64,000 nt of DNA from Spirochaetota bacterium (GTDB taxonomy: Bacteria > Spirochaetota > UBA4802 > JAFGJZ01). The stretch's first letter is position 1. Every line of letters begins with the position of its first letter. A program made the position numbers and the translations under genes. The notes under the pieces are model-generated. The model made no database searches and had not been told where the DNA came from. It was given only the letters and a program-made list of their open reading frames with translations. This document shows positions 1 through 64,000 of this stretch, piece after piece. The stretch is taken from NCBI GenBank assembly GCA_016934935.1, contig JAFGRW010000106.1, positions 124,001 to 188,000 of the forward strand, given 5' to 3'.

Positions 1-2
1 AC

Positions 3-1694
3 AGACGACGTGACCATGGTGGAGTGATTTTTGTTGTTTTGCGTGACGTCAGCGGCCTTCTTCAGGTTGTGACCGACGAATCCACTTCACCCGAGCAACT
101 TGCTGTTGCCGATAAACTTCGAAACGAATTTTGTATAGCGGTTAAGGGTACTGTTCGCAAACGTGATGAAGCAAATATCAACCCGAATATAAAAAACGGA
201 GATATAGAAATTGTTGCAAAAAGCATAGTAATTCTTAACGAGTCTGAAGTTCCACCGTTCATGCTTGACAGCCGTGAGCACATTCATGAAGAAATCAGAC
301 TCAAACACCGTTACCTTGATCTTCGTCGGGAGGAGATGCAGAAAACAATGATTGCCCGGCACAAGATTATGCAAGCAACGCGAAGATTTCTTACGGCTAA
401 TAACTTCATAGAAATAGAGACACCGACTTTAAATAAATCTACACCGGAAGGGGCACGGGATTTTCTTGTCCCATCACGCCTTCATGAAGGGCATTTTTAT
501 GCTCTGCCACAGTCACCTCAGCTTTTCAAACAGATATTAATGGTTTCAGGATTCGACCGGTATTTTAACATTGTTAAATGCTTTCGGGACGAGGATTTAC
601 GTAATGACCGTCAACCTGAATTTACTCAAATTGATATGGAATTGTCATTTGTTAACCCAAAAATGATAATGAATATAATTGAAGGATTACTGAAAGATAT
701 CGTTTCGGCAGCTGTTGAAAGAAAAATCGAGACTCCTTTCCCGGTGATCAGTTATAAAGAGGCAATGGAGCGCTTTGGAAAGGATGCGCCGGATATGCGG
801 TTTGGTTTCGAACTAGTAGATGTATCCGGTATACTCAAGGATTCAGAGTTTAAAGTATTCGCGAATAATATTAAAAACAGCGGTATCATAAAAGCTCTTC
901 CAATTGATATGGGAGATAAAATTTCCCGAAAGATGATTGATGATTACACTGAATGGGTTAAGATTTTCCGAGCCGGTGGATTACCAAACTTCAGATATAA
1001 CAATGGCGCATTTGAAGGTGGTATCGCTAAATTTCTTTCTGATAGTGAAAAAGAAGCCTTGAAGAAAGAACTTAATCTTGATGGCAATACGGTGGTATTC
1101 TTCGGTTGCGATAAGAAAAAAATTGTAAATGATGCTCTGGGAAATCTTCGTCTGAAAATAGCAAAAGAGCTCGATATAATTGATCAATCACTTCTCTCCT
1201 TTGTCTGGGTTGTGGATTTTCCATTGTTTGAATATGATGAAGAAGATAAGCGATTTTACGCGGTTCATCATCCATTTACGGCTCCGGTCGCGTCTGACCT
1301 TGCCAAGCTGGATAATCTTAAACCAGAGGATGTAGAAGAAATAACTTCTGATGCTTACGATATTGTTCTTAACGGAAGTGAAATTGGTGGAGGATCTATA
1401 AGGATCAACAATATAGATCTTCAGAAAAAAATATTCACCCTTTTGGGAATATCTGAAGAGGAAGCCCGTGAAAAATTCTCGTTTCTGCTGGAAGCACTAA
1501 AATATGGTGCTCCGCCTCACGGAGGTCTAGCATTAGGGCTTGACCGTATTGTAATGCTTTTACTTAATCGCGAATCTATTCGTGATGTTATCGCATTCCC
1601 TAAAACACAGAAAGGCCAGTGCATGATGAGTGAGGCTCCTTCTCCGGTTGATAAAAAGCAGTTACGTGAACTTTCACTTAAGATTATCGAATAA
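3..1694 (+). CDS. aspS: Aspartyl-tRNA synthetase, 5' end truncated by window edge
   Basis: Class II aaRS motifs ([40 protein letters not shown]). The frame stays open upstream of the listed GTG ([15 protein letters not shown]), so the true start lies outside the window. Confidence 0.97.
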
Positions 1695-2659
1695 TGTCTG
1701 ATTTTGTCTTTGAAACAGATAACCGTGCGTTATATCAAAAAATATGCGGTTTTAAGGATCAGAATCTTGTTTCAATAGGTAATGCTTTAATGACTAGGTT
1801 AACCCCCCGGGGAAATTCAATTATTATCTCGGGGTCTAAGGAACATTGCATTATTGCCGAAAAAATGCTTCATGTAATGTCAGACTACCTTGAGGACAAA
1901 CCTGAAAACTACGAATTTGACAGATATGATCTGAAATATCTTGTAACTCTCGCAAAAAGCGGTGAAAAAATTAATTTTGCCGCGATTAACCGGCTAAAAA
2001 TTTATATACCTGAATCAAAAAAAAGTGTTTACCCCAAGTCTCTTAATCAGATACACTATCTCAGTGAAATAGACAAAAAAGCCGTAACCTTTGCAATTGG
2101 GCCTGCTGGAACCGGAAAAACATATCTTGCGGTTGCCGCGGCATTAAAAGAGTATTATAATGGCAATATAAGGCGTATTGTTTTGACAAGACCGGCAGTT
2201 GAGGCAGGTGAAAGCCTGGGGTTTCTTCCCGGAGATCTTGTTCAGAAGATAAACCCTTATCTTAGGCCGCTATATGATGCACTTTTTGACCTTGTTTCGT
2301 TCGAAAAAATCGAAGTAATGATCGAAAAAAACATTATTGAGATTGCTCCCCTGGCGTATATGCGGGGGCGAACCCTTAATGACGCTTTTATAATACTTGA
2401 TGAAGCTCAAAATACTACAGCTTCACAAATGAAAATGTTTTTGACCAGACTTGGAAACAATTCTAAAATGGTAATCTCTGGTGATATTACCCAGATTGAT
2501 ATAGAAAAACCCAAGCGTTCCGGACTTCTGCTTGTAAGAAAAATACTACGGAAGGTAAATGATGTCAGCTTCGTAGAGTTCAACTCAGAGGATATCTGCC
2601 GGCATCCTGTTGTCGAACAGATAATCAATGCATATGACGAATTTTCCGGAGAACATTAA
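1694..2659 (+). CDS. phoH: PhoH family ATPase
   Basis: Walker A GPAGTGKTYLA, DEAQNTT Walker B, typical PhoH length; first gene of the phoH - 7TM-HD - ybeY cluster. Confidence 0.95.
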   Translation: MSDFVFETDNRALYQKICGFKDQNLVSIGNALMTRLTPRGNSIIISGSKEHCIIAEKMLHVMSDYLEDKPENYEFDRYDLKYLVTLAKSGEKINFAAINRLKIYIPESKKSVYPKSLNQIHYLSEIDKKAVTFAIGPAGTGKTYLAVAAALKEYYNGNIRRIVLTRPAVEAGESLGFLPGDLVQKINPYLRPLYDALFDLVSFEKIEVMIEKNIIEIAPLAYMRGRTLNDAFIILDEAQNTTASQMKMFLTRLGNNSKMVISGDITQIDIEKPKRSGLLLVRKILRKVNDVSFVEFNSEDICRHPVVEQIINAYDEFSGEH

Positions 2660-2668
2660 AATCTGATA

Positions 2669-4939
2669 ATGAAATCATTATTGACACGTTCTTTTATACA
2701 GTTCTTCTATACTTTCAAAGACAGAAATATGCGCTTATCTCTTCTATTTGTAGTTTTTCTTATCGCAATTACCACGATTTATCTTTCTATAAGTAAATTC
2801 GGCATTACCTATGAGTATCAAATAGGCGATATCGCTACAGAAAATATTCGTGTACCTTGGGATATCACATATCTTCAAAAGCAGGAGACTGAAACCGAGA
2901 TAGAAAGGGTTATGGCTGCGGTTCCGCTGGTTTTTGATATGAACCGCAGTATTCTGCTGGATCGCATACAGCATATTAATTCTATTTTTTCACAGATCGA
3001 TGCTGTTGTTAACAGTGCGGACGGAAAAGCTATCAATGAAGACAGTGTTAAACTCGCTATTGTAAGAGACGGAATATCAACTCCGGACAAGTATCCTGAT
3101 AATGTGCTTCTCGCTTTTATACGATTCAAAGATATAGAATCGTTGCGTATTACCTCGATTAGAATCATAAATGATATTTATGAACGTGGTATACTCGAAG
3201 AGGAGTACAGCAACCCTCTTAAAATTAATAATCGAAACACAGTAGTACGCACTATTGGCGAAAACAACGAATATGTCGAAGAGCGGCGTTCTCTTGATAC
3301 CCTGCATTCTTTAAATTCAATTACAAAGGGGCTTAATGCCTTATGCTCTGAATATACCAGCGCCTTTCCCAAAAATCAGCAATGGGCCATATATCTTATG
3401 GTTAAAGAAAACATAGTTCAAAATGTCAGATTCAACAGAGAAGAGACAAAACGAAGACTTCAGCAGGCTGCCGACGATGTCGCTCCTGTTACAGGCATGC
3501 TTAAGAAGGGGCAGGTTGTTGTCAGGGAAGGTGACTCTGTGACCTCAGACTCTTTGAGGTTAATAAGTATATTAAATAAATATACATCTAAATTTAACAT
3601 AAAATATGTTGCAGGGATAATTCTTTTCCAGATCATATTTTATTTTATACTAACGTTTTTTTTAAAAGACTATGACAGACTTATCTATTTCAATTCCAAA
3701 TCTATGGCCGTTGTTACGATACTTCTTTTTGCCTTTTTCACCTATTCGTTTATTGCAGCAAGAACTATAGATTACCTTAATACTAATATGGTGTTTTCTT
3801 TATATCTTCCAATAACTTTTGTTACCATGATTGTTACAATTCTGTTCTCTGTACCACTGGCAATGATAACGGGGATTTATATTCTTTTCTTTGTTATGAT
3901 GATTACAGGTGCTGATTTTTCTGATCTTGCCATAACATTCAGTTCGGGGTTTCTTGGAATTTTTGCAGTGAAGACAATAGAAAAAAGGGTGGATTTTTTA
4001 AAAACCGGACTCCTTATCGGCATAGCCAATACAATGATTGTTTCGGCACTGGTTTTTATGAACAATATAGCAGAGGAGCAGTTCCCGGGCAATATACGCC
4101 TCTCCTTAATTTCCGGCTTTGTTAATTGTATTATTGTAATGGGTATTTTTCCCATATTTGAACATTTCTTCGGTTTAACTACAAGGTTTAAGCTTTATGA
4201 GCTTACAGATTTAAATGCACCTATTTTCAGGGAGATGTTAATCAAGGCTCCAGGAACATATAATCACTCGATACTTGTGGCAAATATGGCAGAAGCAGCT
4301 TGTAAGAAAATCGGGGCAAATTCGTTACTGGCAAGAGTGGGAAGCTATTATCATGATATTGGGAAATTGAAAAATCCTCATATTTATATCGAGAATATGA
4401 ATACCAAAGGGGCAGTCAATTATGCTCCTCACGTTTACTGCAGAAAAATTATAAATCATGTTAAAGAGGGTGTGAAACTGGCGAAAGAGCACGAAATTCC
4501 TCAGGACGTTATCGCATTTATAGAAGAGCATCATGGCAATTCCGTTATGACATTTTTTTATCATGAAGCACTTGATATGGCAAACAAGAGTAAAAAGAAG
4601 AATAAACCGAATGTCGATATTGATGATTTCAGATACCCGGGGCCAAAACCCAAAACCAAGGAAACTGCTATAGTTATGCTGGCCGATGCCATAGAGGCTG
4701 CTTCAAGATCAGTTGTTAAGCCTACAGAAGAAAAGCTCGAACAGCTTGTTTATAAAATTATTTCCGGTCGTTTAAATGACGGATCTCTTGATGATGCAGA
4801 TCTGAACATGAAAGAGTTAAGCGCCGTAAGGGATGGTTTTGTCTCTGTTCTCGCGGGAATATTCCATACAAGGATGAAATATCCTGACCAAAAAAGTATA
4901 AAAAATCTGGAAAAAAAAGTTAACGAGCATAAGAAGTGA
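2669..4939 (+). CDS. 7TM-HD (PgpH/YqfF-type) HD-domain phosphohydrolase, putative c-di-AMP phosphodiesterase
   Basis: N-terminal extracellular region, multiple TM segments, C-terminal HD domain (HSILVANMAEAACKKIG...YYHDIGKLKNP); position between phoH and ybeY. Confidence 0.92.
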   Translation: MKSLLTRSFIQFFYTFKDRNMRLSLLFVVFLIAITTIYLSISKFGITYEYQIGDIATENIRVPWDITYLQKQETETEIERVMAAVPLVFDMNRSILLDRIQHINSIFSQIDAVVNSADGKAINEDSVKLAIVRDGISTPDKYPDNVLLAFIRFKDIESLRITSIRIINDIYERGILEEEYSNPLKINNRNTVVRTIGENNEYVEERRSLDTLHSLNSITKGLNALCSEYTSAFPKNQQWAIYLMVKENIVQNVRFNREETKRRLQQAADDVAPVTGMLKKGQVVVREGDSVTSDSLRLISILNKYTSKFNIKYVAGIILFQIIFYFILTFFLKDYDRLIYFNSKSMAVVTILLFAFFTYSFIAARTIDYLNTNMVFSLYLPITFVTMIVTILFSVPLAMITGIYILFFVMMITGADFSDLAITFSSGFLGIFAVKTIEKRVDFLKTGLLIGIANTMIVSALVFMNNIAEEQFPGNIRLSLISGFVNCIIVMGIFPIFEHFFGLTTRFKLYELTDLNAPIFREMLIKAPGTYNHSILVANMAEAACKKIGANSLLARVGSYYHDIGKLKNPHIYIENMNTKGAVNYAPHVYCRKIINHVKEGVKLAKEHEIPQDVIAFIEEHHGNSVMTFFYHEALDMANKSKKKNKPNVDIDDFRYPGPKPKTKETAIVMLADAIEAASRSVVKPTEEKLEQLVYKIISGRLNDGSLDDADLNMKELSAVRDGFVSVLAGIFHTRMKYPDQKSIKNLEKKVNEHKK

Positions 4940-5400
4940 TGAATTTGTGCCAGATAGAAATCATGGATAATATTACGATTCCTTTTAATGGTATTGATGA
5001 TAGTTATATCAGTGAAGTTTCCGTTAAAATCATGGATATTCTGGAACTTAAAAATTGCGTTATAACTGTTATTCTCTGTAATAATTTGGAGATACAGAAA
5101 ATAAATTGTAACTATCGATTCAAAGATTATCCTACCGATGTTATATCATTTGCATACCGCGAAGAATCATTTCCCGGTGAAGACGACAGTGATTCTTCAG
5201 AGATGCTCGGTGATATTTTTTTGTCGCTTGAAAAGGCTTTGGAACAGTCAAAAGAGCTTGCCCACGATTTACAAACCGAAATTACAAGGCTTATGGTTCA
5301 CTCAATACTGCATCTTATTGGATACGATCATGAAACCGGATCAGATGACGAACAAATCATGTTCAAAAAAGAGGATGAGGTTATAGAAAAGCTTATCTGA
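4936..5400 (+). CDS. ybeY: Endoribonuclease YbeY
   Basis: HSILHLIGYDH metal motif; LNxxYRxKDYPTDVISF motif; synteny. Confidence 0.95.
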   Translation: MMNLCQIEIMDNITIPFNGIDDSYISEVSVKIMDILELKNCVITVILCNNLEIQKINCNYRFKDYPTDVISFAYREESFPGEDDSDSSEMLGDIFLSLEKALEQSKELAHDLQTEITRLMVHSILHLIGYDHETGSDDEQIMFKKEDEVIEKLI

Positions 5401-5435
5401 TTTTTTGAATATTGAACCTGTATTTTTCTAAATAT

Positions 5436-7181
5436 TTACAAAGAATCAATTCTGTTTTGAATAAATTGCATAATGTTGCAAACCGAGTTTTCAGCACTTT
5501 CTTTTGAATAACTTATATCATTTTCTGTTGTCTTAGTAACCGCTGATATGTAAAACTTTATTTTAGGTTCAGTGCCGGATGGACGAATGGCGAAAGAGGA
5601 TCCGTCAGTATAATGATATTGAAGTACGTCAGATACAGGGAAGCCATTTAGGGTCGAGCTTTTACCGGTAATTATGTTGGTCTCAGTTTGTTTATGATAA
5701 TCCTTAACAGTTTCAAGATCCTTGCCGTCGACCTGATATGGGGGATCATTTCTGAAATTTTCCATAATCGTTTTTATTTTTCCTGCTCCATCTGCTCCTT
5801 CTAATACTATATAACGCATCTGTTCACAGTAATATCCATGTTTCAAATAAATCTGATTAAGACGATCAAGAAGGTTTAAACCTTTCAGTCTGTATTTTTC
5901 CGCCATTTCGCATACAAGAAGAGTGGAAGAAACGGCATCTTTATCTCTGACATAATCTATTGCAAGATAACCGTAGCTTTCTTCGCAACCGAAAACAAAA
6001 TTATCATTATGGCTGTGCTCAAAATCACGCATCAGGGCTCCGATCCATTTAAAGCCCGTTAAAACATCATATATTTTCACTGAATAAAAATCACAAACTG
6101 CTCTAAGTAGTTCAGTTGTAATGATAGTTTTTATTATAGCTGTCTTACCATCTATTTTGTTTTGTTCATATAAATTTGCAAGAATATAGTCACACAAAAG
6201 AACTGCAAGCTGATTTCCACTTAACAGCACATATTCTTCATTCTGTTTCACTCCAACACCAATTCTGTCTGCATCAGGATCAGTTGCCAGTATTATATCC
6301 GCGTTAAAAGCCTTTCCGTCTCTGATCGCAAGACTCATTGCCTCTTTCTCTTCCGGGTTGGGGTATCTGACTGTTGGAAAATTCCCGTCTGGTTTTTCCT
6401 GTTCATTGACAATGTGAACATTCATGAATCCGGCATTTGAAAGCAGTTCCGGTATAATTGTGATTCCGCTTCCATGAATTGGTGAATAGACAATATTGAT
6501 TTTTTTCTCTTCCGGTTTTGAGAGTGATTCAATTACTCTCTGCTTATATTCTTTACGAATATCATCTCCAATAATATTAATATGTTTGTTATCTATAGAG
6601 TGAGAAAAATCGGCTCGTTTTATTGATTCGATGCTGTCAATTTTTGATATTTCGCTAATTATATCACTGTCCTGTGGAGGAACAATCTGGCAACCGTCAC
6701 TGCTGTACACTTTATATCCATTGTACTCGGGCGGATTGTGGCTTGCGGTAATTACAACTCCAGCGGCAGCCGAGAGACTGCGTATGGCAAATGAACAGAG
6801 TGGAACTGGTGTAAGTTTGTCAAATAGGTAAGACTTAATGCCGTTTCCGGCAAGTACTGATGCGGTTTCTTCGGCGAATTCTTTGGAATAGTTACGTGAA
6901 TCATAGGCAATAACCACTCCCATATCGGCCAGATTGTTTTTTAAAAGGTAAACTGCAAGTCCCTGTGTCGCTAGACCAACTGTGTAGCGATTCATCCTGT
7001 TGCTTCCGGCACCGATTTTACCCCTTAAACCTCCTGTACCGAAGCTAAGATTACGATAGAACCTGTCTTCAAGTTCTTTTAGGTTATTATCTGATAATAA
7101 TATTTCTATCTCTTTTCGAGTTTCATTGTCATAGGGGCTTTTAGTCCAGGCAATAGCCTTGCTTGATATGTTTTCTTTCAT
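5436..7181 (-). CDS. Phospho-sugar mutase (phosphoglucomutase/phosphomannomutase family)
   Basis: TASHNPPEYNGYK active-site serine loop, DPDADRIG metal loop, GFKWIG, RPSGTEPKIKFY phosphate loop. Confidence 0.95.
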   Translation of the reverse strand: MKENISSKAIAWTKSPYDNETRKEIEILLSDNNLKELEDRFYRNLSFGTGGLRGKIGAGSNRMNRYTVGLATQGLAVYLLKNNLADMGVVIAYDSRNYSKEFAEETASVLAGNGIKSYLFDKLTPVPLCSFAIRSLSAAAGVVITASHNPPEYNGYKVYSSDGCQIVPPQDSDIISEISKIDSIESIKRADFSHSIDNKHINIIGDDIRKEYKQRVIESLSKPEEKKINIVYSPIHGSGITIIPELLSNAGFMNVHIVNEQEKPDGNFPTVRYPNPEEKEAMSLAIRDGKAFNADIILATDPDADRIGVGVKQNEEYVLLSGNQLAVLLCDYILANLYEQNKIDGKTAIIKTIITTELLRAVCDFYSVKIYDVLTGFKWIGALMRDFEHSHNDNFVFGCEESYGYLAIDYVRDKDAVSSTLLVCEMAEKYRLKGLNLLDRLNQIYLKHGYYCEQMRYIVLEGADGAGKIKTIMENFRNDPPYQVDGKDLETVKDYHKQTETNIITGKSSTLNGFPVSDVLQYHYTDGSSFAIRPSGTEPKIKFYISAVTKTTENDISYSKESAENSVCNIMQFIQNRIDSL

Positions 7182-7348
7182 TGTCTACCGTTTAATTACT
7201 GGTCTTTTTGTCGAAATAATATGGTTAGAAAAATTGACAGACCCATTATTAATCATTGTTTTATCAAGGCTGTCAAATAGAAAACATTAGTTGACTCATT
7301 TGTCCATAGTGCAAGAATAATTTGTTAAGATAAAAGAGAATCGACACC

Positions 7349-8746
7349 TTGGAGAACTACATGGGTATTAATAATCCCGTAGCATGTGAAAAACTGAAGG
7401 TCTTTTTTGATAAATATTGTGACGGAGCTTCAGGAAAATCATTTTTAATCGCAATTTCCGGCGGAAAAGACAGTATGGTTTTGGCACATCTCATGTTGGA
7501 TATACGCAAAAAAGTCGACTGTGAGCTTCATGCTTTCCATCTGGATCACAATACGCGCAATGGTGAATCTGAAAAAGACGCAATATTTGTACAAGGGTAT
7601 TGTGATGAAAATAGAATTACATACCATGGGGAAAAACATGTTTTTAATAACAGCTCGAATTTTGAAGAACAAGCCCGAATCGTAAGATATAATTGTATAG
7701 AAAAATTGCTGGAAAAATACAAAATTGATTTCGCGCTTACTGCGCATACTTTATCAGATTCCATTGAAACTGTTTTAATGCGTATATTCAGGGGAACTTC
7801 TGTTCATGGTTTGCAGGGAATACCGGTGAAGCGTAAAAGATATCTTAGACCGCTTCTCCATTATAACACTGATGAGATAATGGATTATGCTGACAGAAAC
7901 CATATTGTTTACCGTCATGATTACTCAAATGAAGCATGTGATTACGACCGCAATTTTATAAGAAACAGAGTTATTCCTCTCATCGAGACGCGATTTCCCC
8001 TTGAAAGTTCTGTTAAAGGACTTATTTCAAGCGCGGTTGATACTTCTGATCTTATAATTAAAGCAATAAAGAGAGATATTGAATATCGTTATGAAAATGA
8101 TTCAGTTGTTCTTAAAAAGTTTAACGGTATGGATGATCTATCTCAATTTAAACATACCTTTGCATTTCTGATTAGAGATGTTTTAAACATGAAAATAACT
8201 TCTTCTCTCTTGTCTGAACTATACCGTAATTATATTGTTAATAAGACACATCTTACAATTTATAAAAATAATGAATTAGAGATAAAAAAAACATTATTGA
8301 ATAATGAGCCGGTAATCATTTTTAGTAAGGGTTTTAATAATAGTTCAGAAATTCGACCTTCGGTCGTATCCGCAAAAATAATTAACAGATTTTCAGTTTG
8401 TTATTCTAACAAAGATTATTTTGTACGTTTGTGTGATTATGATCAAAACAAAGAGGTGGAAGATGGTGTTGTGCTGGCCTTTAATAATCAAAAAGAACTG
8501 ATTTTAAGACCCCGTATCCCTGGAGACAGGATATGTCACAATAAAATGACTGTTAAGCTTAAGAAAATTTGTATAAATCTCAAGATGTCGGCTGAACAGA
8601 AAAACCGGGTGATTGTCGTAACACTTGATAATAAGGTTGCCGCCTTCATATTTGACCCTTATCTTGATAATTATATGATTGATGACTCATTTTTAACTTT
8701 TGATAAAACTAAAAAAATACTTGCCATCAACTGTCGGCAAAAATAG
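7349..8746 (+). CDS. tilS: tRNA(Ile)-lysidine synthetase
   Basis: SGGKDSMVLAH PP-loop, HLDHNTR, ALTAHTLSDSIETVLMRIFRGT. Confidence 0.94.
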   Translation: MENYMGINNPVACEKLKVFFDKYCDGASGKSFLIAISGGKDSMVLAHLMLDIRKKVDCELHAFHLDHNTRNGESEKDAIFVQGYCDENRITYHGEKHVFNNSSNFEEQARIVRYNCIEKLLEKYKIDFALTAHTLSDSIETVLMRIFRGTSVHGLQGIPVKRKRYLRPLLHYNTDEIMDYADRNHIVYRHDYSNEACDYDRNFIRNRVIPLIETRFPLESSVKGLISSAVDTSDLIIKAIKRDIEYRYENDSVVLKKFNGMDDLSQFKHTFAFLIRDVLNMKITSSLLSELYRNYIVNKTHLTIYKNNELEIKKTLLNNEPVIIFSKGFNNSSEIRPSVVSAKIINRFSVCYSNKDYFVRLCDYDQNKEVEDGVVLAFNNQKELILRPRIPGDRICHNKMTVKLKKICINLKMSAEQKNRVIVVTLDNKVAAFIFDPYLDNYMIDDSFLTFDKTKKILAINCRQK

Positions 8747-8827
8747 AAGTAAAGCTTTAGCGTCACTTTTCTCTGTTTTTTTTAAAAAAAGGGATATATT
8801 GACATTATAATCACTCAGGAGTTATTA

Positions 8828-10651
8828 ATGAATAATACTGTCAAACAGCTGTCTCTGGTCGCAATCATTATTCTTCTTGGCTATTTTATATATACGCAGG
8901 TATCTACCATAAAAACTGATGTCGCCAAGGTACCTTATTCCCAGTTTATAGAAAGGCTCAATGATAATTCTGTACTATCGGCAAAGATATTTCAGAATAA
9001 TACAATTAAGGGTAAATATATTTCCAATGGAAAAGAGCTGGAGTACGAAACAATAATTCCCTATCAGGATCCATATATTGTGCAAGATCTGCTTAAGCAA
9101 GGTGTTGAGCTTGAGGGACAGGCTCCAGACGAAAATCAGTTTCTGAAATCCATTCTTGGTTTTTTGCCATGGCTATTGTTTATCGGTTTTTTCTGGTTTA
9201 TCATGATGCGTCAGGTTCAGTCTACTGGAAACAAGGCTATGTCTTTTGGCAAGAGCAGAGCCAAGTTAAATGCAGAAACAACTAAAAAGGTTACCTTCGA
9301 AGATGTTGCGGGTGTTGAAGAGGCAAAAGATGAACTATCTGAAGTAGTTGATTTTCTGAAAACTCCCGAAAAATTCAGCAAAATCGGCGCACGAATTCCT
9401 AAAGGTATTCTGCTGATGGGCCCTCCGGGAACAGGTAAAACTCTTCTTGCACGAGCAATTGCCGGTGAAGCTGGTGTAAAATTTTTCTCTATTTCAGGTT
9501 CGGATTTTGTAGAGATGTTTGTTGGCGTTGGAGCTTCGCGTGTTCGTGATCTTTTTGAACAGGGAAAAAAGAATGCTCCGTGTATTATTTTTGTGGATGA
9601 AATTGACGCTGTGGGCAGGCTGCGTGGTGCTGGTCTTGGCGGAGGTCATGATGAAAGGGAGCAGACCCTTAACCAGCTGCTTGTCGAAATGGACGGTTTT
9701 GAATCTAATGAAGGTGTAATTATTGTAGCAGCTACAAACAGGCCGGATGTTCTTGACCCGGCACTATTGAGACCAGGGCGGTTCGATCGTCAGGTCGTTG
9801 TAGATGTGCCGGATATACGCGGGCGTGAAAAGATTCTGGCAGTACATTCTAGAAATATTCCTATGGAAAAAGATGTTGATCTGAAAACAATAGCTAAAGG
9901 TACGCCCGGTTTTACAGGAGCAGATCTGGCAAATCTTGTGAACGAAGGGGCGCTTGTGGCAGCGCGTAACGATAAGACCCGTGTCGGCATGCACGAGCTT
10001 GAAGAGGCTAAAGACAAGGTATTAATGGGTCCTGAGCGCAAATCAATGATTCTTTCTGACGAGGAAAAACGAATTACGGCCTATCATGAGGCTGGGCATG
10101 CCTTAATTGGTCATCATTTGATGAAGCAGGATACAATACATAAGGTAACAATCATTCCACGCGGACGTGCTTTGGGTTTAACAATGCATTTGCCTGAAGA
10201 AGAGAAGCATAATTATACACGTCAATACTGGCTGAATATGATCTCTTTTCTTTTTGGAGGACATGTCGCCGAAAAACTTGTTTTTAACGAAACAACTACT
10301 GGATCGAGTAACGATATAGAGCGCGCGACAACCATCGCCAGGCGCATGATATGTGAGTGGGGTATGAGCGACCGTTTTGGGCCAATGGCTATGGGAAAAC
10401 GAAATGATCAACCGTTTATAGGTCGTGATATGGGCCATGACAGGGATTACAGTGAAGCTACTGCTCAAGCAATTGATGAAGAGGTTCTTAAAATTCTTCA
10501 GGAGCGCGAAAAAGAGGCTACAAGGGTTATTGAAACTGAAAAAGTGGTTTTTGAAAAAATGGCAGAGTATCTTATTGAAAGAGAGACTCTTAATTCACAG
10601 GAACTTAAACTAATTTTTGACGGAGAATCTTTACCTCCTCTGGACGAATAA
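8828..10651 (+). CDS. ftsH: ATP-dependent zinc metalloprotease FtsH
   Basis: AAA+ Walker [17 protein letters not shown] zinc motif, two N-terminal TM segments; CAGGAG Shine-Dalgarno. Confidence 0.98.
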
Positions 10652-10660
10652 ACGGGATAA

Positions 10661-12322
10661 TTGCCGATGGATGATCTTGACAAACTTCTTTTAAATGTGG
10701 ATAACGAAGTTGATTTTAAGACATTAAAAGAGGACGAAATACGGACTCATCAAAAAACTGTCCGTAAAGGTGATAGAAATATCGGTGATGAACAATTTGA
10801 TAATAATTTGTCTGACTCATTTGAATCTCTTTTTGAAAAATTAAAAGAAAAAAAAGAGATTCAGTTATTTTCTGAAAATCATTTAAACGGTCTTAAACCT
10901 CACTGGAATCACATAATCGATTTCAAAAACATATTGTCTGATCTAACTTTGCCGGATCCGGTTATCTTTGCCTTGCGGAAACACAAGTATAATCTTCTTA
11001 GATCAATTGAAAATATTGAAAGAATATATGAAGACTTTATTACAACACAATCGTATCAAAATATAGAAAAAATTGCCAAACAGGATTACCCCCGTTTCTT
11101 TCCTGCTATGGAATTGGATCATCAGAGAATCCAATTTCTTATACTCAAAGAGATATTTTTACGTTTAAGGGAAGTTAACTCGCATATTCGTAAAGAGTGG
11201 AAAGATCTTGCGACTAATATAAAAGTCATGACGTTGGCAAATGAATCAGGTGCATTTGTTGCAAGATGTGAAGATATAATAAGAAACGGGATAAACTGCT
11301 GTAAAGATGCCGATCTTTTCCTGGAATTCCTTGCTGCAATACTATATATTCCTCGAAAAGATTTTGACGTTCTGGAAAAGGATATTATTAATAGAATATA
11401 TTTTCGTGATTCATATGATTATGATTACAAAAGTCAGTTTAAACTTGAACCAAACGTAAAACCGCGAAACTCAAACACTCCGCAAGAATCAAAAAATAAT
11501 AAAAATAATGATAAAAAAATGGCTGTAAAGGGGTCAACCGGTCATTCAGAAAAAGATAACCATGTGCACAATGTTAATCCTGAAATTACTGAAAAAATAA
11601 GAAATCTTTACCGTGTTCCCGGCAAAAGTAGCTGGAACACAAAAGAACCCTATATAATAAAAATAGATCCTGTAAAACTTGATCATAATATTAATGATCT
11701 CGAATCTTCTATAGTATTTATTCCCGAATCTAAAAGTCATGAAGCAGTAGATGCTCTTGTCAAGCGGGCAATGATAAGATCCATGCATGCCGAAATAAGT
11801 GGAATTACAATTCGTTATGAAGAATTTATATTCAAGACCATTATCAAACTTGTTCAAAATATAACGAGTACGTATAAGGAAATATGTGAAGACATGGATC
11901 TGTTTATATATCACTGCGCACCAATGACAGTTTACAATATCCTTCTTCGCCGGTTTCACAAAGAATCTATCGGTGTTATTTTTAAAAAGATTTCAAAGCT
12001 TAAAATTGCGAGGATTTTGCCTTCAGAATATATTAAAAGTCTGGTAATGGTCTGGTTTAATGAAAATGTACATACTAAAGAGTTGCCTTATGACCGGATA
12101 CTTGATTTTAATCAAATAAAAACCGAATTGCAGAATCGTTATAATACTGAAATTGAAAATCATTTGAAAAAAATTAAAATAGCTGTTGAACACCATAGAG
12201 AAAAAACTGGTGTAATTCTCGATAAAAATGTGATACTCCATAAAAGGGCATTTGATCTTTTCAATGACATAGAGGTTGAAGTCTATTTAAGATTTCTGGA
12301 TAAAACCATTTTCAGGAAATGA
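10661..12322 (+). CDS. Hypothetical protein, 553 aa, with low-complexity Asn/Lys linker
   Basis: Long ORF starting 9 nt after the ftsH stop; no family motif recognised. Confidence 0.85.
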   Translation: MPMDDLDKLLLNVDNEVDFKTLKEDEIRTHQKTVRKGDRNIGDEQFDNNLSDSFESLFEKLKEKKEIQLFSENHLNGLKPHWNHIIDFKNILSDLTLPDPVIFALRKHKYNLLRSIENIERIYEDFITTQSYQNIEKIAKQDYPRFFPAMELDHQRIQFLILKEIFLRLREVNSHIRKEWKDLATNIKVMTLANESGAFVARCEDIIRNGINCCKDADLFLEFLAAILYIPRKDFDVLEKDIINRIYFRDSYDYDYKSQFKLEPNVKPRNSNTPQESKNNKNNDKKMAVKGSTGHSEKDNHVHNVNPEITEKIRNLYRVPGKSSWNTKEPYIIKIDPVKLDHNINDLESSIVFIPESKSHEAVDALVKRAMIRSMHAEISGITIRYEEFIFKTIIKLVQNITSTYKEICEDMDLFIYHCAPMTVYNILLRRFHKESIGVIFKKISKLKIARILPSEYIKSLVMVWFNENVHTKELPYDRILDFNQIKTELQNRYNTEIENHLKKIKIAVEHHREKTGVILDKNVILHKRAFDLFNDIEVEVYLRFLDKTIFRK

Positions 12323-14333
12323 TTCTTAGATAGCGATTATTCATATTATCTTTGAACTCATTTGTTGAAGAATTATCTATTTCAATTTGAGCCTTTTCCC
12401 GGGCAATTAAAAGAATTTCCCTGTCGTTAATAATATCCGCGTAAACGAAATCGCTGTTAAAACCGGACTGCAGTAATCCCGTTATCTCTCCGGCTCCACG
12501 CATTTCCAGATCTTTCTCGGCTATATAAAATCCGTCATCAGATTCAGCAAGAACATTAATTCGCTTTAGTGTGGTTTCGGGAATTGAATCATTATAGCAT
12601 AACACACAAAAAGAGGGTAAATTTCCACGGCCAACCCTTCCTCTTAGCTGATGCAGTTGAGCCAAACCAAATCTCTCAGGATGTAGAATAACAATTACAG
12701 TAGCGTTGGGAACATCGATTCCCACCTCAATTACAGTTGTCGAGACAAGAATAGATGAACTTTTCTCTAAAAAATCATTCATGACTTTTTCTTTCTCTTC
12801 ACCTTTCATTTTACCGTGGAGAACAGATATTTTATGGTTTTTGAATCTTTTGTTTAATTTTTCTGAATATTCTTCAACAGAAGAAAGCTCGGAATCTTCA
12901 TTAGCTTCAATAAGCGGAAGTACAAAAAAACATTGTTGCCCTAAATTTATATATTTTTCCACAGAACGGTACATGGCTTCAGTACGGCTTTCAGGGATAA
13001 GAACTGTTTTAACAGGAATGCGGCCGGCAGGCTTCTGTTTTAAAAATGAAACTTCCATATCACCATAGAGAGTGAGAGCCAGTGAACGGGGAATCGGTGT
13101 TGCACTCATAGAAAGCAGGTGAACCGATTGCGATTTTTTTCTAAGAGCATAACGTTGTTGTATGCCGAATCTATGCTGTTCATCTATAACAGCTAAAGAT
13201 AGATCTTTGAAAGAAACCGTATTTTGAATTAATGCGTGAGTGCCAACAGCAACATCTACTGAGCCGGATTCAAGCCCGAATAATATCTGTTCTCTTTCCC
13301 TGGGCTTAGTGGCACCTGTTAACAGGGCAATATTTATATCAGGTAGCATCTTTGTCAGGGTTTCATAATGCTGTCGGGCAAGTAGCGACGTAGGAGCCAT
13401 AAAGGCACTCTGCTTTTTTTTCTTTGCCAGAACATAACAAAGGCCCGCTGCCACTGCGGTTTTTCCCGATCCGACATCTCCCTGTAAAAGGTTATTCAAG
13501 ACTTTACCGTTTGCGATATCTGCAGATAGACTTTTGAGTACCTTGTTCTGGTCTTTTGTTAAAGTAAACGGTAATAAAGAGATAAATTCATTAATATGTA
13601 AGTCAATCCCTGAACAGGCAGTGGTAATGGAAGATAATTTTTTCTGATGTAGTACGAGTATTTGAAGGAAAAAAAGCTCCGAAAACGCAAGGCGCTCTCT
13701 TACTTTAACAATATCAGAGAGTTCCATAGGAAAATGGTTTAAATAGAGAGCTTTTCCCAGAGTAAGATCAGAAAAAGAGCTGTAATAGTCTGAGAGTATG
13801 TCATCGTATTCGGCAGACAGGTGATCTTCGCAAGCATGTTTGATTATCTTTCTCATTACTTTTGATGAGACACCTTTATCTTTCATCGCTCCGGGAATTG
13901 AATAATAGGGTAGTATGCGCCCTGTGTTCACTGAAGAATCATTAAGCTCATATTCGGGATGAACCATTACAGGACCGCCTCTGCGACTGACTTTACCCGA
14001 CAAAACAACTTCGGTATCGAGTGAAAGCTGTTCCCCATGGTATTTAAAACCACCAAAAAAAAGAACCTTTATGCTGCCGCTATGGTCAGAAACCGTAATT
14101 TCCAGAAATTTCCTTGATCCTCCCGTTATTCGGGAAGAGGTAACTGTACCTTTAAGCGTAATATATTCTCCGTCGAGGCACTGTTCAATAAGCTTGTTCG
14201 AAGAGAGATCAACATACTTATATGGCCTAATAAATAAAAGATCTTCTACGCAGTTTACTCCCATAAAGTCACTAAAAAGTGCAGCCCGTTTAGCTCCAAC
14301 TGACGGAAGAACTACTATAGGATCATCCAGCAT
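12312..14333 (-). CDS. recG: ATP-dependent DNA helicase RecG
   Basis: LLQGDVGSGKTAVA, DEQHRFGIQQR, SMSATPIPRSLA, QLRGRVGRG motifs; wedge domain N-terminus. Confidence 0.97.
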   Translation of the reverse strand: MLDDPIVVLPSVGAKRAALFSDFMGVNCVEDLLFIRPYKYVDLSSNKLIEQCLDGEYITLKGTVTSSRITGGSRKFLEITVSDHSGSIKVLFFGGFKYHGEQLSLDTEVVLSGKVSRRGGPVMVHPEYELNDSSVNTGRILPYYSIPGAMKDKGVSSKVMRKIIKHACEDHLSAEYDDILSDYYSSFSDLTLGKALYLNHFPMELSDIVKVRERLAFSELFFLQILVLHQKKLSSITTACSGIDLHINEFISLLPFTLTKDQNKVLKSLSADIANGKVLNNLLQGDVGSGKTAVAAGLCYVLAKKKKQSAFMAPTSLLARQHYETLTKMLPDINIALLTGATKPREREQILFGLESGSVDVAVGTHALIQNTVSFKDLSLAVIDEQHRFGIQQRYALRKKSQSVHLLSMSATPIPRSLALTLYGDMEVSFLKQKPAGRIPVKTVLIPESRTEAMYRSVEKYINLGQQCFFVLPLIEANEDSELSSVEEYSEKLNKRFKNHKISVLHGKMKGEEKEKVMNDFLEKSSSILVSTTVIEVGIDVPNATVIVILHPERFGLAQLHQLRGRVGRGNLPSFCVLCYNDSIPETTLKRINVLAESDDGFYIAEKDLEMRGAGEITGLLQSGFNSDFVYADIINDREILLIAREKAQIEIDNSSTNEFKDNMNNRYLRIIS

Positions 14334-14653
14334 TATTCCGTTGTCTCCTCTGCTATATACCAGACGCTATTGGGTATCTGTACGTATTTTCCCTCTTTTG
14401 TATAAAAATATACGTAATCGCGATCCTGATTCCCCGAAGTGATCTTTTCGACTCCAACCCAGCGTTTAACTATTTTCCCGTTCATATCAAACACGGTTAC
14501 CGTTAAATCCATACCAGTTATGGATTCAATTTTTCGTTTAAATACGTTACGCTGTTCGTATGTGAAGAAATATTTAAAATAGATAAACGTACCGGCGATA
14601 CCGGCAATAAGCAGAACTATAAGAGTTGTATAAATTTTGCTTTTAAATTTCAC
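14333..14653 (-). CDS. Hypothetical single-pass membrane protein, 106 aa
   Basis: N-terminal TM helix; start precedes and is contiguous with recG on the same strand (1-nt overlap). Confidence 0.75.
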   Translation of the reverse strand: MKFKSKIYTTLIVLLIAGIAGTFIYFKYFFTYEQRNVFKRKIESITGMDLTVTVFDMNGKIVKRWVGVEKITSGNQDRDYVYFYTKEGKYVQIPNSVWYIAEETTE

Positions 14654-14829
14654 AGCCGCCTCACTTTTTCCAGAATAGTGGTGTAAAAATAATTGGGAAT
14701 GATATCAGGATAATATAGCAGAAAGCAGCACCGGCTATTACTATTTGCATGCAGATAACTTAAAACGATTGTTATGAGTGTCAAGATATTTTACTTGACA
14801 GTGGTTGTTTTTACTTAACAGATGTTAGC

Positions 14830-16020
14830 GTGAAAAGAATAATAATTCATATAGATATGGATGCATTTTTTGCTGCTGTTGAGCAAAACGATAATCCTGA
14901 ATTTAAAGGCAAACCTGTAGTCATCGGTGCCGATCCCGAGGGTGGCAAGGGGCGCGGAGTCGTGTCTACAGCTTCTTATGAAGCACGCAAATACGGAATA
15001 AGGTCAGCCATGCCGGTAAGTGAGGCATATCGAAGATGTCCCGATGCAATTTTTATTCGCGGTAATATGTACAGGTATAAGGAAGTCTCGGATACAATCA
15101 TGTCGGTTTTTAGATCGTTTTCACCAGTTGTAGAGCCCCTTAGTCTCGATGAGGCTTTTCTGGATTGCAGTGGATCTTCTAAAATTTTTGGATCACCAGT
15201 TGAGATTGCTCAAAAAATAAAAAACTCCATATATCAGTCTACAGGCCTTACCTCTTCGGCCGGAATATCGGCGGTCAAATCGGTAGCAAAAATTGCTTCT
15301 GACCTTAGAAAACCCGACGGTTTGACAATATGTCAGGAAGGCAACGAAATAGAGTTTTTAAAAGATTTGAGTATATCCCGTCTTTGGGGTGTTGGTAAAA
15401 AATCATACAAGATACTGACTGATATGGGTTTTTACAAAATAGGCGACATCAGTTCCAGAACTAGAAAAGACATGGAGCTTATTCTTGGAAGAAGTGGGGC
15501 AGAACTATGGGATCTTTCAAGGGGAATCGATTTTAGACCAGTTGCTTCAGAAAATGAGAGGCGAAAATCAATAAGTGAAGAGATAACTTTCAAAGAAGAT
15601 AAAAAATCCTTTGACGAATTAACACATACATTAAAATATATATGTGACAGCCTCTCTTTCTCTTTATGTAAAGAGGCTTGTAAAGCACGCACAATAACAC
15701 TTAAACTCCGTTATGACAGTTTTGAAACAATTACTCGTGGTAAAACCGTTGCTGAGTGTACCAGATCCTATAATGTGATTTTCAATACTGTTTTAGAAAT
15801 AATGGGAAGTTGTCTTGTGATAGGCCGTCGTGTCAGGTTGATCGGTGTCTCGTTAAGTAATCTTGAGTATGGAAAATATGAGTCTCAGCCTGATCTGTTT
15901 TCTTTAAAAGAGAGTTTAATTGAATCGCCACTGGATAATGTTATTAACGATCTTAAAATTAAGTATGGTTCCAAAATTAAAAGAGCGTCACTTTTACGCC
16001 ATGGGAGAGATAATGAGTAA
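14830..16020 (+). CDS. dinB: DNA polymerase IV (Y-family)
   Basis: HIDMDAFFAAVEQ, SLDEAFLDCSGS, TSSAGISAVKSVAKIASD. Confidence 0.97.
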   Translation: MKRIIIHIDMDAFFAAVEQNDNPEFKGKPVVIGADPEGGKGRGVVSTASYEARKYGIRSAMPVSEAYRRCPDAIFIRGNMYRYKEVSDTIMSVFRSFSPVVEPLSLDEAFLDCSGSSKIFGSPVEIAQKIKNSIYQSTGLTSSAGISAVKSVAKIASDLRKPDGLTICQEGNEIEFLKDLSISRLWGVGKKSYKILTDMGFYKIGDISSRTRKDMELILGRSGAELWDLSRGIDFRPVASENERRKSISEEITFKEDKKSFDELTHTLKYICDSLSFSLCKEACKARTITLKLRYDSFETITRGKTVAECTRSYNVIFNTVLEIMGSCLVIGRRVRLIGVSLSNLEYGKYESQPDLFSLKESLIESPLDNVINDLKIKYGSKIKRASLLRHGRDNE

Positions 16021-16816
16021 AGAGAATAAATACATAGTATTTGATATTGAGTCGGTGCCGGATGGAAAACTTATAAAGGATGTTAAGTATCCCGGAGAAG
16101 ATATCAGTGAAGACGAAGCAATCTCCAGACTTCAGGATGAAATCATGGATAAAACCGCCGGGAAATCAAATTTTATACCCGTAACGATGCAATATCCGGT
16201 AAGTGTTGTTGTCGCATTGATTGCTGAAGATTTAACAATAAATGAAATCAAATCCCTTGATTATGGAAATTTCCGGGCATCCGAAATTTCAAGAAGCTTC
16301 TGGTTCAGGGTGGAAGTTCTTGATAAGAAAGCGTCTCTTGTAACTTTTAATGGGCGCGGTTTTGATGTCCCTCTTATGGAACTAATGGCCTATCGCTATG
16401 GCCATGAGATGAAACGGCATCTTACTGACAAATTCGGAACACGCTTCCGTTTTGGCACACGCCATATAGATCTTCAGGATTTTATCGGTAATTACAACGC
16501 GATAGGTGTATTCGGTGGTCTGAATATGCTCGCTAAAACCATCGGCTTACCCGGGAAAACTGATACAGCTGGTGATCAGGTTTATGACCTTTACAGAGAG
16601 GGTAAAATAGAGCAGATTAATGACTATTGTATTCATGATGTCCTGGATACGTATCTGGTTTTTTTACGCACAAGGGTTATGCTGGGTGATATTACACTTG
16701 ATGATGAAAAGAGAATTCGTGAAAACTGCTTCACATATTTAAAAGAGAATTGTGAATATAAAAACGCGGCAGAGAGCTATCTTTCACATATAAAAGATTT
16801 TGAACCCTGGCCCTGA
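16013..16816 (+). CDS. Predicted 3'-5' exonuclease, PolB-like (DEDDy family)
   Basis: FDIESVPDG (Exo I), TFNGRGFDVPLM (Exo II), YCIHDVLDTY (Exo III YxxxD). Start taken as ATG 16013, overlapping the dinB stop by 8 nt, not the ORF-track start at 15920. Confidence 0.88.
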   Translation: MSKENKYIVFDIESVPDGKLIKDVKYPGEDISEDEAISRLQDEIMDKTAGKSNFIPVTMQYPVSVVVALIAEDLTINEIKSLDYGNFRASEISRSFWFRVEVLDKKASLVTFNGRGFDVPLMELMAYRYGHEMKRHLTDKFGTRFRFGTRHIDLQDFIGNYNAIGVFGGLNMLAKTIGLPGKTDTAGDQVYDLYREGKIEQINDYCIHDVLDTYLVFLRTRVMLGDITLDDEKRIRENCFTYLKENCEYKNAAESYLSHIKDFEPWP

Positions 16817-16875
16817 TTTGAATATTAGTGCTGTATAAAAAATAATATGATTAATACGCAATAAACGGAATCGAT

Positions 16876-16983
16876 ATGTCTGAGTCAAGAGTATGGTTAA
16901 TAACCGGTGCAGCAAGGGGAATGGGACTTATAAAAAACTTGATTTTTCACTGGAATATTAATTCTGTACATTTTTATAACTAA
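16876..16983 (+). pseudogene. Truncated N-terminal relic of a short-chain dehydrogenase/reductase (SDR)
   Basis: ATG...TAA encoding MSESRVWLITGAARGMGLIKNLIFHWNINSVHFYN; TGAARGMG matches the SDR cofactor motif TGxxxGxG, then homology ends abruptly. Confidence 0.6.
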
Positions 16984-17009
16984 TCAATAATGAAAGAGCA
17001 GGTAATTAT

Positions 17010-17930
17010 TTGAAAACCGATATATTTGACAATCTTAAGTCGTACGGAAAAGTATTAAAAGATGAACCCATGAGCAATTACACCTCCTTTAAAACAGGTG
17101 GTTGTGCTGACTATCTGGTTTATCCCGCCTCTATGGATAAGTGTGCAGAGCTTATTGAATATTTAAATAAATCTGAATGCGGCTACACTGTTTTGGGGGG
17201 GTGCACCAATCTTGTTGTCGGAGATATGGGTATTAGGGGTGTTGTAATTATCATATCTGATTTGACCGAAGGATTTAACGAAATAAAAGTGGTCGATGAA
17301 AATACAATATATGCGGGGGCCGGTGTTAAGAAATCGGAATTTATAAATTTTACCGCGGAAAACTGTTTTGACGGAATGCATTTTATGGTTGGTATTCCGG
17401 GGTGTATTGGTGGCGGCATAATAATGAACGCCGGAACATATATGGGTACATTCTCCTCTGTTTTAAAAAAAGTCTATTTTATAAATAACCGTGGTCAGAG
17501 CAAAAGTAAAGAGATCGACTCTACCATGGGGCAATACAGACATCTTGATCTGGAAGCTGAATGTGCTGTGGTAACAGGAGCCGATTTCTCGTTGCCAAAA
17601 TCAGATAATAAAGATTTGGTTATACAAAAGATCAACGACATAATCGAAGACCGCAAGCAGAAACATCCCTGGGATTACCCCAGCGCTGGATCAGTTTTCA
17701 AAAATCCCGAAAACGAGGCCTCCTGGAAACTTGTAAACGATTGCGGTCTGAAAGGGTATTCTATAGGTGGCGCTCAGGTTTCCGAAAAGCATACCAATTT
17801 TATCATTAATAAGGGTGAAGCAAATTCTGCCGAGATTAGGGCACTCGTTTCGTATATTCAATCGCAGGTAAAAATAAAATACGGAATAGAACTTCATACC
17901 GAGATAAGAATGATAGGCGAGTTTCATTGA
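17010..17930 (+). CDS. murB: UDP-N-acetylmuramate dehydrogenase (MurB)
   Basis: YTSFKTGG, VLGGCTNLVVGD, GIPGCIGGGIIMNAG, YPSAGSVFKNP; TTG start. Confidence 0.96.
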   Translation: MKTDIFDNLKSYGKVLKDEPMSNYTSFKTGGCADYLVYPASMDKCAELIEYLNKSECGYTVLGGCTNLVVGDMGIRGVVIIISDLTEGFNEIKVVDENTIYAGAGVKKSEFINFTAENCFDGMHFMVGIPGCIGGGIIMNAGTYMGTFSSVLKKVYFINNRGQSKSKEIDSTMGQYRHLDLEAECAVVTGADFSLPKSDNKDLVIQKINDIIEDRKQKHPWDYPSAGSVFKNPENEASWKLVNDCGLKGYSIGGAQVSEKHTNFIINKGEANSAEIRALVSYIQSQVKIKYGIELHTEIRMIGEFH

Positions 17931-18739
17931 ACAGTTCTTTATACGACAAAACTTTTTGCGCTCTTGATATTGAGACTACCGGAGTAAATCCTTTCAAGGA
18001 CAAGATAATTGAGATTGGAATCGTACGGTTCCGCATAGGTCAGGAGCAGAACAATACATATCAGTCTCTTATTGACCCATTAATCCCTGTATCCGAACAA
18101 TCACGTCTTATTCACAATATTTCTCAAGAAGAACTTGAAGGTAAGCCGCTATATTCGGATATATATTGCTCTATCAAGGAGTTCATTGAAGATTCAATAC
18201 TGGTGATTCAGAACCCCCAGTTTGATCTGTCCTTTATTCAGTCAGAAAACAGAGCCGCTGGCTTGCCGTTTTTCAGTAACAGATCTTTCGATACTGTATC
18301 ACTTGCCAAGAAGGTCTTTAAAGGATTAAAAAATCATAAATTAGAAACAGTTTCCAGACACCTCAATTGTATAAGGAACTTTCACAGAGCACTTGACGAC
18401 GCGTTTTGCTGTATGGACATTTTTCTGGAGGGCGTCAGGAGAACTGATCCGGGTCGTATTTTTACTATTTCAGATTTGTATAATATTTGCGGCTTTGATA
18501 TTCAGGAGCGGGTATATAAGGATGTTGGCAGCCGTAAAATAAGAGGAGTAAACATATCGCCAGATAAAGAATACGAGATCATATATTGTGATCGGGCAGG
18601 GCAGACAACCGAAAGAAAAATACTGTGTAAAAAAATTATAAAAAACGGCTCCACATATTTTGTCCATGCCTTTTGCTACTTGAGGGAGCAAGATCGTTTT
18701 TTTAAATTTTCACGTATAAAAAATGCGACATTATGCTGA
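17927..18739 (+). CDS. DnaQ-like exonuclease (DNA pol III epsilon / PolC-type 3'-5' exonuclease domain)
   Basis: ALDIETTGVNPFKDKIIEIG, IQNPQFDLSFI, HRALDDAFCCMDIF (DEDDh). Confidence 0.9.
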   Translation: MNSSLYDKTFCALDIETTGVNPFKDKIIEIGIVRFRIGQEQNNTYQSLIDPLIPVSEQSRLIHNISQEELEGKPLYSDIYCSIKEFIEDSILVIQNPQFDLSFIQSENRAAGLPFFSNRSFDTVSLAKKVFKGLKNHKLETVSRHLNCIRNFHRALDDAFCCMDIFLEGVRRTDPGRIFTISDLYNICGFDIQERVYKDVGSRKIRGVNISPDKEYEIIYCDRAGQTTERKILCKKIIKNGSTYFVHAFCYLREQDRFFKFSRIKNATLC

Positions 18740-19030
18740 TATTCGTTCGTTTGTTACACGACTGTTAAAAAAATTATTTAATTGCAGTCTAATTAATAGT
18801 GATTCTAACCATTCAGAAGATATGAATGAAAATGGTTTGCTTTTCTTTTCTTTTTCGTTTTTAAGAAAAATCAGAAAACCAATAAATGCTGAGTGAATGT
18901 AGTGGGTAGATGATAGATCAAGAACTATATTTTCTTCAACTAACTGATCACTCATCATATAGAGCTCAGGAATCTGTTCAAAAGTAATACGATCAGGGAA
19001 AAAACATCTATTATTCTTTATTATTATCAT
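18731..19030 (-). CDS. STAS-domain-like protein (divergent, non-canonical phospho-site)
   Basis: IVLDLSSTHYIHSAFIGFLIFLKN resembles the STAS core VVDxxxVxxxDSSGxGxL; tail overlaps the convergent exonuclease gene by 9 nt. Confidence 0.55.
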   Translation of the reverse strand: MIIIKNNRCFFPDRITFEQIPELYMMSDQLVEENIVLDLSSTHYIHSAFIGFLIFLKNEKEKKSKPFSFISSEWLESLLIRLQLNNFFNSRVTNERISA

Positions 19031-19136
19031 GTGATTACCCCCATGTTGTATATCGTCTGTAAAGCCTCATTACTTAAGAAAGTTTTTTTAAATCTGATAA
19101 TATTTGGGGTTGTTGTTAATAATCTTCGAGGTTGCC

Positions 19137-19745
19137 ATGAATCATCTTAAAAATATACCCTTATCTATTCCTTATAAAGAGATATATGCACGTCTTGGGT
19201 ATTCTGTACATAAAACTTCGCTGCAGAAAAGTGAGAAAGACAGAATAGATGCTATTATCCGTGATGGATTTTCGCTATGCAATTTCCAGGGAATTTATAA
19301 ACAGGTTAAGATTTTGTCAGTAACCCAAAAGGGTTTTATACTTGAAAGTGGTCATGAAATAGAGTCTGTATATCTTAAAGACAAACTTAAGGAGTATGGC
19401 TCAATGATAATGATGGCAGCATCTGCAGGTAGAATTGTGACTGAAACAGTTACAGAACTTATGAAGAAAGGAGATAACGGAATAGCTGTTATTTATGATG
19501 CAACCGCTAGTGAATCTGCAGATGCAGTTCTGGATTATCTTCAAAAACATATAAATATGCAGTTTGCCAGATCTGGAATGGCAATATCTCGTTTACGGTA
19601 TTCTCCTGGTTATGGGGATATTGATCTTTCAGTTCAAAAAATAATTTACGATATACTTGAATTACAAGACTATGGAATAATTCTAACAGAATATTTTCAG
19701 CTTATACCAGAAAAAAGCGTATTGGCTATTGCGGGTTTATCATGA
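19137..19745 (+). CDS. Vitamin B12-dependent methionine synthase activation-domain protein (stand-alone)
   Basis: RLRYSPGYGDIDLSVQKIIYDIL motif of the reactivation domain; adjacent to MetH-like genes. Start taken at ATG 19137 with AGG upstream; ORF track starts at 19104. Confidence 0.85.
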   Translation: MNHLKNIPLSIPYKEIYARLGYSVHKTSLQKSEKDRIDAIIRDGFSLCNFQGIYKQVKILSVTQKGFILESGHEIESVYLKDKLKEYGSMIMMAASAGRIVTETVTELMKKGDNGIAVIYDATASESADAVLDYLQKHINMQFARSGMAISRLRYSPGYGDIDLSVQKIIYDILELQDYGIILTEYFQLIPEKSVLAIAGLS

Positions 19746-21439
19746 CAAGAGAAGAATTTGCACAACTATGTCTCAAAAAAACGGTTATTCTTGATGGCTC
19801 AACCGGAATTGAGTTAATACGTCGAGAAATGAAGGTTACAGGATCGATAGAGTCATCTATTCTTGATTCTCCAGACATGCTAAACGAGCTTCAAAGGCAA
19901 TACTGTGAGGCCGGAGCAGATATTATACTCACACCTACGTTGGGTGCCAATCGTGTGAAATTACAGGAGTACTCCTTTGATGGATCAGTAAGAGAGTTGA
20001 ATCGCGAACTGGCGTCTCTGTCACTAAAAACAGCATCCAGCTTCTCGACAGAAGTCTTTGGCAATATATCATCGACCGGACGTTTTATTGAACCTTTTGG
20101 AGACCTTCTTTTTGATGATGCAGTGGATTACTTTCGTGAACAAGCAGAAGGTCTGCTCGAAGCTGGTGTAAACGGTTTTTTTATAGAGACTATGATAGAC
20201 CTTCAGGAGGCAAGGGCTGCGCTTATCGCAGTTAGAGAACTATGCGAATTGCCCGCCGTTGTATGCCTGAGTTTTGATAAAGAGGGTTATACCCTTAATG
20301 GCAGTTCGCCCCGGAGTGCAGTTGTTTCACTTCAGAGTCTTGGTGCCGATGCGGTTGGATGTAACTGCTCAACCGGCCCTGCCGAAATGATCCCGATTAT
20401 TCAAAAGATGGCAACTTGTACAAAACTGCCTCTTGTTGTTAAACCTAATGCCGGGTTGCCGAGCCTTAAAAGCGGTAAAACTGTATATTCAATGGATAAG
20501 AATGAGTTTTTAAGTTATATACCCAATTTTCACAAATCAGGAGTTTCCCTTATTGGAGGCTGCTGCGGAACTGATCCTGGATTTATCAATGATATTGCTG
20601 TCCAATGGAGCAATAAGGTACCTTTAAAAAGAGAATCTTTTATGGCGTCTGCTATAGCATCTCACCGTACTATAACCCAATTCGGAGCCGGTAATTTTAC
20701 ACTAATTGGAGAACGAATTAATCCAACCGGCAAGAAAGATTTTCAAAAACAGCTCAGAGAAAAAGACTTAACTACGATTGAAATTTTTGCGAGTGAACAG
20801 CAGGAATTCGGCGCAAATGTTCTTGATGTGAATATGGGACTTTCGGGAATTGATGAGCGTGAGATGATGTTAAAAACAATTTCACTACTAAGCCGTATAT
20901 CTCCTTTACCGTTGTGTATCGATAGTACCCGACCTGAAGTAATAGAAAGTGCCCTGAAACTATATCCGGGACGTGCACTTGTAAATTCAATTTCCGGTGA
21001 AAAAGATAGGCTTGAGATTACGCTCCCTATAGCCGCGAAATATGGAGCCATGCTTATTATTTTACCTCTGGATGATAACGGCATACCGGCAACTTTTGAA
21101 GCGAGGGTACAAGTTATAAGAAAAATAATCGATGAAGCTTCTAAATACGGTTATACAACCGATGATATGGTAATAGACGGTCTTGTTATGACAATCAGTT
21201 CCGATCAGAAAGCCGCAAAAACAACACTGGATCTGATTAACTGGTGTGCTGACAACGGGATTAACAGTGTATGCGGTTTATCAAATGTTTCATTCGGTTT
21301 GCCACAACGTGATATAGTCAACAGTGCTTTTTTGGCTTTGGGCGCGCAAAGGGGTTTGACTTCAGCAATTGCGAATCCTTCCAGCGAAAGATTGCGTAAA
21401 ATTATCAGTTCTATCAACAGGAAGGGGTGCCGTATATGA
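19742..21439 (+). CDS. metH: Methionine synthase-like protein A: homocysteine-binding + pterin-binding domains, no cobalamin domain
   Basis: LDGSTGIELIRR, VGCNCSTGPAEM and IGGCCGTDPG (Zn Cys ligands), then pterin-binding (IGERINPTGKKDFQ, DVNMG, CIDSTRPEVIESALKLYPGRALVNSISGE). Confidence 0.92.
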   Translation: MTREEFAQLCLKKTVILDGSTGIELIRREMKVTGSIESSILDSPDMLNELQRQYCEAGADIILTPTLGANRVKLQEYSFDGSVRELNRELASLSLKTASSFSTEVFGNISSTGRFIEPFGDLLFDDAVDYFREQAEGLLEAGVNGFFIETMIDLQEARAALIAVRELCELPAVVCLSFDKEGYTLNGSSPRSAVVSLQSLGADAVGCNCSTGPAEMIPIIQKMATCTKLPLVVKPNAGLPSLKSGKTVYSMDKNEFLSYIPNFHKSGVSLIGGCCGTDPGFINDIAVQWSNKVPLKRESFMASAIASHRTITQFGAGNFTLIGERINPTGKKDFQKQLREKDLTTIEIFASEQQEFGANVLDVNMGLSGIDEREMMLKTISLLSRISPLPLCIDSTRPEVIESALKLYPGRALVNSISGEKDRLEITLPIAAKYGAMLIILPLDDNGIPATFEARVQVIRKIIDEASKYGYTTDDMVIDGLVMTISSDQKAAKTTLDLINWCADNGINSVCGLSNVSFGLPQRDIVNSAFLALGAQRGLTSAIANPSSERLRKIISSINRKGCRI

Positions 21440-23580
21440 ATATATTAAATCAACTTTTGAATAATAACGGAATCCTTATCCTTGATGGAGCGACCGGAAC
21501 AGAACTGTCAGAACGCGGTATGCCTTCAGGAGTCTCTCCTGAACTTTGGGTTCTTGAGAACCCATCATCGATCAGGTCTGTACAGGATGACTATTTCAAT
21601 GCCGGAAGCGATATTGTTTACAGCTGTACTTTCGGCGGCAACAGAATAAAACTCGCTCAATATACAGATGATCTTTCAGCCGTTTTCGATATAAATCGTA
21701 AATTGGCTGCTATATCCAAAGAAAATTCTTCGGGTGGTCTTGTTTTCGGAGATATGGCTCCAACTGGAAAATTTATTGAACCATTTGGAGAACTTGCTTT
21801 TTCCGAGGCTGTTGACGTATACCGTGAGCAGGCAGCCGGGCTATGCGCGGGCGGAGTAGACGGTATTGTTATCGAAACGATGATGGACCTTCAGGAAACA
21901 AGAGCAGCGCTTCTTGGTGCCAAAGAGGCCGCAGGTGAACGTCCGGTTGTAGTTACCATGACTTTTGATGCAGATGGTTATACATTAAACGGAACTCATA
22001 TTCTTTCCGCTCTGTCTATTATTCAGTCACTTGGAGCCGATGCTTTCGGATGTAACTGTTCAACCGGTCCGGCCGAAATGCTTGAGTTAATAAAAATCAT
22101 TTCTCCATACTCCCGTATACCCTTGATGGCCAAACCAAATGCAGGGCTGCCTAAACTGATAGACGGCAAAACAGTATTTACCATGGGTGCAGAAGAGTTT
22201 TCTTCATACTCAAGGCAGTTTATTGATGCTGGAGTCAGCATAATCGGTGGATGTTGCGGAACAACACCCGGGCATATTGAGAAGGTAAAACAGGCTTTAG
22301 ATAACTATAAACCGTCAGCCAGGTCTGAAAAAAAATCATTTGTTATCGGAACAGTTAAGGATGCTCAGGTTTCCTCTGCAGATGATCCTCTATTATTGAT
22401 CAATACAGAATCAGGCGATAAGTATCGTAAATGCAGCGCTGATGAGCTTAGAGATTCTCTTGTCGAATTCTGTATACATAATAGCTACATACCAGTGATA
22501 AGATATGATAACGAAGCAAATCTTTCAGTAACTCTGAATATCTATCCGGGACGCGCACTGATTGCTGTAAAAAATCAGAACGAATTTCAGACTGTTTTGC
22601 CTCTGGCAAATAAATTCGGTGCAGTAATATTCGCTGATGGATTTTCTCCGGAAAATGGATCTGACTCTGAATGTTTAACTGATATTATTGTATGCTGCAA
22701 TGACATAAAAAACGAAAATTATATTTATGCATTTAACTTATCCGCCATTGAGCATGAAAATGACAGGCTATTTGAAATATCAATGCTTTACAAGAATGAG
22801 ATACCTGTTTTGGCGGGAAATCCGTCAGATGATCTTTGTGACTTTATTGTTGCCTATGACGCTTTAACCGGTCGTGACAAAAAACTTGAGAATCTTATGA
22901 GCAGGCTTCATCAGTCTGAAAGTAAACCCGCATCTGATAGTGATGTCGAAGATAAAGATCCGGTTTACATGGCAGTTCTAAAAGGGCGTGATAATGTAAT
23001 AGAAAATGCCATTAATGACTCACTTAAAAACGGTACCGCACCGGGTAAAATTGTCGATGAATACCTGATACCTGCAATTAATGTCGTTGGCGATCTTTAC
23101 GAAAAGAAAGAATATTTTTTACCTCAGCTTATCATGAGTGCCGATACGATGCGCAAAGGTTTTCAAATTCTGGAGCCGCTTCTTGCAGCCGAGAACAGTT
23201 CGAAAAGCAAGGACGGTCTGGTGGTCATTGCTACCGTTAAAGGTGACATCCATGATATAGGCAAGAACATTGTTGCTCTTATGCTTCGTAACTATAATTT
23301 CGACGTAATAGACCTTGGAAAAGATATAGACGACAAAACTATTGTAGATGCCGCAATTGCAAATAAAGCCGATATTATTGCACTCTCTGCTCTTATGACA
23401 ACAACCATGGTGCAGATGAAAACTGTTGTAGAAACCGCGGTAAAAGCAGGATGCAAGGCCAGGATCATAATCGGAGGCGCCGTGGTTGATCAGAACTACT
23501 GTAACGAGATAGGTGCCGATGGTTACTCTTCAGACGCGATGGAAGCAGTAAAACTTGCTCAACGATTAATACAGGTGTAG
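21427..23580 (+). CDS. metH: Methionine synthase-like protein B: homocysteine-binding + degenerate pterin-like region + cobalamin-binding domain
   Basis: FGCNCSTGPAEM and IGGCCGTTPG retained; C-terminal B12 cap/fold (GDIHDIGKNIVALML, IIIGGAVVDQ); the middle contains LNIYPGRALIAVKNQNEFQTVLPLANKFGAVIF. Confidence 0.92.
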   Translation: MPYMNILNQLLNNNGILILDGATGTELSERGMPSGVSPELWVLENPSSIRSVQDDYFNAGSDIVYSCTFGGNRIKLAQYTDDLSAVFDINRKLAAISKENSSGGLVFGDMAPTGKFIEPFGELAFSEAVDVYREQAAGLCAGGVDGIVIETMMDLQETRAALLGAKEAAGERPVVVTMTFDADGYTLNGTHILSALSIIQSLGADAFGCNCSTGPAEMLELIKIISPYSRIPLMAKPNAGLPKLIDGKTVFTMGAEEFSSYSRQFIDAGVSIIGGCCGTTPGHIEKVKQALDNYKPSARSEKKSFVIGTVKDAQVSSADDPLLLINTESGDKYRKCSADELRDSLVEFCIHNSYIPVIRYDNEANLSVTLNIYPGRALIAVKNQNEFQTVLPLANKFGAVIFADGFSPENGSDSECLTDIIVCCNDIKNENYIYAFNLSAIEHENDRLFEISMLYKNEIPVLAGNPSDDLCDFIVAYDALTGRDKKLENLMSRLHQSESKPASDSDVEDKDPVYMAVLKGRDNVIENAINDSLKNGTAPGKIVDEYLIPAINVVGDLYEKKEYFLPQLIMSADTMRKGFQILEPLLAAENSSKSKDGLVVIATVKGDIHDIGKNIVALMLRNYNFDVIDLGKDIDDKTIVDAAIANKADIIALSALMTTTMVQMKTVVETAVKAGCKARIIIGGAVVDQNYCNEIGADGYSSDAMEAVKLAQRLIQV

Positions 23581-23582
23581 AT

Positions 23583-24320
23583 CTATCCATTGTTTTTTGA
23601 AGCTTCATATAACAGAATTGAAGCAGCAACAGAAGCGTTTAATGAGCTTACCTTGCCCGTAAGCTCTATTCGAACGACCAGGTCACATTTTTTTTCTGTT
23701 AAATCACGCATACCGGTTCCTTCACTTCCGATTACGATAGCGAGTGGTGAGTATTCAGATATTTTTGACATGTTTTCCTGACCTTTATCTGATGACCCAA
23801 TAATCCAAAAACCCTTATCTTTTAGTAAATCAATTGTACGTGCAAGGTTAGTTACTTTCATTAATGGCATATAGGCGCTTGCTCCGGCAGAACTCTTTAT
23901 AACCGTGGATGTAACTGACGCGCTATTATCCTTTGTGATTATTACCCCTTTACAGCCAAATGCCTCGGCAGACCTGATTATGGCTCCAATATTGTGCGGA
24001 TCAGTGAGTTGATCCAGAACAAGAACAGTTCCCTTGTTTGAAGCAATAGCCTCAAGTTGATTCTCTTCAAATTCGGGGTACAGAGGACAGTTTATCAGTG
24101 CAATTCCCTGATGATTTTTATCACCACCGCACAACTTCTCCAGGCGATCCTTGTCAGCTCTTTCTGATCTGACACCTCTTTTTTTAGAGAGTGATATTAT
24201 TTCGGTAAGTGAATTCTCTTTTATACCAGATGCAATCAAAAGAGTAGCAGATGATGTGACCAGACCTGAACGCATATACTCAAAAACTGGAATTCTTCCA
24301 AAAACTATACCGTTTTCCAT
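23583..24320 (-). CDS. rlmB: 23S rRNA (guanosine-2'-O-)-methyltransferase RlmB / TrmH family
   Basis: LDQLTDPHNIGAIIRSAEAFG, IVIGSEGTGM, VRIELTGKVSSLNASVAASILLYE (SPOUT motifs). Confidence 0.94.
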   Translation of the reverse strand: MENGIVFGRIPVFEYMRSGLVTSSATLLIASGIKENSLTEIISLSKKRGVRSERADKDRLEKLCGGDKNHQGIALINCPLYPEFEENQLEAIASNKGTVLVLDQLTDPHNIGAIIRSAEAFGCKGVIITKDNSASVTSTVIKSSAGASAYMPLMKVTNLARTIDLLKDKGFWIIGSSDKGQENMSKISEYSPLAIVIGSEGTGMRDLTEKKCDLVVRIELTGKVSSLNASVAASILLYEASKNNG

Positions 24321-25729
24321 CGTGTACCTTCCTTGGAGTCTTCCAGAACAACTCCCTTATCCAAAAGAAGATCTCTTATCCGGTCGGCTTCATCCCAGTT
24401 TTTATCTTTTTTTGCGTTATCTCTTTTTATTATATAATCTTCTATGTCCTGCTCGGAAAGTGATACCTTCTTCTCTTCTTTGAAGAAAATAATACCTAAA
24501 ACAGAATCTATTTTTTGAAGACACTCAAGAATTATCCTGCTTTCTTCAAGGGTAAAATTGCTTTCTGTATAATACTTGTTAAAATCGGTTATAGCTTCAA
24601 AAAAATGCCCCAAAGCTCCAGATACATTTAGATCATTATCAAGAGATGACGTAAAATCATTTATAAGCTTATCTATTCGATCCTTAATTAGTTCACGAAT
24701 TTCACCGCTCTTTTGGGATTTTTCACAATTAAGAACAAGATTATCAATTCTAGAAAGTGGTTGAGAGGCATTCTTAAGATTATCAAGCGTAAAGTTAAAC
24801 TGTTTACGGTAGTGAGCTGTTAATAGAAGGTAACGTATGGCACGTGATGAAAAGCCTTGTTCGATAAGGTCATTTAATGTATAGAAATTTCCTTTGGATT
24901 TTGACATCTTGCTGTTATCTACAAGTAGATGCTCCGCATGAAGCCAGTATCTTACAAATGGTTCATCGAAAGCTGCTTCACTCTGTGCAATCTCATTCTC
25001 ATGATGAGGGAACACAAGATCGACACCTCCGGTATGAATATCTATTGTGGTATTATATATTTTCCGTATCATAGCCGAGCACTCGATATGCCATCCCGGA
25101 CGTCCATAACCAAGATCAATCTGCCATCCCGGCTCTTCTTTTGAGATCTCTTTCCAGAGAGCAAAATCCCTGATGTCATCCTTATGGTACTCGTCAGTAT
25201 CGTACCTTGTACCCGACTTGATTGATTCGGGATCAATTTTGCTTAATTTGCCATAATCAGAATATTTGGAAATACTAAAATAGATTGAGTTATTATCTTT
25301 ATAAACCAGACCTTTTTTTTCAAGTCGGTTAATGATTTCATTCATCGCATCAATAGAATCCGTAGCGCGCGGGTAGTGTTCAAATTCTTCAATATTTAAT
25401 TTTTTTAAATCTTCAAAAAATATATCTGTAAATCTTGCAGTATATTCTTTAAGGGAAACTCCCTCTGAAAGAGCGCCTTTAATTGTTTTATCGTCAACAT
25501 CGGTAATGTTCATGGTATGGTTAACTTTAAAACCTCTAAATTTCAAGAAACGTCTTAAAATATCATTAAAAAGAAAAGTTCTAAAGTTCCCTATATGAGC
25601 AAATCCGTAAACAGTTGGGCCACAAGAATAAATTGAAACTGGAGGGTAATCATTAATTGACTCTTTTTTCTCTCCTCCCGGAATAAATTCCTCTATTTTT
25701 TTACTCATTGTATTATAGAATTTTACCAT
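24305..25729 (-). CDS. cysS: Cysteinyl-tRNA synthetase
   Basis: YSCGPTVYGFAHIGNFRTFLF, DVDDKTI, KMSKSKGNFYTL. Likely start at MVKFYNT (25729); ORF track extends to 25762. Confidence 0.96.
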   Translation of the reverse strand: MVKFYNTMSKKIEEFIPGGEKKESINDYPPVSIYSCGPTVYGFAHIGNFRTFLFNDILRRFLKFRGFKVNHTMNITDVDDKTIKGALSEGVSLKEYTARFTDIFFEDLKKLNIEEFEHYPRATDSIDAMNEIINRLEKKGLVYKDNNSIYFSISKYSDYGKLSKIDPESIKSGTRYDTDEYHKDDIRDFALWKEISKEEPGWQIDLGYGRPGWHIECSAMIRKIYNTTIDIHTGGVDLVFPHHENEIAQSEAAFDEPFVRYWLHAEHLLVDNSKMSKSKGNFYTLNDLIEQGFSSRAIRYLLLTAHYRKQFNFTLDNLKNASQPLSRIDNLVLNCEKSQKSGEIRELIKDRIDKLINDFTSSLDNDLNVSGALGHFFEAITDFNKYYTESNFTLEESRIILECLQKIDSVLGIIFFKEEKKVSLSEQDIEDYIIKRDNAKKDKNWDEADRIRDLLLDKGVVLEDSKEGTRWKTV

Positions 25730-25831
25730 TTTGAACCCTCCGGAAAAACTTAAAAAAGACATCTGATAACACTAATCTATAAAATGATATAGAATTGGTT
25801 TCGGCTAAAAAAAATTTGTTAGAATTGTATA

Positions 25832-25852
25832 TTTGTTATGAATCATAACAAA
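25832..25852. promoter_or_regulatory. Perfect 21-nt palindrome TTTGTTATGA-A-TCATAACAAA, operator-like
   Basis: 10-bp perfect inverted repeat with 1-nt centre, about 100 nt upstream of cysS; no U tract. Confidence 0.45.
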
Positions 25853-25912
25853 AATGTTGCGGTACATGATTATGTCAAACAGTTTTGTCTTAATTGGTTA
25901 ATCAGGTTATTA

Positions 25913-26419
25913 TTAAGATAATATTTCGTTTCCGTCATTATCCAATATTATTTCGACCGTGTCTGTATACTGATCGACGATTGTTTGAGAGGAAGAGGTC
26001 TGATTTGTGCCGGCAGGACGGGAAGCGAGATTTATTTCACCGTATTTATATCGTTTTTTTACTATTCTAAAATCGATATTATGCTCTCGTAATAGATTTT
26101 CAAGTAGTTTTATATAACCTAACAGAATTTTAATTTTTTCGTTTTTCCTTTTCAAAGCCTTGTTCATCTGTTTCGTTATTGAAAGTAGAATGTTTTCTCT
26201 GTTTTTTAATCTTTTTTTCAATTTTTTGATAATCTGATCAGTTTTGCCATCGACCGAGACCAGCTCTACATGAGCGTAAATCTTGTTGTCATTCCCGTTT
26301 TGGCGGGAAGCTTGTATGAAATTCTTTATCCGTTTATCTGACAAAATATGAGAAGGAAGTGTCTTTTCCCACTCAGTTTCGTTAACGGTTAATGTCTCTA
26401 TGGCTTTGGTTGTATCCAT
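25913..26419 (-). CDS. Hypothetical protein, 168 aa, Lys-rich coiled-coil region
   Basis: Isolated ORF; no family recognised. Confidence 0.75.
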   Translation of the reverse strand: MDTTKAIETLTVNETEWEKTLPSHILSDKRIKNFIQASRQNGNDNKIYAHVELVSVDGKTDQIIKKLKKRLKNRENILLSITKQMNKALKRKNEKIKILLGYIKLLENLLREHNIDFRIVKKRYKYGEINLASRPAGTNQTSSSQTIVDQYTDTVEIILDNDGNEILS

Positions 26420-26787
26420 TATATTACAATCACTTTCTTTATTTGAGCTCGTTTCAAGGAATAAATAATGCTAAAATAGTAAAATAATTCATCCAAATAA
26501 CACGGATAATTGGTTTTATTAACCGTATCAACTATTTATAAAATAGATATACTGTTATTATTGTCGGATTTTATTATAACATAATTTACCCAAAAGATTT
26601 ATGGTATCTTGTATTTTACCATTAAATATTGAAAAAAGATAATTAGCCGATTCGAATACAGAAGTTAGATTATATTAGTTCTTGACTTAACAACATTTAA
26701 AAATAAATACTAAATTGAGCTTTATAAGCCGGACCCTACATATTCTTAATAGTCTGAATTATTTCGTACTTTGATAGGCAAGTTATT

Positions 26788-28065
26788 ATGTATACAGTTT
26801 TGCACATTGACAACAGCCATTTTTTCAATAAAATTGTGCGTTCATGTATCGAGAAAATTGGATTAACTTGTATAACCTCTAACGACATCTCTGAAGCTGT
26901 TGAAAAGCTTGAAAATAATCATATCGATCTTATTATAACGGCTCTTGAAATCCGTGGCGGTGGAGGTGAGTACCTGATAAGACAGTTAAACAGTGGAAAA
27001 TTTCGCAATATCCCTGTAATTGTTATGACCTCAAACGACTCCATGAGTACTCGTATTAAGATGTTTAAACTGGGAGTAGTCGATTATATATCCAAAGACC
27101 AGACCTTCGCGGGGGCTCTATCAGGATTTTTAAATAAACTCACCGAAAAAAATCGTTCCAGATCTCTTCTTAAAAAGTTATCCTTTGCTGTTCTTGATGA
27201 TTCTAAAACGCAACTTCAGGTAATTAGCAATATTATGTCTCTTAACAAGATTGAAAATGTCTCTTTTTTTTCTAAAGGAGGTGACTTGCTTAAATCAAAT
27301 AACAGGTTTCATATATATTTTGTCGATCTTGTATTGCCTGATATTTCAGGGGAACAGGCTATTCTTCAAATTCGTAAAAAATACCCGGAATCCTTGATTA
27401 TTGCCGTTTCCGGAATTGATAACTATAAAGTTGTATCAAACGTGCTTCTTTCGGGAGCGGATGATTATATTCTAAAACCCTTTAACTCAAGTATATTTAT
27501 GGCCAGACTCGTCTCAAATGTCAGGGTATTTCAACTTGTACAGGATTTAAAAAAGAAAAATCAGGAGCTGGAAGAGAGCCTTATTACTGATCCTTTAACA
27601 GGACTTTACAATCATCGCTTTATTTACAGCAGACTTCAGGATATTATCAGTAAAAAAACATCACCTTTCTCTTTTGTTTTCTTCAGTGTTGATAACTTTA
27701 ATAATGTTAACGACACCTATGGTCATAGTCAAGGTGATAAAGTTCTTTGTAAAATTTCCGATGTATTGTTAGGTGAAATTGAAGATAGATCATGTATAGG
27801 AAGATATGGAGGCGTAGAGTTTATTGTTCTTTTTCCGGGCATGACAGTAGATAAAGCATTTCCCGTTGCAGAAAAAATCCGCCAGAGGGTAAATCGAATC
27901 ACAGTAAATAACGCAAGAATATCTGTTAGTGGTGGTCTTTGCCAGAACGAAGGTGAAGAGAGGGCGGAAGATCTTATACGAAAGGCAGATTCGCTTTTGT
28001 TTAACGCAAAGCATAACGGTAAAAACCGAATAGAAAAAAGTTTTGACTGGCAATCCTATTTATAA
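26788..28065 (+). CDS. Response regulator with two REC domains and a C-terminal GGDEF-like domain (PleD-like architecture)
   Basis: REC1 (VLHIDNSHF...), REC2 (AVLDDSKTQ...IYFVDLVLPDISG), then DPLTGLYNHRF and RYGGVEFIVLFPG. Confidence 0.92.
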   Translation: MYTVLHIDNSHFFNKIVRSCIEKIGLTCITSNDISEAVEKLENNHIDLIITALEIRGGGGEYLIRQLNSGKFRNIPVIVMTSNDSMSTRIKMFKLGVVDYISKDQTFAGALSGFLNKLTEKNRSRSLLKKLSFAVLDDSKTQLQVISNIMSLNKIENVSFFSKGGDLLKSNNRFHIYFVDLVLPDISGEQAILQIRKKYPESLIIAVSGIDNYKVVSNVLLSGADDYILKPFNSSIFMARLVSNVRVFQLVQDLKKKNQELEESLITDPLTGLYNHRFIYSRLQDIISKKTSPFSFVFFSVDNFNNVNDTYGHSQGDKVLCKISDVLLGEIEDRSCIGRYGGVEFIVLFPGMTVDKAFPVAEKIRQRVNRITVNNARISVSGGLCQNEGEERAEDLIRKADSLLFNAKHNGKNRIEKSFDWQSYL

Positions 28066-29516
28066 AGAGAGTTTAGTCCTTTCATGCCTTCAATAACAGT
28101 ATCGTAACTGTTTTTTGCATTCCAGAAAATATATCCTTCTGATTTGGTATCAATGCTGGCCTTTATTTGCTCCTGTATATAAGAAGCATTATAATTCGAT
28201 ACTCTCCAACCAAATGCCTGAAGCCAGGGACGAACCATTGTTTTACCAGACTGTTTTTTAACTCTTGTTACACCTTCCGAAATAAAGTAGTAAGGAGAAT
28301 CACCGGGTTTCGCAATACCTCTGAAATTATTGTTAAAATGAGACGGATAAAGCATTGGGCATATAATATCACAATATTGCGAAAGCTTGGCAATGTCTTG
28401 TCCTGTACTTTTTATATCCCCCTCATACCCCCAGGCGACTACTCCAAAAATATCGATAGATACCAGCACATCCATTTTTTTTAAACGTGAGTAGGCTTTA
28501 TTCAAAAAACCTGTAATAGTATCTGTTCTTGACATGATACCGTTGTGATTAGCATATATTGCGTTTAGACTTTCTTTTTCAGTCGGGAAACGTATATAAT
28601 CAAATTGAATTTCGTCAACACCATATGAGGCGGCCTCTTCTGCTACACGAATAGTATAGTCCTGTACTTCATTGTTTGTCGGATCAAGCCATATTTCACC
28701 TTTGCCATGGTTCCAGATCGATCCGTCTGTATTTCGTATAGCCCAGTCCGGGCGGTTTCTTGTCATATGCATGTCTCTAAAACAGCTGATACGGGCAATA
28801 ACATATATTCCGTTTTCTTTAAGCAGACGAATCATTTTTGTTATATCGTCTGTTCCACGATATTTATGAGAGTCATACTCTATAACTTCCTTAACCCTGC
28901 TTTTATAACTAAAAAATCCGGGTACATCCTTAACATCAAAAACAACAGAATTAATTCCTGCTGTTTTATAATCTTTAATCAATTGTTTAACCATCTTCGC
29001 AGAGTTTATTGATTTAGAAGAGAAATAGACCGAGCGGGCAAAGGTGTCACGATTGGCATTATTAAAAACGTTGTAAACCATTGGTTTTTCGATGTTAGGA
29101 ACAAGGTATGTATTACCTTTGATCAGCATATCGGTTTTTAATTCATTAATAGCTATAAATGATTTTAAATAATTATGACTACGGTAATATTTTGTATACC
29201 TGATAGAGTCGTCAGCGAATTGTGTTAGTGTTGTATCATTTTCAGGAGTGAAGGTCAGCAGATGTCCTGAATAACTATAACCATCAGGAAGATTTTTAAA
29301 AAAAGGTATATAATCTCTATTTATTTCTCCTCCCGTTTTTAGAACAGGTCTTTCGTAAAAATACATTGCAACAGAATTGCGAACAGTGTCAATTCTGTCA
29401 CTTAAAACCGAAGGATCATAAAGTTTAAGAGAAATGGCGGATATAGAAAAAACTGTTAGTAATAGAACAATTATTGTCTTGAAAAAAAGAAGTAATCTCA
29501 TTTTATGAACCTTCAC
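28056..29516 (-). CDS. Putative glycoside hydrolase (DUF4015 family)
   Basis: VVFDVKDVPGFFSY, VIARISCFRD, EIQFDYIRFPTE, DIFGVVAWG; N-terminal TM/signal segment. Confidence 0.88.
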   Translation of the reverse strand: MKVHKMRLLLFFKTIIVLLLTVFSISAISLKLYDPSVLSDRIDTVRNSVAMYFYERPVLKTGGEINRDYIPFFKNLPDGYSYSGHLLTFTPENDTTLTQFADDSIRYTKYYRSHNYLKSFIAINELKTDMLIKGNTYLVPNIEKPMVYNVFNNANRDTFARSVYFSSKSINSAKMVKQLIKDYKTAGINSVVFDVKDVPGFFSYKSRVKEVIEYDSHKYRGTDDITKMIRLLKENGIYVIARISCFRDMHMTRNRPDWAIRNTDGSIWNHGKGEIWLDPTNNEVQDYTIRVAEEAASYGVDEIQFDYIRFPTEKESLNAIYANHNGIMSRTDTITGFLNKAYSRLKKMDVLVSIDIFGVVAWGYEGDIKSTGQDIAKLSQYCDIICPMLYPSHFNNNFRGIAKPGDSPYYFISEGVTRVKKQSGKTMVRPWLQAFGWRVSNYNASYIQEQIKASIDTKSEGYIFWNAKNSYDTVIEGMKGLNSLYK

Positions 29517-29557
29517 AGAGGCGGATTTAACGTTTTAGAAACCGTCAGAAAACATTA

Positions 29558-29643
29558 GGGAACTTCGAAAAATTACCATGTTCCAGAGGGCAACATGGTT
29601 TAAGTGCCTATCCTAAAGGAATTTTTCGCAAGTTCCTTGTTGA
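29558..29643 (+). repeat. 86-nt interspersed MITE/REP-like palindromic element, copy 1
   Basis: GGAACTTCGAAAAATT...AATTTTTCGCAAGTTCC terminal inverted repeats; ungapped match to the reverse complement of 33040-33125 (about 14 mismatches in 86, hand count). Confidence 0.85.
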
Positions 29644-29705
29644 TAAGTTAATTTTTAGAGATTGCCATTAGTTTTCCTATTAACAATATCGGATAAAGAC
29701 CATAT

Positions 29706-30566
29706 ATGACTTCACTATTTACAGTAATAATCCCGGTATTTAACCGAGAAAAAACGATTAGTCGAGCAGTAGACTCTGTAATCAATCAGACATTTTCGAA
29801 TTTTAAATTTGTTATAATAGACGATGGCTCAACAGACAAAACTTCCCGTATTCTTTCCAAATATAAAGACAGCCGCATGACAGTAATACGTACAGAAAAC
29901 TGTGGTGTATCGTCCGCACGTAATACAGCTGTTAAAGATTTAATAACACCTTATGCCGCATTTCTGGACTCTGACGATGAATGGCTTAATAACAAACTTG
30001 AAAATGATTTCCAGTTTATTCAGGAAAACCCGCAATATCAAATTTTTCAATCACAAGAGATATGGTATCGTTACGGCAAAAGGGTTAACCCTAAGCTTAA
30101 ACATAAAAAAAAATCCGGGTCAATTTTTAATGAATCCCTGGAGCAGTGTATGATATCTCCTTCATCAGTAGTCATACATAAATCAGTTTTTGAAAATCAT
30201 GGTCTATTTGATCCAAATATGCCAGTTTGTGAAGATTATGATCTATGGCTTAGAATAACACCATTTTACGAAATAGGGCTGATCGACAAACAGACAATAA
30301 TAAAATATGGGGGAGCGGATGATCAGCTATCCCGATCAGTCACTGCCATAGACCGGTTCCGCATTTACAGTATGCTTAAACTACTTAATAACACAAAATA
30401 CAGCGAATACCAAAAAAAAATTGTGCCGGCTCTGAAACGAAAGATAAATATCGTTATGGCAGGAGCTATAAAAAACAATAATAAAAACCTTTTCAAAAAC
30501 TTGGATGAGACCTTGAACATTATCGGGCAAGGCTGTACGCCGCGAGATTTTTCGTACCTGCTGTAA
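29706..30566 (+). CDS. Glycosyltransferase family 2
   Basis: FTVIIPVFNREKTISRAVDSVINQTFSNFKFVIIDDGSTD, AAFLDSDDEW. Confidence 0.95.
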   Translation: MTSLFTVIIPVFNREKTISRAVDSVINQTFSNFKFVIIDDGSTDKTSRILSKYKDSRMTVIRTENCGVSSARNTAVKDLITPYAAFLDSDDEWLNNKLENDFQFIQENPQYQIFQSQEIWYRYGKRVNPKLKHKKKSGSIFNESLEQCMISPSSVVIHKSVFENHGLFDPNMPVCEDYDLWLRITPFYEIGLIDKQTIIKYGGADDQLSRSVTAIDRFRIYSMLKLLNNTKYSEYQKKIVPALKRKINIVMAGAIKNNNKNLFKNLDETLNIIGQGCTPRDFSYLL

Positions 30567-31602
30567 AAAGAACATCACCTGTGATTTCGATATTCAAAGC
30601 CGTATCTTCAAATGTTTCAGAATGCAGTGTATTCAGCTCATTATCATAAATACTCAGGATACTCTTACCACCAAAGAGCCGGTAACTTGCGATCGCTAAT
30701 CCACTATAAAGAGAAATCTGCGCATGACCGTGAGACTGTGGCTCGATCTCTTTCGAGAATAACGGCTTACCTTTATTATCAAACATTCGGTAATAAAGTC
30801 CGTCAAGCAGATGCAGGGTCCCGGTATCCGAGATTGCAATTCCGGTTCGTGTTTTATGAACGCTCTCCATTTTTACAGATAGCTCAAAATCGCCGTCATG
30901 AATATTAGAAATATTAATTATCATACAACCGTCTTCGTTTACAGTTCCATAGTGGATTGCAGCGTAAGAGGAGTTATCACTTAATACACAACTTTTAACA
31001 ATTGTTCCTTCAGGAGTTTTACCATGTAACACAAGATTTCCAGAGCTATCCACAATATAATACTCTGAACTCATAAAGCCTGCTATAGCGTAATCATTTT
31101 TGGAAAATGAAATATTGGTGCACATTCGCCCCTCAATTTTCTGAATACCAACCGGTTTTCCGTTTTTATCGTTTATAAAGATTGTGTGAAGATCAGAAAC
31201 GAGAAGAAGTACCAGTTTGGCTGAATATGAAAGATATGGGTACTGTGGAGTCTCGGTAATCCAGAATTTGGCGCCAGTTCGATTTAAAAACGAAATATGT
31301 GAACCAACTTTGTCGAACTGGATATAATATTCTTTGTCACCTGAAAACGCAAAACGTGAGTTTTCATCACCCGAATATTCCTTATGAAACGAACCATCAG
31401 CATTAAGAAGATAAGCGTGGTCAAGAGAAGGATAAAGAAAATAACCTCCGGTTTTATTAATATTGCCGGACGGATCTATGGATCTTATTTTATCTACGGA
31501 ACCAAACCATTCAGGAGTAACACGGGCACCGTTATCTATTTCGGAGTAGGGAATGAAAGCCAGTAATCCTCCAAGAACAATTCCCAAAAATAAAAATTTC
31601 AT
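30520..31602 (-). CDS. Hypothetical protein with probable beta-propeller repeats and N-terminal signal/TM segment
   Basis: Repeated short beta-strand units and N-terminal hydrophobic MKFLFLGIVLGGLLAFIPYS. Start may be 31602 (MKFLF) instead of 31620. Confidence 0.75.
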   Translation of the reverse strand: MKFLFLGIVLGGLLAFIPYSEIDNGARVTPEWFGSVDKIRSIDPSGNINKTGGYFLYPSLDHAYLLNADGSFHKEYSGDENSRFAFSGDKEYYIQFDKVGSHISFLNRTGAKFWITETPQYPYLSYSAKLVLLLVSDLHTIFINDKNGKPVGIQKIEGRMCTNISFSKNDYAIAGFMSSEYYIVDSSGNLVLHGKTPEGTIVKSCVLSDNSSYAAIHYGTVNEDGCMIINISNIHDGDFELSVKMESVHKTRTGIAISDTGTLHLLDGLYYRMFDNKGKPLFSKEIEPQSHGHAQISLYSGLAIASYRLFGGKSILSIYDNELNTLHSETFEDTALNIEITGDVLFTAGTKNLAAYSLAR

Positions 31603-31624
31603 ATATATGCCTCGTATCAATAAT

Positions 31625-31651
31625 GAAAAAGCTCTGTTAATTACAGAGCTT
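31625..31651 (-). terminator. Rho-independent terminator downstream of the sigma factor gene
   Basis: Minus strand AAGCTCTG-TAATTAA-CAGAGCTTTTTC: 8-bp stem, 7-nt loop, U run; follows the stop at 31689. Confidence 0.75.
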
Positions 31652-31688
31652 CAGTTAATAGCGTCAACAAATTTTATTCTTTTGGACA

Positions 31689-32597
31689 TCAATCAGTAAT
31701 GTAACTTTTAAGTTTAAAACTTCTGGATGGATGGCGAAGCTTTCTTATTGCTTTTTTTTCAATTTGACGGATACGTTCCTTGGACAGGTTGTACTGTTCT
31801 CCGATCTGGTGAAGAGACATGGGTTTATTGCCGTCCAATCCGTATCGTTTTACCAAAATATCTTTTTCTGATGCAGTCAAAGTGTCTAGCACTGATGATA
31901 GTTCTTCACGTAAAGATTCATCAATAAGATCTTTGTAGGGGGCATCGGTATGTATATCCTCAACAGTGCTAATCATTGTCGTATCATCGGAATCACCGTA
32001 AGGAGTATCAAGGGAAATATAATCCTGTGAAATATTTCTTAAGTGATTAATCTGTTCGTTATCCATATCCAGAAATTCAGATATCTCTTGAGGTGTAGGT
32101 TCCCGACCAAACTCATGTTCAAGACGTTTATGAACTTTTTCAATTTTCTGAAGATCAGCGGTTCGGTTAAGAGGAATACGGATAAGGGAAGTCTTTTGTG
32201 AAATGGCAAGAATTATTGCCTGTCTGATCCACCATACCGCGTATGATATAAAATGAAAACCTTTATCCGGATCAAATTTTTCAGCGGCTTTGATAAGCCC
32301 CATGTTGCCTTCGTTAATTAAATCCAAAAAAGAAATACCGCTCGTCTGGTATTTCTTCGCTATGGAAACAACGAAACGAAGATTAGACTTGATCAACATC
32401 TCCTTTGCCTCAGGATCTCCGCTAAGAGCCTTTCGCGCGTAATAGTCCTCTTCTTCCCGAGTTAATAGTTTTATCTTGTTGATCTTGTCAAGATACCAAG
32501 CTAAAGAGGAGTCAAAACCCTTTTTACGGTTACGTTTAAGTTTTACAGTCGATTTATCGACAACAGGGCTGATTTCGGTATCATTTTTACTGGACAT
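31689..32597 (-). CDS. RNA polymerase sigma-70 family factor (RpoD/RpoS-like, regions 1.2-4)
   Basis: NLRFVVSIAKKYQ, GNMGLIKAAEKFDPDKGFHFISYAVWWIRQAI (regions 2.1-2.4), LSKERIRQIEKKAIRKLRHP (4.2). Confidence 0.96.
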   Translation of the reverse strand: MSSKNDTEISPVVDKSTVKLKRNRKKGFDSSLAWYLDKINKIKLLTREEEDYYARKALSGDPEAKEMLIKSNLRFVVSIAKKYQTSGISFLDLINEGNMGLIKAAEKFDPDKGFHFISYAVWWIRQAIILAISQKTSLIRIPLNRTADLQKIEKVHKRLEHEFGREPTPQEISEFLDMDNEQINHLRNISQDYISLDTPYGDSDDTTMISTVEDIHTDAPYKDLIDESLREELSSVLDTLTASEKDILVKRYGLDGNKPMSLHQIGEQYNLSKERIRQIEKKAIRKLRHPSRSFKLKSYITD

Positions 32598-33039
32598 AAT
32601 TTCCCTTATTAGAAAAGTAGAATAACGTGACTATAACAGATGTATTATATAAATCAAGTCAATTTTTATCTCCTAATTAAAAAACAGCCTTAAAGTGCTT
32701 TTTGGCATCAATACTTGATATTTATGAATATTTTGTTATAATAGTCTGTAAAAACAATGAATAAAACTTTCCAGTGTATGTTTTGTTGTAATTGATTAGA
32801 CAAAAATTGTATCATTATATGGAATAACTGGTCTATAGTCACAGATGTCTGTTTTTGCAATCATTGCCAGTAATATTATTTTTATTTATGAATTTATACA
32901 AAATATATTCAAAAAGGAGAGTTTATCAACCGTAAACAATTAATTCTCAATATTTGATTTTAATTTAATCTTGAAATAAGAGAATAAAAAAATAGCATGG
33001 TTCGATTCTAATAGATAGCTACCTGTATTAATTAACATT

Positions 33040-33125
33040 TCAACAAGGAACTTGCGAAAAATTCATTTAAAACAGGCACTTAAGCGAGATCGCCTTTTGA
33101 AAAATGGTAATTTTTCGAAGTTCTC
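33040..33125 (-). repeat. 86-nt interspersed MITE/REP-like palindromic element, copy 2 (inverted relative to copy 1)
   Basis: Reverse complement GAGAACTTCGAAAAATTACCAT...TTAAGTGCCT...GAATTTTTCGCAAGTTCCTTGTTGA aligns end to end with 29558-29643. Confidence 0.85.
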
Positions 33126-33157
33126 AGATATAAAGAATTGGTGATGAGGAATGTATT

Positions 33158-33649
33158 ATGAAAAAAAGTCTTTTATTAATTATATTAGCTTTAATGTTGG
33201 CATCGTGCGGATTAACCGATTCCATAATTGTTAAACAGGTAAATCCTGACAGTATGATTCACTATAGCAACATTTACTCTTTTGATGGTGAATTGGCAGA
33301 TGAGGACTATTACGTACTTTATTTTACTGCTGGCGACCGTATTCCCTTACGAATAGTACTTAATAACGACTACGTCAGGGTAGATGAAAACAGTGATATC
33401 AATATGATAGCAAAAAGAAACATATACTTTATGATTAAAAACCCGGAAAACAGCTCTAATCGAAGTAATTATAAAATATCACGCAACTCACGAATATTTA
33501 TCAGTTTTGATGCTGTCAGGTGGTCTTCGATACATAATAGTGAAACATTGAAAGAGATTGCCGGTTTTGATGAGGAGAGTGTAAGTTTCGGTTTTGAAGC
33601 TACAAATCAGGATGGAATCAGGTCTCAGCTAACAATTGAAAACAGATAG
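33158..33649 (+). CDS. Hypothetical lipoprotein
   Basis: Signal peptide with lipobox-like MLASCG; 163 aa. Confidence 0.8.
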   Translation: MKKSLLLIILALMLASCGLTDSIIVKQVNPDSMIHYSNIYSFDGELADEDYYVLYFTAGDRIPLRIVLNNDYVRVDENSDINMIAKRNIYFMIKNPENSSNRSNYKISRNSRIFISFDAVRWSSIHNSETLKEIAGFDEESVSFGFEATNQDGIRSQLTIENR

Positions 33650-35549
33650 CAAAACTATTCCCAGTATACACGAACTACCTGAACATGTTAAGCGGATGAT
33701 AGCAGCCGGTGAGGTTATCGAAGGGCCTCATTCGGTTATCAAAGAACTTATCGAGAACTCTGCGGATTCCGGAGCAGGGAGAATCAGTGTCAAAATTGAA
33801 GATGGTGGAATGCGTCGAATTGTTGTAACTGATGATGGATGCGGTATTCTTCCGGATGAGCTCAAACTTGCAATAACAGAACACGCGACATCCAAAATTA
33901 CGTCTGTTGATGATATTCAGTCAATATACAGTTATGGATTTCGTGGAGAAGCTTTATCAAGCATTGCAGCTGTTTCTCATATTACAATTTTAAGCCGTCC
34001 CCATAATATGGAAGAGGGTGCAAAACTTGTATCTGACGATAGTATTTCTGTATTACCTTTTGCCGGGCCAGTTGGAACAACTGTTATTGTCGAGCATATC
34101 TTCTATAACACACCTGCTAGAAAAAAATTTTTAAAAGCTCGCTCTACCGAAATAAGGCTGATACGCGAAAGCTTTATCAAAATTGCAATAGCTAATCCGG
34201 CTATTGTGATGACGCTTGAAAATGAAGACAAGGTATTGATGTCACTTCCTGCGCGTGAGCACATCAGGGAGCGGCTCGCCGATATTTATGGTTCGAATGA
34301 GGCTTCCAGGCTTCTTGAAGGAGCCGTTCAAGATCTCAAGGTTAATGTAAACGGGTTTATTTCATCTCTGGAGGGATTAAAAAGGAGCCGGTCTATGCAG
34401 TTTCTCTTTGTTAATGGTCGACCAGTAGAGTATAAAAATCTTTCATTCCATGTTAACAGGGCTTATGATTCAATGCTGCCAAAGGGATTACACCCCGTTC
34501 TGTTCCTTTTCATTACTATCCCCCCTGATCTTATTGATGTTAATGTTCATCCCTGTAAAAGAGAAATTAAACTCTTTGACACTCGCTATATCGACAGTCT
34601 GATATACGGTTTTGTCAAAAAAACTCTTGGTCAAAACGAGATACATCTTGATTTATCAGTTTTTACCAATTATAAAAATGATAACACTAGCGAAAGGGAA
34701 CTCCATTCAAATAGTTATGTGAATGGAGCAGGCCAAGATCCATCGAACCTATGCCGAATTGCTGATAACGATCTGAATTCAATAAATGTGTCGGTAAAAG
34801 ATAATGAAAGTTCGCGAATAAGCAAAAGCGATGAGATAATGGGCCGCTTTAACAATCCTGGTAATTGTGAAATTATGAATGATTATTCCGATGATCCATT
34901 AAAAACAGGGCCATCGAAAACCATAAGTTATATTAATGATGGTCGGGATATTTATAATCAACTGCATAACTGGCATTATATAGGTACTCTTTTTAAAACA
35001 TATCTTCTTGTAGAAAAGGAAGAGTCTTTAAAAATTGTGGACTTCCATGCGGCTCATGAGAGAATTATTTATGATCGGCTTATAAAGAACGAAGAAAAGC
35101 CCTCCGTTCAAAAGTTGATTTTCCCTGAAGAGATAAATATGGATATTCAGGAAGTTTCTTTTGTTTTAGATAACCTTGATGTTCTATTTTCCATGGGATT
35201 CGATCTGGATATTTTTTCACAAGAATCACTTGTAATCAGAGGTATCCCTGAGACGCTTGATCCATCACAGGCGATTACTTGTATTCAGGAATTCGCGCAA
35301 TCTGTTTCAGATTTGACTCTCGACCGTAATGCCGGGGATTATTTTATACAAATCAGAAATCATGCAGCCGAAAGAGTAGCCTGTCACAGCGCAAAACGGG
35401 CCGGTGACCCGATGAGTCGCATAGATGCTGAATCATTGCTTGTAAAAATATTTTCCGGATCTTATCCGTTACGCTGTCCTCATGGACGCCCGTTCGTAGC
35501 CGATATCAGCCGTAAAGATTTTGATAAGCTCTTCAGAAGGTTAATATGA
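33636..35549 (+). CDS. mutL: DNA mismatch repair protein MutL
   Basis: AAGEVIEGPHSVIKELIENSADSGA, GYGFRGEALSSI-type motif (YGFRGEALSSIAAV), C-terminal HAAHERIIYDRL and CPHGRP. TTG start. Confidence 0.96.
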   Translation: MKTDSKTIPSIHELPEHVKRMIAAGEVIEGPHSVIKELIENSADSGAGRISVKIEDGGMRRIVVTDDGCGILPDELKLAITEHATSKITSVDDIQSIYSYGFRGEALSSIAAVSHITILSRPHNMEEGAKLVSDDSISVLPFAGPVGTTVIVEHIFYNTPARKKFLKARSTEIRLIRESFIKIAIANPAIVMTLENEDKVLMSLPAREHIRERLADIYGSNEASRLLEGAVQDLKVNVNGFISSLEGLKRSRSMQFLFVNGRPVEYKNLSFHVNRAYDSMLPKGLHPVLFLFITIPPDLIDVNVHPCKREIKLFDTRYIDSLIYGFVKKTLGQNEIHLDLSVFTNYKNDNTSERELHSNSYVNGAGQDPSNLCRIADNDLNSINVSVKDNESSRISKSDEIMGRFNNPGNCEIMNDYSDDPLKTGPSKTISYINDGRDIYNQLHNWHYIGTLFKTYLLVEKEESLKIVDFHAAHERIIYDRLIKNEEKPSVQKLIFPEEINMDIQEVSFVLDNLDVLFSMGFDLDIFSQESLVIRGIPETLDPSQAITCIQEFAQSVSDLTLDRNAGDYFIQIRNHAAERVACHSAKRAGDPMSRIDAESLLVKIFSGSYPLRCPHGRPFVADISRKDFDKLFRRLI

Positions 35550-36085
35550 AAATTATACTTGGAGTTACATCTTCGATAGCAGCCTATAAGGCTTGTGATA
35601 TTACCAGGCTTTTTGTAAAAGAGGGTCATGATGTATTTGTGGTTATGTCAAAAAACGCCCTTAATCTTGTTTCACCTTTAACATTTAGAACCTTATCCGG
35701 AAACCCGGTATATCATGAAACTTTTTTGCCCGATGTCTATAATATGGGTCATATTGCACTGAAAGAAAACGCCAATATTTTTGTTTGTGCTCCTGCCACT
35801 GCAAATTTCATAGGAAAGGCCGCGTCTGGAATTGCTGATGATCTTATTACTACTACCTTTTTATCCATGAAGACTCCCATTGTTATCGCTCCGGCTATGA
35901 ATCCAGATATGTGGTCTAATCCAGCCGTTCAACATAATATTTCAGTTTTAAAAAAACGGAATATAACCATTATTGAACCTGACACCGGTGATGTAGTGTG
36001 TGGCGACACTGGATATGGAAAGCTGGCTCCAGTAGACGCAATTGTCAAAAGATCTCTTGAATTGTTGGAAAATCAGAATGGCTAG
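35546..36085 (+). CDS. coaC: Phosphopantothenoylcysteine decarboxylase (flavoprotein; CoaC half)
   Basis: ILGVTSSIAAYKACDITRLF, APATANFIGKAASGIADDLITTT, APAMNPDMWSNPAVQ. Confidence 0.92.
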   Translation: MKIILGVTSSIAAYKACDITRLFVKEGHDVFVVMSKNALNLVSPLTFRTLSGNPVYHETFLPDVYNMGHIALKENANIFVCAPATANFIGKAASGIADDLITTTFLSMKTPIVIAPAMNPDMWSNPAVQHNISVLKKRNITIIEPDTGDVVCGDTGYGKLAPVDAIVKRSLELLENQNG

Positions 36086-36746
36086 TACAAATGACTTTTC
36101 TTATCTTGTAAGTGCTGGGCCTACCCGTGAATGGATTGATCCTTTCAGGTTTATTTCGAATCCGTCATCCGGTAAAATGGGAATAGCAATAGCTGATGAA
36201 GTTTATAAACATTCAAACCGTATAAAATTGCTTCATGGTGTTATAGATAATAGTCTGTTAAAAGATAAAGCTTACGAATGTAAGAGTTGCGAAACTACAA
36301 ATGATCTGCTTCGTGCTATGGAAAAAGAATTATCGTCCGATATGATAATTTTTATGGCGGCAGCTCCTTCTGATTTTCGTCCGGTGAGCTATTCTGATCA
36401 AAAAATAAAAAAAAATAGTGACCGGATTAATATAACCTTCGAGAAAAATCCAGATATTCTTATGCATATTGCCCAATTGAAACTATCAGGAAACTATAAG
36501 AACATGATTACCGTTGGTTTTGCCGCAGAAACGCAGAATACTGAAAACTATGCTCTTTCAAAACTAAAACAAAAATCTCTTGATTTTATTTGTCTTAATG
36601 ATATATCAAAAAAAGGGGTTGGTTTTGCGGGAGAAACAAACGAAGTTACCATCTACTGTAAATCCGGAGAAAAAATCCTGATTCCAATGGACACAAAAGT
36701 TAACGTTGCCAAGCAAATTTTTCATAATGTTACCAGGAGAATCTGA
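36078..36746 (+). CDS. coaB: Phosphopantothenate-cysteine ligase (CoaB half)
   Basis: SAGPTREWIDPFRFISNPSSGKMGIAIADE, MAAAPSDFRP, VGFAAET. Start likely ATG 36078 (ATGGCTAG overlap with the coaC stop). Confidence 0.92.
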   Translation: MASTNDFSYLVSAGPTREWIDPFRFISNPSSGKMGIAIADEVYKHSNRIKLLHGVIDNSLLKDKAYECKSCETTNDLLRAMEKELSSDMIIFMAAAPSDFRPVSYSDQKIKKNSDRINITFEKNPDILMHIAQLKLSGNYKNMITVGFAAETQNTENYALSKLKQKSLDFICLNDISKKGVGFAGETNEVTIYCKSGEKILIPMDTKVNVAKQIFHNVTRRI

Positions 36747-36747
36747 A

Positions 36748-37560
36748 ATGTATATCAGGCAAACAGCTTATAATGGAACATTTTATCCTTCGGATAAGGC
36801 TAAACTTGCGGCTGAGATAGGTTATTATCTTGAAAACGCATCATCCGTAATAAAACACCCAACTGCCAAGGGCATTATTGTTCCACATGCCGGATATGTC
36901 TATTCAGGACAGATAGCAGCTTATTCCTACATGTCCTCATCAGATTGCAATCCATCTAAAATTATTGTTTTAGCACCATCACATAGATATTCTTTTGAAA
37001 AAGGATCAGTTATACCTGACGGTCTGTATCGTACTCCATTAGGAGATGTTAAAATTGATATATCAGCAGCAGAATTGTCAGAAAAGAGCTCAATGACCTT
37101 TTTAAAAGCTGCGCACGATTCTGAACACTCCATAGAGGTGCAGGTGCCTTTTCTTCAGACCGTTTTCCCAAATGCTGATTTAATACCTGTATTAATTGGG
37201 TCGCAGGATCCTTCAATATGCACCTCAATTGCGGCTGATATAGCATCAATATACGAAGATGAGAAACAAAAACCTCTTGTAGTTATCTCAACCGATCTTT
37301 CTCATTTTCATCGATACGATGAAGCGGTTCAGATAGATAATACTACCATGGGTATTATAACAGAATTTAACGAAGATACTTTATATCATTCGGTTCAAAA
37401 TGGGAGTGAAGCCTGCGGCTTCGCGGCTATCTATACAGGATTTAAACTTCTGAAAAAATTTGGAGCAAAAACGTGTGAAAAAATTATGTACAGAAATTCG
37501 GGTGATGCTTCAGGTGAAAAAAACAGGGTAGTCGGTTATATGGCTGCTGTTATTTATTAA
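36748..37560 (+). CDS. AmmeMemoRadiSam system protein B (MEMO1 family)
   Basis: GTFYPSDKAKL, VPHAGYVYSGQIAAYSY, HSIEVQVPFLQ, STDLSHFHRYDEA. Start likely ATG 36748. Confidence 0.93.
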   Translation: MYIRQTAYNGTFYPSDKAKLAAEIGYYLENASSVIKHPTAKGIIVPHAGYVYSGQIAAYSYMSSSDCNPSKIIVLAPSHRYSFEKGSVIPDGLYRTPLGDVKIDISAAELSEKSSMTFLKAAHDSEHSIEVQVPFLQTVFPNADLIPVLIGSQDPSICTSIAADIASIYEDEKQKPLVVISTDLSHFHRYDEAVQIDNTTMGIITEFNEDTLYHSVQNGSEACGFAAIYTGFKLLKKFGAKTCEKIMYRNSGDASGEKNRVVGYMAAVIY

Positions 37561-37572
37561 GAGAGGTCTATA

Positions 37573-38139
37573 ATGGATATTTCCGGGAATGTAAAACAGT
37601 CACTTCTAAAGATTGCTCGATTAACAATTGCTTCACAACTGGGCATAAAGATGCCGTATTCTGCAGACTCAATCGACACAAGCGATCCCATCTTCAATAA
37701 AAAATGTGGAGCATTTGTAACCCTTCATTTAAATGGGTCGCTTCGCGGGTGTATAGGTTATATAGTCGGTATAAAACCGCTTTTACAGGCAGTAAAAGAC
37801 ATGGCTTATTCAGCCGCTTTCAAAGATCCAAGATTTTTACCCTTAACTCCGGCTGAATTTGAGCAAATTGACCTGGAAATATCTGTACTTTCTGAAATTG
37901 AAGAAGTTACAGATATCAGTCAGATTGTTGTTGGTAGAGATGGATTAATAATTACAAAAAATCATAGTTCTGGTCTTCTTTTGCCGCAGGTTGCTACCGA
38001 AAATAATTGGGATCTGGAAACTTTCCTGGGGCATACATGTCTTAAAGCTGGTCTTGATGTTGAATCGTGGAAAGATAAATCGACAGTAATTGAAAAATTT
38101 TCTGCAGAGGTTTTCGGAGAAAATAATGAAATTGAATAG
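37573..38139 (+). CDS. AmmeMemoRadiSam system protein A (AMMECR1 domain)
   Basis: GAFVTLHLNGSLRGCIGYI, DPRFLPLTPAEFEQIDLEISVLS, LLLPQVATENNWDLETFLGHTCLKAGL. Confidence 0.93.
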   Translation: MDISGNVKQSLLKIARLTIASQLGIKMPYSADSIDTSDPIFNKKCGAFVTLHLNGSLRGCIGYIVGIKPLLQAVKDMAYSAAFKDPRFLPLTPAEFEQIDLEISVLSEIEEVTDISQIVVGRDGLIITKNHSSGLLLPQVATENNWDLETFLGHTCLKAGLDVESWKDKSTVIEKFSAEVFGENNEIE

Positions 38140-38569
38140 AATCGTGCAATTTTTAATTATTGCTTTGTTGTTAACAAATTGCACTAAACATAAATCCAGT
38201 AATCCGGATATAGATGACATGGAAAAGATAAGGAAACTCTTTACTGTTTTCGAGGTCGCGTTAAAAAAGAACGATTACTCACTATACAGAAATGTATTTA
38301 CTGAATCTTCGACTAAAGATGATTTTGAAAAGAAATTTGGGGACAATTATTATAAAAACATTCAAATCATGAATGTTGTATTCAAAGGTGAGCAAATAAT
38401 TGGTGATGAAGTTGCTTTTGTTAATAATGTGACAATTGCTGCCGATAAATATGCCCGTGAAAATGATGAGTATATCGGAATGATTAGGGCAGACACTGTT
38501 GTATTTACTCCCAAAGAGAAATCGGTACAGTGGAAAATCTTACATATGATTACAATACACAATGAGTAA
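38126..38569 (+). CDS. Hypothetical lipoprotein
   Basis: Start ATG 38126; signal with lipobox IALLLTNC. Confidence 0.75.
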   Translation: MKLNRIVQFLIIALLLTNCTKHKSSNPDIDDMEKIRKLFTVFEVALKKNDYSLYRNVFTESSTKDDFEKKFGDNYYKNIQIMNVVFKGEQIIGDEVAFVNNVTIAADKYARENDEYIGMIRADTVVFTPKEKSVQWKILHMITIHNE

Positions 38570-38632
38570 TCAAAGCAAAAGTGGATATTATCCGAGAATT
38601 ATTTTTTTATATCATTTTTTGGATAAGAAAAA

Positions 38633-40558
38633 ATGAAAAAAAAGTCTTCACATTATATTTTCTTTATATTGATTCTCTTTTTTTTTAATCTTTACGGACA
38701 AACTGTTTCAGAACTGGATAATAGAGCTCAACGCTACTATGAAGCTGGTGAATACGAACGAGCTATAGTTGACTGGATCACCGCTCTTGAAAAGTCACCA
38801 GGCAATAAACAGATTCAGCACAAAGTTGAAATGGTTTATAACCGGAAAAGAACACGCGATCTTGCTTTTGAGCGTTCAAAAAAGTTTTTACGCATAGCAC
38901 GAACTCACCTGGAAAAAAAAGAAGCTCAAAAAAGCCTTGATAATGCTGATAAATCCATAGAAAATTTTATTACTGCTTATAGAATAACTCCCCGTGATCC
39001 TGAAATGCAAATTTTACGTGCTCGTGTAGAGCGTATGAGAGCTGATGCTTTACAGGAGTTAGAACGTCAACGGTTGCATGCTCAAATGAAAAAGAAATAC
39101 GACGCTCATTACGCAGCAGCTCAGGAATTTATGGAAAATAAAGAATATGAAAACGCAATAACAGAATGGGATGCAATGCTCGTGATATTTGCGGACGACA
39201 ATATCGCTAAAGAAGGTAAACGCAAAGCCACTCTTGCTTTACAGAGCCGTATGCGTTTTGAACAGATTAAACGTTTAACCGAAAACGGAATCAGACTTTT
39301 TGAAGAGACCAAATATCAGGAATCCCTTCACGATTTTGAAGAGATACTAAAATTAGATCCCGGCAACCCTGATGCAGAAAACTATATCGCTAAAATAGAT
39401 GATATTCTGGAAGAAGAACAGAAACTTGAACGCAAGCGACTACAGGCGGAGCGTTACTATAGCTCGGGTTTACAAAACAGCAGCGAATACAAATTTGATC
39501 AGGCACGTGAAGATTATGAGATGGTAATTTCTCTTATAGAGGATTATCAGGACGCAAAGTCCCGATTAGCAGGTCTTGATAAGCTGGAAGAAGAGTACAA
39601 CGAAAGAATACGTCAGCAGAATCTGGATAAAATAAATAGGCAGTTTCAGGCTGGTCTTCTTTATCTGGCCCAGGGAGACTACGAGAGTGCTGTAACCGCA
39701 TTTGAAAATATAATTGAGATTGATCCGGCAAACGATCAGGCAAGACGTTATGTTAAAACTTCCAAAGAAGCTCTTGCACAAGAGAAAGAAGATATAATTG
39801 ATGAAAGTTCTCCGTATTTTTCTCTTGTATCTACTCTCATAAGTTCAGGGAAACTATATTATGAAAGACAGGAGTACCGGAAATCACTGGATCAGTGGGA
39901 ACGTATTCTTAATCTGTTTCCAAACAATACTTTTGCTACTGAATATCTGCTAAAATGCCAGTTGAAACTGAATCCCGACATTTATAGAAAATTTGCCGCA
40001 GAACAGATAGAAGAAGGGAAAAAAATGCTCAAACAAAAAAATTACCCCAGGGCATTAAGGCGTTTTTCCATTATAAAATCAATTTCTCCGGATTATCCGG
40101 ATATTGATAATCTTATTGCGTCAGCTAAACCTTCTAAACCTCAAATACCAATACCTGCGGGTACACCACCTCCTCGTATAACCGTATCACCTGCCGAAAT
40201 TGAACAGAGATATAATCGCGGTATAGAATTGTACCGTAACGGAGATTTTAAAAAAGCATTAAACGAGTTTAAATGGGTTGTTAAAAATGATCCGCAAAAC
40301 ACAAGAGCGATAATAAATGTTAACAAAATTGAATCAGAAATACGTCTTTCCGGGAATCCCGCCAGGAAAAGATCTGCCACACTTAGTGAGGAACAAAAAA
40401 AACTGGTTCGGCAATACTATTTTGCCGGAATAAACTACTACTCTCAGAATAAATTTGCTGAAGCTGTAAGCGAATGGCGAAAAGTACTTGCTATAGATCC
40501 AAACCATGATAAAGCAAGAAACAATATACGAAATTGTCTTCTTTTAATGAAACAGTGA
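38633..40558 (+). CDS. TPR-repeat protein, exported
   Basis: Signal peptide; multiple TPR units (RAQRYYEAGEYERAIVDWITALEKSPGN, AGLLYLAQGDYESAVTAFENIIEIDPAN, AGINYYSQNKFAEAVSEWRKVLAIDPNH). Confidence 0.92.
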   Translation: MKKKSSHYIFFILILFFFNLYGQTVSELDNRAQRYYEAGEYERAIVDWITALEKSPGNKQIQHKVEMVYNRKRTRDLAFERSKKFLRIARTHLEKKEAQKSLDNADKSIENFITAYRITPRDPEMQILRARVERMRADALQELERQRLHAQMKKKYDAHYAAAQEFMENKEYENAITEWDAMLVIFADDNIAKEGKRKATLALQSRMRFEQIKRLTENGIRLFEETKYQESLHDFEEILKLDPGNPDAENYIAKIDDILEEEQKLERKRLQAERYYSSGLQNSSEYKFDQAREDYEMVISLIEDYQDAKSRLAGLDKLEEEYNERIRQQNLDKINRQFQAGLLYLAQGDYESAVTAFENIIEIDPANDQARRYVKTSKEALAQEKEDIIDESSPYFSLVSTLISSGKLYYERQEYRKSLDQWERILNLFPNNTFATEYLLKCQLKLNPDIYRKFAAEQIEEGKKMLKQKNYPRALRRFSIIKSISPDYPDIDNLIASAKPSKPQIPIPAGTPPPRITVSPAEIEQRYNRGIELYRNGDFKKALNEFKWVVKNDPQNTRAIINVNKIESEIRLSGNPARKRSATLSEEQKKLVRQYYFAGINYYSQNKFAEAVSEWRKVLAIDPNHDKARNNIRNCLLLMKQ

Positions 40559-40562
40559 GCTT

Positions 40563-42128
40563 ATGATGAAAAATAAAAAAAACATTGCGGATGAAAATAA
40601 AGATCTGAAAAACAGTAAAAAGAAACGTGTTATTTTCAGCCTTAAATTTAAATTTTCAATTGCGATTATTGTTCTAACCGTAACCATTATTTCTTCAATG
40701 GCATATTATTTTCTTCAAAAAGAGACTCTTTTATTAACAGATAATATAAAAGACAATGCCCGCCTTATGATGAATACTTTTTCTGCAGTAACTCAAACTT
40801 CTTTAGGTGATAATGATCTTGTAATTTATGATACAATAAATATTTTTAAGCAGAACAAATCGTTCCGTTACGCCTATGTCACAGATCCGGAGGGTAGCGT
40901 AATTATCTCGGACAATCCTGATAAAATTCCGGACAACAGTAAAGATGAATATTTGAAAAAAGCTATTAACAATGACACGGTAAAAACTGTTTTAGAGCAT
41001 GAGATCAAGGACAATCAGGATGAAAACGGCAAAATTTATGATTTTATAATGCCTGTTTACAGCAGATTGAACGACAGCCGTATCGCGATTATACGTCTTG
41101 GTTTCTCTGACGCCTTGATTCGTGATCAGATAAAAAAACTTCAAAACACAATTATTGTTATAGCATTAATATTTATAGGTGCTTCCGTTATCGCTTCTTT
41201 TATATTATCTTACATTACAACTAATCCTCTGAAACATCTTTCCAATGGAGTTGCCATAATAGCAACCGGTAATATGGATCATAAGATAACAATAAGATCC
41301 AAGGACGAGATTGGACGTTTGGCTAGTGAGTTTAACTCTATGACCCTTGAGTTGAAAGAGGCTAAGAACAAGGAAATCGAGAGCCGGCTTTTGGCGGAAC
41401 AGCTTGAGCTTGCTAAAGAGATTCAGGAAGGTCTAAACCCGATGGGTTTTTACAACAGCCGGGGTGTACAGATCCAGGGATATACCAGAGCCGCGAAGGG
41501 AGTGGGGGGAGATTATTTTGACTATATCGATATAGATGATTCCAGGGTTGGTGTTTTGATTAGTGATGTCTCTGGTAAAGGTGTACCGGCATCACTTGTA
41601 ATGGTGATGATTCGTACTGTTTTTGTATCTTCGGTTGATCAAAACTCCACTTCTGTTCAATGCAAAAACATTGTAACGGCAGTGAACAACTCTTTAAGTG
41701 CTGATTTTGCAATAGATAAATTTGCTACAATGATGTTTATAATCTTTGACCGTGCAAGTGGGACTCTGTCATTTACAAATGCCGGTCATGGACCTCTTTT
41801 TTGTTACCGGGCAAAAGAAAAACATTGCACAGTCACAACTTTGGAAGGCATGCCAATAGGCATTGTGGACGAAGCCTCCTATTTGCAGTCATCAACCCGG
41901 TTCGATGCAGGTGATATTGTCGTTATGTATACAGACGGTATTACGGAAATGCGAAACTCAAATCGCGAAGAATACGGTAGAGCAAGAATGCAAAAAATGC
42001 TAATGCTAAACTGTGAAAAAAGCGCAGAAGAAATTGTGAAAACAATAATAGAGGATGTTGAGGAATTTCGAGGAGAAACTCCCCCTCACGACGATATGAC
42101 CCTTGTTGTGGTTAAACGTACTGAGTAG
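40563..42128 (+). CDS. SpoIIE-type PP2C protein phosphatase with sensor and HAMP domains
   Basis: Two TMs, HAMP (ITTNPLKHLSNGVAIIATGNMDHKI), PP2C/SpoIIE (GVGGDYFDYI, LISDVSGKGVPASLVM, YTDGITEMRN, HDDMTLVVVK). Confidence 0.93.
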   Translation: MMKNKKNIADENKDLKNSKKKRVIFSLKFKFSIAIIVLTVTIISSMAYYFLQKETLLLTDNIKDNARLMMNTFSAVTQTSLGDNDLVIYDTINIFKQNKSFRYAYVTDPEGSVIISDNPDKIPDNSKDEYLKKAINNDTVKTVLEHEIKDNQDENGKIYDFIMPVYSRLNDSRIAIIRLGFSDALIRDQIKKLQNTIIVIALIFIGASVIASFILSYITTNPLKHLSNGVAIIATGNMDHKITIRSKDEIGRLASEFNSMTLELKEAKNKEIESRLLAEQLELAKEIQEGLNPMGFYNSRGVQIQGYTRAAKGVGGDYFDYIDIDDSRVGVLISDVSGKGVPASLVMVMIRTVFVSSVDQNSTSVQCKNIVTAVNNSLSADFAIDKFATMMFIIFDRASGTLSFTNAGHGPLFCYRAKEKHCTVTTLEGMPIGIVDEASYLQSSTRFDAGDIVVMYTDGITEMRNSNREEYGRARMQKMLMLNCEKSAEEIVKTIIEDVEEFRGETPPHDDMTLVVVKRTE

Positions 42129-42130
42129 AG

Positions 42131-42481
42131 TTAAACAAGTTCACTTTCGTTATAGTATATTTTAAAAAATTTATCAAGTGTTGCAAGTTTTAGTATGTTA
42201 AGTACGTCATCACTAATATTCATCAAGGCAAACGAACCATTATGAGCCTTCATCTTTTTCTGACCAGCCACAAGAGCTCCTATACCGGAAGAATCCATAT
42301 AGTTTACTTCCTTCATATCAACTACAACGCTGCTGTTCGAGCCGTCAGTTAAACTAAATAATGCATTTTTCAGCTCACTTACATTGTAGAGATCAACTTC
42401 ACCGCTTACACTGATAATTTTATTGTCGCCATGTTCGCGGATAGATATGTCCATAAAATCCTCCAGTTGATTGACTGACAT
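42131..42481 (-). CDS. Anti-sigma factor antagonist (STAS domain, SpoIIAA-like)
   Basis: VVVDMKEVNYMDSSGIGALVAGQKKM: canonical DSSG phosphorylation motif. In-frame MDISIREHGDNK may be the true start. Confidence 0.92.
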   Translation of the reverse strand: MSVNQLEDFMDISIREHGDNKIISVSGEVDLYNVSELKNALFSLTDGSNSSVVVDMKEVNYMDSSGIGALVAGQKKMKAHNGSFALMNISDDVLNILKLATLDKFFKIYYNESELV

Positions 42482-42770
42482 ATTGACATTGTTTACTATT
42501 ATGTAAAGTTTTTTTTAATTAACCTTAGTGCAAATATGATGTTTTCTTCTAAATACTTAAAAATATGAAACAACAGAATACAATAATTGTTATTAAATTT
42601 GATAGAATTATATACGAATAATAGAAAAATGACAAATAAAACTATTTGAATAAATCCTAATTACTTAACTAACGGTAAAAAACTGTATTTATTATAAAGA
42701 ATACTTTAATTAACCACTACTTCAATCGAGAAGTGCAATGAATTATATTTTGTTCAGAATTTATTATTTA

Positions 42771-42798
42771 TTGACCTTTTCTCAAAAATGGGTATAGT
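42771..42798 (+). promoter_or_regulatory. Sigma-70-like promoter, TTGACC-N16-TATAGT
   Basis: -35 TTGACC at 42771, 16-nt spacer, -10 TATAGT at 42793, upstream of the 42857 CDS. Confidence 0.5.
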
Positions 42799-42856
42799 AT
42801 TACTAAAAGTCAGCTGATTATGGCACTTGGAACAAAGGTTTGGCATATGCTATATG

Positions 42857-43939
42857 GAATATCATGATATAATTAAAAAGTCAATTGAGAAGTTAAATCA
42901 AGATTTTGAGATTCGTAACTCGCTTTTCCTGAGTATAATTCATAGAAATATAGACGCCTTGATAAAAAATGCCCCGTCCTGGTTTGGAGATAATCCCCCT
43001 CATGAATTTGTGGATGTGTTAAATTCTCTTGTTAATTTTTCGGTTTTAATAGCAGAGCAGGTAACGAATGTAAGTGAATTGATTAATGAGAAGACTTATC
43101 AGACATTTTCTCCTTACTCAATTTTAAAAGTCATACGTTATGATTTTTTAGAACTTGTCGTTTTTAAAAGGATGGTTATAAGCGGAGATAGAAACATCGA
43201 GATTTCCACATCAAAGGAGGTGTTTAAAGATTCACTTTATCATATATTTTTCTCTATTTCACAGTTTATTACTGATAATACATCAGTAGAAACCAGAATT
43301 AGCGAAGAGGGCTCTTCAGTGCTGATTTCTTTAATTTTTAGTGACCTGTCAGAAAAAATGCCGGATATAAAAACACTTTTGCGTTTGTTTATTACAGATG
43401 ATAAAAGCGATATAGGAACCAAAGAATCCCATGGATTAAAAATAGGATTAAATACCGCAGTTGAAAATATAAGACGCATTGGCGGAATGATTCACATAGA
43501 TAACCTATCCGACTATAGTCGACTTCAAATAATTATATCGTTCCCTACGCTTTCCTTTTTGCAGACTATCAGTGATGTTCGAAAATATGACATTCCAGAA
43601 CCCCTTGAAAAAAAAGAGGGAACCATTCTGGTCAGTTTTGCAGACAAGATAACTGAACTTTTATTGTCTGAAAATTTCACCAAAAACGGTTATAATGTAA
43701 TCGTTGGATCAATATCCAAGCTGAATCTGCTGGAAAGCTATTCAAAAGTAACACATATTGTAGTTGATTACGATTCTATAATAGATATTTATGAATCACC
43801 CGAAGATTTTTACGCGATTCATTCTTCTAAGAGACTTCTGGTAATACATAAAAAATCTGTTGACCCGGTAGAATTTGTTAATGTAACTTATCTCTCTATT
43901 CCCCTCGAAATTGATAAGATACTGGAGAAACTCGACTGA
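42857..43939 (+). CDS. Histidine-kinase-like protein (degenerate HATPase) with C-terminal pseudo-receiver-like region
   Basis: HGLKIGLNTAVENIRRIGGMIHIDNLSDYSRLQIIISFP resembles an HK G2 box; C-terminal alternating beta/alpha TILVSFADK...HIVVDYDS. ORF track starts at 42827; MEYHDII start used. Confidence 0.6.
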   Translation, partial: EYHDIIKKSIEKLNQDFEIRNSLFLSIIHRNIDALIKNAPSWFGDNPPHEFVDVLNSLVNFSVLIAEQVTNVSELINEKTYQTFSPYSILKVIRYDFLELVVFKRMVISGDRNIEISTSKEVFKDSLYHIFFSISQFITDNTSVETRISEEGSSVLISLIFSDLSEKMPDIKTLLRLFITDDKSDIGTKESHGLKIGLNTAVENIRRIGGMIHIDNLSDYSRLQIIISFPTLSFLQTISDVRKYDIPEPLEKKEGTILVSFADKITELLLSENFTKNGYNVIVGSISKLNLLESYSKVTHIVVDYDSIIDIYESPEDFYAIHSSKRLLVIHKKSVDPVEFVNVTYLSIPLEIDKILEKLD

Positions 43940-44599
43940 ATGAACTATCTAATAGGTGATATACACGGTGAGTTTTCAAAGTTATTACAGCTTATTAAAA
44001 TAATTGAAAAAGATTTTGAACCGGAAAATGACGAACTGATTTTTTTAGGTGATTACATTGATCGTGGACCTGACTCTTATAAGGTTGTCGAGTATTTGTG
44101 CAAATTATCCGTTAAGTATAAAACTGTCTTTATTATGGGGAATCATGAGCAGATGCTGTATGATACAATATATAAAAATGAATCGAAGGCCATTTATTAT
44201 CAAAACGGTGGCCAGACGACTTACGATAGTTATATGGCCAATACAGGATCATTTGTAATTCCCGAACACCATAAAAAAATTCTTTTTTCGGGCATTCACT
44301 ATGTTGAAAGAAATGATTTCATAGCTGTTCATGCAGGAATAAACCCTAATTATGAAAATCCTGTTATGTGTGATGAATTTGATCTTATGTGGATACGTAA
44401 AGAATTTTTTAATGACAAAAAAAAATGGAAGAAAACGGTAATCTTTGGTCATACTCCAACTTTTTTTATTACAAAAGAGAGGAATACTCCCTATATTGAC
44501 GAAAATAAGAATATAATTGGTATTGATACAGGTGCGGTCTATTACGGATATCTAACCGCAATAAGAATGCCGGATCGCAAGATTTACCAGGTGGGATAA
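43940..44599 (+). CDS. Serine/threonine protein phosphatase (metallophosphoesterase)
   Basis: GDIHGEFSKL, LGDYIDRGPDS, GNHEQML, FGHTPTFF, IDTGAVYYG. Confidence 0.95.
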   Translation: MNYLIGDIHGEFSKLLQLIKIIEKDFEPENDELIFLGDYIDRGPDSYKVVEYLCKLSVKYKTVFIMGNHEQMLYDTIYKNESKAIYYQNGGQTTYDSYMANTGSFVIPEHHKKILFSGIHYVERNDFIAVHAGINPNYENPVMCDEFDLMWIRKEFFNDKKKWKKTVIFGHTPTFFITKERNTPYIDENKNIIGIDTGAVYYGYLTAIRMPDRKIYQVG

Positions 44600-44600
44600 T

Positions 44601-45728
44601 ATGAAAAAAATTGCAATCTTACTCTTTGTACCCGTAATTATCTTTTCGCAGCCGGAAAAAGTTTTTGTCGTTAAAAGCATTCTTGACCAAAACAGGTTTG
44701 TTTTCCAATCGGAAAAAAGACTGACCAATAGTCGCTACAACATTCATCTGGATTCTGTTGATTCCGGAGAAGTTACCATTCAATCAGGTAGCAGAGTTAA
44801 CAGTTTTACAAATTACAAGTATGAATATATCGCGATTACATCAGCGGCAGTATTAAAAAAGTTAAAAACCGGTGATACCTTTACTTTCCATTCAAAACCC
44901 GAAAAAAGAATTCCGGTTTATAATGACTCATTTACTAGTGAGAAAAAAAGTTATGATAAATCGATAGTATCGGAAGTTGATAAAAGAGAGATGGTTCTCG
45001 TAAGTGGAGGTATTACTCTGATTGGTTCTGATCTTGGCCAGCCTCATGAATCACCGGTACACAATAAAATTATAAAAAGTTTTTATATAGATAAATACGA
45101 AGTCAGTAATCGTGATTATCTTGTTTTTTGCAAGGAAACCGCAGTAAATACACCCATATCATGGACCAATGGCGAGTTTCCACAAAAGATGGCAGATTTC
45201 CCGGTAATGGTTACCTATTATGAAGCTGAGGCTTATGCCAAATGGGCTGGTAAAAGACTTCCCACAGAGTTTGAATGGGAAAGAGCTGCTAATGGTGTAG
45301 AGGCTACTCAAAAAACAGTTACAAATTTAGGGGTTGTAGAAAAGCCATTTAAAACAAGATATCCCTGGGGAAATGATCTGCATAATTATGTGAATTATAA
45401 TGAATTTTGGGAAAATAATAACGATATTCCATTTGAAAGAGGTCTACTTCCTGTTTATTATTATAAAGAGCGTAACGTTTCATTCTATGGAGTAGTTAAT
45501 ATGTGTGGCAACGCGGCCGAGTGGACATCTTCATGGTATGAAAAATATCCTGGAGCAAATTGCAGTTCAATACGTTTTGGTCAACAGGTTAAAGTCGTTC
45601 GTGGGGGTGATTACAAAAGTAGTGCTGATGAAATTACAATCAGTTCCCGAGCTTATGGTGGTTTGCCGGATCTTCACTCTGACAATAGATCTGGATTTAG
45701 ATGTGTAAAAGAAATAAACCGGAGGTAA
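44601..45728 (+). CDS. Formylglycine-generating enzyme (SUMF1/FGE) family protein, exported
   Basis: Signal peptide; FYIDKYEVSNRDYLVFC, AYAKWAGKRLPTEFEWERAA, RYPWGND, GNAAEWTSSW, VVRGGDYKSS, RSGFRCVKE. Confidence 0.92.
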   Translation: MKKIAILLFVPVIIFSQPEKVFVVKSILDQNRFVFQSEKRLTNSRYNIHLDSVDSGEVTIQSGSRVNSFTNYKYEYIAITSAAVLKKLKTGDTFTFHSKPEKRIPVYNDSFTSEKKSYDKSIVSEVDKREMVLVSGGITLIGSDLGQPHESPVHNKIIKSFYIDKYEVSNRDYLVFCKETAVNTPISWTNGEFPQKMADFPVMVTYYEAEAYAKWAGKRLPTEFEWERAANGVEATQKTVTNLGVVEKPFKTRYPWGNDLHNYVNYNEFWENNNDIPFERGLLPVYYYKERNVSFYGVVNMCGNAAEWTSSWYEKYPGANCSSIRFGQQVKVVRGGDYKSSADEITISSRAYGGLPDLHSDNRSGFRCVKEINRR

Positions 45729-45732
45729 TGTT

Positions 45733-46092
45733 GTGTTAAAAAAGAAAAGCAACTACCTGTCTATTCTGAAACTTGAACTTGAAGATTTAAAAACTGATAT
45801 TGAATTACTGATAAAAAAGTGTTGTGAAGACAAAGAGGAAGATAATATCTCAAATTATGTTTTCATGGAAAATCTTACTCTTTTTAATAACGAAATTCTG
45901 GGAGTCAATGTATTCCATACAATTATTGATGATTTTGCTTCTAAAATTGATGAATATTCCGATCTTGAAGAAATGATAGATAAATTAAAAGATACATTTA
46001 TGGACAAAATGAAAGAGTTTGGTGTTTCTAAAGCTATTTACTTGTCCATTTTAAGAAAAATGGACAAGGTTAAAAGCTATGTGATGCAGTAA
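45733..46092 (+). CDS. Hypothetical protein, 119 aa, acidic helical
   Basis: ORF directly after the FGE-like gene; GTG start with GGAGG upstream. Confidence 0.75.
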   Translation: MLKKKSNYLSILKLELEDLKTDIELLIKKCCEDKEEDNISNYVFMENLTLFNNEILGVNVFHTIIDDFASKIDEYSDLEEMIDKLKDTFMDKMKEFGVSKAIYLSILRKMDKVKSYVMQ

Positions 46093-46158
46093 TTAAAGCA
46101 TTCTCATGATAAACCAAATTAAAATAACTACAAGAATAATAAGCAAGATAGTTTCCAT
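46093..46158 (-). CDS. Putative 21-aa single-pass membrane microprotein (METILLIILVVILIWFIMRML)
   Basis: ATG at 46158, TAA at 46093-46095; TAAGGAG Shine-Dalgarno with 7-nt spacer; nearly all hydrophobic. Too short for the ORF track. Confidence 0.6.
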   Translation of the reverse strand: METILLIILVVILIWFIMRML

Positions 46159-46228
46159 TGAGGATCTCCTTAAATTCAGACTTTTGATTAAAACAAACTT
46201 AAAAATAGTATAATGTCAAGAAAATAAT

Positions 46229-47359
46229 TCAAGACCTGTATATAATTTTTTCACGGTTTAATAATAATTTTGAAATATAAAGGACTATTATAGAAGCTGC
46301 TAAATTCGTGAGTAATATAGAAAGGGGATTATTTATGTCGTTGTTCATCATAACTGTACGAATGGAAGTCATTATGTTTAATACAGGTATATAATCAAAT
46401 CTTGATGAAATATTGGGATCAGTTACTAAAAAAAAACTTTTATCCGAAAAGTAATTGATAGCAGAGAAAATAACCGTAAGAGGCAAAATGTAGAGTTGTG
46501 CCTCTTTTACACTTTTTGCTGTTATACTTATACAAACTTCTATAGACGAAGTGACAAAAGAGAGTATAGCAACAAGAAACAGGCTGTAAGATATCTGCTT
46601 TGAAGTTATAATCAGTTCGGATATCCCTAAAAAAGAGCTATCAATTGACACAGAAATAAAAAAACCTGCAAGAAAACATAATACTCCCATAAATCCAAAG
46701 AGAAAAACAGTAAAATATTTCCCCAATACTACAGCAAATTTTGAAACAGGATTACAAAGTAACAATTCAAGAGAATTCCGTTCCTTTTCACCAGCAAAAA
46801 CATCTGCGGCGACCGCAATCGGTGATGTTATAGAAATAATAATTATCAAAACAGGAAGAAGAGTATATAAAATAAACATACTTGCTCCTTCATATATATC
46901 ATGAATCGGCATGAAGGTGACAATAAATCCAGTATGCTTTATATCAGGATTATCGAGAATATTGTTCATCTGATATTCCGTCAGTTTTACCTTCAAATAC
47001 TCTAAAGCTTCAATGGATCGCTTGTAGCTGTTATTATACTCAATTTCAATCGCTTTAAAATTACCTTTTTTATACATACTAAGTGATGCATCAATTCTAT
47101 AATTGAGAAGTGAAGCATTTTTATCCGTAATCTCTTTTTTTGAGACTAACAGCAAGGGATCGGCTTGTAAGTGGGCTATGATTGACTCATCTATACCACT
47201 AACGGAAATATTATAAATCGTATCCGTTTTACTCCCTGTTAATAAAATTACGGCGGGGAAAACTATTAATGGAAAGATGAAAGTAATGATCAGTGATCTG
47301 ACGTCACGTATGGCGTCAATAGACTCTTTTTTAAAAATATTATAAATAGATTTAATCAT
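46229..47359 (-). CDS. ABC transporter permease (NatB-like / ABC-2 type)
   Basis: Six or more TMs; DVFAGEKERNSLELLLCNPVS motif; 4-nt overlap with the ATPase gene. Confidence 0.92.
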   Translation of the reverse strand: MIKSIYNIFKKESIDAIRDVRSLIITFIFPLIVFPAVILLTGSKTDTIYNISVSGIDESIIAHLQADPLLLVSKKEITDKNASLLNYRIDASLSMYKKGNFKAIEIEYNNSYKRSIEALEYLKVKLTEYQMNNILDNPDIKHTGFIVTFMPIHDIYEGASMFILYTLLPVLIIIISITSPIAVAADVFAGEKERNSLELLLCNPVSKFAVVLGKYFTVFLFGFMGVLCFLAGFFISVSIDSSFLGISELIITSKQISYSLFLVAILSFVTSSIEVCISITAKSVKEAQLYILPLTVIFSAINYFSDKSFFLVTDPNISSRFDYIPVLNIMTSIRTVMMNNDINNPLSILLTNLAASIIVLYISKLLLNREKIIYRS

Positions 47360-48063
47360 TTTTCAAGAATCCTTAAATATGCCTTTTTTACAATATTATC
47401 TTTATTGTCATTGTATTTGATAAGGTCTATATCTGCTTTGATAATACCTTTATGCAAGATAATGACACGCTGACATATGCTGGATAATTCACTTATATTA
47501 TGACTTGAATAAAGTATAGTTTTCGATTCATTTTTTTGATGTTGAATGAAGTCGGCAACTGAAACAATTGACGGGAAATCCATTCCGGTAGTAGGTTCAT
47601 CTAAAAGCATTAGAGGTGAATTTATTACGGCCATCCTTACCAGTGCGGTTTTTTGTTTCATTCCATGTGAGAATTGAAGAGTCTTACGATCAATATAATC
47701 ATTCATATCAAGAAGATTTGAAAAATAATCTATTTTATCGTTCAGCACATCTCCCGAAACTCCGTTTAAATTTGCAAAATATGTGATATTCTCTCTGGCG
47801 CTAAGTCTTGAATAAAGACCTGAACTGCCACCAAAAAAAACAGATGGGTAACAATTCCTGTCTTCATCAAGAGCCTGGCCATTGATAAATACATTACCTT
47901 CATCTGCTGAAATTAGTGAACAAATAATACGAAACAGCGTTGTTTTTCCTGCTCCATTCTCACCTAGTAAACCAACTACCTGTCCCTGTGGAATATGAAA
48001 GGATACGCTCTGTAGAACTTTATTATCGCAGAAATTTTTTTTTATACAATCAACAGTAAGCAT
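47356..48063 (-). CDS. ABC transporter ATP-binding protein (NatA-like)
   Basis: GLLGENGAGKTTLFRII, LQFSHGMKQKTALVRM, LMLLDEPTTGMD. Confidence 0.95.
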   Translation of the reverse strand: MLTVDCIKKNFCDNKVLQSVSFHIPQGQVVGLLGENGAGKTTLFRIICSLISADEGNVFINGQALDEDRNCYPSVFFGGSSGLYSRLSARENITYFANLNGVSGDVLNDKIDYFSNLLDMNDYIDRKTLQFSHGMKQKTALVRMAVINSPLMLLDEPTTGMDFPSIVSVADFIQHQKNESKTILYSSHNISELSSICQRVIILHKGIIKADIDLIKYNDNKDNIVKKAYLRILEK

Positions 48064-48220
48064 TTTTTTCCTGAAAATATTAGTAATATAAAATCATAGT
48101 TTGAATTTATAAAGATTGTTTTTCATTAATTATCTAATAACTGAATCATCAAAACCGGTTAATTAATCAACATAAAAAAATTATTGCTATTATTTATTAA
48201 TAATTCAGCTTTGTACTAAA

Positions 48221-48592
48221 GATTGAGAGGAATTTACGGTTGCGCGATTATCCGCTATTGCGGATGAAGTGAGGAAAGTCCGAACACCACAGAGCAGGAT
48301 GCCTGATAACGTCAGGGCGCCGCGAGGCGACGGAAAGTGCAACAGAAAATATACCGCCTAAAAATATCTGCATGCAGATGTTTTTAGGTAAGGGTGAAAA
48401 GGCGAGGTAAGAGCTCACCGCACCGGCCGTAAGGTTCGGTGGCAGTGTAAACCCTATCCGGTGCAAGGCCAAATAGGTATTCACGAAGTTGCTCGCTTTT
48501 GAATACGGGTAGGCCGCAAAGACAGTAACAGCAATGTTAATGCAAGATAGATAACCGTACTAGACAGAATTCGGCTTATTTTCCTCTCAATC
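48221..48592 (+). ncRNA. rnpB: RNase P RNA, bacterial class A
   Basis: GAGGAAAGTCCGAACACC (CR I), GCAACAGAAA, AGGGTGAAAAGGCGAGGTAAGAGCTCACCG, GCAAGATAGATAACCGTACTAGACAGAATTCGGCTTA (CR V); closing P1 GATTGAGAGGAA/TTCCTCTCAATC, 12 bp perfect. Confidence 0.97.
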
Positions 48593-49528
48593 TTTATATA
48601 AAAATCCCTGCCAAGTAAAACGTCTGTTAAATTCGTCAATTAACCTTTGCTGAACTGTTCCTTTTTCCAATCCCCATTTCGGTGCTACTAAAACATCTTC
48701 AAGAGCATCACCGGCTATACGATGAATAGTTATATCTTTTCTTAACCTTTCGATAAAATCAGCTAAAATAGATATATAAGATTTAAAATCAAGAAGTTTC
48801 ACTTCACCATTTGCATACATACTGTAAAGAGGTGTATTCTTTAATACATGAAGATGATGAATTTTTACTCCGGACACAGGCAAAGAAGATATTGTATCGG
48901 CAGTTTGCATCATATCATCCCAACTTTCACCCGGGATGCCAAGAATAATATGAACAGAGACCTGTATACCTCTATCGGCAAGAAGTATGATCGAATCACG
49001 AGTTTGGTTAAAATTGTGCATTCTGTTTAAATAGTCCAGGCTTCTATCGTGTGCAGATTGCATACCCAGTTCGACCCACAATTCAAAATCAGGACAATTG
49101 TATTCAGCTATTAGATCTGCAATTTCTGGATTAATCTCATCTGGACGTGTGCCTATCATTAATCCCATCACATCTGGAAAGCTCAAAGCCTCATCGTAAA
49201 GCTTTTTCAATGTATCCATGTTACCAGCGGTATTTGTATATGCCTGAAAATAGGCAATATATCGGGTTTTAACAGATGTGCGATTAAATGATATTTTAGC
49301 ATTTTGCATCTGCTTATATATTGATTCGTGATTACCGATGGAAGGTGAGGCAGAACCTGATTCCGAACAGAAAATACAGCCATGTCCGTTGATTCGGTTT
49401 GGGCAACCTAAAAAAGCGTTTATAGGCAGCTTAAAGATTCGAAAGCCATACTTACTTCGAAGGTAATCCCCAAAATAGTTATATGGCTTTCCGTTATAAA
49501 TATTACAGTGATCTGTCTTTGACAGCAT
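48587..49528 (-). CDS. Radical SAM protein, TIGR01212/YhcC family
   Basis: GCPNRINGHGCIFCSESGSASPS cluster motif, YFQAYTNTAG, IGTRPDEI, GMQSAHDRSL. Start likely MLSKTDH (49528). Confidence 0.92.
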   Translation of the reverse strand: MLSKTDHCNIYNGKPYNYFGDYLRSKYGFRIFKLPINAFLGCPNRINGHGCIFCSESGSASPSIGNHESIYKQMQNAKISFNRTSVKTRYIAYFQAYTNTAGNMDTLKKLYDEALSFPDVMGLMIGTRPDEINPEIADLIAEYNCPDFELWVELGMQSAHDRSLDYLNRMHNFNQTRDSIILLADRGIQVSVHIILGIPGESWDDMMQTADTISSLPVSGVKIHHLHVLKNTPLYSMYANGEVKLLDFKSYISILADFIERLRKDITIHRIAGDALEDVLVAPKWGLEKGTVQQRLIDEFNRRFTWQGFLYKD

Positions 49529-51230
49529 TTGAAAGACAGGAATTTTTAAAGTATTCCTGATTTTGATATTTTGTCGGGTCAAAAGTAACTCTTTTTACTT
49601 CTTTCACAGAGATAACGTTAAATTTTTTATCCAATTTAACGACGTAGATACCTTCTTTGAAAGTTTTTTTAACTTTATATCTTTTTTTTACCCAAATATA
49701 CTTCTTGTTCTTTTTAGAATAATTTCTAACCCACTTAACGGTTGTTACTTTTACATCTGAAAATGCGCTATAAATCTTTTTTTGATAATTATCTGAAGGT
49801 GCTATAGACTGGTCTATCGCTTCTTTTAATGTTTGGCCAGGTTTTATTGTTAAAAGAAACGGAGTAGTTACAGAGTGTTTTTCGGTTTTGGTTGTGAGCG
49901 GTTTGGAATAGGGAAGCGATCTTCTGCCGGAGGCTACATAATGACCGCCCTTTCCTCCTCTTTGTAATGCAATTATCGATTTACGTGTAGAAGAGAATAT
50001 ATGAGCGCCTCCAACTGCTTTTCGAGCCTTTCTTAAATATGAATTGAATAATTTTGTTTTTTTACGATTACGATAAGCGTTGGCAATGTTTGTCTCAACA
50101 GAATTTAAGCGGGTCGCGATAAATTTGTAATAGTTAGAGACCTTTATATCTTTGCTTGTATTTTCTGCGATATAGTTGCAAATTGGTATAGCTTTTTTCC
50201 TGTCATTTTTTTTGATATAGTATACAGCCAGTCTAGCAAGAATGATGTCGTTTACAAGATTCTCTGGTTGATCAAAGGCTTTTCGGAGATTGCCGTTGGA
50301 TATATCCACTCCAAAAATATCCACAACAGAAGCAACAAGTGCCAAATATTGCTGTTGAGCTATCAATTTCTGATTTTCCGGTATTCTTAAAAATCTCTCT
50401 TCAACCGGATTAGAAATGAAACCTGATTCGTATATTACAGAGAAAGGATACTCGGAAAAATAGGAAAACCGGTCATCCGCAACTATACTGTCGTCCCAGG
50501 CGTTTGGATACATATTAATCGATATATGATTCTCTTTTGTGCGTTCCGCTATTCTGCGGCTAAAACCTGTCGGGTCAAATTTATTATATAAAGTTAAAAA
50601 ACCTCGTTGAACTGATGTAATATGAGAAATATATCTTGAACCATTACGATCCTTTGTAATATGTATACCATACATATTAACAAGCCCATCTGCCTTATGA
50701 ATGGGCGATATATTATTCAGATGTGATGATACAATCAAAAAAGAGTTGGTTTTGTTTGCAAGATTAATCGTTTCGGTAAAGGATATATCATTATACGTAT
50801 TTGACTCTTCTCTTAAAACTGCCATATAGTCGCGAGTGGTCGCAACACGTATATATTTATTTGACACAAGAAGTTTATAGAGTTCACGGGAGAGGGGTAT
50901 CGAGTAGAACTCTTCCGGTTTTTCGGTAGTACTCTGTCTAAAAGTCGCACTGCCTCCCTGCCATTGACCATTCGAAAGTTTACCATGAGCAGGATCTATA
51001 AATATGGTGATTTTGTCCCCTTTTTCGAGTTTACTATAAAGATCTGAATAACGATATTTACAGGTTTTTACAATTTGTTCAATTTCGTAACGTGTATCCG
51101 CATTATCTTCGGCATCAAGTATTGCCTTGATTCTAGCCGATTTTGTTGTTTGAGAAAAAACAACTGTAGCAGAGAAAAAAAGCAAACAAAACAGCAGTGA
51201 ACGGAAAATAACATTTTTGGGAAAATACAT
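49503..51230 (-). CDS. N-acetylmuramoyl-L-alanine amidase (Amidase_3) with long basic C-terminal extension
   Basis: Signal peptide; FIDPAHGKLSNG, LIVSSHLNNIS, VIYESGFISNPVEERFL. Confidence 0.88.
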   Translation of the reverse strand: MYFPKNVIFRSLLFCLLFFSATVVFSQTTKSARIKAILDAEDNADTRYEIEQIVKTCKYRYSDLYSKLEKGDKITIFIDPAHGKLSNGQWQGGSATFRQSTTEKPEEFYSIPLSRELYKLLVSNKYIRVATTRDYMAVLREESNTYNDISFTETINLANKTNSFLIVSSHLNNISPIHKADGLVNMYGIHITKDRNGSRYISHITSVQRGFLTLYNKFDPTGFSRRIAERTKENHISINMYPNAWDDSIVADDRFSYFSEYPFSVIYESGFISNPVEERFLRIPENQKLIAQQQYLALVASVVDIFGVDISNGNLRKAFDQPENLVNDIILARLAVYYIKKNDRKKAIPICNYIAENTSKDIKVSNYYKFIATRLNSVETNIANAYRNRKKTKLFNSYLRKARKAVGGAHIFSSTRKSIIALQRGGKGGHYVASGRRSLPYSKPLTTKTEKHSVTTPFLLTIKPGQTLKEAIDQSIAPSDNYQKKIYSAFSDVKVTTVKWVRNYSKKNKKYIWVKKRYKVKKTFKEGIYVVKLDKKFNVISVKEVKRVTFDPTKYQNQEYFKNSCLSNAVKDRSL

Positions 51231-51515
51231 TTAAATCCACTCCGGTAATCAAGAATTAAAGAGAAAAAATTTTGCTGTTAATAGCAGTAAAGAAATAATG
51301 ATAGCAACTTATTTAAAAATCGGTTTTTAACAGTGAAAAATTGAACATATTAAGTGTTTTACTGTCAATAGAGTGTCTTGTTGCTAAATTGTAATTTTCA
51401 AAACATCGTGAATCTCTGATAATAAGACATAATTTTTTTTATTTTCAGTTGATTTATTTATAATTATCAGTATTATTCAAAATGTATAATAATTGTCAAG
51501 AACTTCAAGGTTGCC

Positions 51516-52067
51516 ATGAACAATATGATATGTTTTAACAAGCTTTCTAATATAATTCAAAACGAGATAATTGAATATCATGAAAAGAAAGTACGCAGCG
51601 GTAATACAAAAGATATAAATGATTCTGTCAAACAGTGGTTTGATAACTGTTTCGAACAATGGCTTCGCAATAAAGGATACGTTGGTGATAAAGAAAATAA
51701 GCGAATGTTTACCCGTATAGAAATCGAGATTCCATTAAAGGTTTCTCAAACCTTAATTGACGATGATGAAACAGATTCACCGGAAATTTTAACCAGGATA
51801 CTCAATATTAGCCGGGGGGGAATGTTTTTTAGATCACCCGTCCCTTTTAAGATATCGTCTATTATCAAAGTAGAAATTTGCCTTTCTGATGTAGAGGAAA
51901 TCTGGTATGATATTGAAGCCTTGGCAATGATTACCAGATGCGTTAAAATCAGTGACAATGTATTCGGCGTCGGTGTAACCTTTAGTTCGATCTATAATGA
52001 ATCTATGGATAGCTTGAGCTTGTTTATCTTCAAGCACCTTGTTTATTACATTCAACTTGAAGAGTAG
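51516..52067 (+). CDS. PilZ domain protein
   Basis: KRMFTRIEIEIPLKV (RxxxR) and ILNISRGGMFFRS ((D/N)xSxxG) c-di-GMP-binding motifs. Confidence 0.9.
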   Translation: MNNMICFNKLSNIIQNEIIEYHEKKVRSGNTKDINDSVKQWFDNCFEQWLRNKGYVGDKENKRMFTRIEIEIPLKVSQTLIDDDETDSPEILTRILNISRGGMFFRSPVPFKISSIIKVEICLSDVEEIWYDIEALAMITRCVKISDNVFGVGVTFSSIYNESMDSLSLFIFKHLVYYIQLEE

Positions 52068-52077
52068 TGTGTGAAAA

Positions 52078-52123
52078 ACAAAAAGCTGAAATATAACAGT
52101 GTTAATATAGTTCAGCTTTTTGT
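52078..52123. terminator. Bidirectional Rho-independent terminator between convergent genes
   Basis: 13-bp perfect stem ACAAAAAGCTGAA/TTCAGCTTTTTGT with A- and T-rich flanks, 20-nt loop, between stops at 52067 (+) and 52135 (-). Confidence 0.8.
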
Positions 52124-52134
52124 CTGATAGCTCG

Positions 52135-52578
52135 TTATTTAATTGAATCGATATTGCGTTTTAATCCGTCCTCTTCTACAACAAAGATATAAACTACACG
52201 TGATTTATCCTTATCCTGAATGCGCTTTAAGGATCCATTTTCGTTAATAAGATTCAGTAGCTTTGTGTTTGTATTGGAATCTATTCTTACACCACGTTCT
52301 CTCAGGTATTTTTGAAAAGAGACAAATGTTCTTCTTTGAGCCTGTTCGGTAATCTCCTCAATAGTATCTTCATTTTCGATAGGTCTAACAATTATTACCG
52401 AATAACTGTTAAGATCGGCAAAACCTTCCTGTCTGTATTTCAAAAGAAGCTCTTTGTCTTCCCTTGACATTACAGAATCAATTGACTCTGTACGATTTGA
52501 AGAACTTTTTATTGAAGCCCCTCCGACACAACCTGTGAAAAAAACAGAAATAAGCAGAGACAAAATAACTATACGCAT
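52135..52578 (-). CDS. Hypothetical lipoprotein
   Basis: Start at MRIVILSLLISVFFTGC (lipobox); ORF track starts at 52608. Confidence 0.8.
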   Translation of the reverse strand: MRIVILSLLISVFFTGCVGGASIKSSSNRTESIDSVMSREDKELLLKYRQEGFADLNSYSVIIVRPIENEDTIEEITEQAQRRTFVSFQKYLRERGVRIDSNTNTKLLNLINENGSLKRIQDKDKSRVVYIFVVEEDGLKRNIDSIK

Positions 52579-52588
52579 CGGTAACTCC

Positions 52589-55060
52589 TTATTTTGATAA
52601 TAGATCAATCAATTCGTGAATATTAGATGAATTTGGATGATCCGGTTTAATTGCAAGAACCTTTTTAAAATGATCAACAGCTTTGACATTATTTTTTACA
52701 TTTCTGTAATAGAGCATTCCCAGTTCATAATGTGATTTATAGTTTTTTGTGTCAAGACGTGTCGCCCTGTTAAAGGAGTCAATTGCCAGATCGTACTGAC
52801 CACTATCCCTGTATACCATGCCTTTTCTGAAGTATACTACAGGGTCACCAGGTTTTAATTCCGTAGCACTGTTATAAGAATCTATTGCGTTACTGTACAT
52901 CTTGGCTCCATGGTATGTGTCGGCAAGATTCATATGCGCGTTATAAGACCTTGGATTATTGATAACGGCACTCCGGTATAAATCTATTGCTTTGTCGTAC
53001 AAGCCGTTTTTCTTGTAAAGAAGCCCCAGGTTTAAATAAGCTTTAAAATAATTAGGGTTTCTTTTAATCGCCTGCGTGTAATAATCTATTGCGGCTGGTT
53101 CATCTTTAAGCCCTTCAGATGCTTTACCCAGCTCGTAAAGAATTGCTGGATCTGCTGGTTTTAAGGATTGAGCTTTTTTTAAATTCGTGACAGCAGTAGA
53201 AAATTCGTTTCTGGAGTTATAAAGAAGTCCAAGATTGAAGTAGGCTTGATAATAATTGGGATCGAATTTTATAGCTTTTTGATAAAAATCAACAGCCGTA
53301 GTCTTGTTACCCATTTCGTGATATGTTTCCCCGAGTTTAAAGTGAACTTCGGCACTAGAGGGGTTAAGCTTTGCGTGATCAGAGAAGTATTTTAAAGCTT
53401 CAGGAAAATTTTTTGAATCCAGATATATATCTCCAAGATTAAAATGAACTCCAGGGGTATTCACGTCTTGCGCAAGGGCTGCCTTGTAGTTTTTTATCGC
53501 TTCGGCTTTGTCTCCCAGTCGCAGGTAAGCAGTGCCTCTGGCAGATAGCGCTTTTGAAAACTCTGGTTGATTGGCAATTGCCTGATTAAATGCTTTTATT
53601 GCGGCACTATACTTTTTCTCAAAGAAATAGATTTGTCCCAGTCTGTAATGAGCATCCGCGTTTTTTGGATTTGCCAGTATGGCTTTTTGAAATGAGTTTT
53701 TTGCTTCTTCATCCATCTTGTTATGATAATAAATTCTTCCAAGCCAATAATGTGAATGATCATCAAGATCATCTTCCTCGACTGCTTTTCTGTACGCTTT
53801 TACTGCGTCATCAAATTCTCTTTTTTTACGATGTTCATCACCGGTTTCGCGCCATTTTGAAGCCGACCCTGCAGCAGATGCTGCTGCACCTGCTGCAGCA
53901 CCTGTACCGCCTGCAATGGCAGAATCCATATCCGCATCACGACTTCCGGAGCCATCTGATTCTCCCGATGTGCCGAAACCGGATTCACTTTTTGCGGATG
54001 CCCCACCGGTACCTGTTTCACCGCCTGATCCAGCTCCGCCACCCGAACCGTCTCCTGAACCGTCTCCCGAACCGTCTCCGGTTCCGGAAGATTTATCGGC
54101 AACAATAGAAGATGATGCTAATTTGGATTTAGCATCATCATATTTTTTTCTTAAAATTTCACTGTCATAATTGTATTTAAGAGCATGAGCGTAGCTTGCG
54201 ACAGCGTCTTTATAATCTTTGCCTTCATAATTTATGTCACCGATTTTTTCAGCGGTTTTAAAATCTGTAGGGTCGATATCCGTCGCTTTTTTATAAGCAG
54301 CAATTGCTCCTGCGCGGTTTCCGTTTTTGTGATACGCGTCGCCAAGAGCGCGGTAATATTTGGCATTAGAGGGATCCAAAGCAATGGCTTTATTGTATGC
54401 TTCAACAGCCTTGTCATAATTACCCGCTTTATAGTGCACTTCTCCCAGATTAAAAAAGCCTTCTGCTGAATCCGGAGCTTTTTTCATGCCATCTTCAATT
54501 TCCGAAAGGGCACCGGATACATCGCCTTTTTTCAGTTTTTGCTTCGCTAGATTAAGATAGGCTTCCTGGTCTTCAGGTGCTACAGTCTTGGCCTTTGTAT
54601 ATTCATCTCTGGCAAGAAGCTCTTTTTCCTGATCATCATAAACATTTCCGAGTTTATTATAAGCTTTTGGTTTGTCCGGGCTATACTTCTGTGCCAGTTT
54701 AAGATATTCTATTGCTTTATCATAATCTCCGATACGTGAATAAAGATAACCCAGTTCGTGAAGAGCCTCGTAATTATCGTTTTCGATCTCTAAAACTTTT
54801 TCGTAATACTTAATCGCGTTTTTGTAATCTTCAATTTTTTTATAAAGCCTGGCAAGTTTTAACATCGTATCGACGTCATTAGGGTCTGTTTCTAGAAGTT
54901 TTTCAAACAGTTCTATTCGTTCCTTCTGAAGGTTCTCTATGTCTTCTAAATCATTATCACCTGCAACCGATACTGCTATAATAGCCGTTAATCCAACTGC
55001 CATAACCAAACCGGCAGCAATTGCAATCTGTGTCTTTAGGTCTTTTGGTAATCTTATCAT
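52589..55060 (-). CDS. Large TPR-repeat protein with N-terminal TM and Gly/Ser/Asp low-complexity linker
   Basis: About 15 or more TPR units; internal SGTGDGSGDGSGDGSGGGAGSGGETGTGG plus Ala-rich segment. Confidence 0.93.
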   Translation of the reverse strand: MIRLPKDLKTQIAIAAGLVMAVGLTAIIAVSVAGDNDLEDIENLQKERIELFEKLLETDPNDVDTMLKLARLYKKIEDYKNAIKYYEKVLEIENDNYEALHELGYLYSRIGDYDKAIEYLKLAQKYSPDKPKAYNKLGNVYDDQEKELLARDEYTKAKTVAPEDQEAYLNLAKQKLKKGDVSGALSEIEDGMKKAPDSAEGFFNLGEVHYKAGNYDKAVEAYNKAIALDPSNAKYYRALGDAYHKNGNRAGAIAAYKKATDIDPTDFKTAEKIGDINYEGKDYKDAVASYAHALKYNYDSEILRKKYDDAKSKLASSSIVADKSSGTGDGSGDGSGDGSGGGAGSGGETGTGGASAKSESGFGTSGESDGSGSRDADMDSAIAGGTGAAAGAAASAAGSASKWRETGDEHRKKREFDDAVKAYRKAVEEDDLDDHSHYWLGRIYYHNKMDEEAKNSFQKAILANPKNADAHYRLGQIYFFEKKYSAAIKAFNQAIANQPEFSKALSARGTAYLRLGDKAEAIKNYKAALAQDVNTPGVHFNLGDIYLDSKNFPEALKYFSDHAKLNPSSAEVHFKLGETYHEMGNKTTAVDFYQKAIKFDPNYYQAYFNLGLLYNSRNEFSTAVTNLKKAQSLKPADPAILYELGKASEGLKDEPAAIDYYTQAIKRNPNYFKAYLNLGLLYKKNGLYDKAIDLYRSAVINNPRSYNAHMNLADTYHGAKMYSNAIDSYNSATELKPGDPVVYFRKGMVYRDSGQYDLAIDSFNRATRLDTKNYKSHYELGMLYYRNVKNNVKAVDHFKKVLAIKPDHPNSSNIHELIDLLSK
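54044..54079. repeat. 12-nt tandem repeat, three units (YGAACCGTCTCC), coding for the GSGD linker
   Basis: CGAACCGTCTCC TGAACCGTCTCC CGAACCGTCTCC. Confidence 0.85.
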
Positions 55061-55072
55061 ATATTTTTCCCC

Positions 55073-55888
55073 CTACAGGTCATCGTCTCTTTCAATATCA
55101 GCCTTGTGGTCGACGGTTTTTTTTGTCTCATGTCCGGCTCCTTTATCATCCTTGTCACTTCTCTCCGTCTTGGTTAAAACTGAGCCTCCAAGATGCAATA
55201 CCTCTTCAAGCGGAATATCGCTACCTACAGGAGGCAAAACAAAAGCCGGATCTTTCAGTAATTCAATTGCACGGCGGATCTTTTCATACTGAGGATCTTC
55301 CGGAGCAATGGAAAGGTAAAACATCCATGATTTTATAGTATTTTCTTTATCGCGCAAAAGCATAAGATGAGTTAAACCAATATGATAATGTGAATATTTG
55401 ATTTGAGGGTTAAGATTGTAGGCTTCTGTGAAATGGCTTATAGCAATATTGCCGATATTCTTGTAATAATATGCCTGTCCAAGCCTAAAGTGATTTTCGG
55501 CGTAATCGGGCCTGAGGTCGAGAGCTCTTTTAAAAAGTGTAATGGCTTCATCATATCTTTTTTTTATTAAAAATATGTCTCCAAGAAATGAGTAAGCGAA
55601 ATAATTTTCAGGATTTTCTTTTAATTCTTCCTGTAGATGATATTCAGCCATCTCGAATTTTTTTTGAAAATAGTAGGACATTCCTTTTTTAAAGTTTTTT
55701 CCGGTAAACTCTTTCATATGGTCTGCCATGGGGGAAGCTGTCGATTCTGAGCCTGAAACAGAAGATTCTGTAGCAGCTGATTTAGCCTCAGCAGTAGTTT
55801 CTTCAAGTGGTGGATCAGAAACTGCTTCTGTTTCCTGGGCATTAATAGTAACACAAAAAAGTAAAAGTATCACCGCGATTATTTTCAT
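55073..55888 (-). CDS. TPR-repeat protein, exported
   Basis: Signal peptide [21 protein letters not shown] units ([44 protein letters not shown]). Confidence 0.9.
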
Positions 55889-56325
55889 AGTATAATCCTT
55901 TCGACTCCCGCTTCTTCCATAAGCTGTAACGCCAGTTCATCATTGTAGGGATTTTTGTAATAAAAAGTTGTTATACCGCTATTGATTAGAAGTTTGGTAC
56001 ATATTGAACATGGTTGGGTTGTAACATAAATTGCGGCACCTTCTATTTTTATTCCGTGAAATGCTGCCTGTATAATTGCATTTTGCTCAGCGTGAACACC
56101 ACGGCAAAGTTCGTGCATAGTACCTGAAGGAACTTTGTGAATAGTCCGAAGGCAGGTTTTTTCGGTGCAGTGGGGTATGCCGCGGGGAGCGCCGTTATAG
56201 CCGGTAGTTAAAACCCTTTTATCTTTAACAATCACCGCTCCAACAGAACGCCTTATACAGGTCGATCGTGTTGCTACCAGTTCAGCTATCTGCATAAAAT
56301 AAGTGTTCCAGTCAGGTCTACTCAT
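55885..56325 (-). CDS. dCMP deaminase family (ComEB-like cytidine/deoxycytidylate deaminase)
   Basis: [11 protein letters not shown] and [14 protein letters not shown] zinc motifs. Confidence 0.94.
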
Positions 56326-56923
56326 GTTTTAAATTAACCTCTGTCACAATTTCAAGCTCTACGCGTTCACTATTCAAAAAATATCCGCGTATTAGAAATT
56401 TTTGACCCTGTTTTTTATTAAAAAAGGAACGTTTCACCGGTTCAGTTTCGATTCCTCTCTTTTTCATCTCATCAGAAATTTTAGAAACGGGAACTTTCAC
56501 AAAAAAATTTTTTGCTCCATCTGATTCAAGCTGAACCGATTCAATTCCTGTTCCGCAATACTCCTTTAGTACCGTTACACCCTTGTAAGATACAACAATA
56601 TTCGCAACCGGGTTTTCAAACAAAATCTGTTTTTTTTCCCTGGAAGATAATGAGACGTTAATAATCATGTCGTCTTTACTAACAAGCGAGCTGATACGGT
56701 AATTAACTCCGTCTATAACTACCGAGCCATTTGAAAGAGATGTTTCGTCTTCACGTGAATTAAAATAAAAAAATATCGCAATAATCAGTATAATATCTGC
56801 AAGAAGAATTCCTCTTGAAAATCGCCTCTTTTTTTTACTGTTTTTTGTCGGGGTTCCCGAACGAATCGATTCAAGCCTTTCTTCGATAGCTTTTGAATAT
56901 TTTAGCAAGGGACCTCCTGACAA
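56318..56923 (-). CDS. Hypothetical membrane protein, 201 aa
   Basis: Single TM ([16 protein letters not shown]) then extracytoplasmic beta-rich domain. Confidence 0.75.
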
Positions 56924-57087
56924 AACAAATAATAATATTTGTAAAACTTTGAATTGTAACCGAAATTGAAATAATAATAGATGATTTTTTACAAATCATT
57001 ACTACCAACACCATATACATATTTATTATCGGTATATACGTTAAATGCTAAACAAACTAATAACGAATGTTACTCTCTGAAATATTG

Positions 57088-57104
57088 AAATTTTTCGAAG
57101 TTTC
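57088..57104. repeat. Possible solo terminus of the 86-nt MITE/REP-like element
   Basis: AATTTTTCGAAGTTTCC resembles the copy 2 terminus AATTTTTCGAAGTTCTC at 33109-33125. Confidence 0.35.
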
Positions 57105-57293
57105 CTAGATTATTTCAAACAAATAAAGCAAACGGTTGCAACATGCCAGAAATATTCAGGTTTTAATTGACGTTAATCGAGTATCAATAATATTTGTATT
57201 AAATCGATTACTTTTTTTTCAAAAAATATAAAAATTCCTTTGATTATTAGCATGGTGATGTTTCTGTGTTCCTGGCTTTAGATCCATATTTAA

Positions 57294-59054
<1,761 letters not shown>

Positions 59055-59058
<4 letters not shown>

Positions 59059-59612
59059 ATATCTGGGGAGACACCGCGACGGATGAAGACCGGCGTGTTA
59101 CTGGTTGTCAAATTAACCGCAAAAACGCGGATCCATACGGAATTATTCACAGATGTCCGTGGAATTTCCCGGTTGCTGTAAGTCAAAAGATTATCGACAG
59201 TGATGGTAATCTGCACTATGGTAATCTTTCCAACCCGCTTTGGTTGACTTGCCCTTATCTTAATTACGAGATACACGAGTTAGAAAATGAGGGTATGATC
59301 CGAGCTGTTAACGAATTTATCCTTACCGACAGAGAAGCAATGGAGAGGATGCAGGATGCGCATGCCCATTTTTATTACTATCGCAAACATCTGTACAGAC
59401 ATCAAAGCGGCGGGGGAATATCTGATTCTCTTATAGAGAATTTTAACGTCGGTATTGGCGGTATTTCTGATACACGTTTCATTAAATGTCTGCATCTCCA
59501 TTTTGCCCACTATCTAGTCTACAAACAAAATGTAGCCGGAAAGATTGTGGAAGAACTTTTAAACAAAAAAATATATTGTAAGGATGGAAGGTGTTTATGT
59601 CTAAAGGATTAG
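59055..59612 (+). CDS. DUF501 domain protein
   Basis: GCQINRKNADPYGIIHRCPWNFPVAVSQ, LTCPYLNYEIHELENEGMIRAVNEF, QDAHAHFYYYR; position after eno-ftsB. Confidence 0.82.
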
Positions 59613-60214
59613 TTGTAGAGAAAACAGATAAGCACGGGAACATTGATACAATTGTTCTCTCTGATGTTAAGCAGTCTCTTCTGGCGGGAAAATTTGTAAT
59701 TTTACCAGTTGACGGAATTTATTGCACCGCCTCCATTTTATCAGAAAAGAATTATTTTAAGTTAAGCGACCAGGGCTTTACAGACATATTTGTAATGATA
59801 AAGGATTTTTCAGATCTTGAACGTTATTCACGAATTGAAAAGAAAGATTATGATTTTTTACATCGGCTTTGGCCAGACGATGTTTACGTAAAATTGCACA
59901 GCACCTTCGAGGAATCATTTGATACCGATTTTTTTTATTATATCCCAAAAACAGGTTACTTGAACACTTTGTTAAATCAGGTTGACCAACCGATTATGTA
60001 CAGCTTTAAAAACAACAGGAAAAGCAAACCATACTACTCAATAACTGATCTAAAACGCGCCTATTCAAGAGTTGCCGACCGCATGCTTATAATTAATCAG
60101 TACTGTAAAGAACATCTGTCGCCAACCTTCATTGATATTAGAAATAAAAGAATACAGATAGTTTCACCGGGACGGGTTGATGACGAGGATATAAAATCAC
60201 TGTATTATCTCTGA
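59597..60214 (+). CDS. Divergent YrdC/Sua5-like domain protein
   Basis: AGKFVILPVDGIYCTAS (cf. PTDTVYGL), HRLWPDDVYVKL (cf. WPGPLTLIL), SPTFIDIRNKRIQIVSPGRVDDEDI (cf. STVVD...ILRPG). Start ATG 59597. Confidence 0.55.
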   Translation: MSKGLVVEKTDKHGNIDTIVLSDVKQSLLAGKFVILPVDGIYCTASILSEKNYFKLSDQGFTDIFVMIKDFSDLERYSRIEKKDYDFLHRLWPDDVYVKLHSTFEESFDTDFFYYIPKTGYLNTLLNQVDQPIMYSFKNNRKSKPYYSITDLKRAYSRVADRMLIINQYCKEHLSPTFIDIRNKRIQIVSPGRVDDEDIKSLYYL

Positions 60215-60222
60215 TTGGTAAA

Positions 60223-60915
60223 TCAGGCCGGTGTCAGGGTGTAGTACCTCTTACCTTTGTAACGGAATACACCCTTGTTGCTTGAATTTCGAACACCGGA
60301 GTAGGTCTTAATTATATCCGCTCCCTTGACCTGTATGCGTTGAAGAATAGTATCAGCCGCGAAACAGTGGTCTCCATGCCTATCGGGAATAATAAAGAAT
60401 GAGGGTGTGCTTCTGTCTGGAGTAGGGTAATTTATTTTATACTGTCTATTCAAGAAGTTTACATACCCATCCTTAACTTTACAGCCTTTTACTATAAGAT
60501 CATAGTATGATATTAGTTTGACATCATCACGAACAAAGGTGACATAAACCCACCTTTTACCATCGTTTATCCTGCCAGGAGAAATCCTTCTGTTCAGGTT
60601 ATATCGTGAAGCGATCTGTTGAATCAGCAAATCGAGGTTTTCCCTGACAATGAATTTCTGATCACTATTAATATAATTATTTAAAGCATATTTGAAATCA
60701 AGTATGGCTCCAATAACAAACGATGTATAATAGTGATGATAAATGTCATGATAAAAATCGAGTTTATCAATTAGCAATTCTGCCGCGTCAATAGAGGAGT
60801 AGCGGTATTTTACAGATTTGTAATAATCCATTATATCCGATAAAAAAACAGAGATGAAGTAATCATTATCATCTCTGAATTTTTGATAGGATTGGTGATA
60901 GGTTATCTTGTCCAT
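60223..60915 (-). CDS. Hypothetical protein
   Basis: Long ORF; probable start MDKITYH (60915); upstream part of the ORF overlaps the 60926-61123 CDS. Confidence 0.7.
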   Translation of the reverse strand: MDKITYHQSYQKFRDDNDYFISVFLSDIMDYYKSVKYRYSSIDAAELLIDKLDFYHDIYHHYYTSFVIGAILDFKYALNNYINSDQKFIVRENLDLLIQQIASRYNLNRRISPGRINDGKRWVYVTFVRDDVKLISYYDLIVKGCKVKDGYVNFLNRQYKINYPTPDRSTPSFFIIPDRHGDHCFAADTILQRIQVKGADIIKTYSGVRNSSNKGVFRYKGKRYYTLTPA

Positions 60916-60925
60916 TTGGATTGAA

Positions 60926-61123
60926 TTATTCTGACTGAACAACCCTTTCGGCCTGTATTGCGAGATATTTAACCAGAGACTGCTCGTTAAGGTATCCAAG
61001 GTTTACTAGAATTATTCCGATAAGTCCACCTTCTTTTTTTTGAATCGCAAGCGCTTCATCAAGCTGCTTTTGAGAAATTTCACCATTATCGACAAGAATG
61101 TCGCCTAAAAGTTGTTTTGCCAT
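60926..61123 (-). CDS. Small stand-alone MshEN / GspE-N-like domain protein, 65 aa
   Basis: LLGDILVDNGEISQKQLDEALAIQKKEGGLIGIILVNLGYLNEQSLVKYLAIQ matches the T2SS ATPase N-domain pattern; GGAGGAG Shine-Dalgarno. Confidence 0.75.
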   Translation of the reverse strand: MAKQLLGDILVDNGEISQKQLDEALAIQKKEGGLIGIILVNLGYLNEQSLVKYLAIQAERVVQSE

Positions 61124-61398
61124 ATCTCCTCCAGAAAAAACCAGTAAAGCATATCAGATAATATGCTTTTAATATTTTGTTTTCACTTTGCTTTAACAAA
61201 GCTGTTATTAACGGCCAACAGAGAGACCATGAAAAATCCACTGTTAGATAGTTATATAAGCTATTTTGGCAAAAATAAACAGAGTATAACCTGCCTGATT
61301 ACAAAATAGTTATATTGCAAAAGTAATAAATAAACGAAAAAAGATCAATAATTAACTCGCAAAAATACTTTTTATGCCGCGTATAACTGACCAACCGG

Positions 61399-62880
61399 TT
61401 ACAGAATACGTTTAACCGCTTTGTTCCAGGCACTTATCTGTGATTCAGCCTGGTCGGAACTCATAACAGGTTCGAAAGAACGTGTTATAGTATTATTAAC
61501 CGCTATTTCACTGACGTTTTTATAAATACCAGCGCCGACTCCGGCTAGATATGCGGCTCCCAGGGCTGTTGATTCGGTTATCATTGGTAAATGTACCGGA
61601 TGTCGCAATATATCTGCCTGAAACTGCATTAAATAATCATTTGCGGTAGCTCCGCCGTCTGCACGCAGGGAGGTGAACTCCTTTTCTGAGTCATTTTTCA
61701 TGGCAACTATTGCATCATAAGACTGAAATGCAATCGATTTTAAAGCCGCGCGCACAATTTGTTCGCGTGTTGTGTCTCTAGTAATGCCGAATATCGCCCC
61801 TCGCGCGTCCATATTCCAGTGAGGAGCCCCAAGACCTGTAAAAGCCGGAACAAAAACCAGATTATCATCATTGATATTTTCGCACATTTTTGAACTTTGT
61901 GATGCATTATCAAAAAAATGCATATAATCGCGTAACCACTGGACAACAGCCCCGCCAATAAACACAGAACCTTCAAGCGCGTATGCGAGCTGACCGCTAT
62001 CATCAGCAGCCAGGGTTGTGATTAATCCATGTCGAGAAGCGACCGGCATGGTACCTGTGTTTTGCAATATAAAGCAGCCGGTTCCGTATGTATTTTTAAT
62101 ACTACCGGTATTAACGCAGTTTTGCCCGGCAAGGGCTGCCTGCTGGTCACCTGCAATACCGGTTACAGGAATTCCATCCGGTAAAATACCAAAGTTTTTT
62201 GTTTTTCCAAAATTAGACGAAGATGGATGAACTTCAGGTAGAATTGATGATGGAATTTTAAAAAGGGATAAAAGTTCAGAATCCCATTTTAAGTCGTGTA
62301 TATTGTAAATCATGGTCCGGCTGGCATTTGTATAATCGGTCTTGTGTGAAAAACCGCCGGTCAGGTTCCAGAGTATCCAGCTGTCTATGGTACCGAAAAG
62401 CAGATCGCCTCTTTTTGCTGTATCTTTAACCTGATCAACATTATCAAATAGCCACTTAATCTTTGTTGCCGAAAAATAGGCATCAATAACAAGTCCTGTT
62501 TTGGTTCTTATCATTTCCTGATAACCATCGGCTATCAGGTTCTCGCAATATGGAGATGTACGACGGCATTGCCATACAATGGCATTATAAACCGGTCGTC
62601 CGCTTTTTTTATCCCATAACAGCGTTGTCTCTCGCTGATTTGTTATTCCGATACAGCTAATATCTTTTTTATCTACGCCACTCGTCTTTAACAGAACATC
62701 CTGAACAAGATTCTTAACAGAGTCAAGAATCTCCATAGCGTCATGCTCTACATAACCGGGTTTCGGGAAATACTGTTTAAATTCGGCATAAGAGTTTGCA
62801 ACAGGTGTACCTTTATCGTTAAAAACAAATACCCTGTTACCTGTTGTTCCAAGATCAATGGATAAGATATACTTTGCCAT
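61399..62880 (-). CDS. glpK: Glycerol kinase
   Basis: LSIDLGTTGNRVFVF, GITNQRETTLLWDKKSGRPVYNAIVWQCRRT, GLGAPHWNMDARGAIFGITRDT, RADGGATANDYLMQFQADIL. Confidence 0.96.
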   Translation of the reverse strand: MAKYILSIDLGTTGNRVFVFNDKGTPVANSYAEFKQYFPKPGYVEHDAMEILDSVKNLVQDVLLKTSGVDKKDISCIGITNQRETTLLWDKKSGRPVYNAIVWQCRRTSPYCENLIADGYQEMIRTKTGLVIDAYFSATKIKWLFDNVDQVKDTAKRGDLLFGTIDSWILWNLTGGFSHKTDYTNASRTMIYNIHDLKWDSELLSLFKIPSSILPEVHPSSSNFGKTKNFGILPDGIPVTGIAGDQQAALAGQNCVNTGSIKNTYGTGCFILQNTGTMPVASRHGLITTLAADDSGQLAYALEGSVFIGGAVVQWLRDYMHFFDNASQSSKMCENINDDNLVFVPAFTGLGAPHWNMDARGAIFGITRDTTREQIVRAALKSIAFQSYDAIVAMKNDSEKEFTSLRADGGATANDYLMQFQADILRHPVHLPMITESTALGAAYLAGVGAGIYKNVSEIAVNNTITRSFEPVMSSDQAESQISAWNKAVKRIL

Positions 62881-62913
62881 AAGACCGCCTTATTATGAAT
62901 TATTATCCCTGTC

Positions 62914-64000
62914 TCAGTTTTGCAGGGAATCCGCCAGTTTTTTCCGGTATTCATCCGGTGTTAATAACAGCCAACTGCCGTCCTCGCTCAATTGCAATAC
63001 GGAGTCGTGATAATAAGAAAGCTGAGGTCTGTGACCTATAGAGATATATGTAACAGTAGACTTGTTTAATATTGAATATAGATTCTTTTCGTTGTCAACA
63101 TCAAGGGCACTAGAAGCTTCGTCAAGAATTGCAAAATTCGGGTTAGCAATAATCAGTCTTGCGAAAGCGAGCCGCTGCTGCTCTCCAAGAGAGAGTATCT
63201 CTTCCCAATGCAGTTCGGCATCGAAAGGATCACTGTATTCTGGAGCCGCTTCGTGTATTCTGGACGGAAGATCAGCTAAATTTACGGTTTTTAGCGTTTC
63301 AGTGATCTGTTGATCCGTTATATCTTTTTCAAAAGTAGGGTAGAGAAGTTGCTCGCGAAGGGAACCAAGAAGAATATACGGTTTTTGCGGTACAAAGAAG
63401 GTCTCTTTCTTTTCTGGAGTCTTTATAGTACCTTCACCGGATTCCCATAAACCTGCAATAGTTCTTATTAGCGAACTTTTACCAACACCGGAAGGACCGA
63501 CTATAAGAAGACTCTCGCCCTTATCAATACGGAAAGAGAGATTACGCGCAAGACTCTTGGAAAAATCAGGAGTCTTAAGGGTAAGATTGGAAACTTCAAT
63601 TAGAGCTCCCTGTTCACGTTTTATTTTGTAAGATCCCTTTTGACCCTCAATTTTACGGATACCGCGTGAATTGATGAGTACATCTTCAAAGGATGTTAGA
63701 CGCTGAATTCCGGCAACATATCTGGTTATGGAATTGAAGTATGTGATAATAATGGAGAAGGCTCCAATTATCATTGCAAAGGCGAAACTTGCCTGATACA
63801 TTACTCCGAACTCGATCTCCTCTCGAAAGTAGGCTGGAGCCATGATAATGTATGGAATAAGTACCTGCATGTAGTGATAGTATTTGGTAAAAAACTTCAA
63901 GTTTCTTTCCCAACCAATAAGCCGTATATAGTTCGAAACAACGCTTTTAAAGCGTACAGCCAGATTCTTTTTCTCCGTAGATTCACCGCTGTAAAAGGCG
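62914..64000 (-). CDS. SbmA/BacA-like ABC transporter (fused TM + ATPase), N-terminus truncated by window edge
   Basis: GPSGVGKSSLIRTIAGLW, LSLGEQQRLAFARLI, AILDEASSALD. The frame stays open to 64000 (AFYSGESTEKKNLAVRFKSVVSNYIRLIGWERNLKFF). Confidence 0.93.
   Translation of the reverse strand, partial: AFYSGESTEKKNLAVRFKSVVSNYIRLIGWERNLKFFTKYYHYMQVLIPYIIMAPAYFREEIEFGVMYQASFAFAMIIGAFSIIITYFNSITRYVAGIQRLTSFEDVLINSRGIRKIEGQKGSYKIKREQGALIEVSNLTLKTPDFSKSLARNLSFRIDKGESLLIVGPSGVGKSSLIRTIAGLWESGEGTIKTPEKKETFFVPQKPYILLGSLREQLLYPTFEKDITDQQITETLKTVNLADLPSRIHEAAPEYSDPFDAELHWEEILSLGEQQRLAFARLIIANPNFAILDEASSALDVDNEKNLYSILNKSTVTYISIGHRPQLSYYHDSVLQLSEDGSWLLLTPDEYRKKLADSLQN

Follow-up and report, generated by a model that had tools for sequence, protein, structure and literature searches.

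A tandem pair of complementary MetH-like proteins in a Spirochaetota bacterium, a probable two-protein methionine synthase

Results

The locus encodes a putative reactivation protein and two overlapping MetH-like proteins

The window, i.e. the whole 64,000-nucleotide stretch of DNA that was analyzed, contains three overlapping genes, Act, A and B, in this order on the + strand (Table 1). The coordinates and motifs given in an earlier note on this DNA were verified, and both 18-mers that it had quoted for the DNA similarity between A and B are found exactly at 20963 and 22543. The domains that it had assigned to B were also borne out, but not the GTG start at 21427. ATG 21436 is probably the start of B, because it forms an ATGA overlap with the stop codon of A and is preceded by AGGAAGG at 21419-21425. 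No riboswitch was found ahead of the operon in the window, even at E ≤ 1. Mis-assembly as the source of the triple was ruled out because an independent genome, that of a sister species (G001, 97% complete), carries the same Act-A-B triple, after the same upstream genes.

Table 1. Genes and domains of the Act-A-B locus (positions in the window; Hcy, homocysteine; Fol, methyltetrahydrofolate)
Feature	Position	Strand	Description	Evidence
Act	19137..19745	+	Free-standing putative cobalamin reactivation protein, 202 aa	PF02965; RYSPGYG motif
A	19742..21439	+	Hcy + Fol protein without cobalamin domain, 565 aa	1.4e-105 to T. maritima MetH 1q7m across both domains
A Hcy domain	19784..20599	+	Zinc ligands C209, C274, C275 kept; fast-evolving	41/44 conserved sites; rate ratio 2.11
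A Fol domain	20708..21370	+	Intact	46/47 conserved sites; motifs
B	21436..23580	+	Hcy + Fol remnant + Cap/Cob, 714 aa from ATG (probable start)	
B Hcy domain	21475..22299	+	Zinc ligands C208, C273, C274	44/44 conserved sites
B Fol remnant	22312..22935	+	Catalytic Asn positions lost; three internal deletions in common with G001	14/47 sites
B cobalamin module	22963..23550	+	Cap (PF02607) + Rossmann B12-binding (PF02310)	37/39 sites

Act, which is 56% identical to its G001 counterpart, scores 24.5 bits against PF02965, slightly below the cut-off of 25 (E = 2e-5). A separate, putative reactivation gene is present upstream, as had been noted, but the split does not involve it, because the same small gene precedes intact, single-copy core metH genes in relatives. 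The separate Act gene is older than the A/B split.

In Pfam profile searches, A matches S-methyl_trans (E = 7e-63, residues 15-286) and Pterin_bind (E = 2e-24, residues 323-543). Its Fol domain displays the motifs GERINP (323), IDS (393), NSIS (415), D479 and GLSN (512), and carries the Asn/Asp/Asn methyl-THF site, which was defined by Asn411, Asp473 and Asn508 in T. maritima numbering. The Cap and Cob module, with its DxHxxG motif, is absent from A. The same Pfam searches of B identified S-methyl_trans (E = 1e-67), B12-binding_2 (E = 5e-19) and B12-binding (E = 5e-27), with no match to Pterin_bind. The Hcy domains of A and B are 50% identical (272 bits). B contains the only MetH-type cobalamin module that was found, in which the DxHxxG motif reads GDIHDIG (23242-23262), and which also gives good scores with methylamine and betaine corrinoid proteins. 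Against TIGR02082, the equivalog for single-protein MetH (cut-off 1010.85 bits), A and B score only 313 and 340 bits, respectively.

The middle of B looks like a decayed Fol barrel

Between its Hcy and cobalamin domains, B contains a region ∼70-85 aa shorter than an intact Fol domain, which has lost both pterin-site Asn. Although this region aligns with the Fol domain of A solely around PGRAL (BLASTP E = 7e-6), a profile-profile comparison of the window and G001 remnants with intact Fol domains gave a match with 97% probability (E = 6e-11, 65 columns), which indicates that the similarity is more than chance. The predicted structure of full-length B is MetH-like throughout, with a mean pLDDT of 86 and values mostly between 72 and 90 in the remnant, lower in its loops. 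Because the remnant folded alone reached a mean pLDDT of only 56, that model was left out and the fold search was run on the full-length model. The decayed pterin domain proposed for B is supported by its site losses and deletions, and in the model the region appears to be a TIM-barrel remnant, with moderate structural confidence.

Constraint is partitioned between A and B

Constraint is partitioned between the two proteins, with 46/47 conserved sites retained in the Fol domain of A and 44/44 in the Hcy domain of B vs. 14/47 in the Fol remnant of B. Identities between the window and G001 are 76% for the Fol domain of A, 70% for both the Hcy and Cob domains of B, 58% for the Hcy domain of A and 28% for the Fol remnant. 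When distances between these two genomes were expressed relative to the Fol domain of A, the ratio was 1.31 for the Hcy domain of B and 2.11 for that of A, a value as extreme as which was seen in none of 746 single-copy pairs (median 1.03, maximum 1.75). The Hcy domain of A evolves ∼2 times faster than expected.

The genome from which the window comes encodes no Hcy-domain protein other than A and B, and the only pterin domain besides that of FolP is in A. Another full MetH, considered in the earlier note, did not turn up there, but MetE is encoded, so the A/B pair need not be essential in this genome. In G001, the searches run found neither MetE nor a further Hcy-domain protein, and FolP and A were the only proteins with pterin domains, with no other of the methylfolate type. 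G001 does encode MTHFR, as well as a PLP enzyme of Cys/Met metabolism of the type used in homocysteine synthesis. With their modules on separate genes, and with no alternative arising from these searches, A and B together are the only methionine synthase candidate found in G001.

A-B operons occur in other phyla

Six further A-B operons were found in Fibrobacterota, in Thermodesulfobacteriota, including the isolate Desulfobulbus rhabdoformis, and in one MAG titled Deltaproteobacteria, a patchy distribution among genomes that are mostly draft MAGs. In D. rhabdoformis (DSM 8777), a cobalamin riboswitch precedes the operon. All six pairs have lost the zinc site in the Hcy domain of A and kept its Fol domain, as well as the Hcy and Cob domains of B. 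The Fol domain of B is fast-evolving in these pairs, but it keeps the pterin triad and has specific substitutions common to them (E->G, G->H/N, Y->F/L, P->D/E, and N->D). Judging from these sequences, B may be self-sufficient or altered in these species, not decayed. Their genomes hold further Hcy-domain proteins, with a clearly complete MetH in several. Neighboring pairs of Hcy-domain proteins of 609 and 1139 aa, in the same order, were not counted among these operons, as they are arranged differently. The 609-aa protein has no Fol or Cob match and the length of the Hcy + MTHFR family PRK08645, and its 1139-aa partner is a MetH with a long reading frame.

In trees of Hcy, Fol and Hcy + Cob, both kinds of pair fall in one MetH subclade together with intact single-copy genes. 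This agrees with the duplication suggested previously, which took place within that subclade, but rather than from a full MetH, as had been assumed, the pair descends from a "core" MetH whose Act gene was already separate. Topologies that unite the window pair with the other-phylum pairs and topologies that keep them apart all survived testing (AU p 0.15, 0.35, 0.43; 0.30, 0.41), and the trees are compatible with one or several duplications. The two Hcy domains, which had been expected to be sisters, belong to the same subclade, which is compatible with strict sisterhood without demonstrating it (AU p = 0.43).

Discussion

We propose, with a probability of roughly 0.7 for the two parts taken jointly, that the A/B pair goes back to a core MetH (Hcy-Fol-Cap-Cob, with Act separate) whose tandem copies underwent complementary losses, and that the two proteins cooperate by methylation in trans. 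Copy A would have lost Cob and kept a working methyltetrahydrofolate site, and copy B would have kept a fully constrained homocysteine site and the cobalamin module, its Fol barrel collapsing to a spacer. Together, A and B would form a two-protein methionine synthase, in which cob(I)alamin bound to B receives its methyl group in trans from the Fol domain of A, the resulting methylcobalamin is swung over to the Hcy domain of B itself, where methionine is formed, and Act reactivates oxidized B with SAM. The Hcy domain of A was probably kept because the Hcy and Fol barrels pack rigidly. In human MTR, these barrels are held rigidly against each other and the pterin is bound by an Asn/Asp/Asn triad (PMC13376404), and a three-part MetH is functional in Phaeobacter (PMC5764234). 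We infer that A and B form a complex, that homocysteine is the acceptor and that the Hcy domain of A is retained for a structural reason; methylation of the B cobalamin by A, already put forward in the earlier note, is the best available explanation.

That note had also pointed to two intact Hcy domains and a possible second methyl acceptor. The methylcobalamin of B would then serve both Hcy domains, one acting on homocysteine and the other on another thiol, or both on homocysteine. The Hcy domain of A may indeed still be catalytic, judging from its three zinc cysteines and the conserved positions that it keeps (41/44 in the window, 39/44 in G001), and three conserved sites carry substitutions in the window as well as in G001 (F->L, T->S and, in the DGxxG loop, T->I/V), which might reflect an altered pocket. 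However, although zinc ligands are present in both domains, "intact" is too strong for that of A, because it evolves at ∼2 times the expected rate and the homologous domain is dead in 6/6 other-phylum pairs, which shows that it can be dispensed with. No positive evidence for a second acceptor was found, and no neighboring gene suggests one. We therefore regard a second working site as unlikely, and the Hcy domain of A rather seems to be a redundant or vestigial barrel.

Less probable still is that B makes methionine independently of folate and obtains its methyl group from another corrinoid methyltransferase (e.g. of the MttB/MtgB type), with A having some other role. The Fol domain of B is dead, its cobalamin module resembles methylamine and betaine corrinoid proteins in profile scores, and marine bacteria use one corrinoid protein for both betaine demethylation and methionine synthesis (PMC12478193). 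Nevertheless, no other domain of the pair is as conserved as the Fol domain of A, the A and B genes overlap, A lacks a cobalamin domain that could receive the methyl group, and MTHFR is present. Least credible is a decaying, non-functional relic with MetE doing the work. MetE is indeed encoded in the same genome, but the pair is present without it in G001, the reading frames are open in both species, and nearly all conserved sites are retained in the Fol domain of A and the Hcy and Cob domains of B.

Beyond the proposed two-protein synthase, we suggest only tentatively, the odds being somewhat against it, that duplication and complementary decay have split MetH on more than one occasion, with mirror-image outcomes. 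In the genus of the window, the Fol domain of B would have died first, whereas in a patchy, probably horizontally moved operon family, the Hcy domain of A would have died first and the Fol domain of B would have taken a conserved new form that may bind another donor. If so, both lineages have converged on the same arrangement, in which a folate module serves a separate homocysteine-cobalamin module in trans.

When a multidomain enzyme has been split, usually only the end result can be observed. For MetH, several stages coexist, i.e. the intact core enzyme in single copy, a pair in which the Fol domain of B is dead, pairs in which the Hcy domain of A is dead, and a clean break between Hcy-Fol and Cob, so that the transition from one chain to two proteins is testable by expressing extant genes. 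The A/B pair could also serve as a naturally occurring model of how a cobalamin module is methylated in trans. Neither A nor B by itself should be annotated as methionine synthase.

We found no tandem or duplicated MetH pairs in the literature, a weak negative covering open-access papers only, within which A/B is a previously unrecorded variant of split MetH. T. maritima MetH (TM0268) is likewise a core MetH without an Act domain, accompanied by a separate reactivation protein (TM0269), and A aligns with its 1-566 Hcy-Fol fragment; unlike in A/B, however, Hcy, Fol and Cob are on one core protein, with no duplicated pair. In G042 (L107: 567 aa + 248 aa), Hcy-Fol is likewise encoded by one gene and Cob by the next, with Act upstream, but this is a simple break without duplication and the pair has no second Hcy domain. 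MetE, whose double barrel evolved by gene duplication (PMC539065), is another methionine synthase shaped by barrel duplication and divergence, although it is an unrelated enzyme without cobalamin and both halves are in one chain. In the three-part MetH of Phaeobacter inhibens (PGA1_c13370, c16040, c13350) and in Ruegeria MtgC-MtgD-MtgE, Hcy, Fol and Cob are split over proteins that cooperate in trans, as A and B presumably do, and the reactivation proteins are separate. The subunits of those systems have been argued not to be simply separated from classical MetH (PMC12478193), and each module is present once, whereas A/B has Hcy twice and Fol once plus a remnant, having been split when one core MetH was duplicated, and each copy still carries a redundant partner barrel, shrunken in the case of the Fol domain of B.

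Gene organization and decay of the B pterin domain

The operon encodes a reactivation protein (Act), protein A with homocysteine (Hcy) and methyltetrahydrofolate (Fol) domains, and protein B, in which a Fol remnant lies between Hcy and a Cap/Cob cobalamin module. Both junctions are ATGA overlaps. On checking, the motifs and coordinates in the earlier note were correct, except for the start of B, which is placed here at its overlap with A. A and B both score far below the MetH equivalog cut-off.

Features in the window and at loci in other genomes
Feature	Source	Position	Strand	Description
Act	window	19137-19745	+	Free-standing reactivation protein, score just below Pfam cut-off
A	window	19742-21439	+	Hcy+Fol
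B	window	21436-23580	+	Hcy, then ~200 aa, then Cap/Cob
Exonuclease gene	window	17927-18739	+	N-terminal RNase_T domain and C-terminal WYL-like match in one protein, an unusual combination
RNase P RNA	window	48224-48593	+	Bacterial class A
L107	G042	4051-7240		Three adjoining genes encoding Act, Hcy-Fol (567 aa) and Cob (248 aa)
L031	Clostridiaceae MAG	916-3366		Core metH, reading frames of 474 and 342 aa
L004	D. rhabdoformis	3147-3344	+	Strong cobalamin riboswitch (RF00174, 108.7 bits) upstream of Act-A-B
L003	Fibrobacter MAG	305-3409; 9952-13064		Pair adjoining TonB and TonB-dependent receptor genes; farther downstream are two cobalamin riboswitches
L055	Geobacteraceae MAG	2741-3529	+	Tetrapyrrole (corrin/porphyrin) methylase gene directly upstream of Act-A-B

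Relative to columns conserved at ≥95% in single-copy core MetH (Hcy-Fol-Cap-Cob without fused Act; 68 sequences for Fol), A retains 46/47 Fol and 41/44 Hcy sites, and B retains 44/44 Hcy, 37/39 Cob and 14/47 Fol sites. Neither Asn corresponding to Thermotoga maritima N411 and N508 is present in the remnant. In human MTR, the pterin ring of methyl-THF is reportedly bound by conserved Asn, Asp, and Asn residues (PMC13376404), a correspondence that we drew by motif. The remnant's homology to Fol is supported by comparing profiles (97%, E = 6e-11, 65 columns), bearing out the decayed pterin domain proposed from sequence alone. The sister genome G001, which carries the same triple, shares three deletions in the remnant, affecting alpha1-beta2, the helix ahead of the VIDG strand, and the LDLINW...GLSN segment; these thus predate the separation of the two species. 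That the middle of B is a TIM-barrel remnant, as proposed, is well supported by sequence. Structure supports it moderately: AlphaFold models B as a whole with confidence (86.4; best match Thermus MetH Hcy-Fol-Cob 9cbr, E = 1.5e-47, TM 0.74), but the remnant folded by itself gives a poor model.

Uneven constraint within the pair

Identity between the window and G001 is 76% for the Fol of A, 70% for both Hcy and Cob of B, 58% for the Hcy of A and 28% for the Fol of B. The Hcy distance in A is 2.11 times that of Fol, whereas in 746 single-copy comparisons, which reuse sequences and are not independent, the ratio has a median of 1.03 and a maximum of 1.75. Constraint on the Hcy of A is therefore relaxed or altered, even though the zinc cysteines are still in place.

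A-B pairs in other phyla

Scanning genome contigs, mostly from MAGs, revealed six further pairs. Five are from MAGs (one Fibrobacter, two Chitinispirillaceae, one Geobacteraceae and one titled Deltaproteobacteria) and the other is from the isolate Desulfobulbus rhabdoformis DSM 8777. Act lies ahead of A in all but L050, where the contig begins within A. The zinc cysteines of the A Hcy are gone in all six (one Cys in the region at L004 is not a site), as is the DGATGTEL loop in all five with an available N terminus, and the A Fol keeps 46-47/47 sites. B retains 44/44 Hcy and 39/39 Cob sites, with a full-length Fol at 30-32/47. Distance ratios are 2.6-4.3 (Hcy/Fol of A) and 1.8-2.8 (Fol of B/Fol of A). 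The B Fol still has Asp394, Asn415, Asp479, and Asn515 (A numbering), and particular substitutions in it are common to all six, so it looks more like a domain of changed function than one in free decay. Additional Hcy-domain proteins are encoded in these genomes, and several of them are clearly complete MetH.

Among its 116 relatives, D. rhabdoformis alone has the pair, which fits horizontal spread. Its riboswitch is oddly placed ahead of a B12-dependent enzyme operon, since cobalamin riboswitches usually repress expression at high B12 levels; no such element was found upstream of the window operon. The surroundings of L003 suggest a B12-uptake neighborhood.

Origin and genomic context

Both kinds of pair group with intact single-copy core MetH, from the window's own order and from Lentisphaerota, in one clade (support 100/98 for Hcy+Cob, 91/89 for Fol). 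Several intact genes are directly preceded by a separate Act gene, indicating that this arrangement is ancestral. The trees fit one duplication or several alike. In a relative, L107 shows core MetH cleanly broken in two with no duplication; L031, apparently broken within Fol, is a sequencing error or a further split.

In G001 (97% complete, 2% contamination), the triple is preceded by genes matching the window's dinB, exonuclease, murB, and exonuclease in size and order, with a 270-aa gene at the position of the RNase_T/WYL-like one. MTHFR and a Cys/Met-metabolism PLP enzyme are present. We found no MetE, no Hcy domain beyond A and B, and no pterin domain apart from FolP and A, making A+B the only methionine synthase candidate found there. 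The genome that contains the window (89% complete) gives the same picture but also encodes a MetE; of its five B12-binding matches, B is by far the strongest.

Proposed mechanism and known splits

By established MetH chemistry, Fol passes a methyl group to cob(I)alamin, after which the Cob module swings over to Hcy. Since only A has an active Fol and only B has Cob, a pair working with methyl-THF would require transfer in trans, the Fol of A methylating cobalamin on B. Judging from conservation, homocysteine would most likely be methylated at the B Hcy. The A Hcy may persist because the two barrels of A pack rigidly, as reported for Hcy and Fol in human MTR (PMC13376404). Searches of open-access text found no case of MetH split through duplication followed by complementary decay. 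That MetH can be split functionally is already known (PMC5764234; PMC7857596), so the principle of a split enzyme is sound.
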